Shown here: in pieces, positions 1 through 64,000 of the stretch | Layout: every line of letters begins with the position of its first letter | Position numbering within the stretch: position 1 is the first letter of the stretch | Assembly (NCBI RefSeq): GCF_035582795.1 | Contig: NC_134368.1 | Coordinates: 7,479,501-7,543,500, forward strand | Direction of reading: 5' to 3' | Origin: Mycteria americana | Taxonomy: Eukaryota > Chordata > Aves > Ciconiiformes > Ciconiidae | DNA length: 64,000 nucleotides | Notes under the pieces: model-generated | Seen by the model: the letters and a program-made list of their open reading frames with translations, nothing else | What the model was told of the DNA's origin: nothing | Database searches by the model: none | Position numbers and translations under genes: made by a program

Positions 1-2066
1 CCAATTCCTGTTGGAAATTCAATTGCAAAAGAGGAACTCGCATCAGACACATGGAGTCGTGACCCAAACGTGGGAACAGCTGATCTAAGACCTGGTCTGC
101 ACTTACAATTGTTTTTCAGTTGCACACACCAGTTGTGGCAATATGCCCATTAGGGTCTGATTTTTTTTTTTTTTTTTTTTTTTTAAAGTAGGAATTTACA
201 CTGACACAGGACAAACCTTCATTTATTAGTTAAAACTGATGTCACTGTAGTTTATTTTTATTCTGCTTGGTAATAGTCGTTTTGATAAATGGTGTTTTAG
301 GCTGATCCAAGCCCATCCACACCAGGTCTGGGTTTGTGTTTAAAAGTTTTGCTGGCAGTAATGTCTAACTGACAGAACCGTGCTGGCAGTGAGGCTTTGA
401 GGGAGTTGCAGTTATGTAAAAAGTCTGGCAGAAGCTGCCCTGGGAAGACAATGCTCTCAGGCATTTGGCAGTGCCATTCTACTGCTGTAACACTAAATAT
501 AAATATACATATAAATCCCAGGGGAGCAGTTATATAGCTGGGTGACAGGTGCTCAGGGAATAATTTCAGTACCTGCAGGGAGATGGAGAGACACTACAGA
601 TACTGTCCCCACTGCATCGGGGAGAAGATGGAGCAAGCCATTTCAGAGCTGGTGACATCCAGATTTATTGCCACCTCCATCCTCCCTTCCCCAGAGTAGC
701 ACCTGGTGTAGGTATCCTTCTGCCTTCTTTCCACCCTTCCCTTATTCTGTTGCAATTATCCCAGCCTTAGGTAACACGGTCCCATTAATGGATTTTCATG
801 GATTTTTATTTCCTTAAGCTTTCTAACATTCCAGCAAAGCTGCTTAGGGATCTCCATTTTCAAAGATAGCTAATTAGACAACAATTTTCAGTTAAATTAA
901 CAACTTTCATCTTACCATCTCCTTTCCTTTGGAGAGACAGATTCTTAAAGCTGTTTGAACTTTAAGTTCTACAATTTTACAATGGAAAAAAATATTGAGG
1001 GAGAATAAAAGGTTTCTCTCTCACCTCCAGTACTTGGAAATTATTCCTTACATCATCTCTGTGGTGACAGCGCCGCAGAAGAGGAGCACCACATCACTTG
1101 ATAAAATCACTGGAAGTGCTGATGGCGTGTGACAAATACGTTGTTTCTTTCCAGCCCAAGAAGGACCAATATTGCATACATCAGAATAGTTTAGCTGTGC
1201 TTTTAAATGCCATTTAGCACTCAGTGACAAAAATCCCCAGATTCCTGAATTACTCAAGATACTACAGTTTGCCTGACCAAGTCACGGTCCCCAAAGACTC
1301 TTTCTGTGTCTGTTGCTATCACTGCAAAGGAGACCATTCATAAACCACCCACCAAGCAGTCCCCCACAGCGGAGTTACCATAGTTGAACACAGTGACAGC
1401 ACAGCACATGCTTTCACTACCAGTGTGAGGTAAAATGCTCTCACCTAAGCCCCAGCTAAGGGATTTAAGCTAACACACTTGCCTTTGTCACTGCAACGGG
1501 CTCAGGGTGTGGATGTGAGGAGGCACCGCCACTCAAGTGATGCACACTAATTCAGTAAGCTGCGGTGAGTTGATTGTGCTCCAGAGCCCTCGATCATGGG
1601 ATGGGCAGTTACCTCTTTATCTCTTCCTGGCTAGTTTCCCCTGCCTGTGGGTATTATGTAAGTAATTACATTTTGTCTTATTTGCAGTTTGGCCAACACC
1701 CTAGTATTAACCTGTGTTATTGAGGTGAGCCAAGTGAGATATTTAATGCCCTGTGATAGGGCTGTGGTCCTCCGCTGGCCAGTGGAGCTTCTTCTGTAGG
1801 CACAGAGTCAGACTGCTCTTCTTTTCATGACACCAGTCCCAAAGGCCACAATCTTCCTTCCCCATGGCTTGTGTGGAAATATGACGTGTGTTATGTGCTG
1901 AGGTGGGGGAAGCTCTGGCATCTTCAAGTCCATAGTAATTGTTAACACACGGGGCAGGGGGAAAGAACCTTTTTTTCTGTGAGAGTTATTCTGTGCACTT
2001 GTGCCTGTAAGAGATAGTTTGAGGCCCTTCGAGGAAAATGAGCCAGCTACTGTTTTTGTTTACCAG
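1..2066 (+). other. REEP1: REEP1 intron (partial)
   Basis: No exon was recognised. The earlier REEP1 exons, which should code about 35 residues ending KSKDIKEY, are not found here. A run of 24 T lies at 161-184. Otherwise ordinary intron sequence. Confidence 0.75.
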
Positions 2067-2143
2067 GTCAAATGGATGATGTACTGGATCATATTCGCGC
2101 TCTTCACGACAGCAGAGACATTCACGGATATCTTTCTTTGCTG
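2067..2143 (+). CDS. REEP1: REEP1 coding exon, start of the TB2/DP1/HVA22 domain core
   Basis: This 77-base exon lies between the acceptor tttaccag and the donor gtgagc. It reads [19 protein letters not shown] and then TDIFLC, and ends with two bases of the Trp codon completed at 4056. It encodes one of the hydrophobic hairpin segments. It starts in phase 0, so the preceding exon upstream of the window should end on a whole codon. Confidence 0.96.
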
Positions 2144-5100
2144 GTGAGCACCAGATGGGAGATGGTCTTTGTCATGAAATGGAAAGAAAATGGAAATGTT
2201 TATGAGGGGAAAAAAGGGGTAACAGAGGTGCACTGCCTCCTGAACATGGGGTTAGCAGCTTCAGGTGCATAGAGGTGTTTTGTCTGGAGGAGGCATGCTT
2301 CCTTTCTCGGTGCTGTCATAGGAAAAGCAAGAAAGAAGATGGAACTGCTCAGTGATATCTCATTAGTGAGAAATCATTACAGCAGTCTCAGTCCCTTGCC
2401 TGTCAGAGAGAGGTACAGCTGATTGCTGAGTTGGATGCTTGCAGAGATAATCACGTAAACAACAGTAGCTTTAACTACAGGCATAGTTCTAGACTTATCT
2501 AGCTGTGTCCTACAGTAAATACACAGACTGTAGGGATCAGGCAGAAACAGCCCTGCAGCACAGGACTTTGTAGGTTGCTGCCTGGATTGTTGTTCCTGGG
2601 ATGTTTTGCCAGGCCCGTTCCTGGTTAAGCTGGGTTTACAGTTTGATGGAGGATAGTGACAGCCCATACTGATGGGGGCTCTCTGGTGCCAGTGGAAGGA
2701 TTCCTGGTGACCTCTGTCAGGATGAGAGCACATAAATGCTCAATTTTCAGATTCAGTTCCTTAAATTTGGATGCTCAAGTTTGGAAATGTTTGTTGCTTG
2801 GTTGCCCTTTTTAGTAAGGCCTTTCTTGTGGAAACCAGTGAGATCAGTAGACTTCTGGATGAAAATTCAACTGTAGTGCATGGCCCTCACCTAAAGCCTG
2901 TTCCTGTGTAGCACTGCACGCCTCTAGTGAGTCCTCCAGACAAAGGGAATCGGGGGTACTTGGCAAGATGTCAGATCTGTTGAAAAGGAGATAAAAGACA
3001 TTATTGTGTCTCTATCTAATTTGCATGCAGATCTACCTCCACTGTGTTCATCTGGAGCTTTGTTTTTTTGGAGGATGTATTATGTGGGTCTCTCGGGAGG
3101 AATGACAGAGGGCTTGTCCAGCCTGTGAAATCAAGTATGCTGTAGAGATCCTCAGTGAGGTGGAAGACCAACCTGGCAAATCCATGCTCAGAGTAAAGCA
3201 TCAGAGAGGCCCTTTGGGTCAGACCTGGATGCTGTATGACCCAGCTGGCTCGGTGACAGCTAGCACAGCTAGCACAGCGGTGCTAGCTAGCACAGCAGGA
3301 GTCTGTCTGGGTCCAGCTGGGCTGGTGCACAGCTATCACAGGGTCTCTGTGCTGCTCTCGCTTGCCCCTGCCTACAAAGGGTAGCGTTGGTTCATCACAC
3401 TGCTGACAGCAACGTGCCTGCCCGCATGAGGATGCCTCTAGCTGGCCAGCCTTGAGCTCTAGACTTTGTCCTCCAGAAAAGAGTCTGGATAATCTAATCT
3501 CAAGAAGTTCCTGACTTGTTACAGCTAAAGCATGTCCTGTTGTTAGTTAGTGTCCTGCATATTTTGCAGTGCTACCTGAAAGCCACAGTATGGATCTGCA
3601 CCTTTATGTTGCATGTTGCTTGGACAAGGAAGGTTCTTGTATTTCAATTTGAGTCAGATAAATGTTGTCTTAAAAGCAGAAAGGCAGAGAGATGAAAGGT
3701 GCCTAAATATATCAATGAAATAGTGATTTGCTGGTTTGCTCTTTGCTCCCTCCTAATGATTGGGGATGCTATGAAGACAGCATCTGTGCTTTTTGCATGT
3801 AGAAAGCTCCTCTTATCACACAGCAGAGTCTCTTCCAAGCCGTTAAATAATGGCCCTGATACCTGAGTAATGATTTACCCACATGCCTAGTTGAGATGTG
3901 TGTGAAGGTGAATGAATGTGTTTTGGTCTTTGGATTCTTTAGTAAGCAAAAGCTGCCCTAAGCTAGACTGGCCAGTCCCTTCCTGTACTGAGCATCTCTA
4001 ATTAAGGGTAGTGGTTAAATTGGGAGCAGACATTAACAGTTCTTTTTTCTTCTAGGTTTCCATTCTACTATGAACTCAAAATAGCTTTTGTAGCTTGGCT
4101 GCTGTCTCCATACACAAAAGGCTCCAGCCTCCTGTACAGGAAATTTGTTCACCCAACACTGTCTTCAAAAGAAAAGGTAACCACAGGTGCCCAGGTCCTC
4201 TCTGGGTGGAGCAGATCTACAATGTGTTTACTCTAGTCTTCGTATCACTCATTTTCATTGAAGGACTGGGAGTTGCCGATTCTCTTCCTCTGTCATTTGA
4301 TCATCTTTTTGGTTGGTGTTTGTGGTTGTTTTGTTCTTGAATACTGGCATCTGTTCAGCGCACTGACACATATTAACTAATCTTTGTGCACTTGAGAAGT
4401 TGGGAGGGAAGGGGATAAAAATACCTCCTGAGCTGCTTTGCACGTACTGGCTGAATATAGCTGGAGTGCTGTGTTGTGGCTGGATATAAAGATTAGAGAA
4501 ACAGGGTCTGGCAGCCAGGGCTCCTTAACTTTGTTCCCAGCTCTGCCTAAAACATTGTGCAGCAATGAGACAAATAGCCAAGCCTGTCTGAAAGGGGCAT
4601 AGCAAGCACTTGCCTAACTGGGAGATGTATAGCATGTTGAAGTAAGGCATGTAGCATGTTGAGGTCCTGGGTTGAGAAATGTCTTGCTCAAATTAATGAT
4701 GCTAATTTTGGGGGGGACGGGATGGGATGATGAGGGGACACACACATTACATCTTGGATCATTTGCCTGCCTAGGAGATTCCTGTGGCTGTGAATGGGAC
4801 ATTGTCAGGCAGATCCACTTGGCTCATGTGGATACATGGGCCAAGAATAGCTATCAGTCACACACCAACATGCAAACTACAAAGAAGTGAATACCTGTTT
4901 CCCACATTGGCAACTATGGAAATGAAAGATCTGTTTAGCCACAGGCAGTGCATGAACAGTTGTATCTCAGTCCTGTCCAAGAAGGACAGTGGGGATCAGT
5001 CTTCTGTCTCTCTGCTTCCTGGGAACTTCTGCTTATGCTTTTCACAAATAGTGCTTGTGCATTTTGGATTGCCACCTCTTATCTACTAGGTATAGGGACA

Positions 5101-8100
5101 GACTTGCTAAACAGCCAGCAGCTTCTTGTAGCCTCCAGTCCCTACTAACCCAGCACATCCAGTAGCTGAGTACTAGAAATCATTGTCATCCATTATCATC
5201 CAGACCCCTGTGTCTTGAGGGAGGGAGGGTTAGGGCAGGAACTTTCATAACCATTTCACTGTATATTGAGCAGCATCAAAGTCCAGAAGCTCTGGGCCTA
5301 CCAATTCCATGGGCATGTTGAAGCCACACACTGCAGTGATGTGCAGAGATATCTCAGATACTTCTGAGACCACCAGTCTTGGACCCAGGGCAGTACAGCT
5401 GCAGCTGCCCAGTGTGATAATATGATTCTTTTTAACTATGGGGCAATCCAATTTGTCTTTAGAGTCCATAGATTGCAAATGGCTCCTGACACACCCTGGT
5501 CCATTCTGCCCAGGTGAACATGTCTGTCTTGCTTCCAGGACCTATTGGTGGTGGTTGCACTGTGCAAGTGTATCCCAGCTTTGGGTCCCAATCTTCCATT
5601 CACAGAATAAAGAGTTCCCAAAGCCTGCAAAGGGGGTTACAGCTCCCTGCAAACCTCTCCTATTTGCAAATGTTGGCTGTGAACTTCTCTTCAGCCAAGG
5701 TGGAGGAAATGGAGGATATCTGCCTCCATAAAAGATGACCTGGCCCTTCCAAGAGTTTGAGGCTGGGAGCACTCTGAACTTGTCCTTCTTGTGCTTTTTT
5801 TTTGTTTTGTTGTCTGCTGTGACAGGAGATCGATGACTGCCTCGTCCAGGCAAAAGACCGGAGCTACGATGCCCTTGTGCACTTTGGGAAGCGGGGGCTG
5901 AACGTCGCAGCCACGGCAGCCGTCATGGCAGCTTCAAAGGTAAAGGTGTGGGTCAGGATGGTGACTCATTAGCTTCTCATCTGCATCCATCACCACCAGC
6001 AGCCACAGTGTGGAGGGGGAGAGACGGTGAGGGTAGGGATTTGCTCACTGATTTTGATCATGCCTCCCAATCTCCCATTCACCAGCCACACAGCTGCCTC
6101 TTGGGATGATGACGGTATGCGTGGTGCCTTGTGAACCTATAGGAGGTTGAAAATGCAGGATTAAGACTAGGGTCTGCCTCAGGCCTCTGTTGAATTTTAT
6201 ATTTTCCATAGCATTCAGTACCCAGGTGACAATGTTAGCAATGCTGTTCATCACAGCCTGTGCTCTTCATTTTCACTGTCAAAATAAGAGCATGCTTCCC
6301 ATGAAGCATGCTGACATTAGGTGGACACAGTTAACACCCTGACAGGGAAATGTTTTTTTTGGTCAGCACCTTCTGCAGTGAAGGGAAAGGCCATCTGCGG
6401 CCCAGTTTGTCAATTTTTGTGCTGAATTTTTGAGAAGTCTGCAGGATGTAGTGACCTGTAATTTGGGTACCGACAGAAAGCAGATGTGATCTGAAGTTCG
6501 TGAAGGCTAAAAGTTCGTCTGCAAGGCTTGCACATAACATTCCTTGTGTATAATTCTCTGGAGAAATGTTTATGTAGGAGTGAATGGGAAGTGGCATTAG
6601 TTGCTTTTGGAGAACGAGTAGATGTTGGATGAGTGGTCTTGTCTGAGGAGGTGTATCCTGTACTCTGTTCCTGGCTTAGAGCCAGAACCAGGAAATAGCT
6701 GTTGTCTCGGTTCTTTACTTGCATAAAAGCCACAAGGACTTGATAACTGCATTTTGTGGTCCTGCTCTCTGGCCATGGATTATCATGGCTTAGGGTAGAT
6801 GTGCACAGTGACTATACCCTTGTGTTTTGGGGGCAAGACTTGTATAAAAGATATGGCTTTCATGCAGTCAGATACAATGCCCTCTTGCAAAAGGATAGTA
6901 GAAACATATGGGCAAGGTGGGTACTGGTGTGTGTGAATGGCAGTTGAAGGAAATTCTTTTCCTCTGTCAGGTGCTTTTCGTACGACCTTAGGCACATCAT
7001 TTTAGTATATCTTGGCCTTACCTTCTGTAAAAATGCATAATACATCCTAGGGAGGCCAAATACCGTAAAGTCTATAAAGCATGTTGAATGCAAGGTATTA
7101 TAGAAGTGGGGAGCCCCTGGGATATGGCATGCACATGTAGAATTGCAGAGATATGCAAAAGCTATATCCTGTTGCAAAGAAAAGCCAAAAATTGCTTCCC
7201 TTTTCCCTGCCAAGCATTGTGCAGACTGTGGCTGTCAGGCCTGGCTCAGTTCTTCTCCTGAACTGTTGCTCTTCAGTGGGGAGGCTCTGCTAACCCAGGG
7301 ACTGCTGGCTAATCCAAACTTGAACTGCAGCCTGGGATAAACACGGAGCTAAGGCAAAGCTGTGTGTTAATATGCCCAATGAAACAACATTTGTGTGATG
7401 CCTCCATGACACTTAACACTTTTGCTGCTGCTATGTAAGCCTGCAGAAGTTGCACCATGGACATAAATAGGTTCTGGGAATGCCTGTTTTGCAGCACTGC
7501 CTTTGCTCTGAGCCCCTTCCTACAAGGTGCTGCAGACTCTCTGTGCTAGAGCTGTTTTTAGGACAGAGTGAGAAACTGTGTGTGAATCCCGAAGAAACTT
7601 GACTCCTGTTTGGGTAGCTCCTGAATATGAGAAGCTCAACAGCAGCCCAGACCCACAGTGCCAACCTGTTCATCTCAGGACTGCAACAGTGTCTTTTTCT
7701 GGTGTTTTTCTTAAGAATCTCACTGCCTTGTAATGTGGCTCCAGTGGCAGTGGGAAGCTGGGTAGAAGGGAGAAGAGTCTCCAGGGTACAAGGAAGCCAT
7801 TGTTTTGCATGAGTTAATGAAGCTCCCCATTCAGTGCTTGAAGAAAGCAACTCTGTGACTTGTGTGGTATTGCTGTATGGCACATCTGCCAGCCTAACTT
7901 GAGAGAAAACAGTTAAGATATTGCAACCTGTAAATGGACCAGAAGAGCCTTTCCTGACAGTACTTTGGGGAGGTGGAAAATGATCTGTTGATAAGATTGA
8001 GAGGTTGTTATTGGATTGATTAATCCATTGACTCATTTTTATAACAAAGCAAGGACTGTTCATGTCTTTGCTTCAACCTTGACATTTAAATTACTCTGAA

Positions 8101-11100
8101 TATGTGAGGAAAAATAGGACTCCTGGCTTCCTTCACCACTTCAGCATGTGGCCTCCAGAAAGTTGCTTGCTTCTGTGTGCCTCAGGGTGCAGATCCAAGA
8201 GACAGGGTGAGCCTGATCTGACAGCTCTCCTCCTCCAAAATGTGGTAACGCTCCTGCTCCCAGTGGGTTAACCAGCTCTTTGGACCTCCTCAGTTTAATC
8301 TATCAGAAAGCTAATCCAGAAAGAGAAAGAAAGGGAATACTGTTTTTTGAGCCCACAAATGTGTGTCAAGTGCCTGAGCCAGCACAAGGGAAGGGACAGA
8401 ACTGCATTGTGAGGAGCATGGCTGGAGGAAAGGAAAGCAAGATCTTCCCTTCCTGTTCATGGGAAGCAGACAGATGAGCTCTGCTGCTCATGGGACCACA
8501 CCCTTAATACATTTACACTCTTCATGGTGTAATAGTCAGGAATGGTTAAAGCAGCTTCTGTCCCTTGCCCTTCTTAGATGGAATTTGTTGTCTTTTCGGG
8601 CAGGGAGAGTTGAATGGCTGTGATTTACAGCCTGATGTGTTGCAGTACAGAAGTGCTGAGCTGGGGTCCCGCAGGTATTCAGGATGTGAAGTGTGATGGG
8701 TCGGGTGTGGATGTGTCTCCATTTAGCTGTCCCTGCTGCCATGAAGGCTCGTGAAGGGAGCCATTTCCAAGAGAGGAGCGATACAAGCAGGTACAGGTGA
8801 TAACACCTTTTGTTGCTCTGGTTTTCAGCTGCTGTTAAATGTATGGCAATGCCCTTACTTGCTCACTTGAGAAGGAGGTTTAACAGAGCTAGATTATACT
8901 GTGTGAGATAAGTTTAAATGAGTAATTATCTGGAAAACACTTTGAGCTGACAGGTGCCAGACAAGACTGCAGTGCTGTCCTTAGGGGGAAGTTTCCAGGG
9001 AGGGAGGAAAGAGAATATTATTTCTAAGGTTTATCCTGGTTTTCCCAATGCCAAGGTTCAAGGGTATCCAGCTAGCCTGTGTTGAGTGTAGATGGGAAAC
9101 TGAGCCCTGAACAGGTTCATTGGGTTTCAGCCTTTAACGGATTGTGTTAAAATTGGATCCTATAGAGATGACCATATATTCAGAAGCACTGAGCTCCTGC
9201 AGCTCCCATGGAAAACGTGGCTTTTACCAGCAAGTGAATGTGAGGATCTGTCTTATTTCCTGCTTCACTTGGATTAGTGGGTGAGGAAAAGATGCTTTTG
9301 TATTAAGAAATGGACCCTCAGACTTTGCAAATCAGCAACTTCTGGTGGCAAATACACAGTGAGCTGCTGGGTTGAAAGTGTACTCTGTACAGACCTGTTT
9401 TCAGTAAATTAAATCTAAATCTAAAGGCTCCTGTACTTGGAAACATGTCTCCTGCTGTGCATAGCCCTGTCCTTGCCTCTTTCTCTGAGCTGTGGTAACT
9501 GATCTTCTTGTGCTCCCACAGGACCCATCATGATCTTTTGTCTTTTGTGCTAAGATCTTTGGGCAAGGCCCTCTTCGTTCTTTTTATGTGCAGCACGATG
9601 CTGCTGGCGCTCTGATTGGCGTTTGTGTGGGACAGGCTGCTACTTATATATTTACCACAGGCTAAGATGCTGCAAGGTGTGCACAGCCACACCTTCCTTA
9701 TCTCTGATCCCCTGGCCCTTTCCCCTTTCTATCTTAAATAGCCTAACGTTTTAGTTAGCCAACTGCAGGCTTTTCTCCCTTCCCCTTCCTCCTGCTCCCT
9801 TCCCCTGCTCTGTTTTGTTTTGAAGCCACAGTTGTGCTAACACTGGCAGAAACCTGTGCCAATTCATTTTACAGGCTGAGGAGCTGTCAGTGTCCCAAGT
9901 ACCCTGAGTCTGCCCAGCTGGCTCGCTTGGGTGTTTTCTCTCTCTCTCCGGAGAGTCTATTTTTGATGCTCTCTAAGCAGACAGAGCATTGGATATCTGG
10001 TCTTATTACCCCTGCTAGGTGCTCAACACTAATCTTTTCCGTGCCCCCAGCAGCTGGCATCCCCACCAAGGCACATAATCTCATCTGGGGCTCTGTAATC
10101 CTGTCCTCATTGCTTGGTCATTCTGCCACATGCTGTGATTTCAAGTGGGTCTGTCCTAAATGGCGGGATTAGATGACCGGGTAGTAAATCCTGTTGCTCT
10201 TTGCGTGTTTTCAATTAGTTCCAACTAGTTCAGCCATTTCCACTTCCGAAGGGCTCTGGGCACTGACCACCACCTTCTTTCCAGCTCACCTCGGGGGAGG
10301 AGAGGAGAAGCAGAAAAAGGAGCCTGCTTTTGGGTCACAGCAGAAGGGGAGCACCAGCAAGGCTGTTACAGCCCAAGTAGCAGGGAAGGTGCAGGGCCTT
10401 GGCTGGGCAGCGGAGCCATCAGATGGAGGCCTGGGCATAAGTGGGCTTTTCATTGGTACCAGTCAGGTTTCTAACGTAAGCAGCTGGGACACGTATGGCT
10501 GCAGTGAGGAGAGGTACCAACGCATTGGAGGCAGCATCAGCCTCCTCCAGCACACTCTCATGTACTCCCTTGCTGTCACCATGCTCCCAGCACTTGCACA
10601 TCCTCCGCCTGTCACCCTGAGCCTCCTACCACCTTCTGCCTTGCCCTATCCCCAGTGCCCAACCCTTCTACTCCCTACTTCTCTTCCCAAGACCCAGCCC
10701 AGCCCTGCCATTGCCTTCTGTCTCTACAACCCTCCCATCACCAGTTTTACACTCTCCCCCAGCTCTCTGACCTTCTCCTTCAAGCTCCTGGGTTTCCCAG
10801 ATCCTGTTTGCATGTATCCTTATTCCTCACCCTGAACAAACCAATTCTGCCAAACAGGCCAATGTCTCCTTTTTTCCCCCCAAGACAAGTCCTGCTCCCA
10901 ACCGCTTAACCATGCCAAAGCTGTAGCCTCAACTCTGCTCTTCAAAGGAGAGCTGCAGAAAACATCCCACAGCCAACAGATCATCGTAACCCAGAGGTTT
11001 CTGATAATGTACCTTTCTCTGCCCTTCTTCTGCCCTCCTGTGTGTAGGGCAGGGACTGTCTGCACAGCAGCTGGTGCTGTGTCCCGTTGTGTGCCCCTTG

Positions 11101-14100
11101 GTACAGCTCGCCTTTAGGAGGGGGAGTGGGGCACAGCGTGCTGCTGGCAGTGGGCGCAGTGCCTTGGCAGAAGATGATAAATGAGGTGGAGGGAGCAGGC
11201 ACGCATGACTGGTGTCGATGAAAAGCCCATTTGTGCCTAATAAGTCTGAGAAACAGTCCAGGATCCTTTCATGCGTGGAGAAATATGGCTTGTGGTGCTT
11301 CCAGAGCTAGCAATCACTCTGGTTTATCGGTTAAAAGAACCAGGCATGCAGACGAAGGCGGGAGGGTTTCAGTATGTGCATCCACCTCTTTAATGCTCAG
11401 GAGTGCAGTGTCAGCAGTTCCCAAACTGCTTCAGCTTGCAACCACCTGTCTGGTCCAGCATCGTCACTTCCATTCCCACCTTTGGGCTCACCACTCCCTG
11501 GAGGGTCACAGCTCTGCTACTTTAGGGTCCCTTAGCCCAATAAATTTATTGGGAAGTTTCCCAGTGTATTGCTCGTTTTTTAAACCAGGGCACTGGAAGG
11601 GAAATGCTGGTGATGATTTAGATTTTATCCTCTCTAGTCAAACAGCATCTTTTCATTCATTTCTAGTATCTGGTTGGTATAGGAAGTGCAACTGCCTGAA
11701 AGTCAATATTTAGATCCCTAATTTTCCATGAGAATTGAGACTATTTACTGTGAGAGTTTGGAGCAAAAACTTGTGTGGGAGAGAGATGCTGCCTTTTGTA
11801 GCATGACAGTGGAGAACCTCACTCTTACTTGAGTTGGGAAAGAGGGAGGCAGGTGGTGGGGAGCATCCTTCCCTTTAAGATGCTGGATAAAGCCTCTTTG
11901 TAAGGATGAGATCCCACTGCTTGGAGGAAGATTGTTTCTTTGCTTATCAAACGTATCGGCAAACAGTTCTGTCCAGTCTGCTTAGTACTGTCTCTGTAAT
12001 GGCCCCATTGTGTGCCCTGGTCTGTAACATGGCCAAGAGCTGCAGAAGTGAGTACGCAGTTTGAGAAACCTTTGAGGATCCATTAGTGTTATCTCAGGAG
12101 GGCTGAGCATGCTGCTTTTGAAAGTAGCTTCCTTTAAAGGTTCTCCATTTGGGATCCAAAATCAAAGATGTCATGGCTGAGCTATGTTACACCAATAAAG
12201 AGGAACAACGAATGGCTTTCTTGAGACATATGTATATATTCCATGAACTGCTCCTGTCATGGTATGATGTATCTTTCATTCTTAAGTTTTTGAGAATCTG
12301 TTTTTCCCAAATCAATAAAACCCCAATGCTGTTTGAGATACAATCCAGGTAGCTGTTTCCGGTTTCTCTCTCTTGTTGGCTCTTTTGTTGGTGTCTCCAA
12401 GAAGCAGACAATAGCCAGTGAATGCACAGGACAGCAGAACCAAACAGTAAATTTATACAGAGAGACCAGGCTGGGAAAGACAATAACAAACAGTTCCCAG
12501 GAGAGGAAATGAACTGCACAAACAAAAAGGGTGGATGAAATTAAGTTTCCACCATTAACATCAATGTCAGCTGGTTTCCCTTTGAGTCTTTAGTACTGTC
12601 TGACATCTCCAAACCGGGTAGCTGTTCCATGCTAGGCACAGCACGCAGGCCTTGGCCACAAGGATATTGCTTGTAGGATGTTTGTGTTCATATGGTGGCA
12701 GAAGCAGTTTCCTCCTTCACTCAGGCCTGTGCTCAGATCATAAAGCCAATAATTTTGCTCTCAGCGGGGCCTGCCTGCAGCCAGACATGATAATGCTTCT
12801 GCGTGCAAACTCCCACTCATTGCCATGAGTAATTCCCCAGCCTTACCCTATTTCTCAGAAGACCTGTCCGTCACCAGGACTAAAATGACTGCCACGTGTC
12901 CCTCACCTAATCCTGTGCCTAAATTAGTCATAAATGCACTCTGTTCTTAATGATCTTAAGTCTGGATTACAGAGGTGTCCAGACACTGGGGGTTTCTCCA
13001 GTGGGAAGCGTTGATCAAGTGCAAGGAGTGGAGTGGCAGCCCGTTGTGTTTATAATTTGCTTTACTCTTTAAACACACTTGCTAGGTAACACCCTGGCAG
13101 CTGGGGTTATGGAGTGGTTTCTCCATCTCTCTGGGAAAGATGAGGAAGGGAGAACCTACGTTCAAAGGTGTAGTCCACAGGTGGGTGTCCCTGCATTTTA
13201 TGTGTATGTGAGTCCCTGCACATGGTGCCCAGTGTCACGCTCATGTCTCGCCTCAATTACTTATGCTTCAAATAGATCTTATTCTCAAAGCTTTTATGTG
13301 TGTTGCCACAATGGCTCTCTTTTTTCCCTTGCTAGGTGTCTCAGCTACTTCATTTACACTTGTATTTGGACCAGAAAAAAGGGCAGGTAATCTGCTGAGT
13401 GCTTATACTAACCTCTAACTATCATCTGCCTCCCCATTAGACTAGTTTGAACTGTTTTCAGCTGAGATTGGTCTGAGGCCAGATGCTGTCTGCTCTGCTT
13501 CCAGTGGGTAGATAGATCCTTGCGTGCTGAGCTTTAAAAGCCTGTCTTTGATCTCATCAGCAAAATGCCTTCCAAGTCCTCTGCTGGCAATCAGAGAGAC
13601 TCCAGCAGCCAGGCAGGGAGCTTTGTATGAGGAAAACCCATCTAACTCAGGTTGTTGCTATTGCATTGGCCAAGCTGCTGTGTTTGCTGTTGTTTTCTCA
13701 CTAATGGATAAAGGGAGCCTCTCTCCCACTGCTGTGATCCCAACTGGGGTTGCAGTGGAGCTAGTGAGGCCGGGACTTGGCTCAGAAGTGAAGACACATC
13801 TCTGCAAGCATTTTCTGATAGGTGTGGTTGGGGAAGTCCTGCTGACACCGTAGCGATAACTGACAACCTAGGAACATGCACTACACCTTATAGTGAATAT
13901 CTGCAGGATGGAGGCTGTAACATGCATGCAGACATGTCTGCTAGCATGGAAGAGAACTACTAACCAAAGTTAGAGCAAAAAGAGAAAAGAACATTAACAG
14001 GTTTAGCATTGTGCTGGAAGGGTGGTGAGCGTGACTTAGTGTTCCCTTGCCTGTTCATTAACTACTGATCCTAAGATGCAAAAGGCCAGAAGGTGCTATC

Positions 14101-17100
14101 TGGTATTAACCCTGACCATATTAAAAGCTTCTCTTTTATGACTTGATGTTTTTTGGTTCCTGATTTGTGTCACTTCACCATGCTGTGTTACAGTTTCCAC
14201 AGCGTCAAAATGGAGTTTGTAGGTATTAGAAGTGTTTTGAAGCCTAAATAATGTCTACAGAATTCTTTCAGATTGTCAGACTGAAGGTATGATGAAATCT
14301 AGGCACTGTTATTTGTTGTTGACTTTGTTATATAAATTGCAGGTTTTTAAATTATGTGCCTAATTTTATTTACCTAGAGCCTATGTAAAGTTATCTACAT
14401 ACGTTGAGTATTTTTAATGAACAATTTCATTAGATGTAAACCCAGTTTTTCCAGACTCCTAATTCCATCTCCCTCTAAAAAGTTTTACTTCAAATGTGAA
14501 TGCAGAGATTAATTATACAGAGGCAAAGTAATGAAGACAATTCCAGCTATTGCTGATGGAGTGCCTTTTAGAGTGCCTGACACAATAATGACTTCAGATT
14601 TTGGAAAGGATCAAGATTTCTGATCCTTCCGAGCAAATATTGGTTGCATTGGTGTTTGTGCTCTGGGCCCACAGAGGTTAATGTTTGTTTCTGGAGATGA
14701 TGATGTCTGCAACATTTAGAGGAAGGTAGCATGCAGATTAGGGGGCTTTGAAAGAAAGCTCAGTATTTTGATACTGTTTTGTCCCACTCTTTAAAGCAAA
14801 AATAAGGAGAGAGTGTGCTAGATGTGGGGAAGTAAGGTATGCCTATACTACAGTTGCAATTTTGACTGAAGCAGGTAGAGATGTACCTAAATTAGTTTTA
14901 GATTAATTACTATGCCACATGGATGGGAGCTTTAACTGCCCTTAGAATCACAGATTAGTTTCTGCAGCTTAAATGTCCATGTCTTGAGGGATGATGCCCT
15001 AATACCATTGGTAGTGTCATGAATCTAAATAAGGTTGAAACCAAGGTTGATAGGGGGATGCAGTTACTGGGGGGTGATATTGCCATGTTCTTTTTAGTAT
15101 TTGTCTTTTGTCCTATTCAGTAGCACCGAGCCCTGCCCCAGCCTGGCCCTTCTCTGCCCCTGTAAAGAGAACTGTCCCATGTGTGGACCTAGCAGGGTTC
15201 GTGCGTCCTGGGAGAAGAAGAGCTGAAGAAAGCCTGAAGAGGTCCACTTTCAGCTTGTGCCGTACCTTCACCTAGGGGGTGAACTTTCCCTGGGACAAGA
15301 AGATCAGATGAATTTGGGAGCAGGTACACTATAGAGAGCAGGGAACAGAGAGACACCTTCTCCCATTTATTGCCACCAAAACCTCACCATCTAGGAAAAT
15401 CACTGTCTACTGGATCAGAAGTACCATGCTTACAGGGACAGTCTGTGTCCTAGGAGAAGCTGGATGAGGTAGAAGTTGAGGCAGGAAGTCATGTGCCCAG
15501 AGAGAGTAAGGCTTAGTCTTCCAGCACCACTTCATGCTTGTGTTCTCTTCCAGGGGATTAAGTCCCCAAAATACAGGTCCCACACTGCCAGCACAATCAT
15601 CCTGACAGGGCAGTTGGTGTTCAATGAGGGGAGAGAGAGAAGTGGTGTCATCTGTAGGTGGTGTCATCTGTAGTCCCACAGCCCTTCCAGTCCCCATTTT
15701 CAAAAGGTTGTATAATACCACCATTCTGTTTTGCTGTTGACACAGTGAAATGTTGTTATCATAGCGACTGTCATGATATTACTGCTGTCACGCGCTCTGG
15801 GATAAAACTAGCCCAAATCCGTGTGGACATGCTGCAAACATGCCTCTGGCCTGCAGTGTAGACATAGCTACAGGACCTGGATCTTCTCTCTGTGCAGACA
15901 CATGGTGTGCTGAAATTTCTAGGGCATCTCCCATGTCTGTAGCAGTTGGAAGAGCATCTATATGATCGTGGCCAAGATGGTAAACAAAAATCCCCAAAAC
16001 AGCTGCTCTTCATCTTCCACATGATTGTTTTAACCAAACATGGCCCAAGTAGTGTGCTGTGCTAAATCTATTCTGTTGTGAAATAAAGCTATTAACTTGT
16101 ATTTTTCTTTTGTTAATAAATGGTAAGTCTTATTGTGGAATAATAAGCGTTACAGCTGGATAAAGTCTTTATTGCTAAAACATATAACTGCAGCAGTGCA
16201 AACTCTCAGAGTGCTAGCTTTTCAAATGTTTGTGATTTCATATACAGCAGCTACTTATCTGTCAGGGAAATTAAGGTTGGTAACAACACTTTCCATTTTA
16301 CTCTGAAACCATCCTGATTCTGTGGTAATCATAATTTTTGTCATGTTTCTGTTTGGGGTCAGGCAGAAATGTGGCAACTGGGAAAGAATTGCATGTGTTA
16401 CATTGTGCCCTAGGAGCAATTAAATCAAGTCTATCCTTACAAAGACCGAAGGTGGAAAAATTTGAAAGAAAATAAATGGAAGGGAAGTCAGCAGGCTTTC
16501 ACACGTGTTCACTGTCCTCACTTAGCCTGAGCCTTTGCTATCCCTGCCATTTCTGAGATTTGGACAAGCTGTTTCATGGAATGGTAGGAACAGTAATATT
16601 GTACTATTATCTGTGTGATGAGCAACATTTAACTTTGCTGTTATAAACTGAGGTTAAATTAAATTAAAAAAATTAAAGCAAAAATCAAGAAAAGATAATT
16701 TTTTTTTTTTTTCTTGGAGAAAGTCAAAGTTGCTTAGCATAGCTGCTGTGACTGTGTGTTTAAGGCTGTGGTTGTACATATTATATGCTAATGTAACGGA
16801 CCCACAGATGACAGGCACATATCAGGCCCTTGTTGTTTCAAAGCTGTCTCTGGGGCCTTTGATCATTATATGCCGCTACATCACAACTTGCAATGCAAGA
16901 ATATTAACGTATCTTCCTCATTTTCAATGCAAAAGGTGCATTAGTGTCATCTTCCCTGCCAGGTTGGTCTGACACATGAATCTCATCTCTAATCTGACTC
17001 ATGTCCACATACATAAATCGCTCGCTGGAATGAAATAGTATTTGAGTTAGCTGGCTGAGCAGAGCGGCTAGGAGGAGGTTAAAAGCTTGAGCACTGCTGC

Positions 17101-20100
17101 CACTTGAGCTGGTGGTGCAGGAGGAATACAGCACTCATGTTACAGCAGCTCATCAGTTGCTAACCCTCTGGCTTTGCTGGTCTGGTCATTCTGCAACAGC
17201 AAAATATTATTCAGTGATCTGATTGCTCTCAGCTTGCTCTCGCTAGGGATCTGTCTGTTGTAGTCAAACTGCAGGGTAGGGTGTCTTCTGTTAGCTTTAA
17301 ACCCGTTATTGAGAATACGGTGGCAGTGCAGGGATTCAGTGCAAGCTACAAAACCAATCCAGAACTGCAGTGCACTGAGCTCTAGGCGGATGAGATAACT
17401 CCCAGCTAACCAGCCATGCAAGGAAATTTGAGTGTACCAGCCCAGTGGCAGTTGCATTTGTAGACTGCAGAGTAGAGGTACCTTAGACTGGCCTAAGAAG
17501 AAAAACTTGAGATGCCTGTTGGAGTGAGAACATGTCCCAGGAGTGGCTCAGCCACTGGCAGGAAAGTAGCCAAAATTCAGGCATCAGCTCTTGTGGCGTG
17601 TTGGAGGATGAGATGGCAGAGGTGAGATTTTAACAAAACATCGGCTCTATGGACTCCACTGCCAAGCATATAAAATAAGCAAAATAAAATGTCTCAGTAC
17701 ACCAGCAAAAAAGCCCCATCCATTTAAAATACATTAAAAAGTAGAACAGGCTAATGCGAAAGAGCAAAGTAAGTCTGCAGGAAGAACATGGTGGGTGTGT
17801 GGAAACTTCTCTCTGATAGCCTGCAGAAAACCTAAATGCAAAATGCTGCCAAACACGGTATACATAGAGAGATCTTAAGAAACCAAAGATTCAGTATAAT
17901 AAAGAGAAAAATCCTAGTGCAGCTTTCTGGCTAGCTCCACCAGGTGACTCTACCCTACAAAGGACAGTTCAATTTTATTTTTCTTAGATGATGCATATTT
18001 CTACTGATGGTGCTTTGGGACAGCATTGAAGAAATTATCATCATGTGCTGTTTGCTTCTTGCCAATGCAGAAAAGTGCTGTAGTCCTGGATGTATAGCCT
18101 GCCTGTGGTTAAGTTGATACGCTATGGAGTTGAGAAGGAAGTTTGAACCCTTAAAGGATTTTTCTTGTATGAAAAGCTTCAAGCTGAAAAGTTAGGAGAC
18201 TACTGATCTAGCAGTTTTCTTGAATGCAGAAAGTGCAAGCTGTCACAGTGACTGTAGTTATAAGCACCTGATGCCTTGTCTACTTACAGTCCCTAAAAGT
18301 AAGGTGCTGATTAATTTGTATGGGGTACAGGCACTGGTATTTCCAATACTCTACATGTGAAATTTCTGAAGTGATGTTGGTAAATCAGTATGTGTAGGTA
18401 AATTGATGCATTGCCTTCCCAATGTATCAATGCCAGTGCACTAGGGGACAGGCAGTGTTGCCTAACTGCTTTAGCAATGAATGTGTCCAGTCTTGCCTTT
18501 GATCGTAGATGGTCAGGATGAGTCCCTTCTCTGTGCCAGGCTGGCACCAGAGTGTGCTCTCCGCTGGTCCCTCACCTTCAGCCTGGTTTTGTGAGCAGGA
18601 TACTCAAATCTGCAGCCCAGAAGGGAGCAGTGATGTATTCTGGTCCAGCCCCAACCTAGAGCCTTCGGCAGTGTTCAGGCTATGCTTCCACTTATGTACT
18701 GCTTTGTCAAAACCAAGTCTAAATGAAGGTGGTGTGTGAATTGCTATGATGTGCCTTCTCTGTTTTGTTAAACAGGGCAATATTTACTGTTGTTTGCCAT
18801 CTTTCTGATTTCACCTCAGTCAAAGTATCTATTGAATTTTTACACTAGCAGAAATACTTTTAGAATCAGGCTCTATGTATTTATTTCAGTATTTTTTTCA
18901 AGACTATATGCTATCTTTCAGACTCCCCCCCCCCCCCCCCCCAAAATGTTAAAACCTAAATGTACTTTTTATCAGTTATGCTATTTATGTTCTGAATGCC
19001 ACTTAATGTAGCCAACAGAGAAGGATAGATAGGTTCTGTATTGATTGTATTTTCTGGCATTCTTACTTTATGGCAGTGGTGTAGTATGAGGATTACAGAA
19101 TTCAGAAGGAGGTATACTTGTAGTCAACTTTTTGATGGGATGTAGTTTTAATGAAAGGTATCTTTTAACCAAGCCATCCTTTACAAAGAACATCTACATT
19201 CCTTTCACCAAGGAATATGTTTGTTGCCTGATTGAGAGCTAGTCTAAAAAGAAAGAGAAATGTTGTGTTAGTTTATTTCTTCCTTAAGGTGCATGAAAAA
19301 CAGCACTGGAATATTTCTTTGCATTTAACAATAACTTTTTATTACTTTAAAATTTCAGATTTTCTGTGTGTGCTCTGGAAATTCTGTGTATGACTGAGAA
19401 TGGCTGGGTGAATATTATCATAGATTATTAACTTTAAAAGGGAGTTATTTTGATGCAGACTATTTAATTGTGTTTCTGAAGCCAAGCACCTATTTGACTC
19501 AGATCCTAGTGAAGAAAAGTACCTACTAGGAAGATACAACATCCTGCTCCTTTAGATGTGGCCAAGGCTGCTCTGAGCTCAAATGACTGCATTGAAGAAT
19601 CAGAGATGCTTGCTATCAAAAGTTTGAATGACTTTGTGCATAGAACCACTCCAAAAGGAAGAGCAAAGAGAGGGAAATGATGCTTTTAACTACTCATTTT
19701 TGTCCTCTCTAGGTTACTGGACCAGGCAATTTTTTCCCTTCCTATTGTTCTGATGGATTTCAATGAGCTAGGGAGGAGAAAGGCTCAAAATGCACTGTGG
19801 AATCTAACTTTTATGTGTGTTATTTGCTTGCTTGTTTAACTAGGGACAGGGGGCCCTGTCTGAGAGACTAAGGAGCTTTAGCATGCAGGATCTCTCGACG
19901 ATTCGTGGAGACAGCAGCAGCACTGTTCCTCCTTCGGTCACTGTACGAACAAGTAGCAAACAGAGCCAGCCAAAAACATCCAGAAGTGCATCAGAAGGCA
20001 CTGGCAGCTCAGGTAAGTGCCAGTGTTATTTTCAGTGTTGTGTTGTCTGGAATATCATGCAGTTGAATGAAGTCATGCAGTTGGCAGGAATATATAGAAA

Positions 20101-23100
20101 CAGACATTGCAGACAGCACATACCAGAATTCACAGGACACAGACACGCTGTTGAGTCTCTTGGCACTTAAGAGAGAAAACAGTGTCATCGTTTGATGGTT
20201 ACTATTCCTGGCTGGTACCAAGGACTGGACTTGAGCATGCAACAGGGCCAGCATCAGTCCTTGCAACTTGAGCTGAAAAGTTAGGCTCTGGGCTGGGAGC
20301 TGCAAGCTGTGGTGGGTTTTCAATGAGAGGGGCTAATGGAAGTGCAAAAAGGGGGGATAATAATGCACAGTAGTGGGCAAGGATCATTATTATTATCATC
20401 AAAGCCCCCATATGGTGATACAGCCTCTCTCTCTCTTATGTTATCTAAACATAAATGCAAGTTCTAATGGATATCTGGTTTGAATTAGGCCCACTTGTGC
20501 TTCTTCTAAACTGTACAGTAGCTATTACAACACTTGACAGTTGTAGTTCCAGAACTTTATCACTGATGAAGCCTACTGAGAAATAAAACCCATATAAAGC
20601 ACTCCTAGAAGCAGAGACCAAGATCTGACAGCTGTCTATGATATGAAGGATGTCTGCATAAGCACTGTTATGGAAAACAAGTATCTCCATAAGTGACGGA
20701 GAAGGGCATAGGTGAAGGGCAATGGTTTGTTTTCAAATTCTGAACGAACAAAGGGAAGAAACATAACGGTGGGAATAAGATCCATTCCTGAGGATTTAGT
20801 TACAAAAATTTATTTCAAGCTTGGTTAAAGAAATCTTTGTGAGCCCAGATCCAAACATTTAATTGGAGATAGCTTTGCAGATCAGATCTCAAAAATTGAG
20901 ACATGGAGGGTTATCCCAGGCAGGGGGTTCCAGATGGCTTCTGGGATTCCCGAACACCACCAAAGATCATGCAACTCAACTGCTGTGATGAGAAGCCACA
21001 GAAGGTTGCAGGCATGTTGCACTTGGTAGCTTGTGAAACATATGCTGGCAAGTTTGAAATTTAGCAGTTTCAGCTTGTGTGTGTTGAGGTCTGTGCAAAC
21101 ATTCACTGTGTTTCAAGCCTGTGTAGATTACTACCCCTTCTAGTTTGCTTTAGTTTTGGAATGTATTGGAAACGTCTTGTCTCATCCTTCTCTTAAAGAG
21201 TAGTCTTCAAGACCTTTACAAATTCTGAGAATTATAGGTCACAGACTTCTCTGTTTATTTTTTTTTTAACATCATCTGTTGAATAAATTCTCTTTACAGG
21301 TAAGCTGAAATAGCTAATAACATCAGTGGTGCACAGTGGTTTTATTCTGATGTTTATGTAAGGTCTTGTATACACTTCTCTTGAAGTAATCAATCTGAAA
21401 GTGTTCACATGCAGAATATACAACTTTTACTCCAAAAAAAAATTTCACATATCATTTCAATAACATTTTAAATAACAAATGGCACAAATAAAGCATAATT
21501 TAGTTATCTTAATTCCATGTTGTGTAGAGCAGCCTTTGTAGTTTTGTTCTTAAGGCAGCAAACTTAGCTCACCTGGCCACAAACCCCTGTCTTAACACAC
21601 AAAAGTTTTTTATTTTGATTGCATATCATATCAATACTGTACAAGGATCTCTCAAAATGAATCTCTGGAAAATTGAATTGTTCATAAACTTTTCAAACTG
21701 AGCCTAGTGTTTATCACAAATTTTTGGATCTGAGTAATTTGAGATTTTGTTTTAAAATCTTCTTTTAATGAAAACAACACAAATTTGCAAAATATTCCAA
21801 GACCTTTATCTGTCCCATCTCACTTAGTGATTTCATTGAGGTCCCTAATCTAGGGACCCTGCTTGTAGGCCCCTTCTACACCTGCAGACAATACAGAGAG
21901 GCACCTCCAGAGGGTGATTTCACTCACAAGTGGTGGCATCGTGCTATGTGGAAGACTATGGCCACAGTTCTGCTCTCACTTTAAATCAGATTAAGTGAAA
22001 GAAGTGGTCCTGGTCTCTCCAGTCCTTGTGCTGTTTGGGTGGGCACAATAATATATGTATTCAGAATGTTTAGAGGGGCTAATTGATCAGAGTCATAACT
22101 ATCGTGAGTGTGTATGGAAGAGTGTGATCTATCAGCCAGACTGTGTCACATCCTGAGGGCCATATTCGGGGTGAGATGACACTGTTCTAGGCACACCAGG
22201 CGCAGACATGGTCCCATCACTCCACCTTCCATACTTGTTTAGTTGGAGTGTTGCATGTAAGCAAGGGGCAGAGAGAATTTGCTACTGCCTATTAGTATGC
22301 TATGTATACATGTAATATATACATATATGAGTATGTGTATGAGCAGTCACTACAGAACAGCTGACACACAGCTCTTTTTCCTGTCCCAAAGCCCTTAGAT
22401 AACACAAATGTCCATGTCAGCAATCCCCACTGTCTCTCAGAAACATTAGACTTCTCTTTATATTCCTGCTTTAGAGATAATGGGACTTAGTCTGACATCA
22501 GAGGGAGTCAGCAAAAATACCCTGGACTATCTGTTTAACATGAGCATGACTCAGCCAAAGACCTCACCTTTCTTGTAAAAGGTCTTTCTAACCAGCTGTT
22601 AGAAAGCCTGACAGCAGTAGCTGGGGTATACAAAGCAACTTTAAGAACATTAATAGAGAGCCTGGCTGGGGCTGCAAACATTGTACCTTTGGTCTGAGTA
22701 GAAATCTTGCTTTATGGAGACCTTTAGGGAAGGCTTGAAGGAACGGGTCCGGTGTCTGCAGAAGAAGTGGTGTAGTGGTTAGGAGGCAAGGCTGTGAGTT
22801 AGGACACGTGAATTCACACCCCGCTTTATTGCAAAATACTGGTATGACCTGGAGCGTACCTTTGTTCCTCAGTGTGTCTGTAAAACAGAACAAATTGTAC
22901 TTCCCATGCCCAGTTCCTGAAAGCCATATGTGGTAGAAGATACTTGTGTATTTTAAGGTCAGTACCTTAGAAGATTTCTTATGTGGCTTTCCTGTACACC
23001 TTACTTCAGTGATTATAACATGTAAAATACCTGTGGAAAAGTCCTATCTGTGGATTGATCCCTGTTTTGTAAGAAGGTTTCTGTTTGTAGTAACAGCGCT

Positions 23101-26100
23101 CTACCTTGCTACTACCTCTGAGAAGTTTCTGGACATCTGAAATGTCCCTTTTTATGTTTTCCCTTCTTTTATTCTGTCCTTTGTTTCCCAGTCCAGGCAT
23201 CTGAGAAGCTACATGTGGGTGTGCTGGGATCTTGATGACTTGCTGATCTGGGCGCTACTCGTATAGCCTTTCTTCTGCCATTTGTTCATTCAGGTGCTTC
23301 CACTCCCACCCATTTCTCTACATCCTCCATCCATACCAACCTATTACAGTCCTCTGCAAGTACAGCTCTCAAAGTCATTGCCTGAATTTACAGATGATCA
23401 GTAACTGTGGCAGGGACAGGAACCTGAAGCGTTATTTTGACTGGATGTGTTGAGGAGTGCTGCTGCACGTGGGGTTTGCCCGAGGAAGGGGGCATTGCTA
23501 GGCCACAGCCAACCTTACTAGTGGAAAAGCCAAGCACTGCTGTAGCAGTTGTAACCCTTTTCACTTCGGGACTGGCATCCCTGTGCCTGGGAGTGTGTGT
23601 GAGCATCAGTCAGTCCTACGGGGGTTGCAGTCTTTGATGAAGGAGTACATTCACAGATTGCCTATGGGAGTGCTTTTATAGCTCCCTTTTATTTCTCTCA
23701 TATGGCTGTCAGGGATGTACAAAGGCTGAAGAATTAGTTTTGCACCTACCCAGGCTTTTAATTTTCTCAACAGGAGAGACAGCCACGTCAAAGGGAGAAT
23801 AGCAGCCTTATGATAACGAGATGTCAAGTGCTACCCTCAGGTGATGGAACAGTCTAGCTATGGTCACTCAAGCTGTCCAGTAGTAAAGAGCTGTGGACTC
23901 GGGAAGAAATCCTGAGTTTGATACAGATGAAAAATACTTTCTTGTACTATTTTTGAGGGATTATTTTTAACTCGGACCGATTTGCTGATCTGCCTTACTG
24001 GGAGCCTCCAAAATAACTGTTTTGAGAGACCTTCGGGGAGATATGTTTTGAGATCAAGAGGCCACGAACTGGAAGCTCCTCAAGCCAGCTTTGCTACTGA
24101 ACGAATGGTACATGGAAGCACACCCTCGCTTACAACAGTGAGGCAAAGACAAGAGGTGGCTTGTCAGGTTGAGGTAACAGGAGTTTAGATGGGTCCCATT
24201 CCCTGAGCAATGAAAACACAGCCAGATCTGGTGTGGAACTTGGTGTGGCTCAGTTCCAATCCTGTTATGTGACTGTGTTTAAGAGCAGATATGATACCTG
24301 AAAGAAAGTGATTTGGAAAGACAGGGGGATGAGAGAGAGGTCTGTTGTCTTCCCTGCACAGATGAGACTGCTGAAACTCAGGTTTGTCAGTATGAAACCC
24401 CCCACTCCCCCTTTGAGCACCAGGAGTGGTTCAGGTGCTGGTTTCACATCTCTTGGGCATGTTTCTCAAGCCCACTGAAACCCATGAAAAGACTTTCCTG
24501 ACACTGGTGGGCTTTGGCTGTGGCCAAAAGCTGGCTGCAGGACCACGCTGTACTCAGGCTACATTAAATAACCACTCAGCTTGTTTCATTTCCATTGTTG
24601 TTATTTTTACAATGTGACTGGTGCTGGTTAGATGGATTTGTGACTCTCTGAATCCCCTCTTGACACAAAGCAGCATCTGAAGAGCTTGGCATTTAGTTAG
24701 TAACGGCCACATGCAGACACAGCAAAGGTTTATTTTTGCCTGCTGAAGAGTGTCTTATGAGGCCAAGAAATAGAATATGCAAGAGCTGCCTTGGAGACAA
24801 GGGGAATTACTCCTTCTTTTCCTCTACCTTTTGCTGCCTTTTTTTTTTTTCCCCTCTACCTTTTTCTGTCTTTGCTGCCTTTCAATGGTGTCCGCTATAC
24901 GTTGAGCAGTCCCGCTCGTGCAGATGGCCTTCCGCAGGAGTGGGACTGCTCAGTGTATAGCAGGCTCCAGGTCAATTCACACCCATCCCACAGAAAGACC
25001 CTTCACTTCCTCCTCACACCCAGTCAAAAGCCACACACAGATAACACAAAGGGGCAAAGGCTGCTTTTGCCGTGATTTGTGTGTGGCTGCCGACCCCACA
25101 CACAGCACATCACGTGAGGCATTGCCACTGCTCCTGAGAAGCACGTGCACACCTTCCTTTGACGCACACCGAAGAAACACAATGATTGCCCTTCTTCCAC
25201 GTAGCAGGCCCACCACCTGTCCTCTTCATCTGATCTTTTGCTTTCTTGATTTAGTGTCCTGGCACCCTGATGATAGCCTGTGATATTTTAGCTTCGATGC
25301 ATGTTCCAACCTGTGCTTCTTCCACAGGCAGAACTGCCCCTTTCTTTTGGGAACTCTAAATGTCATATGGCTACTCATCATTATGGAAAACTGGAAGCTC
25401 CAGAACAACGTTTCCAAATATTTTTCAAGGCAATCCTGTTGTTCTGGCAAATGTCCAGTAACAATCCACATACAGATGTGTCTTTAACAGTGGGGGGCTT
25501 TTGCACTTCTTAACCTTACAGTATTACCTTGAAAGCATCCTGGACAGCGCAGATAAAACTTGTTCCCTTGCAATGGCTGGTGAGTGACACGTGTGACTTG
25601 AGCAGTGGGATATTGGCCACTGTGTCGCATAGCTCAATCCCATAGCTGATGCAAACATGTCTCATGGTTGCTGATGTCAGTGGAAACCACCAGTGTGGGC
25701 TGGGCACTGGAGGCCAGCCTTGCTTTTGGGTGAGTCAGTGGGATATATTTCAGCAGCAGGAGATTTGTGTTGCATCACGGGACGGCCAGTGTCCAGAGCT
25801 GACGCTGTCTGGGCCAGAGGATCACATATTACGGAGCCACCCTCTGTATTGCCCAGACTGAGTGCCCTTTCTGCTGAAGCTTAACCCAGGAAGAGATCAT
25901 TCTCAGCTGGAACAATTTCAAAGCAGAAATGTGCAGTATGCTTTCTGATACTCTCCAATCCTCTGTGCAGGAGAGAGTCAAGTCTATTTCTTGGTATTGC
26001 ACTTAAGTGCTGAAGGCTTTGCAGGACAGAACAAAGGTGGGGAATATCAGCATTCAGGATATGTCTGAATAGCTCAGTCCCCACCAACCAGAAAAACTCC

Positions 26101-29100
26101 AGAAAGATGTGTGAGAACAACCCATATGTATATGTTGTATGAGGTCTCAAGAGAATAAACCTTCATAAAATTGATCAGCTACCTTCTGTGTAAAATCAGA
26201 GGCTAAACCCACAGCAGATCTCTTGAGGTTGGTTGAGACTCATCTCTTTTATACGAAGGCCATAGTTTCACAGCGGCATCCAGCCAATGTGAGGCAGCAC
26301 TCCCGTTGAAAGGGTATGACTCAGCTGCTTGCTTCTGCCCCATACTGTCCTTTCCCTTGGACATGTTTAAATCTTATTTACGTATGCTGACCCCAGCCAG
26401 GGAGCTGTTTCAAGTTAAATGCTGTTCCTTGCTTCTAGGTTGCTCTTGACCTGGGTCAGATCCTGAAGCCAGTAGAGAGCAGCAGCACAGACATCAGCAA
26501 TAGGACAAGGAAGGTGGAGGCCAGAGCGTGAGGGGCAATGGGACATCTGCTTTCAGCAGCAGTACTGGTTTATGCTGGTTTAAAATGACTGTGAAACTAT
26601 GGAAGAACTTGCAGTATCTACAGTGCAGTATCTAAACTGAGCAAATAATAATAAATGATAATCTTACTAACCAAAGAAATCATACAGAGCTCAAACCTTT
26701 TTTTTCTCCAAAACCTTTTTATACCTGGAGTCATTGAAGCCACTGTGAGGATTAAATTGGAAGGCTCAAACTGGAAATTATTTCTAGGCTGTTTCCTGGA
26801 ACAAAAGCTATTCCCAAGATGAAGCTGTAAAGGTCACACTTTTATGAACTGCTGTGAATCACCTGCATTTGCACTGAAGGGTCCAATGCAATTCCCTTGG
26901 TTGCTTTCATTCTTACAGCAATTCCAGCAAAACATAATTCCTGCAGGACTCCTCAGCACATTCTTGATTTAGGAAGATCAGGGATCTGTGGATAGTTTTC
27001 CTTCAGAAGCTGCATGAATGGCTGCACCAGTGCTTGTAGAAGTCTAAATCTACTGAAAAAAATCCAGGCATGTAGCTATACAAGTCCCAGTATTGCACCC
27101 TGTGTTTATTATCATACAGCCTTTTGCACTGTGTTACCTATTGCTTATCCACGCTCCCAGGCCCCTCTAGTCAGGAGTTATTTCTGTTTAGTGATCTGAG
27201 AACAGAGCCAGGGAGCTGTATGTAATCCCAGCCTTAACACCCATTAGGCACATAGCCTGGTGTCAGGCACGTTCCCGAGTCTGTGCTCCATGCTGGTGAA
27301 TAGAGACGATCGTCCCTTAATGCACATGGGGGCTGTGAAGTCCACCCCAGGATGATACCAAGTGTTTTCTGAGAGGTAACTTAGCCTGATGAGTTCCTAA
27401 CGCTCAGCTCCTCTTTCAGTGTGCACGTGTTGCTCAGTATGCCGACTCCTCAGAGGTGAGTGCTGGATTTCCTGAGCCCCGATACCCACGCGTCCCTTTT
27501 GGGCATGACCACGTTCCCCAGCCTGGCTTGCTCCTGCCGCTCGTACTCACTGGGTTTCCTAACACCAGGGGAACAAACTTGGGGAAGGCCAGGCTGTGAG
27601 TGAGTTTGTGAGCTCTGTGTGTGCTGATGGCAAGTATTGTGGTGCTTCTCACCTTACTGACCTGTGTGACTGGAGGCTGGGGAGTGTTTCTCTGGAGAAA
27701 AACCTCACTCCTTTCCGTTCTAGAGGATGTACCACTGTTCTTGCTGCACTAGTGTAACTCCTGCCCCGTATTCCCCAGCGCTAGCATAAAACTGCAGGGA
27801 AACCAGCAAGAGCAAACCTTCCTCAGTCCCAGCCCTGCTTTGCTCTGTTCCCTAAGGATCGGCACGTATTTCTCTGTTTGTGGAGAGGACACTTGCGTTT
27901 GGGATGAGCAGGGTAAATAACAAAGCCCAGTAGCAGACCCTGGTACGATGAAATAGGGTTGAACAGACTGACCCAGCTTCAGTCTGTGCTAGAGCCATTT
28001 TTGAAAAATGTCCCAGTGTCCCCAGTGTTGCTTGTGGTTACAAACTCAGGAGTGTAGTGAACGGTTTAGCTACCGGTGGTCTTTACAATGCTGCGCCAGT
28101 TAGCTCGGTTGCTAAGAGCTGAGCCGTATCACTTCTGCATTTTGTCCCAGTGGCAGATGAAAGGAGGGGGAGGCCTCTGATCTGGGCATGCATGCCAGAG
28201 GATGGGGCTGCCAAGCAGCTTGACTAGGGAGAAAGAAGAAATCCAGACTGTCAGTGTCTCATGTTGGTGGAAGCAAAAGACCTTTGTAACTCCTTCACTT
28301 CTCATCTCATGTGCTTTTTGTTTATTTTGCACACTGTAATCAACCTGGGGATGGCAGCAGAGGGATTGAAGGATCACAGTGCTGCCACCGTGCTGCAGCC
28401 ATCGCTGCTGGCTCCTGTTACTTCCAGAGTACTGGGATGTGCGTTCCCACTGCCTTGCACCTGATGTGCCATGCAGCCCTGTGCAGCATTAATGTTTGGA
28501 GGCTGGTGATCCCAGCCTGACACTGTCTCCTTGCACACTGCTTAGGTGGCAAACCGACTCTCATATTTGGTTTGTCACCCTCCCTGTTGTCCTTTTCCAG
28601 TTCTTTTCACTAGCACATTTGGGGTGAGTGCCACTGTGCAGGAGAATGAAGCCTGTTTAAGGTGGTATCTGTTTAAGCAGTCATGAAACACTTGTATTCA
28701 TAGTGCATTTTATCAGCACCCTTCTAATGTTAGCCTAAACTGATTGTATGGATTTGACTTCAAAGTGTTATTTATAAAAAGAATCACTGAATCCTTAAGT
28801 GCTTAATAGTCATGAGTTAATCTTTGAAGAGTCATTTAATGACACTATAGCAGTAATCAGTCCAATATGTTTACAAATTGGGCCCAAAGTCATGTTGATC
28901 TGGTTTAAATTGCATGCCCTGTCTTTCAGATTGGCTTGTTTTACTTTTTTTTTTCCCCTGACATAACCTAGTCCCTTGGACCATGTCAATAGGGATATGC
29001 TGAGGCTCTATCTCATAGAGGGTTCATTCTCTTTCCACAGGCTGCCCTTTCTCTGTCGCCAAGGCAATAGATGCATTAATGCACTCTCCGACAACGGCCT

Positions 29101-32100
29101 GCCGTTTAAAATGCTCCTTTGTAAGTGCAGCTTTGGTAGCTTAGAGAGCTGACTACGTAATGTGAACACGCTTTCTCAATGCCACAAAAAGCAGGGGGAA
29201 GAAAGAAGCTAAGTTTGTTTAGCTAGGACTAAGTTGTCCTAAACTATTGGCCCTCATCTTTCCTTGGTGCAAACTTTTGTGTAGCCAGTTTCAGAGTACA
29301 ATTGTTAACAGTACTCATCTCCAAAGAGTGTATAATCTAAATGGACAGATAGTCAAGCCTTACCTCAAGCAGGAATGCTGAAGGCTGGTTTAGAGCCATG
29401 ATGCAGCCTTTTTGGCAGGAGCAGTTGCCTTAATGTTTTTGCAGATGAAACTCAATTGTTTCTCTTGCTGGCTGACTCATAGAAACCCCCACAGCTCTTA
29501 GGAGAGCACAGGCTGGTGGGAGCAAAAGTCTGTCCATCCCACTCCCTAGATGATATCCTGAGAGAAGCATCGGACAAGATAAAAATAGTTTGGGCCAAAA
29601 CATGGTGGTTTCATGACTATCTGGCTTGCAGGTGCCATGGGAGTGTGCATTTATGCGGAGACTGAAGACCAGGCTGAGTGCAGCGTGAGCTCACCCTGTA
29701 CAGGAGCAAATCTGTCACTGTCAGCGGTGATGGGCTCCTCTGCCGCTGAAGATGTTTGCTTGACAGAAGAGCTCCTTCCTGCCCAGTTGCCTCACTCCAG
29801 CCAGCCTCACGGTCTGCACATGACAAAGGGTTGACACAATTCAGGACATTCATCTTCCTTTGCTCTGGGCAGCTTCACTAAATACAAGTGTGTTCCAGTA
29901 GATATACTCCAGCATGTCTTCTTGACAGCTTCTGTGTCAGCTCTTCTTGCTCTTGTTCAGTGGCAGGCCTTTGCTGGCAGAACTCCTTCCAGGTCTTTAT
30001 ACAAGTTTCTGATTTATCGCTTCTATGTTCACGGCCTGTGCAAAGTCAGGCTGCAGCATTAAAGAACAACGGTACAATTACGTAAGGGCTCTTTTTCCCC
30101 TTCAGGAAGGACAGAGTGAAAATCTCCAGGGATATCTGTTTGTCTTTTGGCAGTGCCTGGTAAATGCTTAAACGCTGGTCAATATTAAACAAGCTTGCTT
30201 GGAACTGGCATTTAAGAAGTAACAAATACTATGTTCAGTGGTATTCTCTCAACTAACGTCTCTTAGGTGCTGTTGCACAGCCCTGTGGCATGGTTGAGAG
30301 GGAGGAACAATTTTAATCCTTGCAGAGAATAAATATATCTAGCAGATATTGAAGAATCAGCTGCATATCAGGAGAACTGTCGCGGCTGCATGTATTTGAG
30401 GGGGCATTTAATACTAAAATGCTAATCAGGAGCCTCAGGCAATGTAAGAAATGTGCAAGGATATTAGTGATGAATGCGATTGTTTTTTGAGTGTGCACCA
30501 CAGGGTTGTGCTCCATAGCAGTGACTGATACAGTAATGTACACCTTAAAAACTACAGCTCAGCAGTGACTGACGGTCAGCCTAGCCAACATGTTCAGTCA
30601 GCCATCAACAAGGTGTTGCAGCATAAAGCCAGCCCCTGGAGTTTTTCCAGTAAAACAATGTTGGATCTGTTCCTACATGTGATTGTCATCCTGAAGACAA
30701 GGTGACAGATCACACACAATCAGCAGTACAGCTCAGCGAGGACCTCAATGGGACATTCACTTAATTGTGTTTTAAACAAATCACCTTATTGGTATATTAG
30801 ATGTATCCAATGCCTACTTTGTGGTACGCTGCAAATTGCACATGAGATTATTACAGTGGAAAGTACTCTTAAAAAACTAATTGACTTTGCATCAAGGGGG
30901 CTGTTCATATATCTCTGAACTAATTCAATTAAATGGTGTAGGTGGTTTCATTTTTGTTCTTAGCCAGTTTTGCTTCCAGCTCTTGTGCTGGGATTTACAG
31001 ATTTTTTTTTTTAACCTTTCTCTCACTGAGCTTAAAGAACAAGCAAGAACTTTCCGTTGCTCTAGTCATTTTGTTCCCTAAAACTTCCCATTACTAAATG
31101 TTGAATCAAATTTTTACAGGGATGGTTTTCATCACTTTGCAACACTACCTCTGAATGGCAATTTGGGAGTTTCTCTGGGTATTTAAAAATACTTTCATAG
31201 TTATTTTGGTTATTTCAGGGGAGGAAAAATTTTCATACAAAATCAGTAGGTTCTTTAAGTCCATTTGCATTTTAGCAACAGAAATTTAAAACATTCATTG
31301 TCATTTAATAAACTCCAGTTGAACCACACATATTATGAAAGTGAAGATGAAGATTTCTGTGCTCTGAAACAATGTTCCTTCCCCCTCTACACCCAAATGT
31401 TTTCCCCTAACAGTTTATTCTTTCCTTTTCTCTATGTAAATATTATGGGACTCTGATGTAAGTGTTACACATTGCATGAGTTTTCTTCTGAGGTGTTTGG
31501 AATAGACTAGCACTTAACAACTTAATCATTTGTGGGATGTGTTTTCATTAACGGATGACTTTGTTGATGTGATTAGACTTGTTTGCTTTGGTTGTACTTG
31601 ACTTCAGCTTTGGAAGGGATGTCTGCCTCTGTTTTGTGGCTCCTGGGCAGTGTGTGCTGGTGGAGTTGGCTGCTCCTACCTTCTTGGTTTGGCAATGAAA
31701 ACTATTGGGGAAGTACATGACTTGTGTCAGTGTCTTTTGGAAATGATGGCAAATTTGTCTTTGTTGCAGGGAAAAGAAGCTGATCGCCATCATATAATAA
31801 ATATCTGCTCTCTTGCTCTTACTAAGTGGTGTGCAAACCTCCTTATATGAATTATCCCCTGGAAAGGCTTAGCTCTGGAGTGACTTTGTCTTCCATTACA
31901 ATAATACAATACCTTGCTCCTGGTTTGTGTAGTCTGTGACTGTGGTTTTCCCCATTGCTCCCGAAGAATTACAGTGACAGGAGAAAGAAGTATTGCCTGG
32001 GAAAATAAGGGGGGTCCAGCTTCTCTCAAAGGTATTGGGGTGCCTGATTCCCACTGTAACTGTATTTAAATGTCCAAATTTTTCAGAGGATCTAGATCAA

Positions 32101-35100
32101 AGTCCTTTGCTCCTCTGTAATTAGAGTGGGTCAGGCCCTGACTCCTGTTGTACTCATGAAAATCCATAGGAGTTACTCTGGATTTAAACAGCAGCATAGA
32201 TCAGAGCCTGAATCAAAGCACTTGCTGAAAAAACAGCCTGCTACTGAATCCCATTTGTTGCTGTAGAATGAGTTTTGCAAGTGAGATTTTTTAGCCTATG
32301 TAGAATCACACAGATTAAAGATGATGACGATCTGGCCCTACATTCCCTTGTCTGTGCTGGGTTGTTCCCTGTGGTGCATTTAATAGCTTAGATCCCAACC
32401 CTGTCTACTTTAACTTGAAATATGCCCAGCTTCAGGGCTTCCCACAAAATGTGTTGGTTGTATCGGTTCCCTGGGAAGGAATTAGGATAGGATGATAGGA
32501 ACTGGAATTAAGGGGTCCCTTTCCTTATGCTGTTTACAGTCAGATTCTGTCTTGCCTTAGTGAAGAGAGGAGTATAATCTCATCTGGATACTGAAAAGAC
32601 ATTTACAAGAGGCAGCAGCAGCTTTAGCCCTGGCACACTAGCCGATTTCCCATTTCTGCAGCAATTCTGCCCCTCCACGCAAAGGTGTGGAGCCATAAAT
32701 GTACGAGGTGGAGACACCCGAAACACAGCCTGCTCTGAGATGGGGAGTGAGAGTCTCCCAAAGACGAGAGAGCCAGGGGAGATGTCTGGCACGTGGTCCA
32801 TGCTTTTACGAAGCCACCTCCTGACTGTGACATGGTCCCTGGGGCTGTCAGCTGCTTCCCTGGAGCAGCACACGCTGCTGGCTCTGCGACTTGGGGGACA
32901 TCTGATAGTGGCCTGCAGCCCCACAGTCTCAGATCCTAAAGGCGGCTCTTAGGAACACACAGGAGGTCACCCAAGGCCAAGTGCTGTCCTCAAGAAGCCT
33001 GTGCCAGCCCTGACAACATGTTTTGCTCCTCAGTTTTCACCTTCTCACCTCACCTTCACCTCAAACCTTGGTGTCCCCGCACCCATCCATTCACTTTAAG
33101 CCTCCATCTCCTTTCTCACTAATTCCTCACATGTGTGCTTATTATTCTGGTTAATCCCCTGCTTCACATTTTCTCCTGCAGAGGACTCACTCTCTTGGTG
33201 TAGGAAGATTAGTTTTTTATCCTGTCATCACTCTATTCACAAAAAAAACAACTTCAGAGTTGGCACTCACACAGCAGCAGCCCTTCGGAGATGAGTTGCC
33301 TCCAGTCCCATAACAGTGTAATGCTTCCACAAACGTGGGACAAAGTCTGGCACCCCAGATCAATACAAAGTTGGGGTTGCCCACAATACAGATGTCCTTC
33401 CAAAGGCAGGATGGGCAGGGAATCCTCCCTTCTTGTTCCAGGTCTTAGAAAAAGGTCCTTCTGTATTCAAGGTATGCTCTCGTCAGTGGTCAGAAATGTC
33501 TTGGAAAGGCCTGGGATAGACCCACTTCTTCCCTTTTCCAGTTCAGTGAGGCTGAAGCAAAACTGGTTCTCATTTGGCTGGTTTTCAGTGCCTCATTCAC
33601 AATGAGATGGAGCAGGGGAGAAGAGGGCCTCAGCCCAACTTCCAGTGGACTTCACAGACCTCTCTGCTGCGGGGGTCAAAGCAGTATGTGCCTGCTTGGA
33701 GGCTGAGCTCTCCTCTTGATCTTCGTGGAAGCAGCTCCAGGACATGGATATGACGCTGAGGCTGATGGGGAGAACGGAAGAGCCTGCAGGAGGCTGGGCC
33801 TCTGCTGTGCCTGTCATGGAGACGGGCGCTGCAGGTGGCAGAGCTGCCTGGATATCTTTTTCACACAGCACCCAATTCGAGAGAGAGAATAATATCGGAG
33901 AAAGCAACGTATGCTAGAAAAGCATGGGATTCCCGGGAGTGTTATCAGGGCTGACAGTTCCTTCTGTCTCCTTTTGCAGTGGAGCGGCTGGCTGTAGGAG
34001 AAAAGGAGCAGGGCACATTTGCCTAATCCTGTATGCTCTCAGCTTCAGCAGCTAGCATCTCCACAGTCTGGTCACCGAACACTCTAATTCTGGTTCTCAA
34101 ACATCCCTCTGTCCTGCCCCCTTTGAAGTCCTCTTTTTCCTGGGCAAAGCCGTTGTTTCCTCGCAGCAGCACGTGGCTGGGGGTGTGTTGTTGGGCCAGC
34201 CTGCAGTCCACATCTGAGGGACCTCTGGGGAAGAGGGCGGCTGGGAGCAGCCATATGGATTGGTGCTGGGGGCAGTACTTAGCCTCCAGGCTGCAGATTT
34301 GGGCATGTTTCGTTCAGGTTTTGCTCAAGCTCTGAACAAACAGCATTAAAACCAAACTTGACTCCATTTTTCATTGGCTTAGAGAGGCACAAAGACCAAC
34401 TCCCACATCCAAGATGACCTAGGCTAGACTCCTCCTGAATATCTCACTTTCCAAGTGGAAGGATAATATAGTAATTAAAATAAAATGTTCCTGACATTTG
34501 CCATGTGGACTAGAGAACATTTAATTCTCCCCACAGTGTATTCTTAACACCACAGTCATATACAGAAAAAAACCAATTCAGCATTGTCCTGGGCCTCTCT
34601 GCAACGTGACTATCAGCATTTTCAGTACAGCTGGGTAAAAGTCAACTTCTGGCTCTTCCTGGAAACCTGTGATGGCGTCTTACAGCCTGTCCATGCAAAT
34701 GGTGATAAAGGGGTAGGAACACAGGGTTAGTGGCCAGAGGATGGTGTGAACCGCTCTCTCAAGCAGCAGCCGCATCCTGTGGGTTGAACGCAGGGGCTGA
34801 GAGCGTTTAGCTGCTGACTTGAATTTGGCACTGGAGAGAGCCCCAGTGACCTGCTCGTGACTTGTGGTGTTGCTGTAGCCAAATCACTTCCCTTTTGTCT
34901 CTCCATTATCTGCTGAAAGAGCTGTTGGAGAATTCAGTTCTTCTGTGCTTTAAGGATCTAAATGGATTAATAAGTATTAGACGTTTAAAAATCCTTTTTG
35001 GTTTTAGTATTTGGGTTTTAGTCTTTGGTCCAGCAGAGTCTTACAGTCAGGCTGAGACAAGAAGCACGGAGCATTATTTCTATGTATGTTTATGCAACAG

Positions 35101-38100
35101 TCTAAGTATAGGGCCAGTAATTGTGGTTAATGCCATCTAAACAGCAAACACTTCCACTCCTGACATATTTCAGAATGAAAAAAGCCTAACTATCAGTCAA
35201 ACACAGAAAGCTCCAGCCCTGCTGATAAGAAACTGTCTGTGGAGATGCAGAAAGCTTGGTCACTCTGGGTGTCCTTTGCTGTACCTCTTGCTTTGGACTG
35301 GCCATTAAAAATACCATCCTGCTTCACTGTCTGGATTTAAGGCAGCAAATGGATTGTGTTGTGCAACATGACCAGTCCCACAAAGATCTTGCCATAAGTT
35401 ACAAGGTTAAGAACCACCAAGCAGGTGTTAGTGGTCTGTAGTCATGGGGCCATAATCTGCCTTCAAATCCATCAGTGGAGTTAATGCTCCATAAGATTTA
35501 CTCCAGAGTGACAGAAGAGAGACTTTCCCCCACTGTGGTCTTGCAGCAACACACCCACTTGCTAAGGGTCCATTCAATGCCTGTTGAAGCTTTTGGTTAA
35601 CATCAGTGGATCTCAGACTGGGTGCTTGGCTTGAGCTCTCTCAGCTTCAAGTCAGTTCGTGCTGCCATGCTTCATATTTCTGCATCCCAGGCAGCTCTCT
35701 CCATACTGTCCAGAGGGCTTCAACACTCATTTGGTGTCTTCTAGAGGACACTCCTTCTGGAAGCAGTAGATGCAGGAACAATGGATGGAATCAGTGATTC
35801 AAGAAATCAGCTATTTTATTTATCCCTAAGCCAGACAAAAAAATCTCTTTCTAGAGTCAACCTCCAGAACATCAGAGGCTGTGAATTTAGTCTCAATTCT
35901 ATGTACAGTAATCCAAATAGAGCTTATAATGGCTTCATAAACGAGCCTTTTGATTTCTAACCCCACAGCTGCTATTACTAGAGTGTGATGTGTGAACCTT
36001 CTGTCTATTAATCCCTGGAAGATGCATGGCTTTGCAGTGATGTGGCATTTGGCAGTGTGAATCAAACCATCTCTGATTTCGTCATCCTTTGTCTTCATGT
36101 TTAGACTGTAAATGGCCGTGTTAAATAGGTGTGGACAATAAGTATGAAAAGCCACCTGAGGCAAACTGTGAAACAAAAGGCTCTGTGTTCTCAGATGATG
36201 AAGAGAACGATTCATTGGATTGTGCATCCATGAACAAAAGGCCCAAAAAGAAGGATCAACCCCTTGAGGTACTTCCATATTGTCAAGGCTCCTCCTTCTG
36301 TGACATTCCTTGAATCTTCAACTGAATGAATATCTCTCTTTGGTCTAAAAACACTGAGTCCAAATAATACATTTCTGGTCTTTCAGGGCTGGGTCTTGCT
36401 ATGGGTTTGCTCACTTTTCTGCATGTGTGGATTTCCTGAAAGAAGTCTGAATTAGTGCCTGTGGAGATAATAGTTATACGGGGCTTCAGAGTTGGATCTG
36501 AATCGCAAAACTTTTATCTAGCTCTAAACCATGTGCTAATGTGGAGGTATTTGAGCGAGAGGATTTGGATATCAACTGCTAGTTGATTTTTCATGTCTGT
36601 AGAGGAAAATATATTCTCACCCCCAAGGCAGGATAGTTATGGTGAGAACAGCCAGCACCCACAGCCAGAGCCCTCACAGTTCAGAGCCCAGTCCCTCTAA
36701 CTTGAGTTCGCACCTAGCCAAACCCCACTGACACCAGCGGCAGTTCTTCCTTCATGACTTCGGTAGGTTTTTGAATCAGGCACTGTATTAACAAGTATGC
36801 TTTAAGTTGCTTCATGGAAACAAAAGAACTAAAGGAGATGCAGATCTCGCACTGTGGTTTGCTAAAAGCAATTTTAGCAACATTTTGTTGTGGAAGAAAT
36901 AAAACCTCCATGGGAGATGCTGTAGGCAAAGACTCCTTCCAGATCTGGGCAGGGGGGATGGAGCCACAGCCAGCAGCTCTCAGATCCAAGCTGGGAGATC
37001 TCGACCCTCCCCTTGGCTCAGTATGAGGCAGCTGGAGCAGTGTGGTTTGGTAAGCAGTTGTGTGATCTTGTAGTGGGTTGTCCTAGCTCTGGGGGATCTC
37101 ACCAAAAGCTGGGGGGCTCTGTTCTTACTGTGGAAAGGTGCAGCTGTGACACAGCCTCTGTTGCTACTCTCAGAGCTGTCAAGTGGCCTCCCAGAGGAGG
37201 CAGAGCTATTCATTCCTGATTTAAGAGTCTTTACTGTGCAGTTAATGGCTGCTTTAGTCTAAGAGCCATCTGGCTTCCCCAAGAGCATCCTTCTCCCAAG
37301 CTGCAGGAGATACTGCTGTGGTTGTCAGGCTGTGTCCCGGAGCTCCTGGTTTACAGGTAGTGACTCAGAGCCAGCAGCTATGGAGTCTGGCTGGTGTGGG
37401 ATCCCTGCCTGCCATACACAGCAGCTTTCTTCCTCAGCTTTTCTCCTCCAGCTGTGCCTTTCTGGATGCAGCCACCACATCCAGCTCTGTTGTGCTTTTG
37501 GGAGTTCACAGTGGGAACTTGGGGTAAAATTTCAGGCTTGGAAGATGGGATGGGGTGTTGGATTAGTCCCATCTCTGTGAAAAACTACCTTGGTTTATGG
37601 GCAAGCTGGAAGAGATAGAAATTTAGATGGAGTCTAAACAAAACCTTGCTGCACTGCAGTTCCTTATCCGTATGAATATTTATACCTTGCTGCATCACAG
37701 GAATGTGGAAACACAGCATGATCTTGCGTTGGAAAGTCCTGTAAAATAGAAATGACAAAGTCCTCACTTACGAATGGTAAGGCCCTGTTGTAGTCTTACA
37801 GGTAAATAGGTTGATGCTGTTAAAGAAAATAAAGCTTTGGATATTTATGTAAATGGAGTAGAAGAGCCTACCAGGCCTTGCAGTGTTCCATGATGCTATG
37901 ACAGGCCTCCACACTGAGAATTTGTGCTCCTCCACAACATCTGGTAACTGTTTCTTCTTGTGAAGCTTGCAAGACACAATGCTATGCCAAAGCTCTTCTG
38001 AGTATGTAGTGCAGATTAGGTTTGGGGTTTTTTTTTTGTTTGCTAGTCTAACTAATTTCTGTCTCAGTCTGGAGAACGGGGTTAATCACAGTAAACCAAT

Positions 38101-38767
38101 TTCATGGAGTTGGTCTGGCTCCTCCTGGGCATTCAGAGCTCCTTTTTAAAGCTCTCTGCATCAGCTGACTGCAAGGCAGAATTGCAATAGTTGGCTTCTA
38201 AAATAATTTCAATGGATTGTGTCTGGCCTGTCTCCCAAGCGAGGGGCTGATCTTTTAAAAGAGCTCTGCCTTGTGAGAATTACAGGCCCAGTGTGTTTCA
38301 CCTTGGGGACCCCTTCAGCTTTGTAATGCCCCAATGAGATGTACCCTCAGAGGGGCTGTGGCTGGGCTGAACAGTGCAGGGTGGGCTGGGAGATACCAGA
38401 GCTGGCTTTCTGCCACCAGTTTGCTCTCTTGATCCAAGAGCTGCTGTAAATGGCACCAATTTGTCCGCCTCCTTTGACTGTTATGTCATTAGCAACCTTT
38501 AGCTACACCTCAAACCAAGCACCAGAGTGGAAAGTGTTGGTGTAACCTGGGTGAAGGGGCTACAACAGGTTTCTTAAAGGAGTGAGTCTTCAGCTGGTCC
38601 TTCATTAATGATCTTCAAGGCCAAGATCTGCTTCTCCGTTAATTCATGCCTGGAATGGGATCATTGTCACAGAGGTGCCACAAAGATGGGTGAGTTTTAA
38701 GGAAAGAAAAAACATTTCCTATTACGCCACTGAAGTTTTCTCTTGCTTTTCTGCAGGCACCGCCTAG
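2067..38767 (+). CDS. REEP1: REEP1, receptor expression-enhancing protein 1 (3' part, canonical splice form)
   Basis: Joined exons 2067-2143, 4056-4176, 5826-5939, 19844-20012 and 38757-38767 give 163 residues and a stop. They match human REEP1 from the VKWMMYW motif (about residue 36) to the ...SSGTA end almost residue for residue. REEP1 is an ER membrane protein of the DP1/Yop1/TB2-HVA22 family. Its hydrophobic hairpins curve tubular ER, its C-terminal part binds microtubules, and in humans its loss causes spastic paraplegia SPG31. Visible are the hydrophobic run YWIIFALF, the [23 protein letters not shown] core, the amphipathic [13 protein letters not shown] stretch and the serine-rich RSFSMQDL tail. 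All junctions have AG acceptors and GT donors, and phases agree. The first exons (about 35 residues) lie before base 1. The predicted full length of about 198 residues compares with 201 in human. Identification is by remembered similarity. Confidence 0.96.
2144..4055 (+). other. REEP1: REEP1 intron
   Basis: A 1,912-base GT-AG intron. The only structure seen is a small gctagcacagc-type reiteration at 3258-3297 containing GCTAGC palindromes. Confidence 0.85.
4056..4176 (+). CDS. REEP1: REEP1 coding exon, second hairpin region
   Basis: This 121-base exon follows the pyrimidine-rich acceptor ttttttcttctag and ends at the donor gtaacc. It completes the split Trp codon and reads [20 protein letters not shown], then [10 protein letters not shown] and [10 protein letters not shown]. 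This is the most conserved block of the REEP family. Confidence 0.97.
4177..5825 (+). other. REEP1: REEP1 intron
   Basis: A 1,649-base GT-AG intron. No exon or repeat family recognised; overlapping short open frames lack any domain. Confidence 0.85.
5826..5939 (+). CDS. REEP1: REEP1 coding exon, end of membrane domain and amphipathic segment
   Basis: The exon has 114 bases (38 codons, phase 0 at both ends), acceptor gtgacag and donor gtaaag. It reads [20 protein letters not shown], then [18 protein letters not shown]. This helical region follows the hairpins and is thought to help wedge the ER membrane. Confidence 0.97.
6963..7050 (+). repeat. possible MIR-type SINE 3' fragment
   Basis: The stretch contains cgaccttaggcacatca, ttggccttacc and ttctgtaaaaatgcataata, in the order of the MIR/L2 tail (gaccttgggcaagt, cctcagtt, ctgtaaaatggg). 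It is strongly diverged, so this is tentative. Confidence 0.4.
18925..18942. repeat. 18-base C homopolymer
   Basis: Uninterrupted C run in the REEP1 large intron; a similar 17-base run lies at 59948-59964 in IMMT intron 7. Length may be a sequencing or assembly uncertainty. Confidence 0.8.
19844..20012 (+). CDS. REEP1: REEP1 coding exon, serine-rich cytosolic tail
   Basis: This 169-base exon lies between the acceptor tttaactag and the donor gtaagt. It opens [17 protein letters not shown] as in human REEP1, passes through a faster-evolving Ser/Thr-rich stretch ([18 protein letters not shown]) and ends [11 protein letters not shown] plus one base (g, phase 1). That leftover base can join 38757 to make GTA-stop, or 36129 to give a longer tail. 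Confidence 0.96.
20013..36128 (+). other. REEP1: REEP1 large intron (16.1 kb)
   Basis: Intron before the alternative exon, or the first part of an 18.7-kb intron in the canonical form. A MIR SINE lies at 22761-22900. No other gene, RNA gene or exon was recognised on either strand. Confidence 0.7.
22761..22900 (+). repeat. MIR SINE, ancient amniote element
   Basis: It begins gaagtggtgtagtggttagg, the tRNA-derived box A-like start of MIR, continues with gaattcacacccc (box B-like) and tatgacctggagcgtacc, and ends with cctcagtgtgtctgtaaaac. The parts appear in MIR order and near full length. Identification is by remembered consensus. Confidence 0.65.
36129..36268 (+). CDS. REEP1: REEP1 probable alternative exon (long C-terminal form)
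   Basis: This 140-base open stretch lies between an AG at 36127-36128 and a donor GAG|gtactt. Joined to the single leftover base of exon 19844-20012 it reads [18 protein letters not shown], then [14 protein letters not shown] and [15 protein letters not shown], with no stop. It leaves the final exon in phase 0, so the frame stays open through 38757-38828. The coding content is acidic and then lysine-rich, unlike random intron. The acceptor is weak: pyrimidines are concentrated upstream of a second AG at 36103-36104, and use of that AG would give a quick stop. I infer a real cassette exon from phase, open frame and resemblance of the resulting tail to REEP2; no transcript evidence is available here. 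Confidence 0.72.
36269..38756 (+). other. REEP1: REEP1 intron before the last exon
   Basis: 2,488 bases with a weak donor gtactt and a strong acceptor ttttctgcag. A cluster of overlapping short open frames at 37318-37618 has no recognisable product. Confidence 0.65.
38757..38767 (+). CDS. REEP1: REEP1 last coding bases, canonical GTA-stop end
   Basis: The acceptor is a good pyrimidine tract ending ttttctgcag. Joined to g20012 the reading is ggc acc gcc tag, giving G-T-A-stop, exactly the C-terminal end of the canonical REEP1 protein. The stop codon is 38765-38767. The same exon is read in another frame if exon 36129-36268 is included. Confidence 0.93.
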
Positions 38768-38828
38768 GACCCTTAGACCTCGCTTCAGGAAGAAAAGTAC
38801 CTCGTCCTCTGCCACTGAAACAATGTGA
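38757..38828 (+). CDS. REEP1: REEP1 final exon in the alternative (long-form) frame
   Basis: After exon 36129-36268 the final exon is read in phase 0 for 23 codons: [18 protein letters not shown] then ATETM, stop tga at 38826-38828. The basic R-R/K-K cluster and Ser/Thr end resemble the remembered C-terminus of REEP2 (SRSLKVRTRKKT near its end). This suggests the long frame is the ancestral one in REEP1/2. The full long protein would be about 265 residues, with 230 encoded here. Confidence depends on the alternative exon being real. Confidence 0.68.
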   Translation, partial: APPRTLRPRFRKKSTSSSATETM

Positions 38829-39443
38829 GTGCAATGAGCCAATAGCACCAAGATCCACAGAATGTCTCTCTTCTGCCTTAAAGAGCTACTCGTTAATAAT
38901 GTAGGAAACAGCAGTGGGATGGATGTGCTTTGATGTACAGCATTGTAGACACGGCCTTTCCTCTCTCTGTATCCTTCTGTTACACGCTTCTCGCGTTTGT
39001 CCGTGACGTGGGTAGTCTGGCAGACACCTGCAGGTTAAGAGTCCTTGTCTCGTTTGCAGAGTGTTTGCCCACTCACGCTAATCCTGTAAGGCTGTACATT
39101 TACAATCCTCGTTTGTGTCTGCATAGCTAGCTCTGTGAATGCACAGCGGAAACAAAAATAATCAGTTACTCATGATGATACATTGACAGTGTATTTATTT
39201 ATGGCTTTATCATTAATGAAGTGGATTTGCAGAAGCCATGGATTTCTCTTTCCTCCCTTCCTCCTCAAGACTGTGAATGATGTAACAAATGTCAAAGTAC
39301 TTTGACTGTACAAAATGTCCAAGATTCATTAGCGAAAGCTGAACTGCAACTCTGTTTCTTTTTCTGCAAGTAAATCACATGTACTCTAAAAACCATAGAG
39401 AAAGAACCACTTACAGACGATGAGGAAGAGACGTGCAAGAGAA

Positions 39444-39449
39444 AATAAA
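39444..39449 (+). terminator. candidate proximal REEP1 poly(A) signal
   Basis: AATAAA about 0.6 kb after the REEP1 stop codons. It would give a short 3' UTR form. There is no strong evidence that it is used. Confidence 0.35.
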
Positions 39450-41815
39450 TGGTTTCAACGATGTAATGAAGGGGGAGTCTTAATTTTGATCAGCCTGAGC
39501 CAGGAGAGTATTGTGTGGAAAACGATGGCAGCTAGAAGAACTAGATCATATCGCTTGTGGCTAATGTTCTACTGCCAGTTTTAAAGTGTGAGCAAGCCAG
39601 GCTTGTACTAGCTGCAGTGACAGAAGTTCAAATCACTTTAGTGACGTGCTTCCAGGGGAAGACTCACCTTTCTCCCCTGCCTGCAACAGTGTCAGTCCCA
39701 GTCCTCTGCTTTCCTGGTGAGGTGCTGCTGTTTTACTTGCATGAGCAGAGCAGGGCGCTGGGTCTGAGCTGCTTTTTGAAGCCTGGAGTTTCGCCTGTAG
39801 CATGGAGTTTGGTTAGAACCACAAGAACCAGATGGAGTGGTGTATTTGTATCCATATATAAATGAGAAATATAAAAGAAGATGAAGACGTGGTAGGGTTT
39901 GTGTATTTGTGCTTCAAGTTGGTGTCTCTTGTAAGTGTTGAGCATGTGAGATTCACACATAAGTTAATTACGTGGCCCTTTGTGTTTGCTCTTGGACCTG
40001 TCACATAGACTAGAAAAACATTTAGCATTTCGTAGAATGTGCCGTCACTAATGGATCAGTACACGGGCTTGTTGATGAACAGTACTGTTGATCTAGTTCA
40101 GGCGCAGCAGTCCAGGATGCCGACAGCCGGCTGGAGTGTATCGGGCTCAGAGATAAATCTGAAGTGGCCTTTGAAACCTTTTCTCTGCTGGGTATGCATC
40201 AATACCCCAGCTGTCCCTGTCTGACGGATCCCTGAGGCTTCCCCCAGAGCTTCCTACATATGTGGGGAAGAGAGAAATAAATTATGCGCACACACAAATG
40301 TTTATCTGACCTGGATAGGAAGTGGAAAAAGCAAGCAGGTGTTTCCTGTGTCTGCCACAGTATTTGGCCTCATTACCTGAGAATTTTATTTCCTTTACAT
40401 GTGCTAATTCAATCATATTTTGCAATGTGTAAGAAGGAAAAAGTCTTCAGAAAGTAAACTGAAAAAAACCAACAAACCTGTCTAAATAGCAGTTACAGAA
40501 GAGTCAGTGCTTGGAAGATACTCAGCAAAAGCTTTGAGGAGCTAAGCGTGTGTGTTTTATTTTTAAGCAGCTTTAGAGTTTATTTGATTTCTGTTGGCAA
40601 ACATTAAAAAGAAATAGAAAAACTGCCTGCAGTGTTAGCAGAAAATAAAATCCTGTTGCAAGCAAGCTGTGTTTCCCTGCTATGCAATGGGCTGCCATAA
40701 GATAAAAAAGAAGCTGACAAGTTTGCACTCAATTATGCCAAAAAACCCCAACAACATAGAGCTACATAACATCTGACAAATTCTATTCTCAGACACTCTG
40801 TATTAACATTGATTCTCACTAAAATTATTAAATGTGCGTCTAATCTGCTGTTTTACTGTAAACTTGACTGTTTAGCATTTCTTAAGTGCTGAGGTGAAAT
40901 TGTTGACAAGGGAGTTGCCTTATATCTCTCAAAACATTCACTGTATAAATGAGAAAAATAAACCTTTTCATATCTCTGGCAAAAATGTATTAATTTATCA
41001 ACGGAGCTGTATATTTGTGTATAGATAGACGAGAAATGCGAATGCCTAACCACGTACGCTTAGTGCTGTAGTGTTCTGCATACAGAAGAGAACAGTCATG
41101 TGCTTTTGATTCCTCATCTTCCACACACAGGTTGTTTACAGGTGTTGCCCCAAGTCTGTCATTTCACTCCTTGGCTACTTGCATTCATTCAGAAAAAAGA
41201 GCAGACATGAAGTCTTTCGTTGCAGTTTTTCTCTTGAGCCTCTGCCAAGGAACAAGCCCGATTCAGCGAGTCGCCTTCCTGCGCTGGTGCTGACCCCTCC
41301 TGGCAAACGAGGGTTTGCAGGACTTGAGCAAAGAGAGGACACATGGGTGGTGGCTTCTTGGGCATGTGTTGATGGGGAGCAGTTCCCAGCTTCCTCCCAG
41401 CTCAGGCTCGGAGCGCGCAAGCCGGCTAACCGCTTGCAGATTACTCCTCCTAAAAGCAAGCCATCTTTCAGCCGATGGTTTAAAATAGCCACAGATCTGG
41501 CTTAAGTAAGAAAAGCCCGGTCGTAGGGGCCTTTCAGGCAGCTGGCCTCTACAATCAGTTCTGTAGGGCAGCCGGGCACCTCCTGACTTCTCAGAGATGG
41601 CCTGGAGAGTGTCACCCTGAAAGGAACAGGCCAGCCCTAGAAAATACAGCCTTTAACCAGCACAAGGCTCAAGTGAAACATGCATTATTTTGAGCAAGTA
41701 AAATTCAGGCTGAGGGGAAGGAAACTGCAGCTGAAGATGCTCCATGGTGAAAGGGCCTGTGAATTACCTCACCCGTTTACCATAAATTTACCTCCATTAT
41801 GAAGAGAATAAGCTT

Positions 41816-41899
41816 GAGCAGGTCAGTGCAGCCCTCTGTGCCTCCTTTCTCGTGGTAGAGCAGGTCAGTGCAGCCCTCCGTGCCTCCTTTCTCATCATA
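41816..41899. repeat. 42-bp tandem duplication
   Basis: Two copies of a 42-base unit starting gagcaggtcagtgcagccct, at 41816-41857 and 41858-41899, with few differences. It lies in the REEP1 3' UTR or spacer and causes a repeated peptide in a minus-strand chance frame. Confidence 0.85.
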
Positions 41900-42479
41900 G
41901 GGGCCAGCATCAGCGCAGTTACAGCAGTCGCCGATTGCTGAATCGGGATCACATCAAATATAGACAAGACAGACTTCATGTGTATCACTGTCACCTTGGA
42001 ATTAATCCCACACCAATCTAAATTGTGTAAATGCAAACCCAGCACAGAAGGAAAGGAGAATCTATTTATTCCTAATGAGAGGGAGAAAGCTGCTTGGAGA
42101 GATATGATGCTCCCTAGCCTCACGTAAACAACCTGCTGCCTCTGACTGCTCTCTGAAGTGTTCTCACGTAGTGATGAAACCCTTGTACTTGTGACCAAAT
42201 GCTCCTTAATCACAGTCTCCTTTTTGCTGTTTGTTTTGGGTACCTATTTTGCACCTAGCACAATATTTGAAATAGCAGAGAACACTACGTTGGGATTTGC
42301 GCTTAGACAAACTATTTAAGGATCGTAATTGTGCCCTTCATGTGATTTCTTTCCTGTGATCGGTAGAAAAGATCTGTGATGAAATGGTACACTTAATGCC
42401 TCACAAGGATGGCCATTACAACAGTATTCCAAAGGTTGATGTTTTGCTGGTTTTGTTATACTGCTTGATACACATCCTG

Positions 42480-42485
42480 AATAAA
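42480..42485 (+). terminator. candidate distal REEP1 poly(A) signal
   Basis: A perfect AATAAA hexamer lies about 3.65 kb after the REEP1 stop, followed within about 17 bases by an A-rich run (42502 onward). It is the last good + strand signal before the convergent MRPL35 gene. The A-run is genomic, so false priming could mimic a 3' end here. Confidence 0.45.
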
Positions 42486-43578
42486 GTCTTAATCTTTTCT
42501 TTAAAAAAAAAAAAGAAAAAAAAGAAGAAGAAAACACCTTTAGTCTGTTCAATGTATCTGGCAGGCCAGAATAACTACTTTGATCACTGTATTATTTTTA
42601 TCTCAATTCTGGCTGACTGTATATAGATGTATTCACTAAGTGCTGCATGTCCTTCACAACTTCTTTCTGTATTATGAACTGGAAAAAAAATACAGCTACT
42701 GAACACTCCGAGTAACTAGTGAATTCATTGAAACACTACAGCCTTGTACAGCAAACCATCTCTCGCTATACAGGTGGCTCTGGAGCTGATAACCAGGGAC
42801 TATCTGCTTAGCAGTGGCTTAGTTATTAGTGAACTTTTCGAGGCTACTTCTTGAAGGAACTGCTTTTCATACACTTGCTGGAGTATCACCTTTGTAGAGA
42901 AAACCTCCGATCTAGCCCTTAGTGAAACCAGAGATGAGCTGCACTGTACGCTCCAAAAGGACCCTGTAATAAATCCTTGGTTTTGTTCCATATATACATG
43001 TGATCAGAGATACGCAATGAGGTACAAGTAGGCTTAAAGAAAGAATAAAAACAAGAAAATACTCAGAACTGACTGCTTGAGGATGTAGTATAGGACCCAA
43101 AGAATATATTCTACTACTCAAAAACCAACACAGGATACAAAATGTGAGTCCTGTAATGAAATTTGGTGGCTAATACATTTTTACATCAGTTATAAAAACT
43201 GCATGTAGCCATGAAACACTTTTTTTTCTATGCTCTCTAGCATGGAGACATGGCAACAGTTTATCTGGTACCATGACAGGTAACAATACTGACACAGACC
43301 CTGCTCTCCTTTCTCCCCTTCCCCAAGGAGACTCTATTCAGTGAGCTACCAATAAGTTTGGACACAGCAAAATATATTCTGGGTTATTTAAACATGTTTC
43401 TTTTAAAATTTTTAGGATTAAATATGTCGAATTATTCACTTTTAGTTATGTTTACACTGTATTCACCCACATTACACACAATCACAGGAAACCAACAGAC
43501 GTCAGAATGTGTAGGTGACCAGCTTGACCTCTGCTAAGTAAAACAGAAATTGCAGCTCAAGATAATCTTGAATATTCC

Positions 43579-43584
43579 TTTATT
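43579..43584 (-). terminator. candidate MRPL35 poly(A) signal
   Basis: TTTATT on the + strand (AATAAA on the - strand) about 155 bases after the MRPL35 stop. A second copy lies nearer at 43629-43634. Either would give a short 3' UTR, leaving roughly 1.1 kb to the distal REEP1 signal. Confidence 0.45.
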
Positions 43585-43737
43585 TTGGGCATTGATACCC
43601 ATAATTCTCATCAGATGACATGCATATGTTTATTTAGAAAAGTAACAGGTATCACAGATTCATGTTCTAAAATTAAGACCATACCATATGTACTGCCACC
43701 TCTTTCCCACAGAGATGCAAAAATGAAACCAAGATTT

Positions 43738-43926
43738 CTACACACGAAGATTCGTGCGATCGTGATACTTCTGGTAGGGATCATCAACATACCAATTTCG
43801 TCTTTTCCAGAAAGAAGTGGTCATTTTATCAAGGAGTTTACACTGTGTTCTAGTACACAACATCATCTCTCTCAAACGCTTCTTCTGGGCGGCTGACTTC
43901 TTCCACAGTTTCTTCTTATAACCAGA
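43738..43926 (-). CDS. MRPL35: MRPL35 exon 3, C-terminal part
   Basis: 189 bases including the stop TAG at 43740-43738, after the minus-strand acceptor ttctgacag. It reads [62 protein letters not shown]. It keeps the characteristic conserved [17 protein letters not shown] ending. Confidence 0.96.
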
Positions 43927-45092
43927 CTGTCAGAAGAAAATACACACAAGACTTCTAAGTGGGTCCCTGCAAATACATATATACAGCAATACTGATAAGC
44001 AAACCAGTACAAATCCCCCACTTGCAGGAAGATGGGAGTCTCTAGAGGTTTTTTTAACTTCCATCCTAGCTGCTGCCCTCTAACGGAATGAAAACAATTA
44101 GCCCGCTGATTGTAAACGTGCTTTTATTACAAAAAACAAAGAAGTCTTACTTTTCTCCTAACCCAAAGGCCATTGTGCAGCCGGAGAAACCTATCGATGA
44201 CAGCCTTCACGGTTTTCCTCTTTCCATTCCGCAAGCTACAGTAAGTGAGAGTCCTCGCTGGCTGTTGAAGTATACTTGGAAGTAGAGATGTGACACTAAA
44301 AAAACCCCACCCCCAAAATAGGGAAAAAATAGAACAGGAATGAAACATCTTTTTCTAAAAGTAATCACTGGCTTTTCACAGAAAGAGAAATCAGAAGCAG
44401 CTGTGACTTGTCTGAAGGAGGTTAACAAGAACTCATCTAATTACAGCACACCACTTAAGGAGCGTGCATGTAGGAACACTAACGGCAGTACTGCACTCTA
44501 GTTGCAATTAATGTCGACGTTATTATTCCATACACAACAGCTTTTTCATCTAATAGAAGTGGTTAAACACTCAAAAGCAAACGTTCAACTGTCACTGGCA
44601 TTCAGGAACTACCTGTAGAACATCAGTGACCAGCAAGAGAAACTGTGCCGATTATAACAAGGCTTTTTGTAAAGCCTATGTCTGCAAAGTCTATTCCATT
44701 TTACATCCTGCCTCAAGTATTATGCTTAACAGAAGTGGGAGATTTTGGGCTAAAACAGAGACGCGTTAGCTAGAGTAAAAAGCAGTCCAAGAAGTTGCTC
44801 AGACTTTATGTAAACCGCCTTTTAAGCTCTCCTTCCAGAAAGAACGGCGCAGACTGTACCTGCTTAGGACCGAGGGGGTGCCTCCCCCGGGCAGGCTCAC
44901 CGAGGGCAGCCGCGGTTTCCACAGCGGGGCCGCTGCGGGTGCCCGCACTTGCCTGACGCACCGGGCGGAGAGGCCGGAGAGAGCGCGTCCCGCGCCGGGC
45001 CTGCGGGCAGCCCAGGGGGCCCAGCGCCCCAGGATCCCTGCGGAGAGCCAGGCGCTCAGGAGACGCCCCGAAACACCGCCCCGCGCCGCCAT
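43738..45092 (-). CDS. MRPL35: MRPL35, mitochondrial large ribosomal subunit protein bL35m
   Basis: Joined minus-strand exons 45092-44860, 44295-44151 and 43926-43738 give 188 codons plus stop, identical in length to human MRPL35. Residues 1-78 form an Arg/Ala-rich, acid-poor mitochondrial presequence. Residues 100-126 read [19 protein letters not shown] then NGLWVRRK, followed by [20 protein letters not shown], the basic bL35 core. The end reads [20 protein letters not shown] then NLRV-stop. The protein acts in the 39S subunit in the mitochondrial matrix. The start at 45092 was chosen because MAA aligns with human and the context is good (G at -3 and at +4). An in-frame ATG 64 codons upstream (45284) lies in likely promoter sequence. 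It is head to head with IMMT and tail to tail with REEP1. Confidence 0.95.
44151..44295 (-). CDS. MRPL35: MRPL35 exon 2, bL35 core
   Basis: 145 bases, with minus-strand acceptor ggtttttttag and donor gtaaga after AGGAGAAAA. It reads [48 protein letters not shown]. The [16 protein letters not shown] block is nearly identical to human. Confidence 0.95.
44296..44859 (-). other. MRPL35: MRPL35 intron 1
   Basis: A 564-base intron with GT...AG ends. A short C-rich/A-rich patch (aaaaaaaccccacccccaaaa, + strand) precedes exon 2 and supplies the pyrimidine tract. Nothing else recognised. Confidence 0.8.
44860..45092 (-). CDS. MRPL35: MRPL35 exon 1 with mitochondrial presequence
   Basis: 233 bases coding [20 protein letters not shown] onward to TPSVLS plus two bases (ag), then the donor gtacag. 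Very GC-rich and inside the CpG island. The sequence is Arg/Ala/Leu-rich with no acidic residue in its first 60 positions, as expected for an import presequence. Alignment of TPSVLSS with human TSVILNR, and the exact total length, support this junction. Confidence 0.92.
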
Positions 45093-45453
45093 TTCGGAGG
45101 CAGCCCCCTCACCCCCGGCTCGACATGGCCGCCCGCCTCCCCTCAGCCGCCGCGCGCCACCGACCCGCCACAGCCCCGCGCGCAGCCACCACCGCCGCCG
45201 CCGCCATGTCTCCACGCCCCGGCTACGGCAACTGACGAAGGTCACGCTGCGCCGGGGGCGGGGCGGGGCGGCGCCGTGCCCCACCTAGCGGGGCGCTGCC
45301 TGCGGCAGCTTCAAACCGCCCCGTCCTCGCTACACGGGGCGCGGCAGGCCGGGCCGGGCCCGCCTCATCCCCCGCCGCGGGACCGGCGATAACCGCTGCC
45401 TGCCCCGCAGGTCCCCACACGGCCCCACCGGGGCCGCCCCGAGACCCCTCTCC

Positions 45454-45465
45454 CGCGCATGCGCC
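45454..45465. promoter_or_regulatory. NRF-1-type palindrome, MRPL35-proximal
   Basis: CGCGCATGCGCC contains the GCGCATGCGC core bound by NRF-1, a main activator of nuclear genes for mitochondria. Its position between the two starts fits shared control. Confidence 0.65.
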
Positions 45466-45511
45466 ACCGGCGCCGTCCCGCGTCAGGGACACACCGCCGC
45501 CGCCGGTGGGA

Positions 45512-45576
45512 GGATACATTTGCATACGGCCCGTCCGTATGCAAATGGAAGGATACATTTGCATACGGCCCGTCCC
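45512..45576. promoter_or_regulatory. triple octamer array with inverted and direct repeat
   Basis: Three octamer elements occur within 47 bases: ATTTGCAT at 45518-45525, ATGCAAAT at 45539-45546 and ATTTGCAT at 45557-45564. The first two lie in a perfect 13-bp inverted repeat (catttgcatacgg at 45517-45529 and its complement at 45535-45547, loop of 5). A 25-bp segment beginning ggatacatttgcat is repeated directly with a period of 39. Octamers are sites for POU factors such as OCT1. Confidence 0.75.
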
Positions 45577-45581
45577 CTCTG

Positions 45582-45586
45582 ATTGG
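45582..45586 (-). promoter_or_regulatory. inverted CCAAT box (NF-Y type)
   Basis: ATTGG in the context tctgattggacg, 181 bases before the IMMT start codon and just after the octamer array. This is a typical NF-Y position in TATA-less promoters. No TATA box is seen near either start. Confidence 0.55.
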
Positions 45587-45654
45587 ACGCGCTGCCCATC
45601 GCTCTCCGCTGGGAGCGGCCACGCCCCTGGCAGAGCGGAAGCCCGTGCAGCTGC

Positions 45655-45666
45655 TGCGCATGCGCG
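45655..45666. promoter_or_regulatory. NRF-1-type palindrome, IMMT-proximal
   Basis: TGCGCATGCGCG is a full match to the NRF-1 consensus YGCGCAYGCGCR, 97 bases before the IMMT start codon. A second copy at 45454-45465 lies about 200 bases away, nearer MRPL35. Confidence 0.7.
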
Positions 45667-45762
45667 CCGCGCTTTACTCGCGGCGGGGGGGGGCGGAGGC
45701 AGGCGGCGCTGGGAGTTACCGCGCACGGCGCCTTCCTGCAGCCTGCCCCCGGCTCCGAGGCC

Positions 45763-45807
45763 ATGCTGCGGGCGTGCCACCGAGCGGGGGTCGCTGCGGC
45801 CGCGCAG
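45763..45807 (+). CDS. IMMT: IMMT exon 1, start codon and presequence
   Basis: ATG in good context (ggccATG, G at -3) codes [15 protein letters not shown], then the donor gtgagc. Human begins MLRACQLSGVTAAAQ. Exon 1 lies in the CpG island. Confidence 0.95.
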
Positions 45808-48800
45808 GTGAGCAGGGCGGCGAGCGGTGCGCGGCCCTAGGGGAGCCCCGCGAGCCGTCCTCGCTGCCGCTTGCCCTCCGGCCGGTGCGGCCCGGCAGCC
45901 CGCCTCGCAGGGACCGGGCGGGGCCGGGCCCGCCGGCGGGGCCGAGCGGAGGCAGCGCCGGGCAGGGGGGGTATGGGCGCGGCGCGTCCTCTAAGCGCGG
46001 CTCGGTCTTCTCTGAATGACTCCGCACGCGCGGGCCGCGATTGGCTGCTCGGCTCTTGAGGGGCGGCCGCGAGCGCCAACAGGGCGCCTGGGCGGGCGCG
46101 GGCTGGGCGCTAGTAGGTCAGCTGTACTACGAGTCCCGGCGTGCAGCGCGCCAGTCCCGCGCGGGGCGGAGGGGCCGCCGCCCGCAAGGCACGCCGGTCC
46201 TTGTAGTCCGCTGCGGTTCTCCTACCGGGTGGCGGCCCCGGGAGAAGTAGGGCGGGCGGGCCGGGGCGGGGCGGGGCTGCCGGGGCGCGCCGCGCTGCAT
46301 GCTGGGGGCTGTAGTCTCCTCGGCGGTCATTGCCGGCGCCGGGCCTGCCGCCGCCTCTCCCGCCGCTCCCGGCCTCGGGGCAGCGCCGGCGAGCAGCGGC
46401 CGCAGCCCGGAGGGGCGGCAGGGCTCGGCGGCGGCTCGCGGCCGGTTGCCTCCTCAGTGGCGGGGCGGCCGGGCCCGCTCACCGGCGTGGAAGGACGTGA
46501 CCTTGCCTTCCCCGCCGCGGCCTCCCCTGCGCCGCCCCGGCCTGCGGCCCCGGTACCTCACAGCCCTTCCCCGTTTTGACCACAGTGGGTCCGATCGCCT
46601 GGCCGTGTCGTTAATAACGGGGGTCCCGGGGCTCAGGGTGACGAGTAGCGTCAGCTTTCGGGTGTGGGGGGCCTGTGGTACCGAGTGGCCGCAGCGGGGA
46701 TCCTGCAGTCCTCATGGTCAGACACGGAGAGGAGCGAACAAGCGATGCCGGGGGGGAAAGTGCCTGTTGGGTGTGTTTTCTGGGCCTTTGCCCTTCCTCA
46801 TCAGTAGAGATTAGGATGATAATATGCTACGGAGCCTTTTTAAAGCAGTCGGCCAACTTTAAGAAGCCACAAGGGTTTATAGGTGAGGGTGACTCCTCTA
46901 CTAAGGCCCCAACTTGTATTTCAGGTGTCTGCTTAACAGTAATAAAAAATAATCTGATTAGATCACTTCTATATCCTACTCTACGTTCCAGTGTTCATTA
47001 CTTTCTACTCACACAGTTCAGCAAAGGACAAGCTGTGCATTCAGCCCTCCCGGCTCTGCAGTTGAAAGGTAACCGCCTTAAAGCTTGCAACCTTTCCCAC
47101 CGCGGCAGCTGGCATTTCCTCTGCTGCTTTATAAGGCCGGAGAGCTCTCCGGGCCGGGTCATATGATGCCCACTAAAATAAGGCTCTGGGTTTGCAGGCC
47201 TGTGGAAAGTTTTAGCTGGGAGTTGAGAAGACAGAAAACACGCTTTCGCAGATGGTTGTCACTTAGGGCTATTTGCATGTAGTCAGTCTTTAAAAGAATG
47301 TGTCGAGAATGACTGTACAGCACTGGAAAAGCCAGAGTTGTGCGTTGCAGCTGGGAAGTGTGCCTTCAGTCTATAAATGTTTGGTGGAAGACCTGTGCAA
47401 ACACAGAGGTGCCACGGCGCTCTGGAGTTTGTTGTCTGTACCCTTCCTGTTTGCTTCCTTACTTCAAAAAAATAACTTTTTTTTTTTCTTCCTTCATCCC
47501 TACTCGTATTTCCTGATGAGACCAAATACAACGAAGGTTTAATTTGGACAGCAAAAGTGTATGGAGTGAAACAGTTTTTTATGCATTTTGATTCTTTTTA
47601 TTCATATTGTGGGGGAGGCTTTGTGGCATACCGTAGTATATACACATGAAAGCAGTTGCCGGTCCCATGGACTTTCAGCAACTAAAACTTGGTTCTTTTT
47701 GGGTGACAAAAGAGCCAGAAACTGGAATTAAGAAACAAATGTTTTAATTATACTGCTTGTTTTGCAAGAGGTGCAGAATTGTGGACTCTAATCAAGGCAT
47801 GCCAACTTGATCTGAGATGATACTGGGTAATTTTTCACAAGAAGTGAAAACTCCTGTCATGGAAGTAAGACTCCCTGGCTGTTAAGAGGTTGTCAGGCAG
47901 ATGCTGATCCTGTCAAGCCTGGAAGGGGCACCAGTGCGTTGACACCAGGATGCTCCATCTGTCTGTGCTACCTGTTGCCTTGCTAATAAGGGAAGGCATC
48001 CTCGCTGCCCGCATCCTCCTGCCTGGGGGAGCACATTCGACAGAGACGTTCTTGCTGGAGCAGCAGCATTGGTTTATTCTCTGCTTCAGCTGCGGTGATC
48101 CCCAGGCAGCCACAATTACACAGTTTTTATATCTTATTATCCATCTTCCATTTTCTTGTCTTTACTACCCCCTTCAGTCCCTCTTTTTTTGACATGAGAG
48201 TCGGTGCGTCTCATGTCATGTTTAGGAGTTTCTCTCGCCCGGCTCAGTTAGCTAAAGCTCAGGCCCGAGCCTCGGCGTCTGCCTGCAGACCTGACGGTGG
48301 CATTATTGTGAGTGATGGCACCTTGCTGGTACCTTGCTATTCAGCTAGGGAAACTTAATTGTTCTGCTTTGATACAGCCCAAAAAGAAATGTGTGTTTGC
48401 GGGTGGGTTGTTTGTTTGTTTGGTTTTTTTAAAAATATTAGTGGTGGCAAGTTTTAACAATGCTTTTTTAAGAATGGAAATAAACCCTTTTTACATATAT
48501 AATATATGGAAGCTGATAGTGAGGCAAGTCCGCTTCTGTTTTGTGATGTTAAGATACTCCTTTACAGGTTAAAAAATCCAGTTGTCTAAAGAGAGCTGGA
48601 CCTGGCCAGGACTGTGAGGTAACAGGTCCTCGATGCTCGCTTGCTTGAGCAGACTGAGAGCTGGGAAGCAGAGCATGGCTGGATGGGGGAAATAGCAAAG
48701 CAACTGCTGCTCCCCAAAGCCAGAGCAGCATGAAGGTTTAACTACAGAAAATCCCAGTAGAGAGCTCGTGGTGGAGACTAGGAAAAATTTTATCCTTCTC

Positions 48801-51800
48801 TCTTACTGTGAGCTCTGTGCGTGGAGGATCAGCAAGCTTGTTAACAAGTAAATTGAAGTTGTGGCTTTGAGAGAAGCGAGTCTTCGTCGCAGCGATTTCA
48901 TAAATGTTTTCAGCTACATGTGCAGTGCTGCAGAGAGACTTTTCTTTCCTTATTTGGAATATTTCTGTAGTTTTCTTTGAAAAGCAACAGAGGGCTTTTT
49001 TTAAAAAGGTATGATATTTAGCAGAAGTCTTGAGTGATGGGAAGTTAATTTGAGTTCTGTGGTCAGATATCCTTGTTACACCTAACCTCTATCATAACAA
49101 AGACAAACTTCCTCTGAAGTTTCTGGTTTGCTCTTTCTGTTTAAGTACGCAAATCCCATGTTGCAGAAAACCATATGTGTCTTGCAAGCTTCATTCTGTG
49201 CAAATTCTGGGTCAAGACGCTTGAGCCTGGTGACTAGGAGAGGTTTAGCTAAATGAACTCAGAGGATGGCGTGTCCTGTGTCTGGTTATTTGAAGTTAGG
49301 TGTGAAGTATAAGCCTGCAAGGCAGATTTTATTTTTTTAATAATGTTCTGCCGTGCCGTGCTGTTCCTGTCCTGAGCGCTTTGCTAGGGCGAGCTCATGT
49401 GGATAACCTCAAACGCTGAATTCACTGCGGCTCTTAATACTAACCAGAGTGAAGGTATGATGTGCCCCGCAAAGTGATTCTCATGCTGATATAATAGTAC
49501 ATAATGAATGTAAAATAATAAGCGTTTAAGAAGTGAGGTGAAACAAACAGCACGTAGAACTGCTGGAAGAGGAGGAAGAAATGGCAACAGCTGCCCCACA
49601 GTGCCCCTGCTACGGGGATCTGTGCTGTCTGTGTGATGCCTTATCCAAAGGATTTTCTCTATCTTCTCTTCTGCAGAACAGCAAATGGTTTATTTCTGCC
49701 TTTTATAGGGCATAGCAACGCATGTGTGATGTATTTCTTCCAAATCCTTTGATACGTTATTAGAAATAAATAACAAGGGTCTAAAAAAATGACAAACTCC
49801 TGGAAATTATGCAAAGGGGAGATTAGAAACTACCTGTAAATTTCCACATTAATGTGATATAGCAAATACAAGCAAGATTATTATGCTGGCCAAAAGAGAG
49901 CAATGCTTCTTTAAAAAAAAATGTTGTTTTTTTTTTTTTAAAAATCAGTGATTTTTGGAGGTAATAGTGTATTTGGATGTGAGGGAGGAAAATTAGACTC
50001 AGGTTTCTGCTCATAAAACTTTGGTACCTAAAGATTTTCAGTGGTTGTTCCCCTGGCCAGCTGTGGGAATTTCTGTTTGCAGCATCTTGAAAGAAAGAGT
50101 TGGTGGGGACTTGTTTTGGTTTTAGTTACTGCTCCCATCGCTACGTGTACACTAGTGCGAGAGTCTGACAGCGTAGGCTGAGCGCCTGCACTTTGGTTCT
50201 TCTCGTCTTAATGAACAATGAATAAAAATGAGGATTTGGATAATCACAGAACAGCCCAGCTGGACCAAAACCAATAATCCCACAAAAAAAACCCCTCCCG
50301 ATGTACGACGCACAAATGCTGAACGCCGAGAAGCAAGGTTTCTCCTCTGCCCTGCTAGCTCCCGAAGCGCAGCCTGTTCTGAAGTGCAGGAGCCGATGTG
50401 TTTACTGAAGGTGGGAGAACTAAATGGGCAGGGTGTTGTTTGCCATCACTAGGTGTGAGTAGGGGTTGTAGCCAACATGAAAATGGATGAACTGGCCCAG
50501 GTACCAGGGTTACGGTTGTGGCAGCCTCTAGGATTACCTAGAGGAGTCAAGTCACCTAGTGAGGCAAGTCCAGCCTGAGCAAGGACGGGCGAGTGAGTTG
50601 CCTTAAGCTCCCTCTTGCCGTGGCGCAGGGTGGGATAATCTTCAGAAAGCCTGGCAAGGGGCTTGGGAGTGGTGGCTTATTTTCAGGTGAGTTTTAGGCA
50701 AAATAATGTAAACCCAGAGTGTTGGAAGGGACTGAAGTTGAACAGGTCAACAGAAATTAACGTTTTTCCCCCCCCTCATTTTATTGGGTTGAGCTGTACA
50801 CGTAACGCTGAAATATTTTGCTCATCCTATGCTTCATGGTGTAATAGGGACCTATTGAGACTCAGAAGCATGTCCAGCAGTTGATTACAAAATGCTTTAA
50901 GAGGCTTTTATTAGTGATGTTCCATTTGAAAGGACTGGTGAAACCTCGGTGTGTGCTTCTGGGGCAATCAAGTCTAATAATTAAAAACATATTTATTATT
51001 TTGTCTCCTGTTCTATCCATTGTAAACCAGAAAATCAACCACAGAGCACAACTAGGGCTCATGAAGGTCTTGGGGGTAAGAAGAGCGCGTTTCCTGTTGC
51101 TGTACTCATGCTCCTGTTACTAATTAAAAAATTTTGGCTGCTGTTCTGGAAAGAATAAGAATTCAGTGTTCCTGTCTTTCCTCTGTACGCTGTTGGACAA
51201 GGATGGGACCTAAACCACAAGACTTGTGCTTGTTACTTATTGCCACATGCAAAAGGAGATAGAGAAACTTACCTTCTGGGGGCATGTTGTAGTGAAGAAT
51301 CTCCCAATTTTTTTTTTTTAAATAAAAACTTTCTTGTTTCCCCAAATATCTCCCCTTTCTTGTTTCCCCAAATATGTGGGAGAAGTTCCTTTTGTGCCTT
51401 GTGCACTGATTTCCCGCGAGTCCTGTACTTCTCTCTTAGCAATTCACACGTGGGGAAAAAAACACCTGAGGGGAACAGTGTTTTTCCTTCTTCTGTAGGC
51501 TAGAGTAGCTTAACCAGTCTTTCTGGTTAATCTTAATTTTCAGCTAAAATATAAAGAAGATAAAAATCCTGGGCAATGTGGTTTTTGTTAAGTAGAATGT
51601 AATGAAATATCACTCTTCATATAGTAATTTCATTTATATTATAATCCGATGTCTACCTGGAAAGTGGATGCGTTGCTAATTCTCTTAAAGAGGAAGTCTT
51701 GGTTTGGAAGCTCAAGGGGAACTGCTTGTATGTCTTCAGAAATAAAAATAGTTTTAAGTATTAAATATAGTTTTTAATAGTTTTAAGTATTTAAACAGCT

Positions 51801-54800
51801 GTTGTTGTCTTCTGCACTGCTCACAGCTGAGCTGTTCTAGCGCACGAGATTGTTGAAGAGAATCTGAACTAACCCAGTTGTACTGCCCAGACTGGAGGTC
51901 GGGAACATAAATAGGCAAAATAAATGCAGAAATAAGCTGGGGTGGGGGTTTTTTGGTGTTTTGGTTTTTTTCCCTCACTTTTCAAAATTCCTAATTACTT
52001 CTTAAAAAGCCCTTAACCTACAAGCTGCATGTGAGAAAGGTCTTTCCTTTGTTTAGGGAAAACCGAGTCCAACGTCACTGCTCTAATGCCAGCTGCTGCT
52101 TTCCTTCGGAGGGCGTGCAAGATGTGGCGATGGAGCAAACCGCTCTGATACTGCTGTTGAGGTGAAGAGACATTTAAATGTGCTTGCTGCTTACCTCTTG
52201 CCTCCTCCACCCCTTGCAGAATAGCCGGTGTGGGAGAGCGTCACTCCGTCCGTTACGACTGTACCGTGGATATGCTACCCCCTCGGGAGAGTCTGGGTAC
52301 GTAGAAGGTTTTGGAGGGTGGAATTGGTTCTTCTGTTGCGTTGACCAAGAGGGAATCTGCTCCTTAGTTCCACATGAGAGCAAATTGCTAGTGGTGGGAT
52401 ATTTTTTGTTGAGTAACTCGTATTCTCATGGTTTTGTATGTTCCTTGATTGATTCAGTCAGATTTAAATGAACCCAATCAAGGTGATCAATATTTAGAAG
52501 GAAGTTTGCAGGTTGCTGCCTTATCTTTTTGTTAGTCATGAACCAGTACGGTACCAGGGATTCGCTGGTGCTGAAAGTGATTTGAAGTGGGTGCTGGGTT
52601 TGTTGGCAAGCTTCTGGAACAGCATGGTTGTCCCCAGCTGTAAGCTCAAGATTTATAATCTGTTTGACGTCTGTCATATAATACAATTTACATGACTTTC
52701 ACTTTTCTCCCCCCATACACCCCTCAGTGTTTCTGTAGGCAAAATCATTGGTGCAGGTGTCCTGTTTGTGGGTGGAGGAGTAGGTGGAACCGTCCTGTAT
52801 GCTAGCTATGATACGCAATTCCGGGAGAACGTAGAGAAGGCTGTTCCCTACTCTGATAAACTCTTTGAGATGGCGCTTGGTCCTGCACCTTATAGCGCAC
52901 CGATGCCAAAGAAACCGGTAAGTGTTTCCCACTCGCCCTCACCCTTTCATTTTTCTTTTTTTAAAGAGAGCATCTGCTCTTTGTTTTCAAATTCTGATTA
53001 ATTTTGTTGTGTGCTAGGTTTAAGGATCATGTACTGAGATACTATGTGGTGCTGCTTATACATTTGCCGCTATCATCTTGTGATTGTGGTCTGTTGTTAA
53101 AAATAAAGCTGTTATTTTACAGTAAAATAATCTAGTAGAATCCTAACTGAATAGCTCTTCTGCTTATACTCAAGTAAATTGGGGGGAGAGAGAGGTAGGT
53201 GACGCATTGGAGTTCAACTGTTTTACTGTGGCTGGAGATTTAGTGTAGTTAGTGATGTAGCAGGATTAGACAACTTTTATTCTAAGATGAATTTATTTTA
53301 AAGAAAATTGACAGCTTTTCAAATCAATAAAACTTTGAATGGTACAGAGCCATGCATAAGCACCGTACTTTGAAATCCTAGTGATGCGACCCTGCAGAAG
53401 GGAAAACTTGATACAGCCTTCAGCACAACTCTGGAAATTGAATCTGGAAGTTTCTCTGTTCCTGCATCTGAAAGCAAATGCTTCCCAATTATCCAAGTGT
53501 GCTGAAAAGCTGCTCTGGCCATGGCCGTCCTGAGCTTTCAGAAGCCATTTGGCCTTCAAGAAGCCCAGAATATTTTTAATTGGAGTTTAAGAAGGCTGTT
53601 CTTAATGAATGGGAGAATATCAGTTAACCAAAACTGTATCTCTTCTGGTTTTAGCTCCACTTGACTTGTGATCATCCAAGCTCTTAATGCCTCCCAGGCA
53701 CTAGTAAATTTTGCAAAACAGACCGGTCAGACGGCAAAGTTACCATCTGCCCAGTCATGGCTCTAACTCAAATGCTTTTATTTTTACCCTGTGGCTTTGC
53801 GTGATGGATATTAAAGGATCAATATCCTAAAACCTCACAATACTCTGTGCCTGAGTAAGTGTTCGTCTGCCCCAAACACTGGCATCTGAATCCTTTCAAA
53901 GGGAAATCAGTGAAGTCGTGCAACTCTGATTCTTCCATGCCTCTCAACCCCACACCATGCCTGTAGCATCTTCTGTTCAGTGATACCCAGACAAAATAAT
54001 TGTTTGTTCTTTTTTTAAAAATGTATCTTTAATTATGCAGTCACGTATATTTAAAACAATTATATAATTTTTCCACTACAACTTGAAAAGGAATTGCCTA
54101 GAAACTGAGCAGGATGGGAGGGGTGACTCCCATAAGTGTTGGTGGACAAAAAAATTACAATTGAGGGAGCCAGCTGTTGGAGCAGTTATCTGAAAAACTG
54201 AAGCTGGGTAGAGAAGACTGATGGCCTAACTTGTTTTGACAACAAATGCTCAAGAGGTTTGAAATGAAGAGTCAACCGAATTAATTTAAGATATACCTGT
54301 ATGGACTAAATAATGTCCAAGCAGAAATAATTGAAATCTGCTTTCTGAAGTTGTTTCAGACCTTCACGTGCGTGCAATTTTTATAGTTTCTGCATTATCT
54401 GTAGCATTCAACACACTCAGAAGTGTTTGGAACATTTGGGGCATGAAATTATTTGCTTTTTATGCATACCTTAATAAATATTTCTTTGTAGTGAAAACTG
54501 CCACTACTGTAACTTCAGTTTTGGAGAGGTGAAAATTGTAAAGATTCCTTCCAAATTAAAAATCAAGGCAGGAAATTATATGGCCTTGCTACTGTTTTCA
54601 TGTGTACCTTGAAGTTTAGGTTTATGATACAGTTGTCCGGACATGGAAATGTCCATTATAATGGAAGTGGTGAGACACAGGCTGTTTGGAAAACTGATGA
54701 TATTTCTTATTTTTGATTTTTCAAGATACAGCAGGGCCCACTGAAGATCTCATCTGTAGCAGAAGTAATGAAAGAGTCTAAACAGCCCGCTACCAAATCC

Positions 54801-57800
54801 CAGATGAGCAAAACAGAAGCTGTTGCTCCTTCAGAGGAAAAAGAAGGTAAATTTATAGAATGTCATGTAGAGGGAAGCAAAAGACCTAATGATGTCCTAT
54901 ATCATACATGCTGGGGTAGATTAAAATAGTCCTTTGGAATGGTTGAAGATGAGCATGTTATAATTTCTTAGAATTAATTCTATTTTTTTTTTCAGTCATA
55001 AGAAAATTTGCCTAAAATGGCTTTAGCTTTTTTTTGCTATTTTTTAGGAAATTTATTTACTTCATAGAATATTTGGAATCTCAGATAAACAATGACTATC
55101 CTGCATAGTTTAGATATGAGACTCAGCAGGAAGAGCACTTTGGGTGCTGGAGGCCATTTACCTCCACTTCTTGCAAGCGCAAGAAGCTTAATTCTGGGTA
55201 ATTACTGAGCTACTGTAAAGCCAGATCAAATGGAACTGGTTTAGAGCGAAGCAGTTGTGACATCTTTTTACATTTATCTCTCATGGCTGTGTGTGTGTAA
55301 GTAGTACCTGGTTGCTGTTTGTCCAGGAAATTCTCTTTTTTCTGGAAATAATAATATCAATGTCCAAATAATATGTTTCTACAGAGGAAAAAAATTGTCT
55401 TATATCCCTGTTCTTACATTATAGCACATATATACTAACTGGTTTTGTTCTACAACTGTATTTAACAGCAGGCAAGGCTGCAGCACAGATCATCTCTGCA
55501 ACAGGTGTAGCCATGTCGGTGCCAGCTCCTGGGATACAGACTGAAGAAGGTGAAAAAGGTCATATGAACACGATGAAGGAAAACAAAATCCTGTAGCTTC
55601 GAGTGCATAAATTCTTACTTCTGTGTTGGTATTTGTCAGTTTTTAAAGGCATGATTCTTTCTGCCTTTTGCAGAAGAAACAACTTCCATCATCTGTTAAC
55701 AGATCTTTACCATACTAAGAAGCTCAGATTGATACCTGGGACAGGTATAGGCATGAACGCAAGAAGAAAGCCTGCCTTTATGCTGAACTGGGACTTGTCC
55801 AGTTTGCCTCTGCTCTTTGTGGCTTTCCGATTGCTGTTCAGAAAAGCGTGTCTGCCCAGGGTCAAGTGAAGAACTGCATATGTTGTTTAACTCAACAAGA
55901 AACACTAGCTTCTATATGATAGTCTTTTTCAGATGAGACTAATATTAATTTCTTTATGTGTGAACACATTTCATAAAAAGTATGTCACTAATAAGTAAAT
56001 ACATTCTTCAGAGTTAGCATCAGCATTATTAAAAGGTAACCTGAAGGTTTTTGTTGCAGAATGAGTCTGAGAGCTGAGAGATCTGGGCTCTCTCCTCAGT
56101 TCAGATGCAGACTTGCTGTTGATCTTGAGACAATTACTTAGGTCAATGCTCACTCTTAAGGCATTTTAAGTAGCCTTAAGCTGGGAGTAGAGTATAATTG
56201 TGATTCACCATAGCCCTCTTGCTAATCTTTTGTTATTTTGGCTGGACTCTCTAAGCATGCCAAAGGAGAACTGGAAAAAACATAAGAAGAGATACTTGAA
56301 AAACACTTATGGAGCCAAGTTTAAATTTTACTTCTTGCTTTGCCTTTGACTTCTGAATCTTGTGTATTTTTGTAACTAGACAACGTAAAATCTACAGATG
56401 CATGTGAGGTATCCATGCTACTATCTTTAATTTTAAGATGTGAGACTGGCCTTTGTAATTATGGATCTAAAAATGCTTGAGGTAGTTTCAGCATGGCTGC
56501 ATGCAGAAGTCAGATTTATAAAGTGATACGGACAATAAAAATCAATTTTGAAAAGAAAGTTACTTCCCAAGAAGTAATCCGTATACAAATGTGGACTCTC
56601 CACTTAAACAGTTTAACTCTTTTTCACTTCTGAATAGGTAAAGAACATGAAGATTCCCATGCTATAAAGGAACGGTCACCAGAAGAAGTTGCAGCCCGGC
56701 TTGCCCAGCAAGACAAAGAGGAGCAAGAAAAAATATCAGGTAAGTCCATACTGTTAGTTTTCCTGTATGTGTTGTACATGACAGAAGAATTGTTGGACTG
56801 TATTGGCTTTAGAGTTCTAAGTTGCTTACGCACCTCTTTGTTGTCCCTGTGTTGTGTTGGCAGAATGAGTGGTGGTGAAGCTTCTTCCACCCACTAAGAA
56901 GTAACTGATAGCCAAAGAACGATGGAAAATTCTGGGTTGGAACAGACCTCCAAGGTCCCTAGTCCATCCCTGTGCTCTAGTCAACCCCTCTGCTTGGAGA
57001 GTTGGGGCAGGTTAGAATAGAGTAGAATAGACTATTTCAGTTGGAAAGGACCTACAGTGATCATCTAGTCCAACTGCCTGACCACTTTAGGGCTGACCAG
57101 GTTGAAGCATGTTGTTACGGGCATTGTCCAAATGCCTCTTAAACACTGACAGGCCTGGGGCATCGACCACCTCTCTAGGAAGCCTCTTCCAGTGTGTGAC
57201 CACCCTCTGAAAGTATAAATAATGGTCCTTCCGCAGGAAGGGTGCTCAAGGCCTTCTGCCCTGGAGATTTGAAGTTCGCCAAGGAATGAAGATTGTTCCA
57301 CCTCTCTGAGCAGCTTAGCAAGCGCTGCTTACGATGGAGAATTTGATACATCCAATTAATTTCTCTTGTTGGCACGTGGATCTGTTGTCTCTTGCCCTTT
57401 CTCTGGGCACCTCTGACAAGTCTGGTTCAGTCTCTTCTGTAATACCCCATTAGATGTGGAAGGCATTACTTCAGATACCCCTTCAGCTTCTCTTCTGTAG
57501 GCTAGAAGAAGCCTAGATCCTTCAGCCTCTCATCTGTGTCATGCGCTCCCATCCCCTAACCATCTTAGTGCCTGTCCACCGTTCTCTCCCCAGTTTGTTT
57601 GTACCTTTCTTATACTGAGGCTCTCAAAATGCGACACTATTCCAGATGTGGTCTCGTAAGTGCCAATCAGAGGGAAATCATTCCTTCGCTTGATCTGTGG
57701 GATGTGCTGTTGTTTGATGCAGCCCTGTTCATGTCAGGACTCATTGCTGCCAGAGCACACTGACCCGTGTTCAGCTTGACATCTTCTGGGATCCCCAGGT

Positions 57801-60800
57801 CCTTGTCTACAGAGCTGCTGGCTAGACTTCTTCAGTAGTGGTTCAGGGATGGTATGTCAAGGCTCTGTGAAGAGTTGCCTGTAGGTTCTAGGTTGGGAAC
57901 TGTGACAGTTCCTTGCCTGGGTTCTAACTCAGACCTATTAATCCAGCTCAGTAATTAACTACTGAGAGGTGGGCTGGCTTTTCCTATGTCCCAAAACTCA
58001 TGTCCTCCTTGTGTGTCTTGCTCAAAACAATGAGTTTTGCTTCCCCCTTGCCCTCCACTTGGTTTGTTAGATTTTAAATACTTCTGGGCTGTTGTTTGGT
58101 CTTGGTTGGGCTGCAGCACGATTGTTTAAGTCAGGAGTTTTGGGTCCTTCCCTGGTTTGCCTCAGGGGAAGCCAGAAAAATAAGAGAAATTTTTTTTGGT
58201 AGATGGTGTTTTGCTGTCTAGCATGTCCAGGCAATCTGTAGCCAGCTACCTTGATGCTTACCTTCTGAAAGCAAACCCAGCTCAAGCTGCAGATGGCTTG
58301 CAGTGTTAGGAAGCTTCCATATCATCCTCCAGCCAGTGTCGATGAGGATGAGAGGGAGACCAGCCTCTTGGAGAAACGGAGGGGTGTCGAAGGATGACTT
58401 CTGACTTGGGGCAGCGCAAGGACTGCTGACTGCAACGGCTCTGCAGACCTTCTGTGGTGAGGGAAGGAGTCTCTGGGGGTGGGTAGGCTAGAGGCATTGA
58501 CTACAAGGATGCTGAACAAAGACTGTATTTAAAGTAAGTGAAACTTTACTGTTAACATAGGTGTAGCCAGTGAAAATAGGCTTGAAAGGGAGTTTAAGAG
58601 TACTGAGACCACGTATTGGACATGCTTCAGCCTGCTGCGGGAGCTGCGGCCTTTTTATTTTATTATTCTTTTAGTGTTTGGAAAGGGCTGATGGTGGAAG
58701 AGGCACTGGCATGGTGTGCTGCATCTGATCTGACCTGTCCGACCGCTGTGCATGTGAAACGGGGTCTTGGCAGATGTGTCGACCAGGCTCAGACTTTCCT
58801 CTGAGTACTCTGGTCCTCGGCCAAAGTCCGAGCCTTGGGCTGTTGTTGCACATGAGGGATGAGAAGGCTGTACAAGCCTGGACTTAACAGGCTCGGAGTA
58901 GATGTGCTGGTTGTGGTCTGCTGCTGCTTGCTTCTGCTCAGAGCTTTGCATGGTGTAGAAGAGCAACATGAACAGAAACAAGAGGCTCAGCATTAGTTGT
59001 CTCCTTCGTACAAGGACTTTTTTGCAAGTGAAGACGTTGAGATGTTTGTTACACTGAAAAAATCCAGAGGAGTATTTACCGGAAAGGTGGATTTACTTAC
59101 CCTAGTACTTAAAAATAAATGCCTGGTTCCAGAAAGGCAGACATTGCTCACTGTAATTAACCATTGTGATTTGGTTCCTGCTTGACTAATTAATAGCTTA
59201 TTTATGCCTCTATACCAATAGGAATAGATAGTTGAGTCCACCACCGCCTTGCCTAGGAAGAATAACTCTGCATTTGGAATGTATCTTCCTTGTGGAAGAT
59301 GGGAAAATTTACTTGTTTTCTCTTAACCATCGTAACAAGTGAAGATGGAAAAAATCTGTTGAGTTAAAATGCACCCCCCTGCAGAAGCATGGTAAAGGTC
59401 TTCCACTGAGTAGCTTTATTGCTGTAAGTGCAGACTTGCACCTTAGTACTCCTCTAAATAAGGAGCGTATTCTGACAACCTTTCTTCTTCTGTCGCCTGC
59501 AGTTCCCAAACTGACCAACTCTTTTGGGTCATAGAAAATAATATAAGGAGACACAGAGGATGTAATGTGTCAATTCACTAATTCTTCAGCTCTTTTCCCT
59601 GTAGTTTAATTCAGTTAACTTTTTTCCAGCCCTTGCAGCAACTCTAGAAGGAGCCCTAAGCGCAACAGCTCGTGTAACTCTTCAAGCGATTACTGCCCAG
59701 GAATCTGCTGTGCAAGCAGTGAATGCCCATTTGCAAATACTGAAGGAGGCCATGGATGATTCTGAGGTAAACTGGACAAATGGGGACAATTCTTATTATT
59801 TTTGCATTGCATTTAGCAAAACTTTTCATCTCACAATTAAAGTAGGAAGCTTTTCTTGCAGTGTCTTTGTGTTTATCAGTTTTAACTAATCTTTCCACTC
59901 ATGAAATGTAGTGAATGAATAATAAAGTGGTTTTGCTTTTGACTTCTCCCCCCCCCCCCCCCCCAACTCCTTCATTCCCCTACAGCAAGTAGACAAGTTC
60001 AAGTTAATACACCAACACAAATCACGTTGTATTTTAATTCCCAAGCCCCTTTTTTACCTAAATATAGTTGGAGTATAATACTGTCCACCCTGATATTCGG
60101 TTGAACCATTCCCTTTGCCAAAATCTTGCTGGATTGTTTGTTTCTTGTTTGGAAATGAGTAAGGGATGTACGAGCGATACCAGCTTGTGGTTCTGGTGTG
60201 CTAATGCTGGGGTTTGTGTGAACTGCTGCTTTCTAATCAGTTTTGGAGCAGAGGGTGTAATTTAGTGGTTAATCAATGAACAGGAGCATACAGGCAACTA
60301 CACAAGCACTCAAGATTTAATCTAGTAGTTAGAAAAACAAGTATCTTAAGAGTTTTTGCTTTTAAGCTTAAGTATTAAGCTAACTTTAAAATTGAGCAAC
60401 TTCACAGTATTACGGTACTTTAAGTATTAAGCTTAAAAGCAATTTTAAAGTATTACAGTACTTTAATACATGTAGAGATTTCCCACCAAAACGTTGTGGC
60501 ACCATACAGTGATCCTCACACAAGCTCTTCTGCGTGGACGAATGGCTGTTGCTCAGGTGGAACAAAATGTTAAGAATCAAACAAAACAAACCAAAACATT
60601 GGAAGGGAAAAATAATTCGTAAAGCTTCCAGCTGTGCTGTTGGTAAAACACGAATATGTTGCTTGGTTTGAGTGAAATGAGCGTAGCAACTTCTGAGTCT
60701 TTACAGGCTTTCATTTATTTTTGATAACTGTTTTATTTCATGATTGCGATGACCCTAATTAAGCATCTATGCTTCTTAGGCTGCTGGGGAGAAAAAATCA

Positions 60801-63577
60801 TCTCAGTGGCGCACTCTGGAGGAAGCGCTGAAGGATCGGAGGAGAGCTGTGGATGAAGCCGCTGATGCCCTTCTGAAAGCCAAGTAAGCTGCTTGCTTTT
60901 AAGGCTTATCAGGTGGTAACTTAATATCACCCATGCAAGGGCTGGCAGACACGAGATGGGTTTCTAGAAAGCATGCAGTCACCTGTGTTCATATTAAACT
61001 GACGTGTTTGTGCCAAATCAAAAAAGTCACGTACACTAATGAATATTTTAATTTGTAGTGTGTACATCTTAGGTGCCTGTGCACATGGTCTTCACTGTAC
61101 CAGAGAGTCTGAAACAGTCTTATTCGTCTTTTTAAGAACTTGTTTATCTCTTTAATACTTATCTATAGTGTTGGTAAGTTCAAGTAAGATTAACAAAAAA
61201 AAAAAAAATCCATAATCCTTTTTGTATTATTTTTGGATAATTTTGTCATTGTTAAAACCTATTGTGAGGACTCCATGACTGCACTCTCTGTGTATTGAGT
61301 CAGTAACATCACTAGCTTCTTTTAGTTATAATGAAAAATTAAACCTTACAGCATCGTTTGGCAGTTCTATCTGTCAGCAGAGTTGCTTTTAAGCGCGTGT
61401 CTAAGAAAACCTTGAATTCTGAAATGGAGCACTGCTCGTAACCCAAGGTTCTGTATGAACCACATTGATGAGCAGCGAGTCTGGTGTGCAGACTCATTGC
61501 GTAGGGATTATAGCAGCAAAAATAAGATGACAGACAAGTATCTCCACATTGCCCTTGTAATGAGGATAGACACAAATTTGGAAGCCCTTTTGATGCTTCT
61601 GAGGCTGAGAGGGCAACATCATCCTTGAAGATGCACGGTTGCGATTTAAGTCACAAACTTCTCTTATCTTTGAAGTTGCTGTGCTGACTGAAAATAGTTA
61701 GGAGGTGTAACTGAGGTTTCAAAGAGTAAAACAAAGCTAACCCAAACCCCAGATGCGCTTGCTTTCATTCTCTATTGTTCTACTGGATGCCTTCGCTTTT
61801 ATTTATTTACTTGTTTGTTTATTTTAAAGCTTGTTCCTTATTTTAGTGAGGTCATTAGAAACCTCCATTGGTTTGAATGGATTTGGAAAAGGAATGCTTT
61901 TTCACTTGTTCCTTGATTTCCAATTATGCTAGAGAAAAGTGGTTCTTTCTTAATTAAAAAAAAAAATCTATCTTTACAGAGCTCTATAAATTTTCTCCCA
62001 TCCTCAGTTATGTCCACCAGTCACCATGTCCAAAATACTTCTGCAAGAGTAAGCCATCTGTATTAAAAACGTTTCCTTGATGCTCTGTTATGTGATGGAA
62101 ATGTCTGCCTTCTAATACTAACTTAGTTTTACTAATACGAACTCCTTTCAGTGAATTTTCTTTCATCTGCCCCTTCCAGCTAAGTCTTGAGTACTAATTG
62201 CACTATAAATAATTCTCATTTTACATGGAATAGACACACTGACATCTTTAGGTTTCAGGTTGTGGGGAAAAAAAAAAAAAATCTTTAATCACAGCATCTT
62301 AGCCATAGAGCTGGTAGATGGGAAGCACCAGTAGAGTTATCCGGTAGCTCTTCCTGTAAATACAGATAGCAGAAAGTAAACTTTTCTTTGGGGTTAAGTT
62401 GTAAGACCTGTATGCGTTATAATTAACAGCTGCTTCTCTTTTCAGAGAAGAGTTAGAGAAGATGAAAGGTGTAATTGAGAACGCCAAGAAGTCTCAGATC
62501 GCAGGAGCCAAATCTCACATTATCGCTGCAGAAGAAAATCTTCATCATATGATAGTTGACTTGGACAACGTCGTAAAAAAGGTAATGCTTCCACAGACTG
62601 TTTTTAGTTGCCATTAGAGTAAGGACTACCTGGCAGCTTGTGCAGGCCTCCCCTTCCCAAGTCCTCTGTAGTAGGTTAAATATTTTTGAAGTGTAAATTC
62701 TGGTCTTTTTTTAGCTATACTCAGTCTTCGAGCTGATTACCTACCAGTGAACAGTCATGACAAGATCTTTGCAAGAAGAACTTGAACTCTGTCCTGAAAG
62801 AGTCTCCAGCCAGCTTGAGTCGTGTCTGTCCTTTCTGTAGGCGACTTGTAATTCTTTGCATTTGATGCCGAGAGGAATTTACCATGAGGTTAGGGAGGAG
62901 CAGGAGCAAGTTGTGCTAATGACTTGGTGGGTAAATCACTTTACAGCTCAGAAGACTGGGGAAGAAATGTAAAGGTGAAATTTATCCCCTTTGCAGCACA
63001 GTTGATAATTCATCAGGTGTGTTTTGAGTGGAGAATTTAGCCTAATAGTGGGAATATCAGAACTCACTGAGGGGGGCAGCCGTCACAGGACGGGCTTACT
63101 AGGCCTATATGGTAGCTGAAAGCAGAGAAAAAGAGCTGGAGATCTTCAAAGATGCAAACTGAATTAAGATACTCTTTTGGTCCTCTCTAGGCTACAGACT
63201 GGCTGTCTAGTTACAGTGTGCATGTGAGGAGAAATGGATTTGTGGTAGTTCCAGCAAATAATTATTGTATACAAGAGGTTTGATATCACAGGGTGGGTTT
63301 TTTTTCTCCCCCAAGTCAGTTTGCTTTGGTTGGGCTGGAGGGTAACGATACCTGCCTCTAACTCAGGACCTGGCTTTAAATTATGTATGCCTCTGTTTTT
63401 GATATTTGCCTTGACAAATAAACTGATCTCATTTTTGTTTGTTACAGGTTCAGGCAGCACAATCTGAGGCCAAGATAGTAGCTCAGTATCATGAGCTTGT
63501 GGCTACAGCTAGAGAAGAGTTTCAGCGAGAGCTTGACAGTATCACCCCCGATGTACAGCCTGGCTGGAAGGGGCTAA
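45763..63577 (+). CDS. IMMT: IMMT, mitofilin / MICOS subunit MIC60 (5' half)
   Basis: Ten exons (45763-45807, 52220-52296, 52728-52917, 54726-54846, 55469-55549, 56638-56739, 59630-59766, 60780-60883, 62446-62581, 63448-63577) join in frame to 374 codons, about half of the 758-residue human protein. MIC60 is anchored in the inner mitochondrial membrane and organises cristae junctions and contact sites. Visible are a mitochondrial presequence ([15 protein letters not shown]), a Gly-rich membrane segment ([20 protein letters not shown]), a variable linker with [15 protein letters not shown] and [19 protein letters not shown], and the start of the long coiled coil ([59 protein letters not shown]). 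The C-terminal mitofilin domain lies beyond the window. The start matches human MLRAC. Confidence 0.96.
46040..46044 (-). promoter_or_regulatory. inverted CCAAT box in IMMT intron 1
   Basis: ATTGG in the context gcgattggctgc, about 230 bases inside intron 1 and 80-270 bases before the ZNF143-type sites. Part of a possible second promoter. Confidence 0.4.
46126..46144 (+). promoter_or_regulatory. ZNF143/THAP11-type site 1
   Basis: ACTACGAGTCCCGGCGTGC fits the ACTAC(A)nnTCCCAGnnTGC promoter motif with a few differences. Confidence 0.55.
46189..46207 (-). promoter_or_regulatory. ZNF143/THAP11-type site 2
   Basis: The minus strand reads ACTACAAGGACCGGCGTGC, matching the same motif in opposite orientation to site 1, with one C of the CCC core changed to A. 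Confidence 0.5.
46297..46315 (-). promoter_or_regulatory. ZNF143/THAP11-type site 3
   Basis: The minus strand reads ACTACAGCCCCCAGCATGC, an excellent match to the ACTACAnnnCCCAGnATGC consensus. This is the best of the three sites. Confidence 0.65.
52220..52296 (+). CDS. IMMT: IMMT exon 2
   Basis: 77 bases, acceptor ccccttgcag, donor gtacgt. Reads [20 protein letters not shown] then PSGES and part of Gly. Arg-rich end of the presequence; [11 protein letters not shown] aligns with human RPLRPCRRYST. Confidence 0.93.
52728..52917 (+). CDS. IMMT: IMMT exon 3, inner-membrane anchor
   Basis: 190 bases, acceptor acccctcag, donor gtaagt. It codes the transmembrane helix ([20 protein letters not shown]) with Gly-x-x-x-Gly spacing, then [20 protein letters not shown] and [13 protein letters not shown], very close to human. 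Confidence 0.96.
52918..54725 (+). other. IMMT: IMMT intron 3
   Basis: A 1,808-base GT-AG intron; the preceding intron (52297-52727) is 431 bases. No exon, repeat family or RNA recognised in either. Confidence 0.8.
54726..54846 (+). CDS. IMMT: IMMT exon 4
   Basis: 121 bases, acceptor atttttcaag, donor gtaaat. Reads [20 protein letters not shown] then [20 protein letters not shown] plus one base. [19 protein letters not shown] is the human counterpart; the remainder is fast-evolving intermembrane-space linker. Confidence 0.94.
54847..55468 (+). other. IMMT: IMMT intron 4
   Basis: A 622-base intron ending in the tandem acceptor aacagcag. No other feature seen. Confidence 0.8.
55469..55549 (+). 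CDS. IMMT: IMMT exon 5 with tandem acceptor
   Basis: 81 bases. Reads (A)[20 protein letters not shown] then GIQTEE plus one base; human has AAQIISAAGDTLSVPAPA here. The acceptor is a tandem aacagcag, so use of the second AG (exon from 55472) removes one Ala. A second in-frame GT donor 9 bases downstream (55559-55560) would add three residues (GEK). Confidence 0.9.
55550..56637 (+). other. IMMT: IMMT intron 5
   Basis: A 1,088-base intron. Human IMMT has extra linker sequence at this junction (around residues DHPEIGEGKP); I found no matching exon here. Reading through the donor ends after 14 codons at tag 55594-55596. Confidence 0.7.
56638..56739 (+). CDS. IMMT: IMMT exon 6
   Basis: 102 bases, acceptor tctgaatag, donor gtaagt. 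Reads [20 protein letters not shown] then [14 protein letters not shown] plus one base. [14 protein letters not shown] matches human [14 protein letters not shown]. The segment before ERSPEEV is shorter than in the remembered human isoform. Confidence 0.94.
56740..59629 (+). other. IMMT: IMMT intron 6 (2.9 kb) with CR1 insertion
   Basis: GT-AG intron. About 0.9 kb (56916-57835) is CR1-derived. The remainder shows no exon or other known element. Confidence 0.8.
56916..57835 (-). mobile_element. CR1 LINE, old 3' fragment (perhaps two copies)
   Basis: On the + strand it reads as the reverse complement of a CR1 3' end: gttggaaaggacctacagtg, atcatctagtccaactgcct, ggcctggggcatcgaccacc, ttccagtgtgtgaccaccct, then gatgtggtctcgtaagtgcc and atccccaggtccttgtctac. 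It keeps the 3' UTR and the last part of the reverse-transcriptase ORF and has many changes, so it is inactive. A partial CR1-like start at 56916-57010 directly precedes a new start near 57012, suggesting two tandem or nested insertions. CR1 is the dominant LINE of birds and reptiles. Confidence 0.85.
59630..59766 (+). CDS. IMMT: IMMT exon 7
   Basis: 137 bases, acceptor acttttttccag, donor gtaaac. Reads [20 protein letters not shown] then [20 protein letters not shown] and AMDDSE. Helical, matching human [20 protein letters not shown] and the region after it. Confidence 0.95.
59767..60779 (+). other. IMMT: IMMT intron 7
   Basis: A 1,013-base intron with a C run at 59948-59964 and an AT-rich inverted repeat at 60356-60442. 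No coding content. Confidence 0.8.
60356..60442. repeat. AT-rich 16-bp perfect inverted repeat
   Basis: TTGCTTTTAAGCTTAA at 60356-60371 is matched by its exact complement at 60427-60442, with a 55-base loop. Both arms contain the AAGCTT palindrome, and related words (agtattac, ggtacttt/agtacttt, aagtattaagct) recur inside and just after. Confidence 0.75.
60780..60883 (+). CDS. IMMT: IMMT exon 8
   Basis: 104 bases, acceptor gcttcttag, donor gtaagc. Reads [20 protein letters not shown] then [14 protein letters not shown] and two bases of Lys. A strongly conserved coiled-coil part. Confidence 0.96.
60884..62445 (+). other. IMMT: IMMT intron 8
   Basis: A 1,562-base intron with several A runs (for example near 61195 and 62270). 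No element recognised. Confidence 0.8.
62446..62581 (+). CDS. IMMT: IMMT exon 9
   Basis: 136 bases, acceptor tcttttcag, donor gtaatg. Reads [20 protein letters not shown] then [20 protein letters not shown] and NVVKK, as in human with few changes. Confidence 0.96.
62582..63447 (+). other. IMMT: IMMT intron 9
   Basis: An 866-base intron; nothing recognised apart from splice signals. Confidence 0.8.
63448..63577 (+). CDS. IMMT: IMMT exon 10, last one in the window
   Basis: 130 bases, acceptor ttgttacag, donor gtaagt. Reads [20 protein letters not shown] then [20 protein letters not shown] and KGL plus one base. Human continues with SVSDLADKL, which should start the next exon beyond 64000. Confidence 0.96.
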
Positions 63578-64000
63578 GTAAGTCTCTGACTGCAGGGTTA
63601 CTTCATGCTTGTTATATGCCCGTCACTTTGGTTTGTAGTTTCTGTAACTATGGCCACTGAATTGAATGTCCAGCCTCCTGTTTTCCATATTGTTTGGTCG
63701 GTTTGAAGTGAAAATTAATTCACAATTAAAATAAGTAATCTAAAGTAGGTGTTACGAAGAGGCTTAGTTCTGGAAACTACCTGTGCTGTATTGGAAGCTT
63801 CAAAAAATGTAGCTCTTGTGTGATAGATATCATGTGGTGTTCAACCACCTCTTCCCTCCCCTGGTATTCCAGGAGGAGAGCCAGGTCACTCCAGATTTGG
63901 AGCAAATCTGTGTTGCTCACTGATCAAGTGTTTGTCTGGTTGACTCTCTGTGGTTATAGGTATTATAATCCACCATTATTACAGAGTGATAAAGAACTCC
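63578..64000 (+). other. IMMT: IMMT intron 10 (partial)
   Basis: Starts with a perfect donor gtaagt and runs off the window. The next expected exon, opening SVSDLADKL, is not seen. Confidence 0.8.

What the first reader, a model, noticed from the sequence alone, without database searches (positions are those of the whole stretch)
36129..38828. REEP1 last exon coding in two frames, switched by an alternative 140-base exon
Skipping 36129-36268 joins g20012 to 38757 and gives the canonical G-T-A-stop. Including it keeps an open frame for 47 codons and then reads the last exon in another frame for 23 more, ending at 38826-38828. Both phase joins work exactly. The new tail has an acidic [10 protein letters not shown] patch, a basic KRPKKK patch and a final RFRKKSTSSS segment resembling the REEP2 end. 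The long tail may be the ancestral form, with canonical REEP1 a frameshifted short form. It would change microtubule or partner binding of an ER-shaping protein tied to spastic paraplegia.
Basis: partly seen in the sequence, partly recalled or inferred. Interest (0 to 1): 0.82.

Follow-up and report, generated by a model that had tools for sequence, protein, structure and literature searches.

The report
Long C-terminal splice form of REEP1
A vertebrate (probably bird) REEP1 gene keeps a penultimate exon that would swap the short protein ending for a longer charged tail; the longer ending looks like the old family pattern and a long human form appears to be annotated already, so the finding is real in the sequence but mostly known.

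Summary
Phase-compatible open exons are cheap, though: 811 of 16,726 AG..GT pairs in this intron qualify. What makes the exon credible is family anatomy. REEP2, REEP3 and REEP4 in the same genome each have a phase 1-to-0 penultimate exon (140, 152, 170 nt; REEP1 140) and a phase-0 last exon with a basic ending. Jointly, the REEP1 long frame beats 3000 of 3000 shuffles against those endings; the other two frames are at chance. So the long tail is probably ancestral and GTA-stop a skip product. It is probably not new: a review numbers a human REEP1 '3'UTR' variant as coding, NM_001371279.1:c.808C>T. Taken as c.606+14C>T, this implies a 188-nt insert with the same frame shift; I did not see the human sequence. 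Open problem: the acceptor at 36129 is weak, and a stronger one 24 nt upstream (36105) would end the protein after DCKWPC. RNA is needed.

The parts
19844..20012 (+). REEP1 exon with the SFSMQDL motif and SRSASE; last exon shared by both forms, ends in phase 1
36105..36128 (+). Optional 5' extension if the strong upstream acceptor is used; reads DCKWPC-stop (TAA 36122-36124)
36129..36268 (+). Alternative penultimate exon, 140 nt, phase 1 to 0, positional counterpart of the penultimate exons of REEP2-4
   Evidence: acceptor score weak
36195..36268 (+). Possible shorter in-frame version of the same exon (74 nt) from an internal acceptor; same downstream frame
38757..38767 (+). Short-form ending in the last exon: (G)GC ACC GCC TAG
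38757..38828 (+). Long-form ending in the last exon: [27 protein letters not shown]
2067..2147 (+). Upstream REEP1 exon (VKWMMYW..TAET), match extent, boundaries not refined
4024..4185 (+). Upstream REEP1 exon ([13 protein letters not shown]), match extent, boundaries not refined
5823..5942 (+). Upstream REEP1 exon ([12 protein letters not shown]), match extent, boundaries not refined

Best explanation
36129-36268 is the ancestral penultimate coding exon of REEP1, the counterpart of the phase 1-to-0 penultimate exons of REEP2, REEP3 and REEP4. When it is spliced in, the last exon is read in its original frame and the protein ends in a charged, probably disordered cytosolic tail (acidic [10 protein letters not shown], basic KRPKKK, then RPRFRKK). 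When it is skipped, the frame shifts and the protein ends two residues into the last exon (GTA-stop); that this is the 201-residue form commonly studied in human is recalled. Shown here: sequence, phases, paralogue gene structure and last-exon similarity. Inferred: that this animal makes the long mRNA, which acceptor it uses (36129 or 36195), and that the tail adds a regulatory or partner-binding surface.
For: Exact joins and stops. REEP1-4 of this genome each have a phase-1 exon end, a penultimate exon of 2 mod 3 (140, 140, 152, 170 nt) and a phase-0 last exon with a basic ending. Long frame of the REEP1 last exon against the REEP2-4 endings: joint score 81, shuffle mean 49.9, reached in 0 of 3000 shuffles; other frames 897 and 2083 of 3000. 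Ungapped REEP1/REEP2 penultimate peptides, both 47 residues, 8 identical: 91 of 20,000 shuffles reach the score. Human variant listed as NM_001371279.1:c.808C>T although called 3'UTR; taken as c.606+14C>T the insert is 188 nt, 2 mod 3 like 140. Zebrafish reep1 described as 8 coding exons, 308 residues. The exon had one match, itself, in the genome search, so it is not a recognisable repeat.
Against: No RNA data. Acceptor 36129 scores -4.9 on a generic recalled consensus, while 36105 scores 6.4 and leads to an early stop. Gapped comparison of the penultimate peptide with REEP2-4 is no better than shuffled (1296 of 3000), and the last exon against REEP3 alone is weak (468 of 2000). A profile of the REEP2-4 last exons ranks the REEP1 frame third of 3574 window ORFs at E 0.82, not significant. 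The implied human insert is 48 nt longer than this exon. The 2023 paper that uses NM_001371279.1 still counts 89 residues lost at Arg113, which fits a 201-residue protein. No orthologous DNA from other vertebrates was available.
Confidence: 0.75

Rival explanations
1. In this species the exon is included from the strong acceptor at 36105 (164 nt), so inclusion ends the protein at SS-DCKWPC-stop and probably sends the mRNA to nonsense-mediated decay; the long frame downstream is a recent relic.
For: 36105 ranks 17 of 1398 acceptors in the intron against 584 for 36129. TAA 36122-36124 lies 144 nt before the next junction. The stop appears on translation.
Against: The frame stays open for 70 codons and the last exon keeps a REEP2/REEP4-like ending. 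In-frame acceptors exist at 36129 and 36195.
Confidence: 0.2
2. The exon is not used at all: a chance open stretch between splice-like dinucleotides.
For: 811 of 16,726 AG..GT pairs in the intron are phase-compatible and open; by splice score this one ranks 127th of the 811. The penultimate peptide shows no gapped similarity above shuffles.
Against: Same length and phase as the REEP2 exon, same place in all of REEP1-4, and a long-frame match of the last exon that the other frames lack. Human variant numbering implies the same frame shift.
Confidence: 0.05
3. A version of the best explanation, not an alternative to it: the long form starts at the internal acceptor 36195 (74 nt), so the tail begins [11 protein letters not shown].
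For: Better acceptor score than 36129 (-2.85 against -4.9) and the same frame.
Against: Exact 140-nt length match of the 36129 exon with REEP2, and an ungapped alignment over all 47 residues better than nearly all shuffles.
Confidence: 0.2

Closest known systems
Human REEP1 NM_001371279.1 / ENST00000538924.7
   Same: By variant numbering, an insert before the last exon shifts it into another frame, so bases that are 3'UTR in the short form become coding (c.808 against c.606+14).
Zebrafish reep1
   Same: Described as 8 coding exons and 308 residues, i.e. a long form (passage).
   Different: Longer; sequence not available here.
REEP2, REEP3 and REEP4 of the same genome
   Same: Phase 1-to-0 penultimate exon, phase-0 last exon, basic C-terminal segment.
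   Different: REEP2-4 carry R-x-x-S-[LM]-[KR] in this exon, REEP1 has CASMNK. Skipping the exon in the three paralogues would not give GTA-stop.
Human REEP1 201-residue form (NM_022912, recalled)
   Same: The skip form here ends G-T-A-stop, as recalled for the human protein.
   Different: Lacks the long tail.
REEP6 retinal splice variant
   Same: Another REEP whose C-terminal part is changed by an optional exon (review passage).
   Different: 27-residue amphipathic helix from exon 5 of REEP6; no frame switch of the last exon is mentioned in the passage.

Membership tests
REEP family (Pfam TB2_DP1_HVA22) | TB2/DP1/HVA22 core | tested here: met
   PF03134, 78.6 bits against a cutoff of 27.2
REEP1-4 subfamily | RLRSFSMQ 14-3-3 motif | tested here: met
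   Exon 19844-20012 reads [11 protein letters not shown]; motif as described in PMC3411107 (passages)
REEP1-4 long C-terminal plan | Penultimate exon phase 1 to 0, last exon phase 0 | tested here: met
   exon ends placed by me from frame and splice signals
REEP1-4 long C-terminal plan | Basic ending in the last exon alike between paralogues | tested here: met
   0 of 3000 shuffles jointly against REEP2-4; 7, 468 and 16 of 2000 against REEP2, REEP3 and REEP4 singly
REEP1-4 long C-terminal plan | Penultimate-exon peptide alike between paralogues | tested here: inconclusive
   Gapped 1296 of 3000 shuffles; ungapped with REEP2 91 of 20,000, 8 of 47 identical
Orthologue of the human REEP1 long isoform | Residue-level match to the human long tail | not testable with these tools
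   No vertebrate collection held; only variant numbering compared
Expressed alternative exon | Junction reads | not testable with these tools
   No RNA data held

The most novel reading that the evidence does not exclude
Three human REEP1 variants reported in spastic paraplegia as 3'UTR or miRNA-site changes (c.606+14C>T, +43G>T, +50G>A) all map inside the 72-nt long-frame coding stretch of the last exon seen here. By this frame +14 falls on position 1 of an Arg codon in the basic RPRFRKK ending, +50 on position 1 of a Glu codon, and +43 on a third position where this genome carries T. The first and last may act as missense changes of the ancestral tail and the middle one may be silent, while functional work has used, at least in part, the tail-less form.
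Probability: 0.25. Interest if true: 0.6.

Novelty: already known. Interest (0 to 1): 0.27.

Why it matters
If the long form is the ancestral REEP1, work on the 201-residue form (for example the tail deletion 156-201 in PMC11455953, passage) tests a protein that lacks the family's basic ending, and some human '3'UTR' variants in this disease gene would need to be read as coding. REEP3 and REEP4 have a second 14-3-3 site, Ser225 and Ser224 (PMC3411107 passages); by my count on a recalled human REEP3 sequence Ser225 lies in the homologous exon, so this exon is a likely place for regulation.

Tried and rejected
PDB sequence search with the 230-residue protein: 7 hits up to E 1, best E 0.15, none credible. 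Pfam with the 70-residue tail alone: one hit below cutoff (12 bits against 24.9). GTDB genome contigs for an orthologous tail: 198 pattern hits, none confirmed. Profile of the REEP2-4 last exons over the window ORFs: rank 3 of 3574, E 0.82, not significant. Repeat origin: one match, the exon itself, in the genome. Structure prediction was not run.

Papers, open-access library only, 10 searches. Searches (3 of 3 listed; 5 of 5; 7 of 7; 26 of 27; 30 of 1371): no listed title or abstract start concerns this exon; most of these papers I did not open. (REEP1 + cassette exon): 0 papers. (284 amino acids / c.808C / Arg270): 15 of 102 listed, none of the 15 mentions REEP1, so it tells nothing. Searches gave the papers cited for the human numbering. 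Passages seen in PMC12308531 name transcript REEP1-201 as differentially expressed in human neurons; which form that name denotes I did not see. Passages in PMC12786278 and PMC3788743 showed no mention of a REEP1 C-terminal splice form.

Two further, weaker matches of the REEP1 search (C32, C24), perhaps REEP5/REEP6, were not examined.

Full report
What is there. The window is G000:C4:7479501-7543500 of a 1.35-Gb, 279-contig genome. No call names the species; a bird is my guess from genome size and sequence, and 'bird' rests on that. It holds REEP1 exons from about 2067 to the last exon. The exon at 19844-20012 ends in phase 1. Direct joining to 38757 gives GTA-stop at 38765-38767. Joining through 36129-36268 gives 47 codons (the first completed by base 20012) and 23 more, with TGA at 38826-38828.

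Is it more than chance? Openness and phase alone are not enough. In intron 20013-38756, 811 of 16,726 AG..GT pairs of 50-250 nt are phase-compatible and open, and this pair ranks 127th of the 811 by a simple splice score. The stronger evidence is the family comparison. A search of the same genome gave 19 exon matches, among them genes on C8, C6 and C23 that I name REEP2, REEP3 and REEP4 from recalled human sequences; single matches on C32 and C24 were not examined. The C-terminal exons of REEP2 and REEP3 were found with recalled human queries (REEP2 penultimate E 2e-8, and last E 0.005; REEP3 penultimate 1e-17 and last 2e-8), those of REEP4 by reading the translation, so the choice did not use REEP1's tail. 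In all three the SFSM[QH]DL exon ends in phase 1, the penultimate exon is 140, 152 and 170 nt (each 2 mod 3) and the last exon begins in phase 0. REEP1's optional exon is 140 nt with the same phases.

The last-exon peptides are [23 protein letters not shown] (REEP1 long), LPVRSVKARPKKKAAGALASGESS (REEP2), IRYGSLKYRVKKRPAVYF (REEP3) and GSSRLLRSRIRKKAAPPEQDS (REEP4). The REEP1 long frame scores above all 3000 shuffles of itself jointly; singly 7, 468 and 16 of 2000 shuffles reach it for REEP2, REEP3 and REEP4. The other two frames are at chance, 897 and 2083 of 3000. Results that do not help: the gapped penultimate peptide is at chance (1296 of 3000), and a profile search of the window ranks this frame third of 3574 ORFs at E 0.82. 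The ungapped REEP1/REEP2 penultimate comparison (47 residues, 8 identical) is reached by 91 of 20,000 shuffles.

Known or new? A 2025 review lists the REEP1 '3'UTR' variant NM_001371279.1:c.808C>T, citing Beetz 2008 (passages). Another review lists the variants as c.606+14C>T, +43G>T and +50G>A (passages). Only one is C>T, so c.808 is most likely c.606+14. The difference, 188 nt, is 2 mod 3, which the long frame needs. Cautions: I did not see the human sequence or the stated length of its protein; the two reviews name different miRNAs for the C>T change; a 2008 paper writes an intron-6 variant as c.595-19 (passages), so the exact human junction is not settled here, though the 188 does not depend on it; and a 2023 paper that uses NM_001371279.1 counts 89 residues lost at Arg113, as in a 201-residue protein, while giving zebrafish reep1 as 8 coding exons and 308 residues (passages). 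In this window +14, +43 and +50 map to 38781 (C, codon 9 CGC), 38810 (T, codon 18 TCT) and 38817 (G, codon 21 GAA) of the long frame, all inside its 72 nt.

The weak point. The acceptor at 36129 is poor and 36105, 24 nt upstream, is strong (-4.9 against 6.4; ranks 584 and 17 of 1398). Use of 36105 ends the protein after DCKWPC, 144 nt before the next junction, which would predict decay of the mRNA. An internal acceptor at 36195 would keep the frame with a 74-nt exon. For comparison the penultimate acceptors of REEP2, REEP3 and REEP4 score 5.0, -0.4 and 5.8. The scores use generic recalled frequencies.

How it probably works. Inclusion or skipping of one exon chooses between a short ending and a charged tail of 70 residues. 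In REEP3 and REEP4 the second 14-3-3 site is Ser225 and Ser224; REEP1 instead uses Ser192 (PMC3411107 passages). By my count on recalled human sequences, Ser225 lies in the RRSQSM motif of the homologous exon and Ser192 lies upstream of the junction, present in both REEP1 forms. The REEP1 exon here has CASMNK in place of the R-x-x-S motif, so its tail is more likely a charged interaction surface than a 14-3-3 site; this is inference. Microtubule binding has been assigned to the REEP1 cytosolic C-terminus without an exact sequence (PMC9437294 passages). One 2024 study describes REEP1's disordered tail as residues 156-201, deletion of which mildly shifted REEP1 to the ER (passage), i.e. it used the short form.

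Verdict. A correct and well-read observation whose ancestral interpretation is supported and whose human counterpart is, by numbering, already annotated. What remains interesting is the coding status of reported 3'UTR variants and the acceptor puzzle. On checking I lowered the best explanation from 0.82 to 0.75, because the human protein length was not seen and one paper counts the short form, and the stop-version rival from 0.22 to 0.20 so that the exclusive readings sum to one; the 36195 version is part of the best explanation.

Noticed in passing
36105-36128: Strong acceptor 24 nt upstream of the named exon start leads into an in-frame TAA at 36122-36124; possible decay-triggering version of the exon.
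   Followed up: partly
38781, 38810, 38817: Positions matching human c.606+14, +43 and +50; all are coding in the long frame, and at +43 this genome carries the human variant base T.
   Followed up: partly
G000:C6:35804032-35804183 (L023): REEP3 penultimate exon is followed by a GC donor (GAG|gcaagt).
   Followed up: no
G000:C8:569864-569881 (L020, minus strand): REEP2 penultimate exon has two acceptors 18 nt apart, which would add six in-frame residues.
   Followed up: no
penultimate exons of REEP2, REEP3 and REEP4 (L020, L023, L026): Shared R-x-x-S-[LM]-[KR] motif (RTQSLK, RTQSMK, RSHSLR), absent from the REEP1 exon, which has CASMNK.
   Followed up: partly
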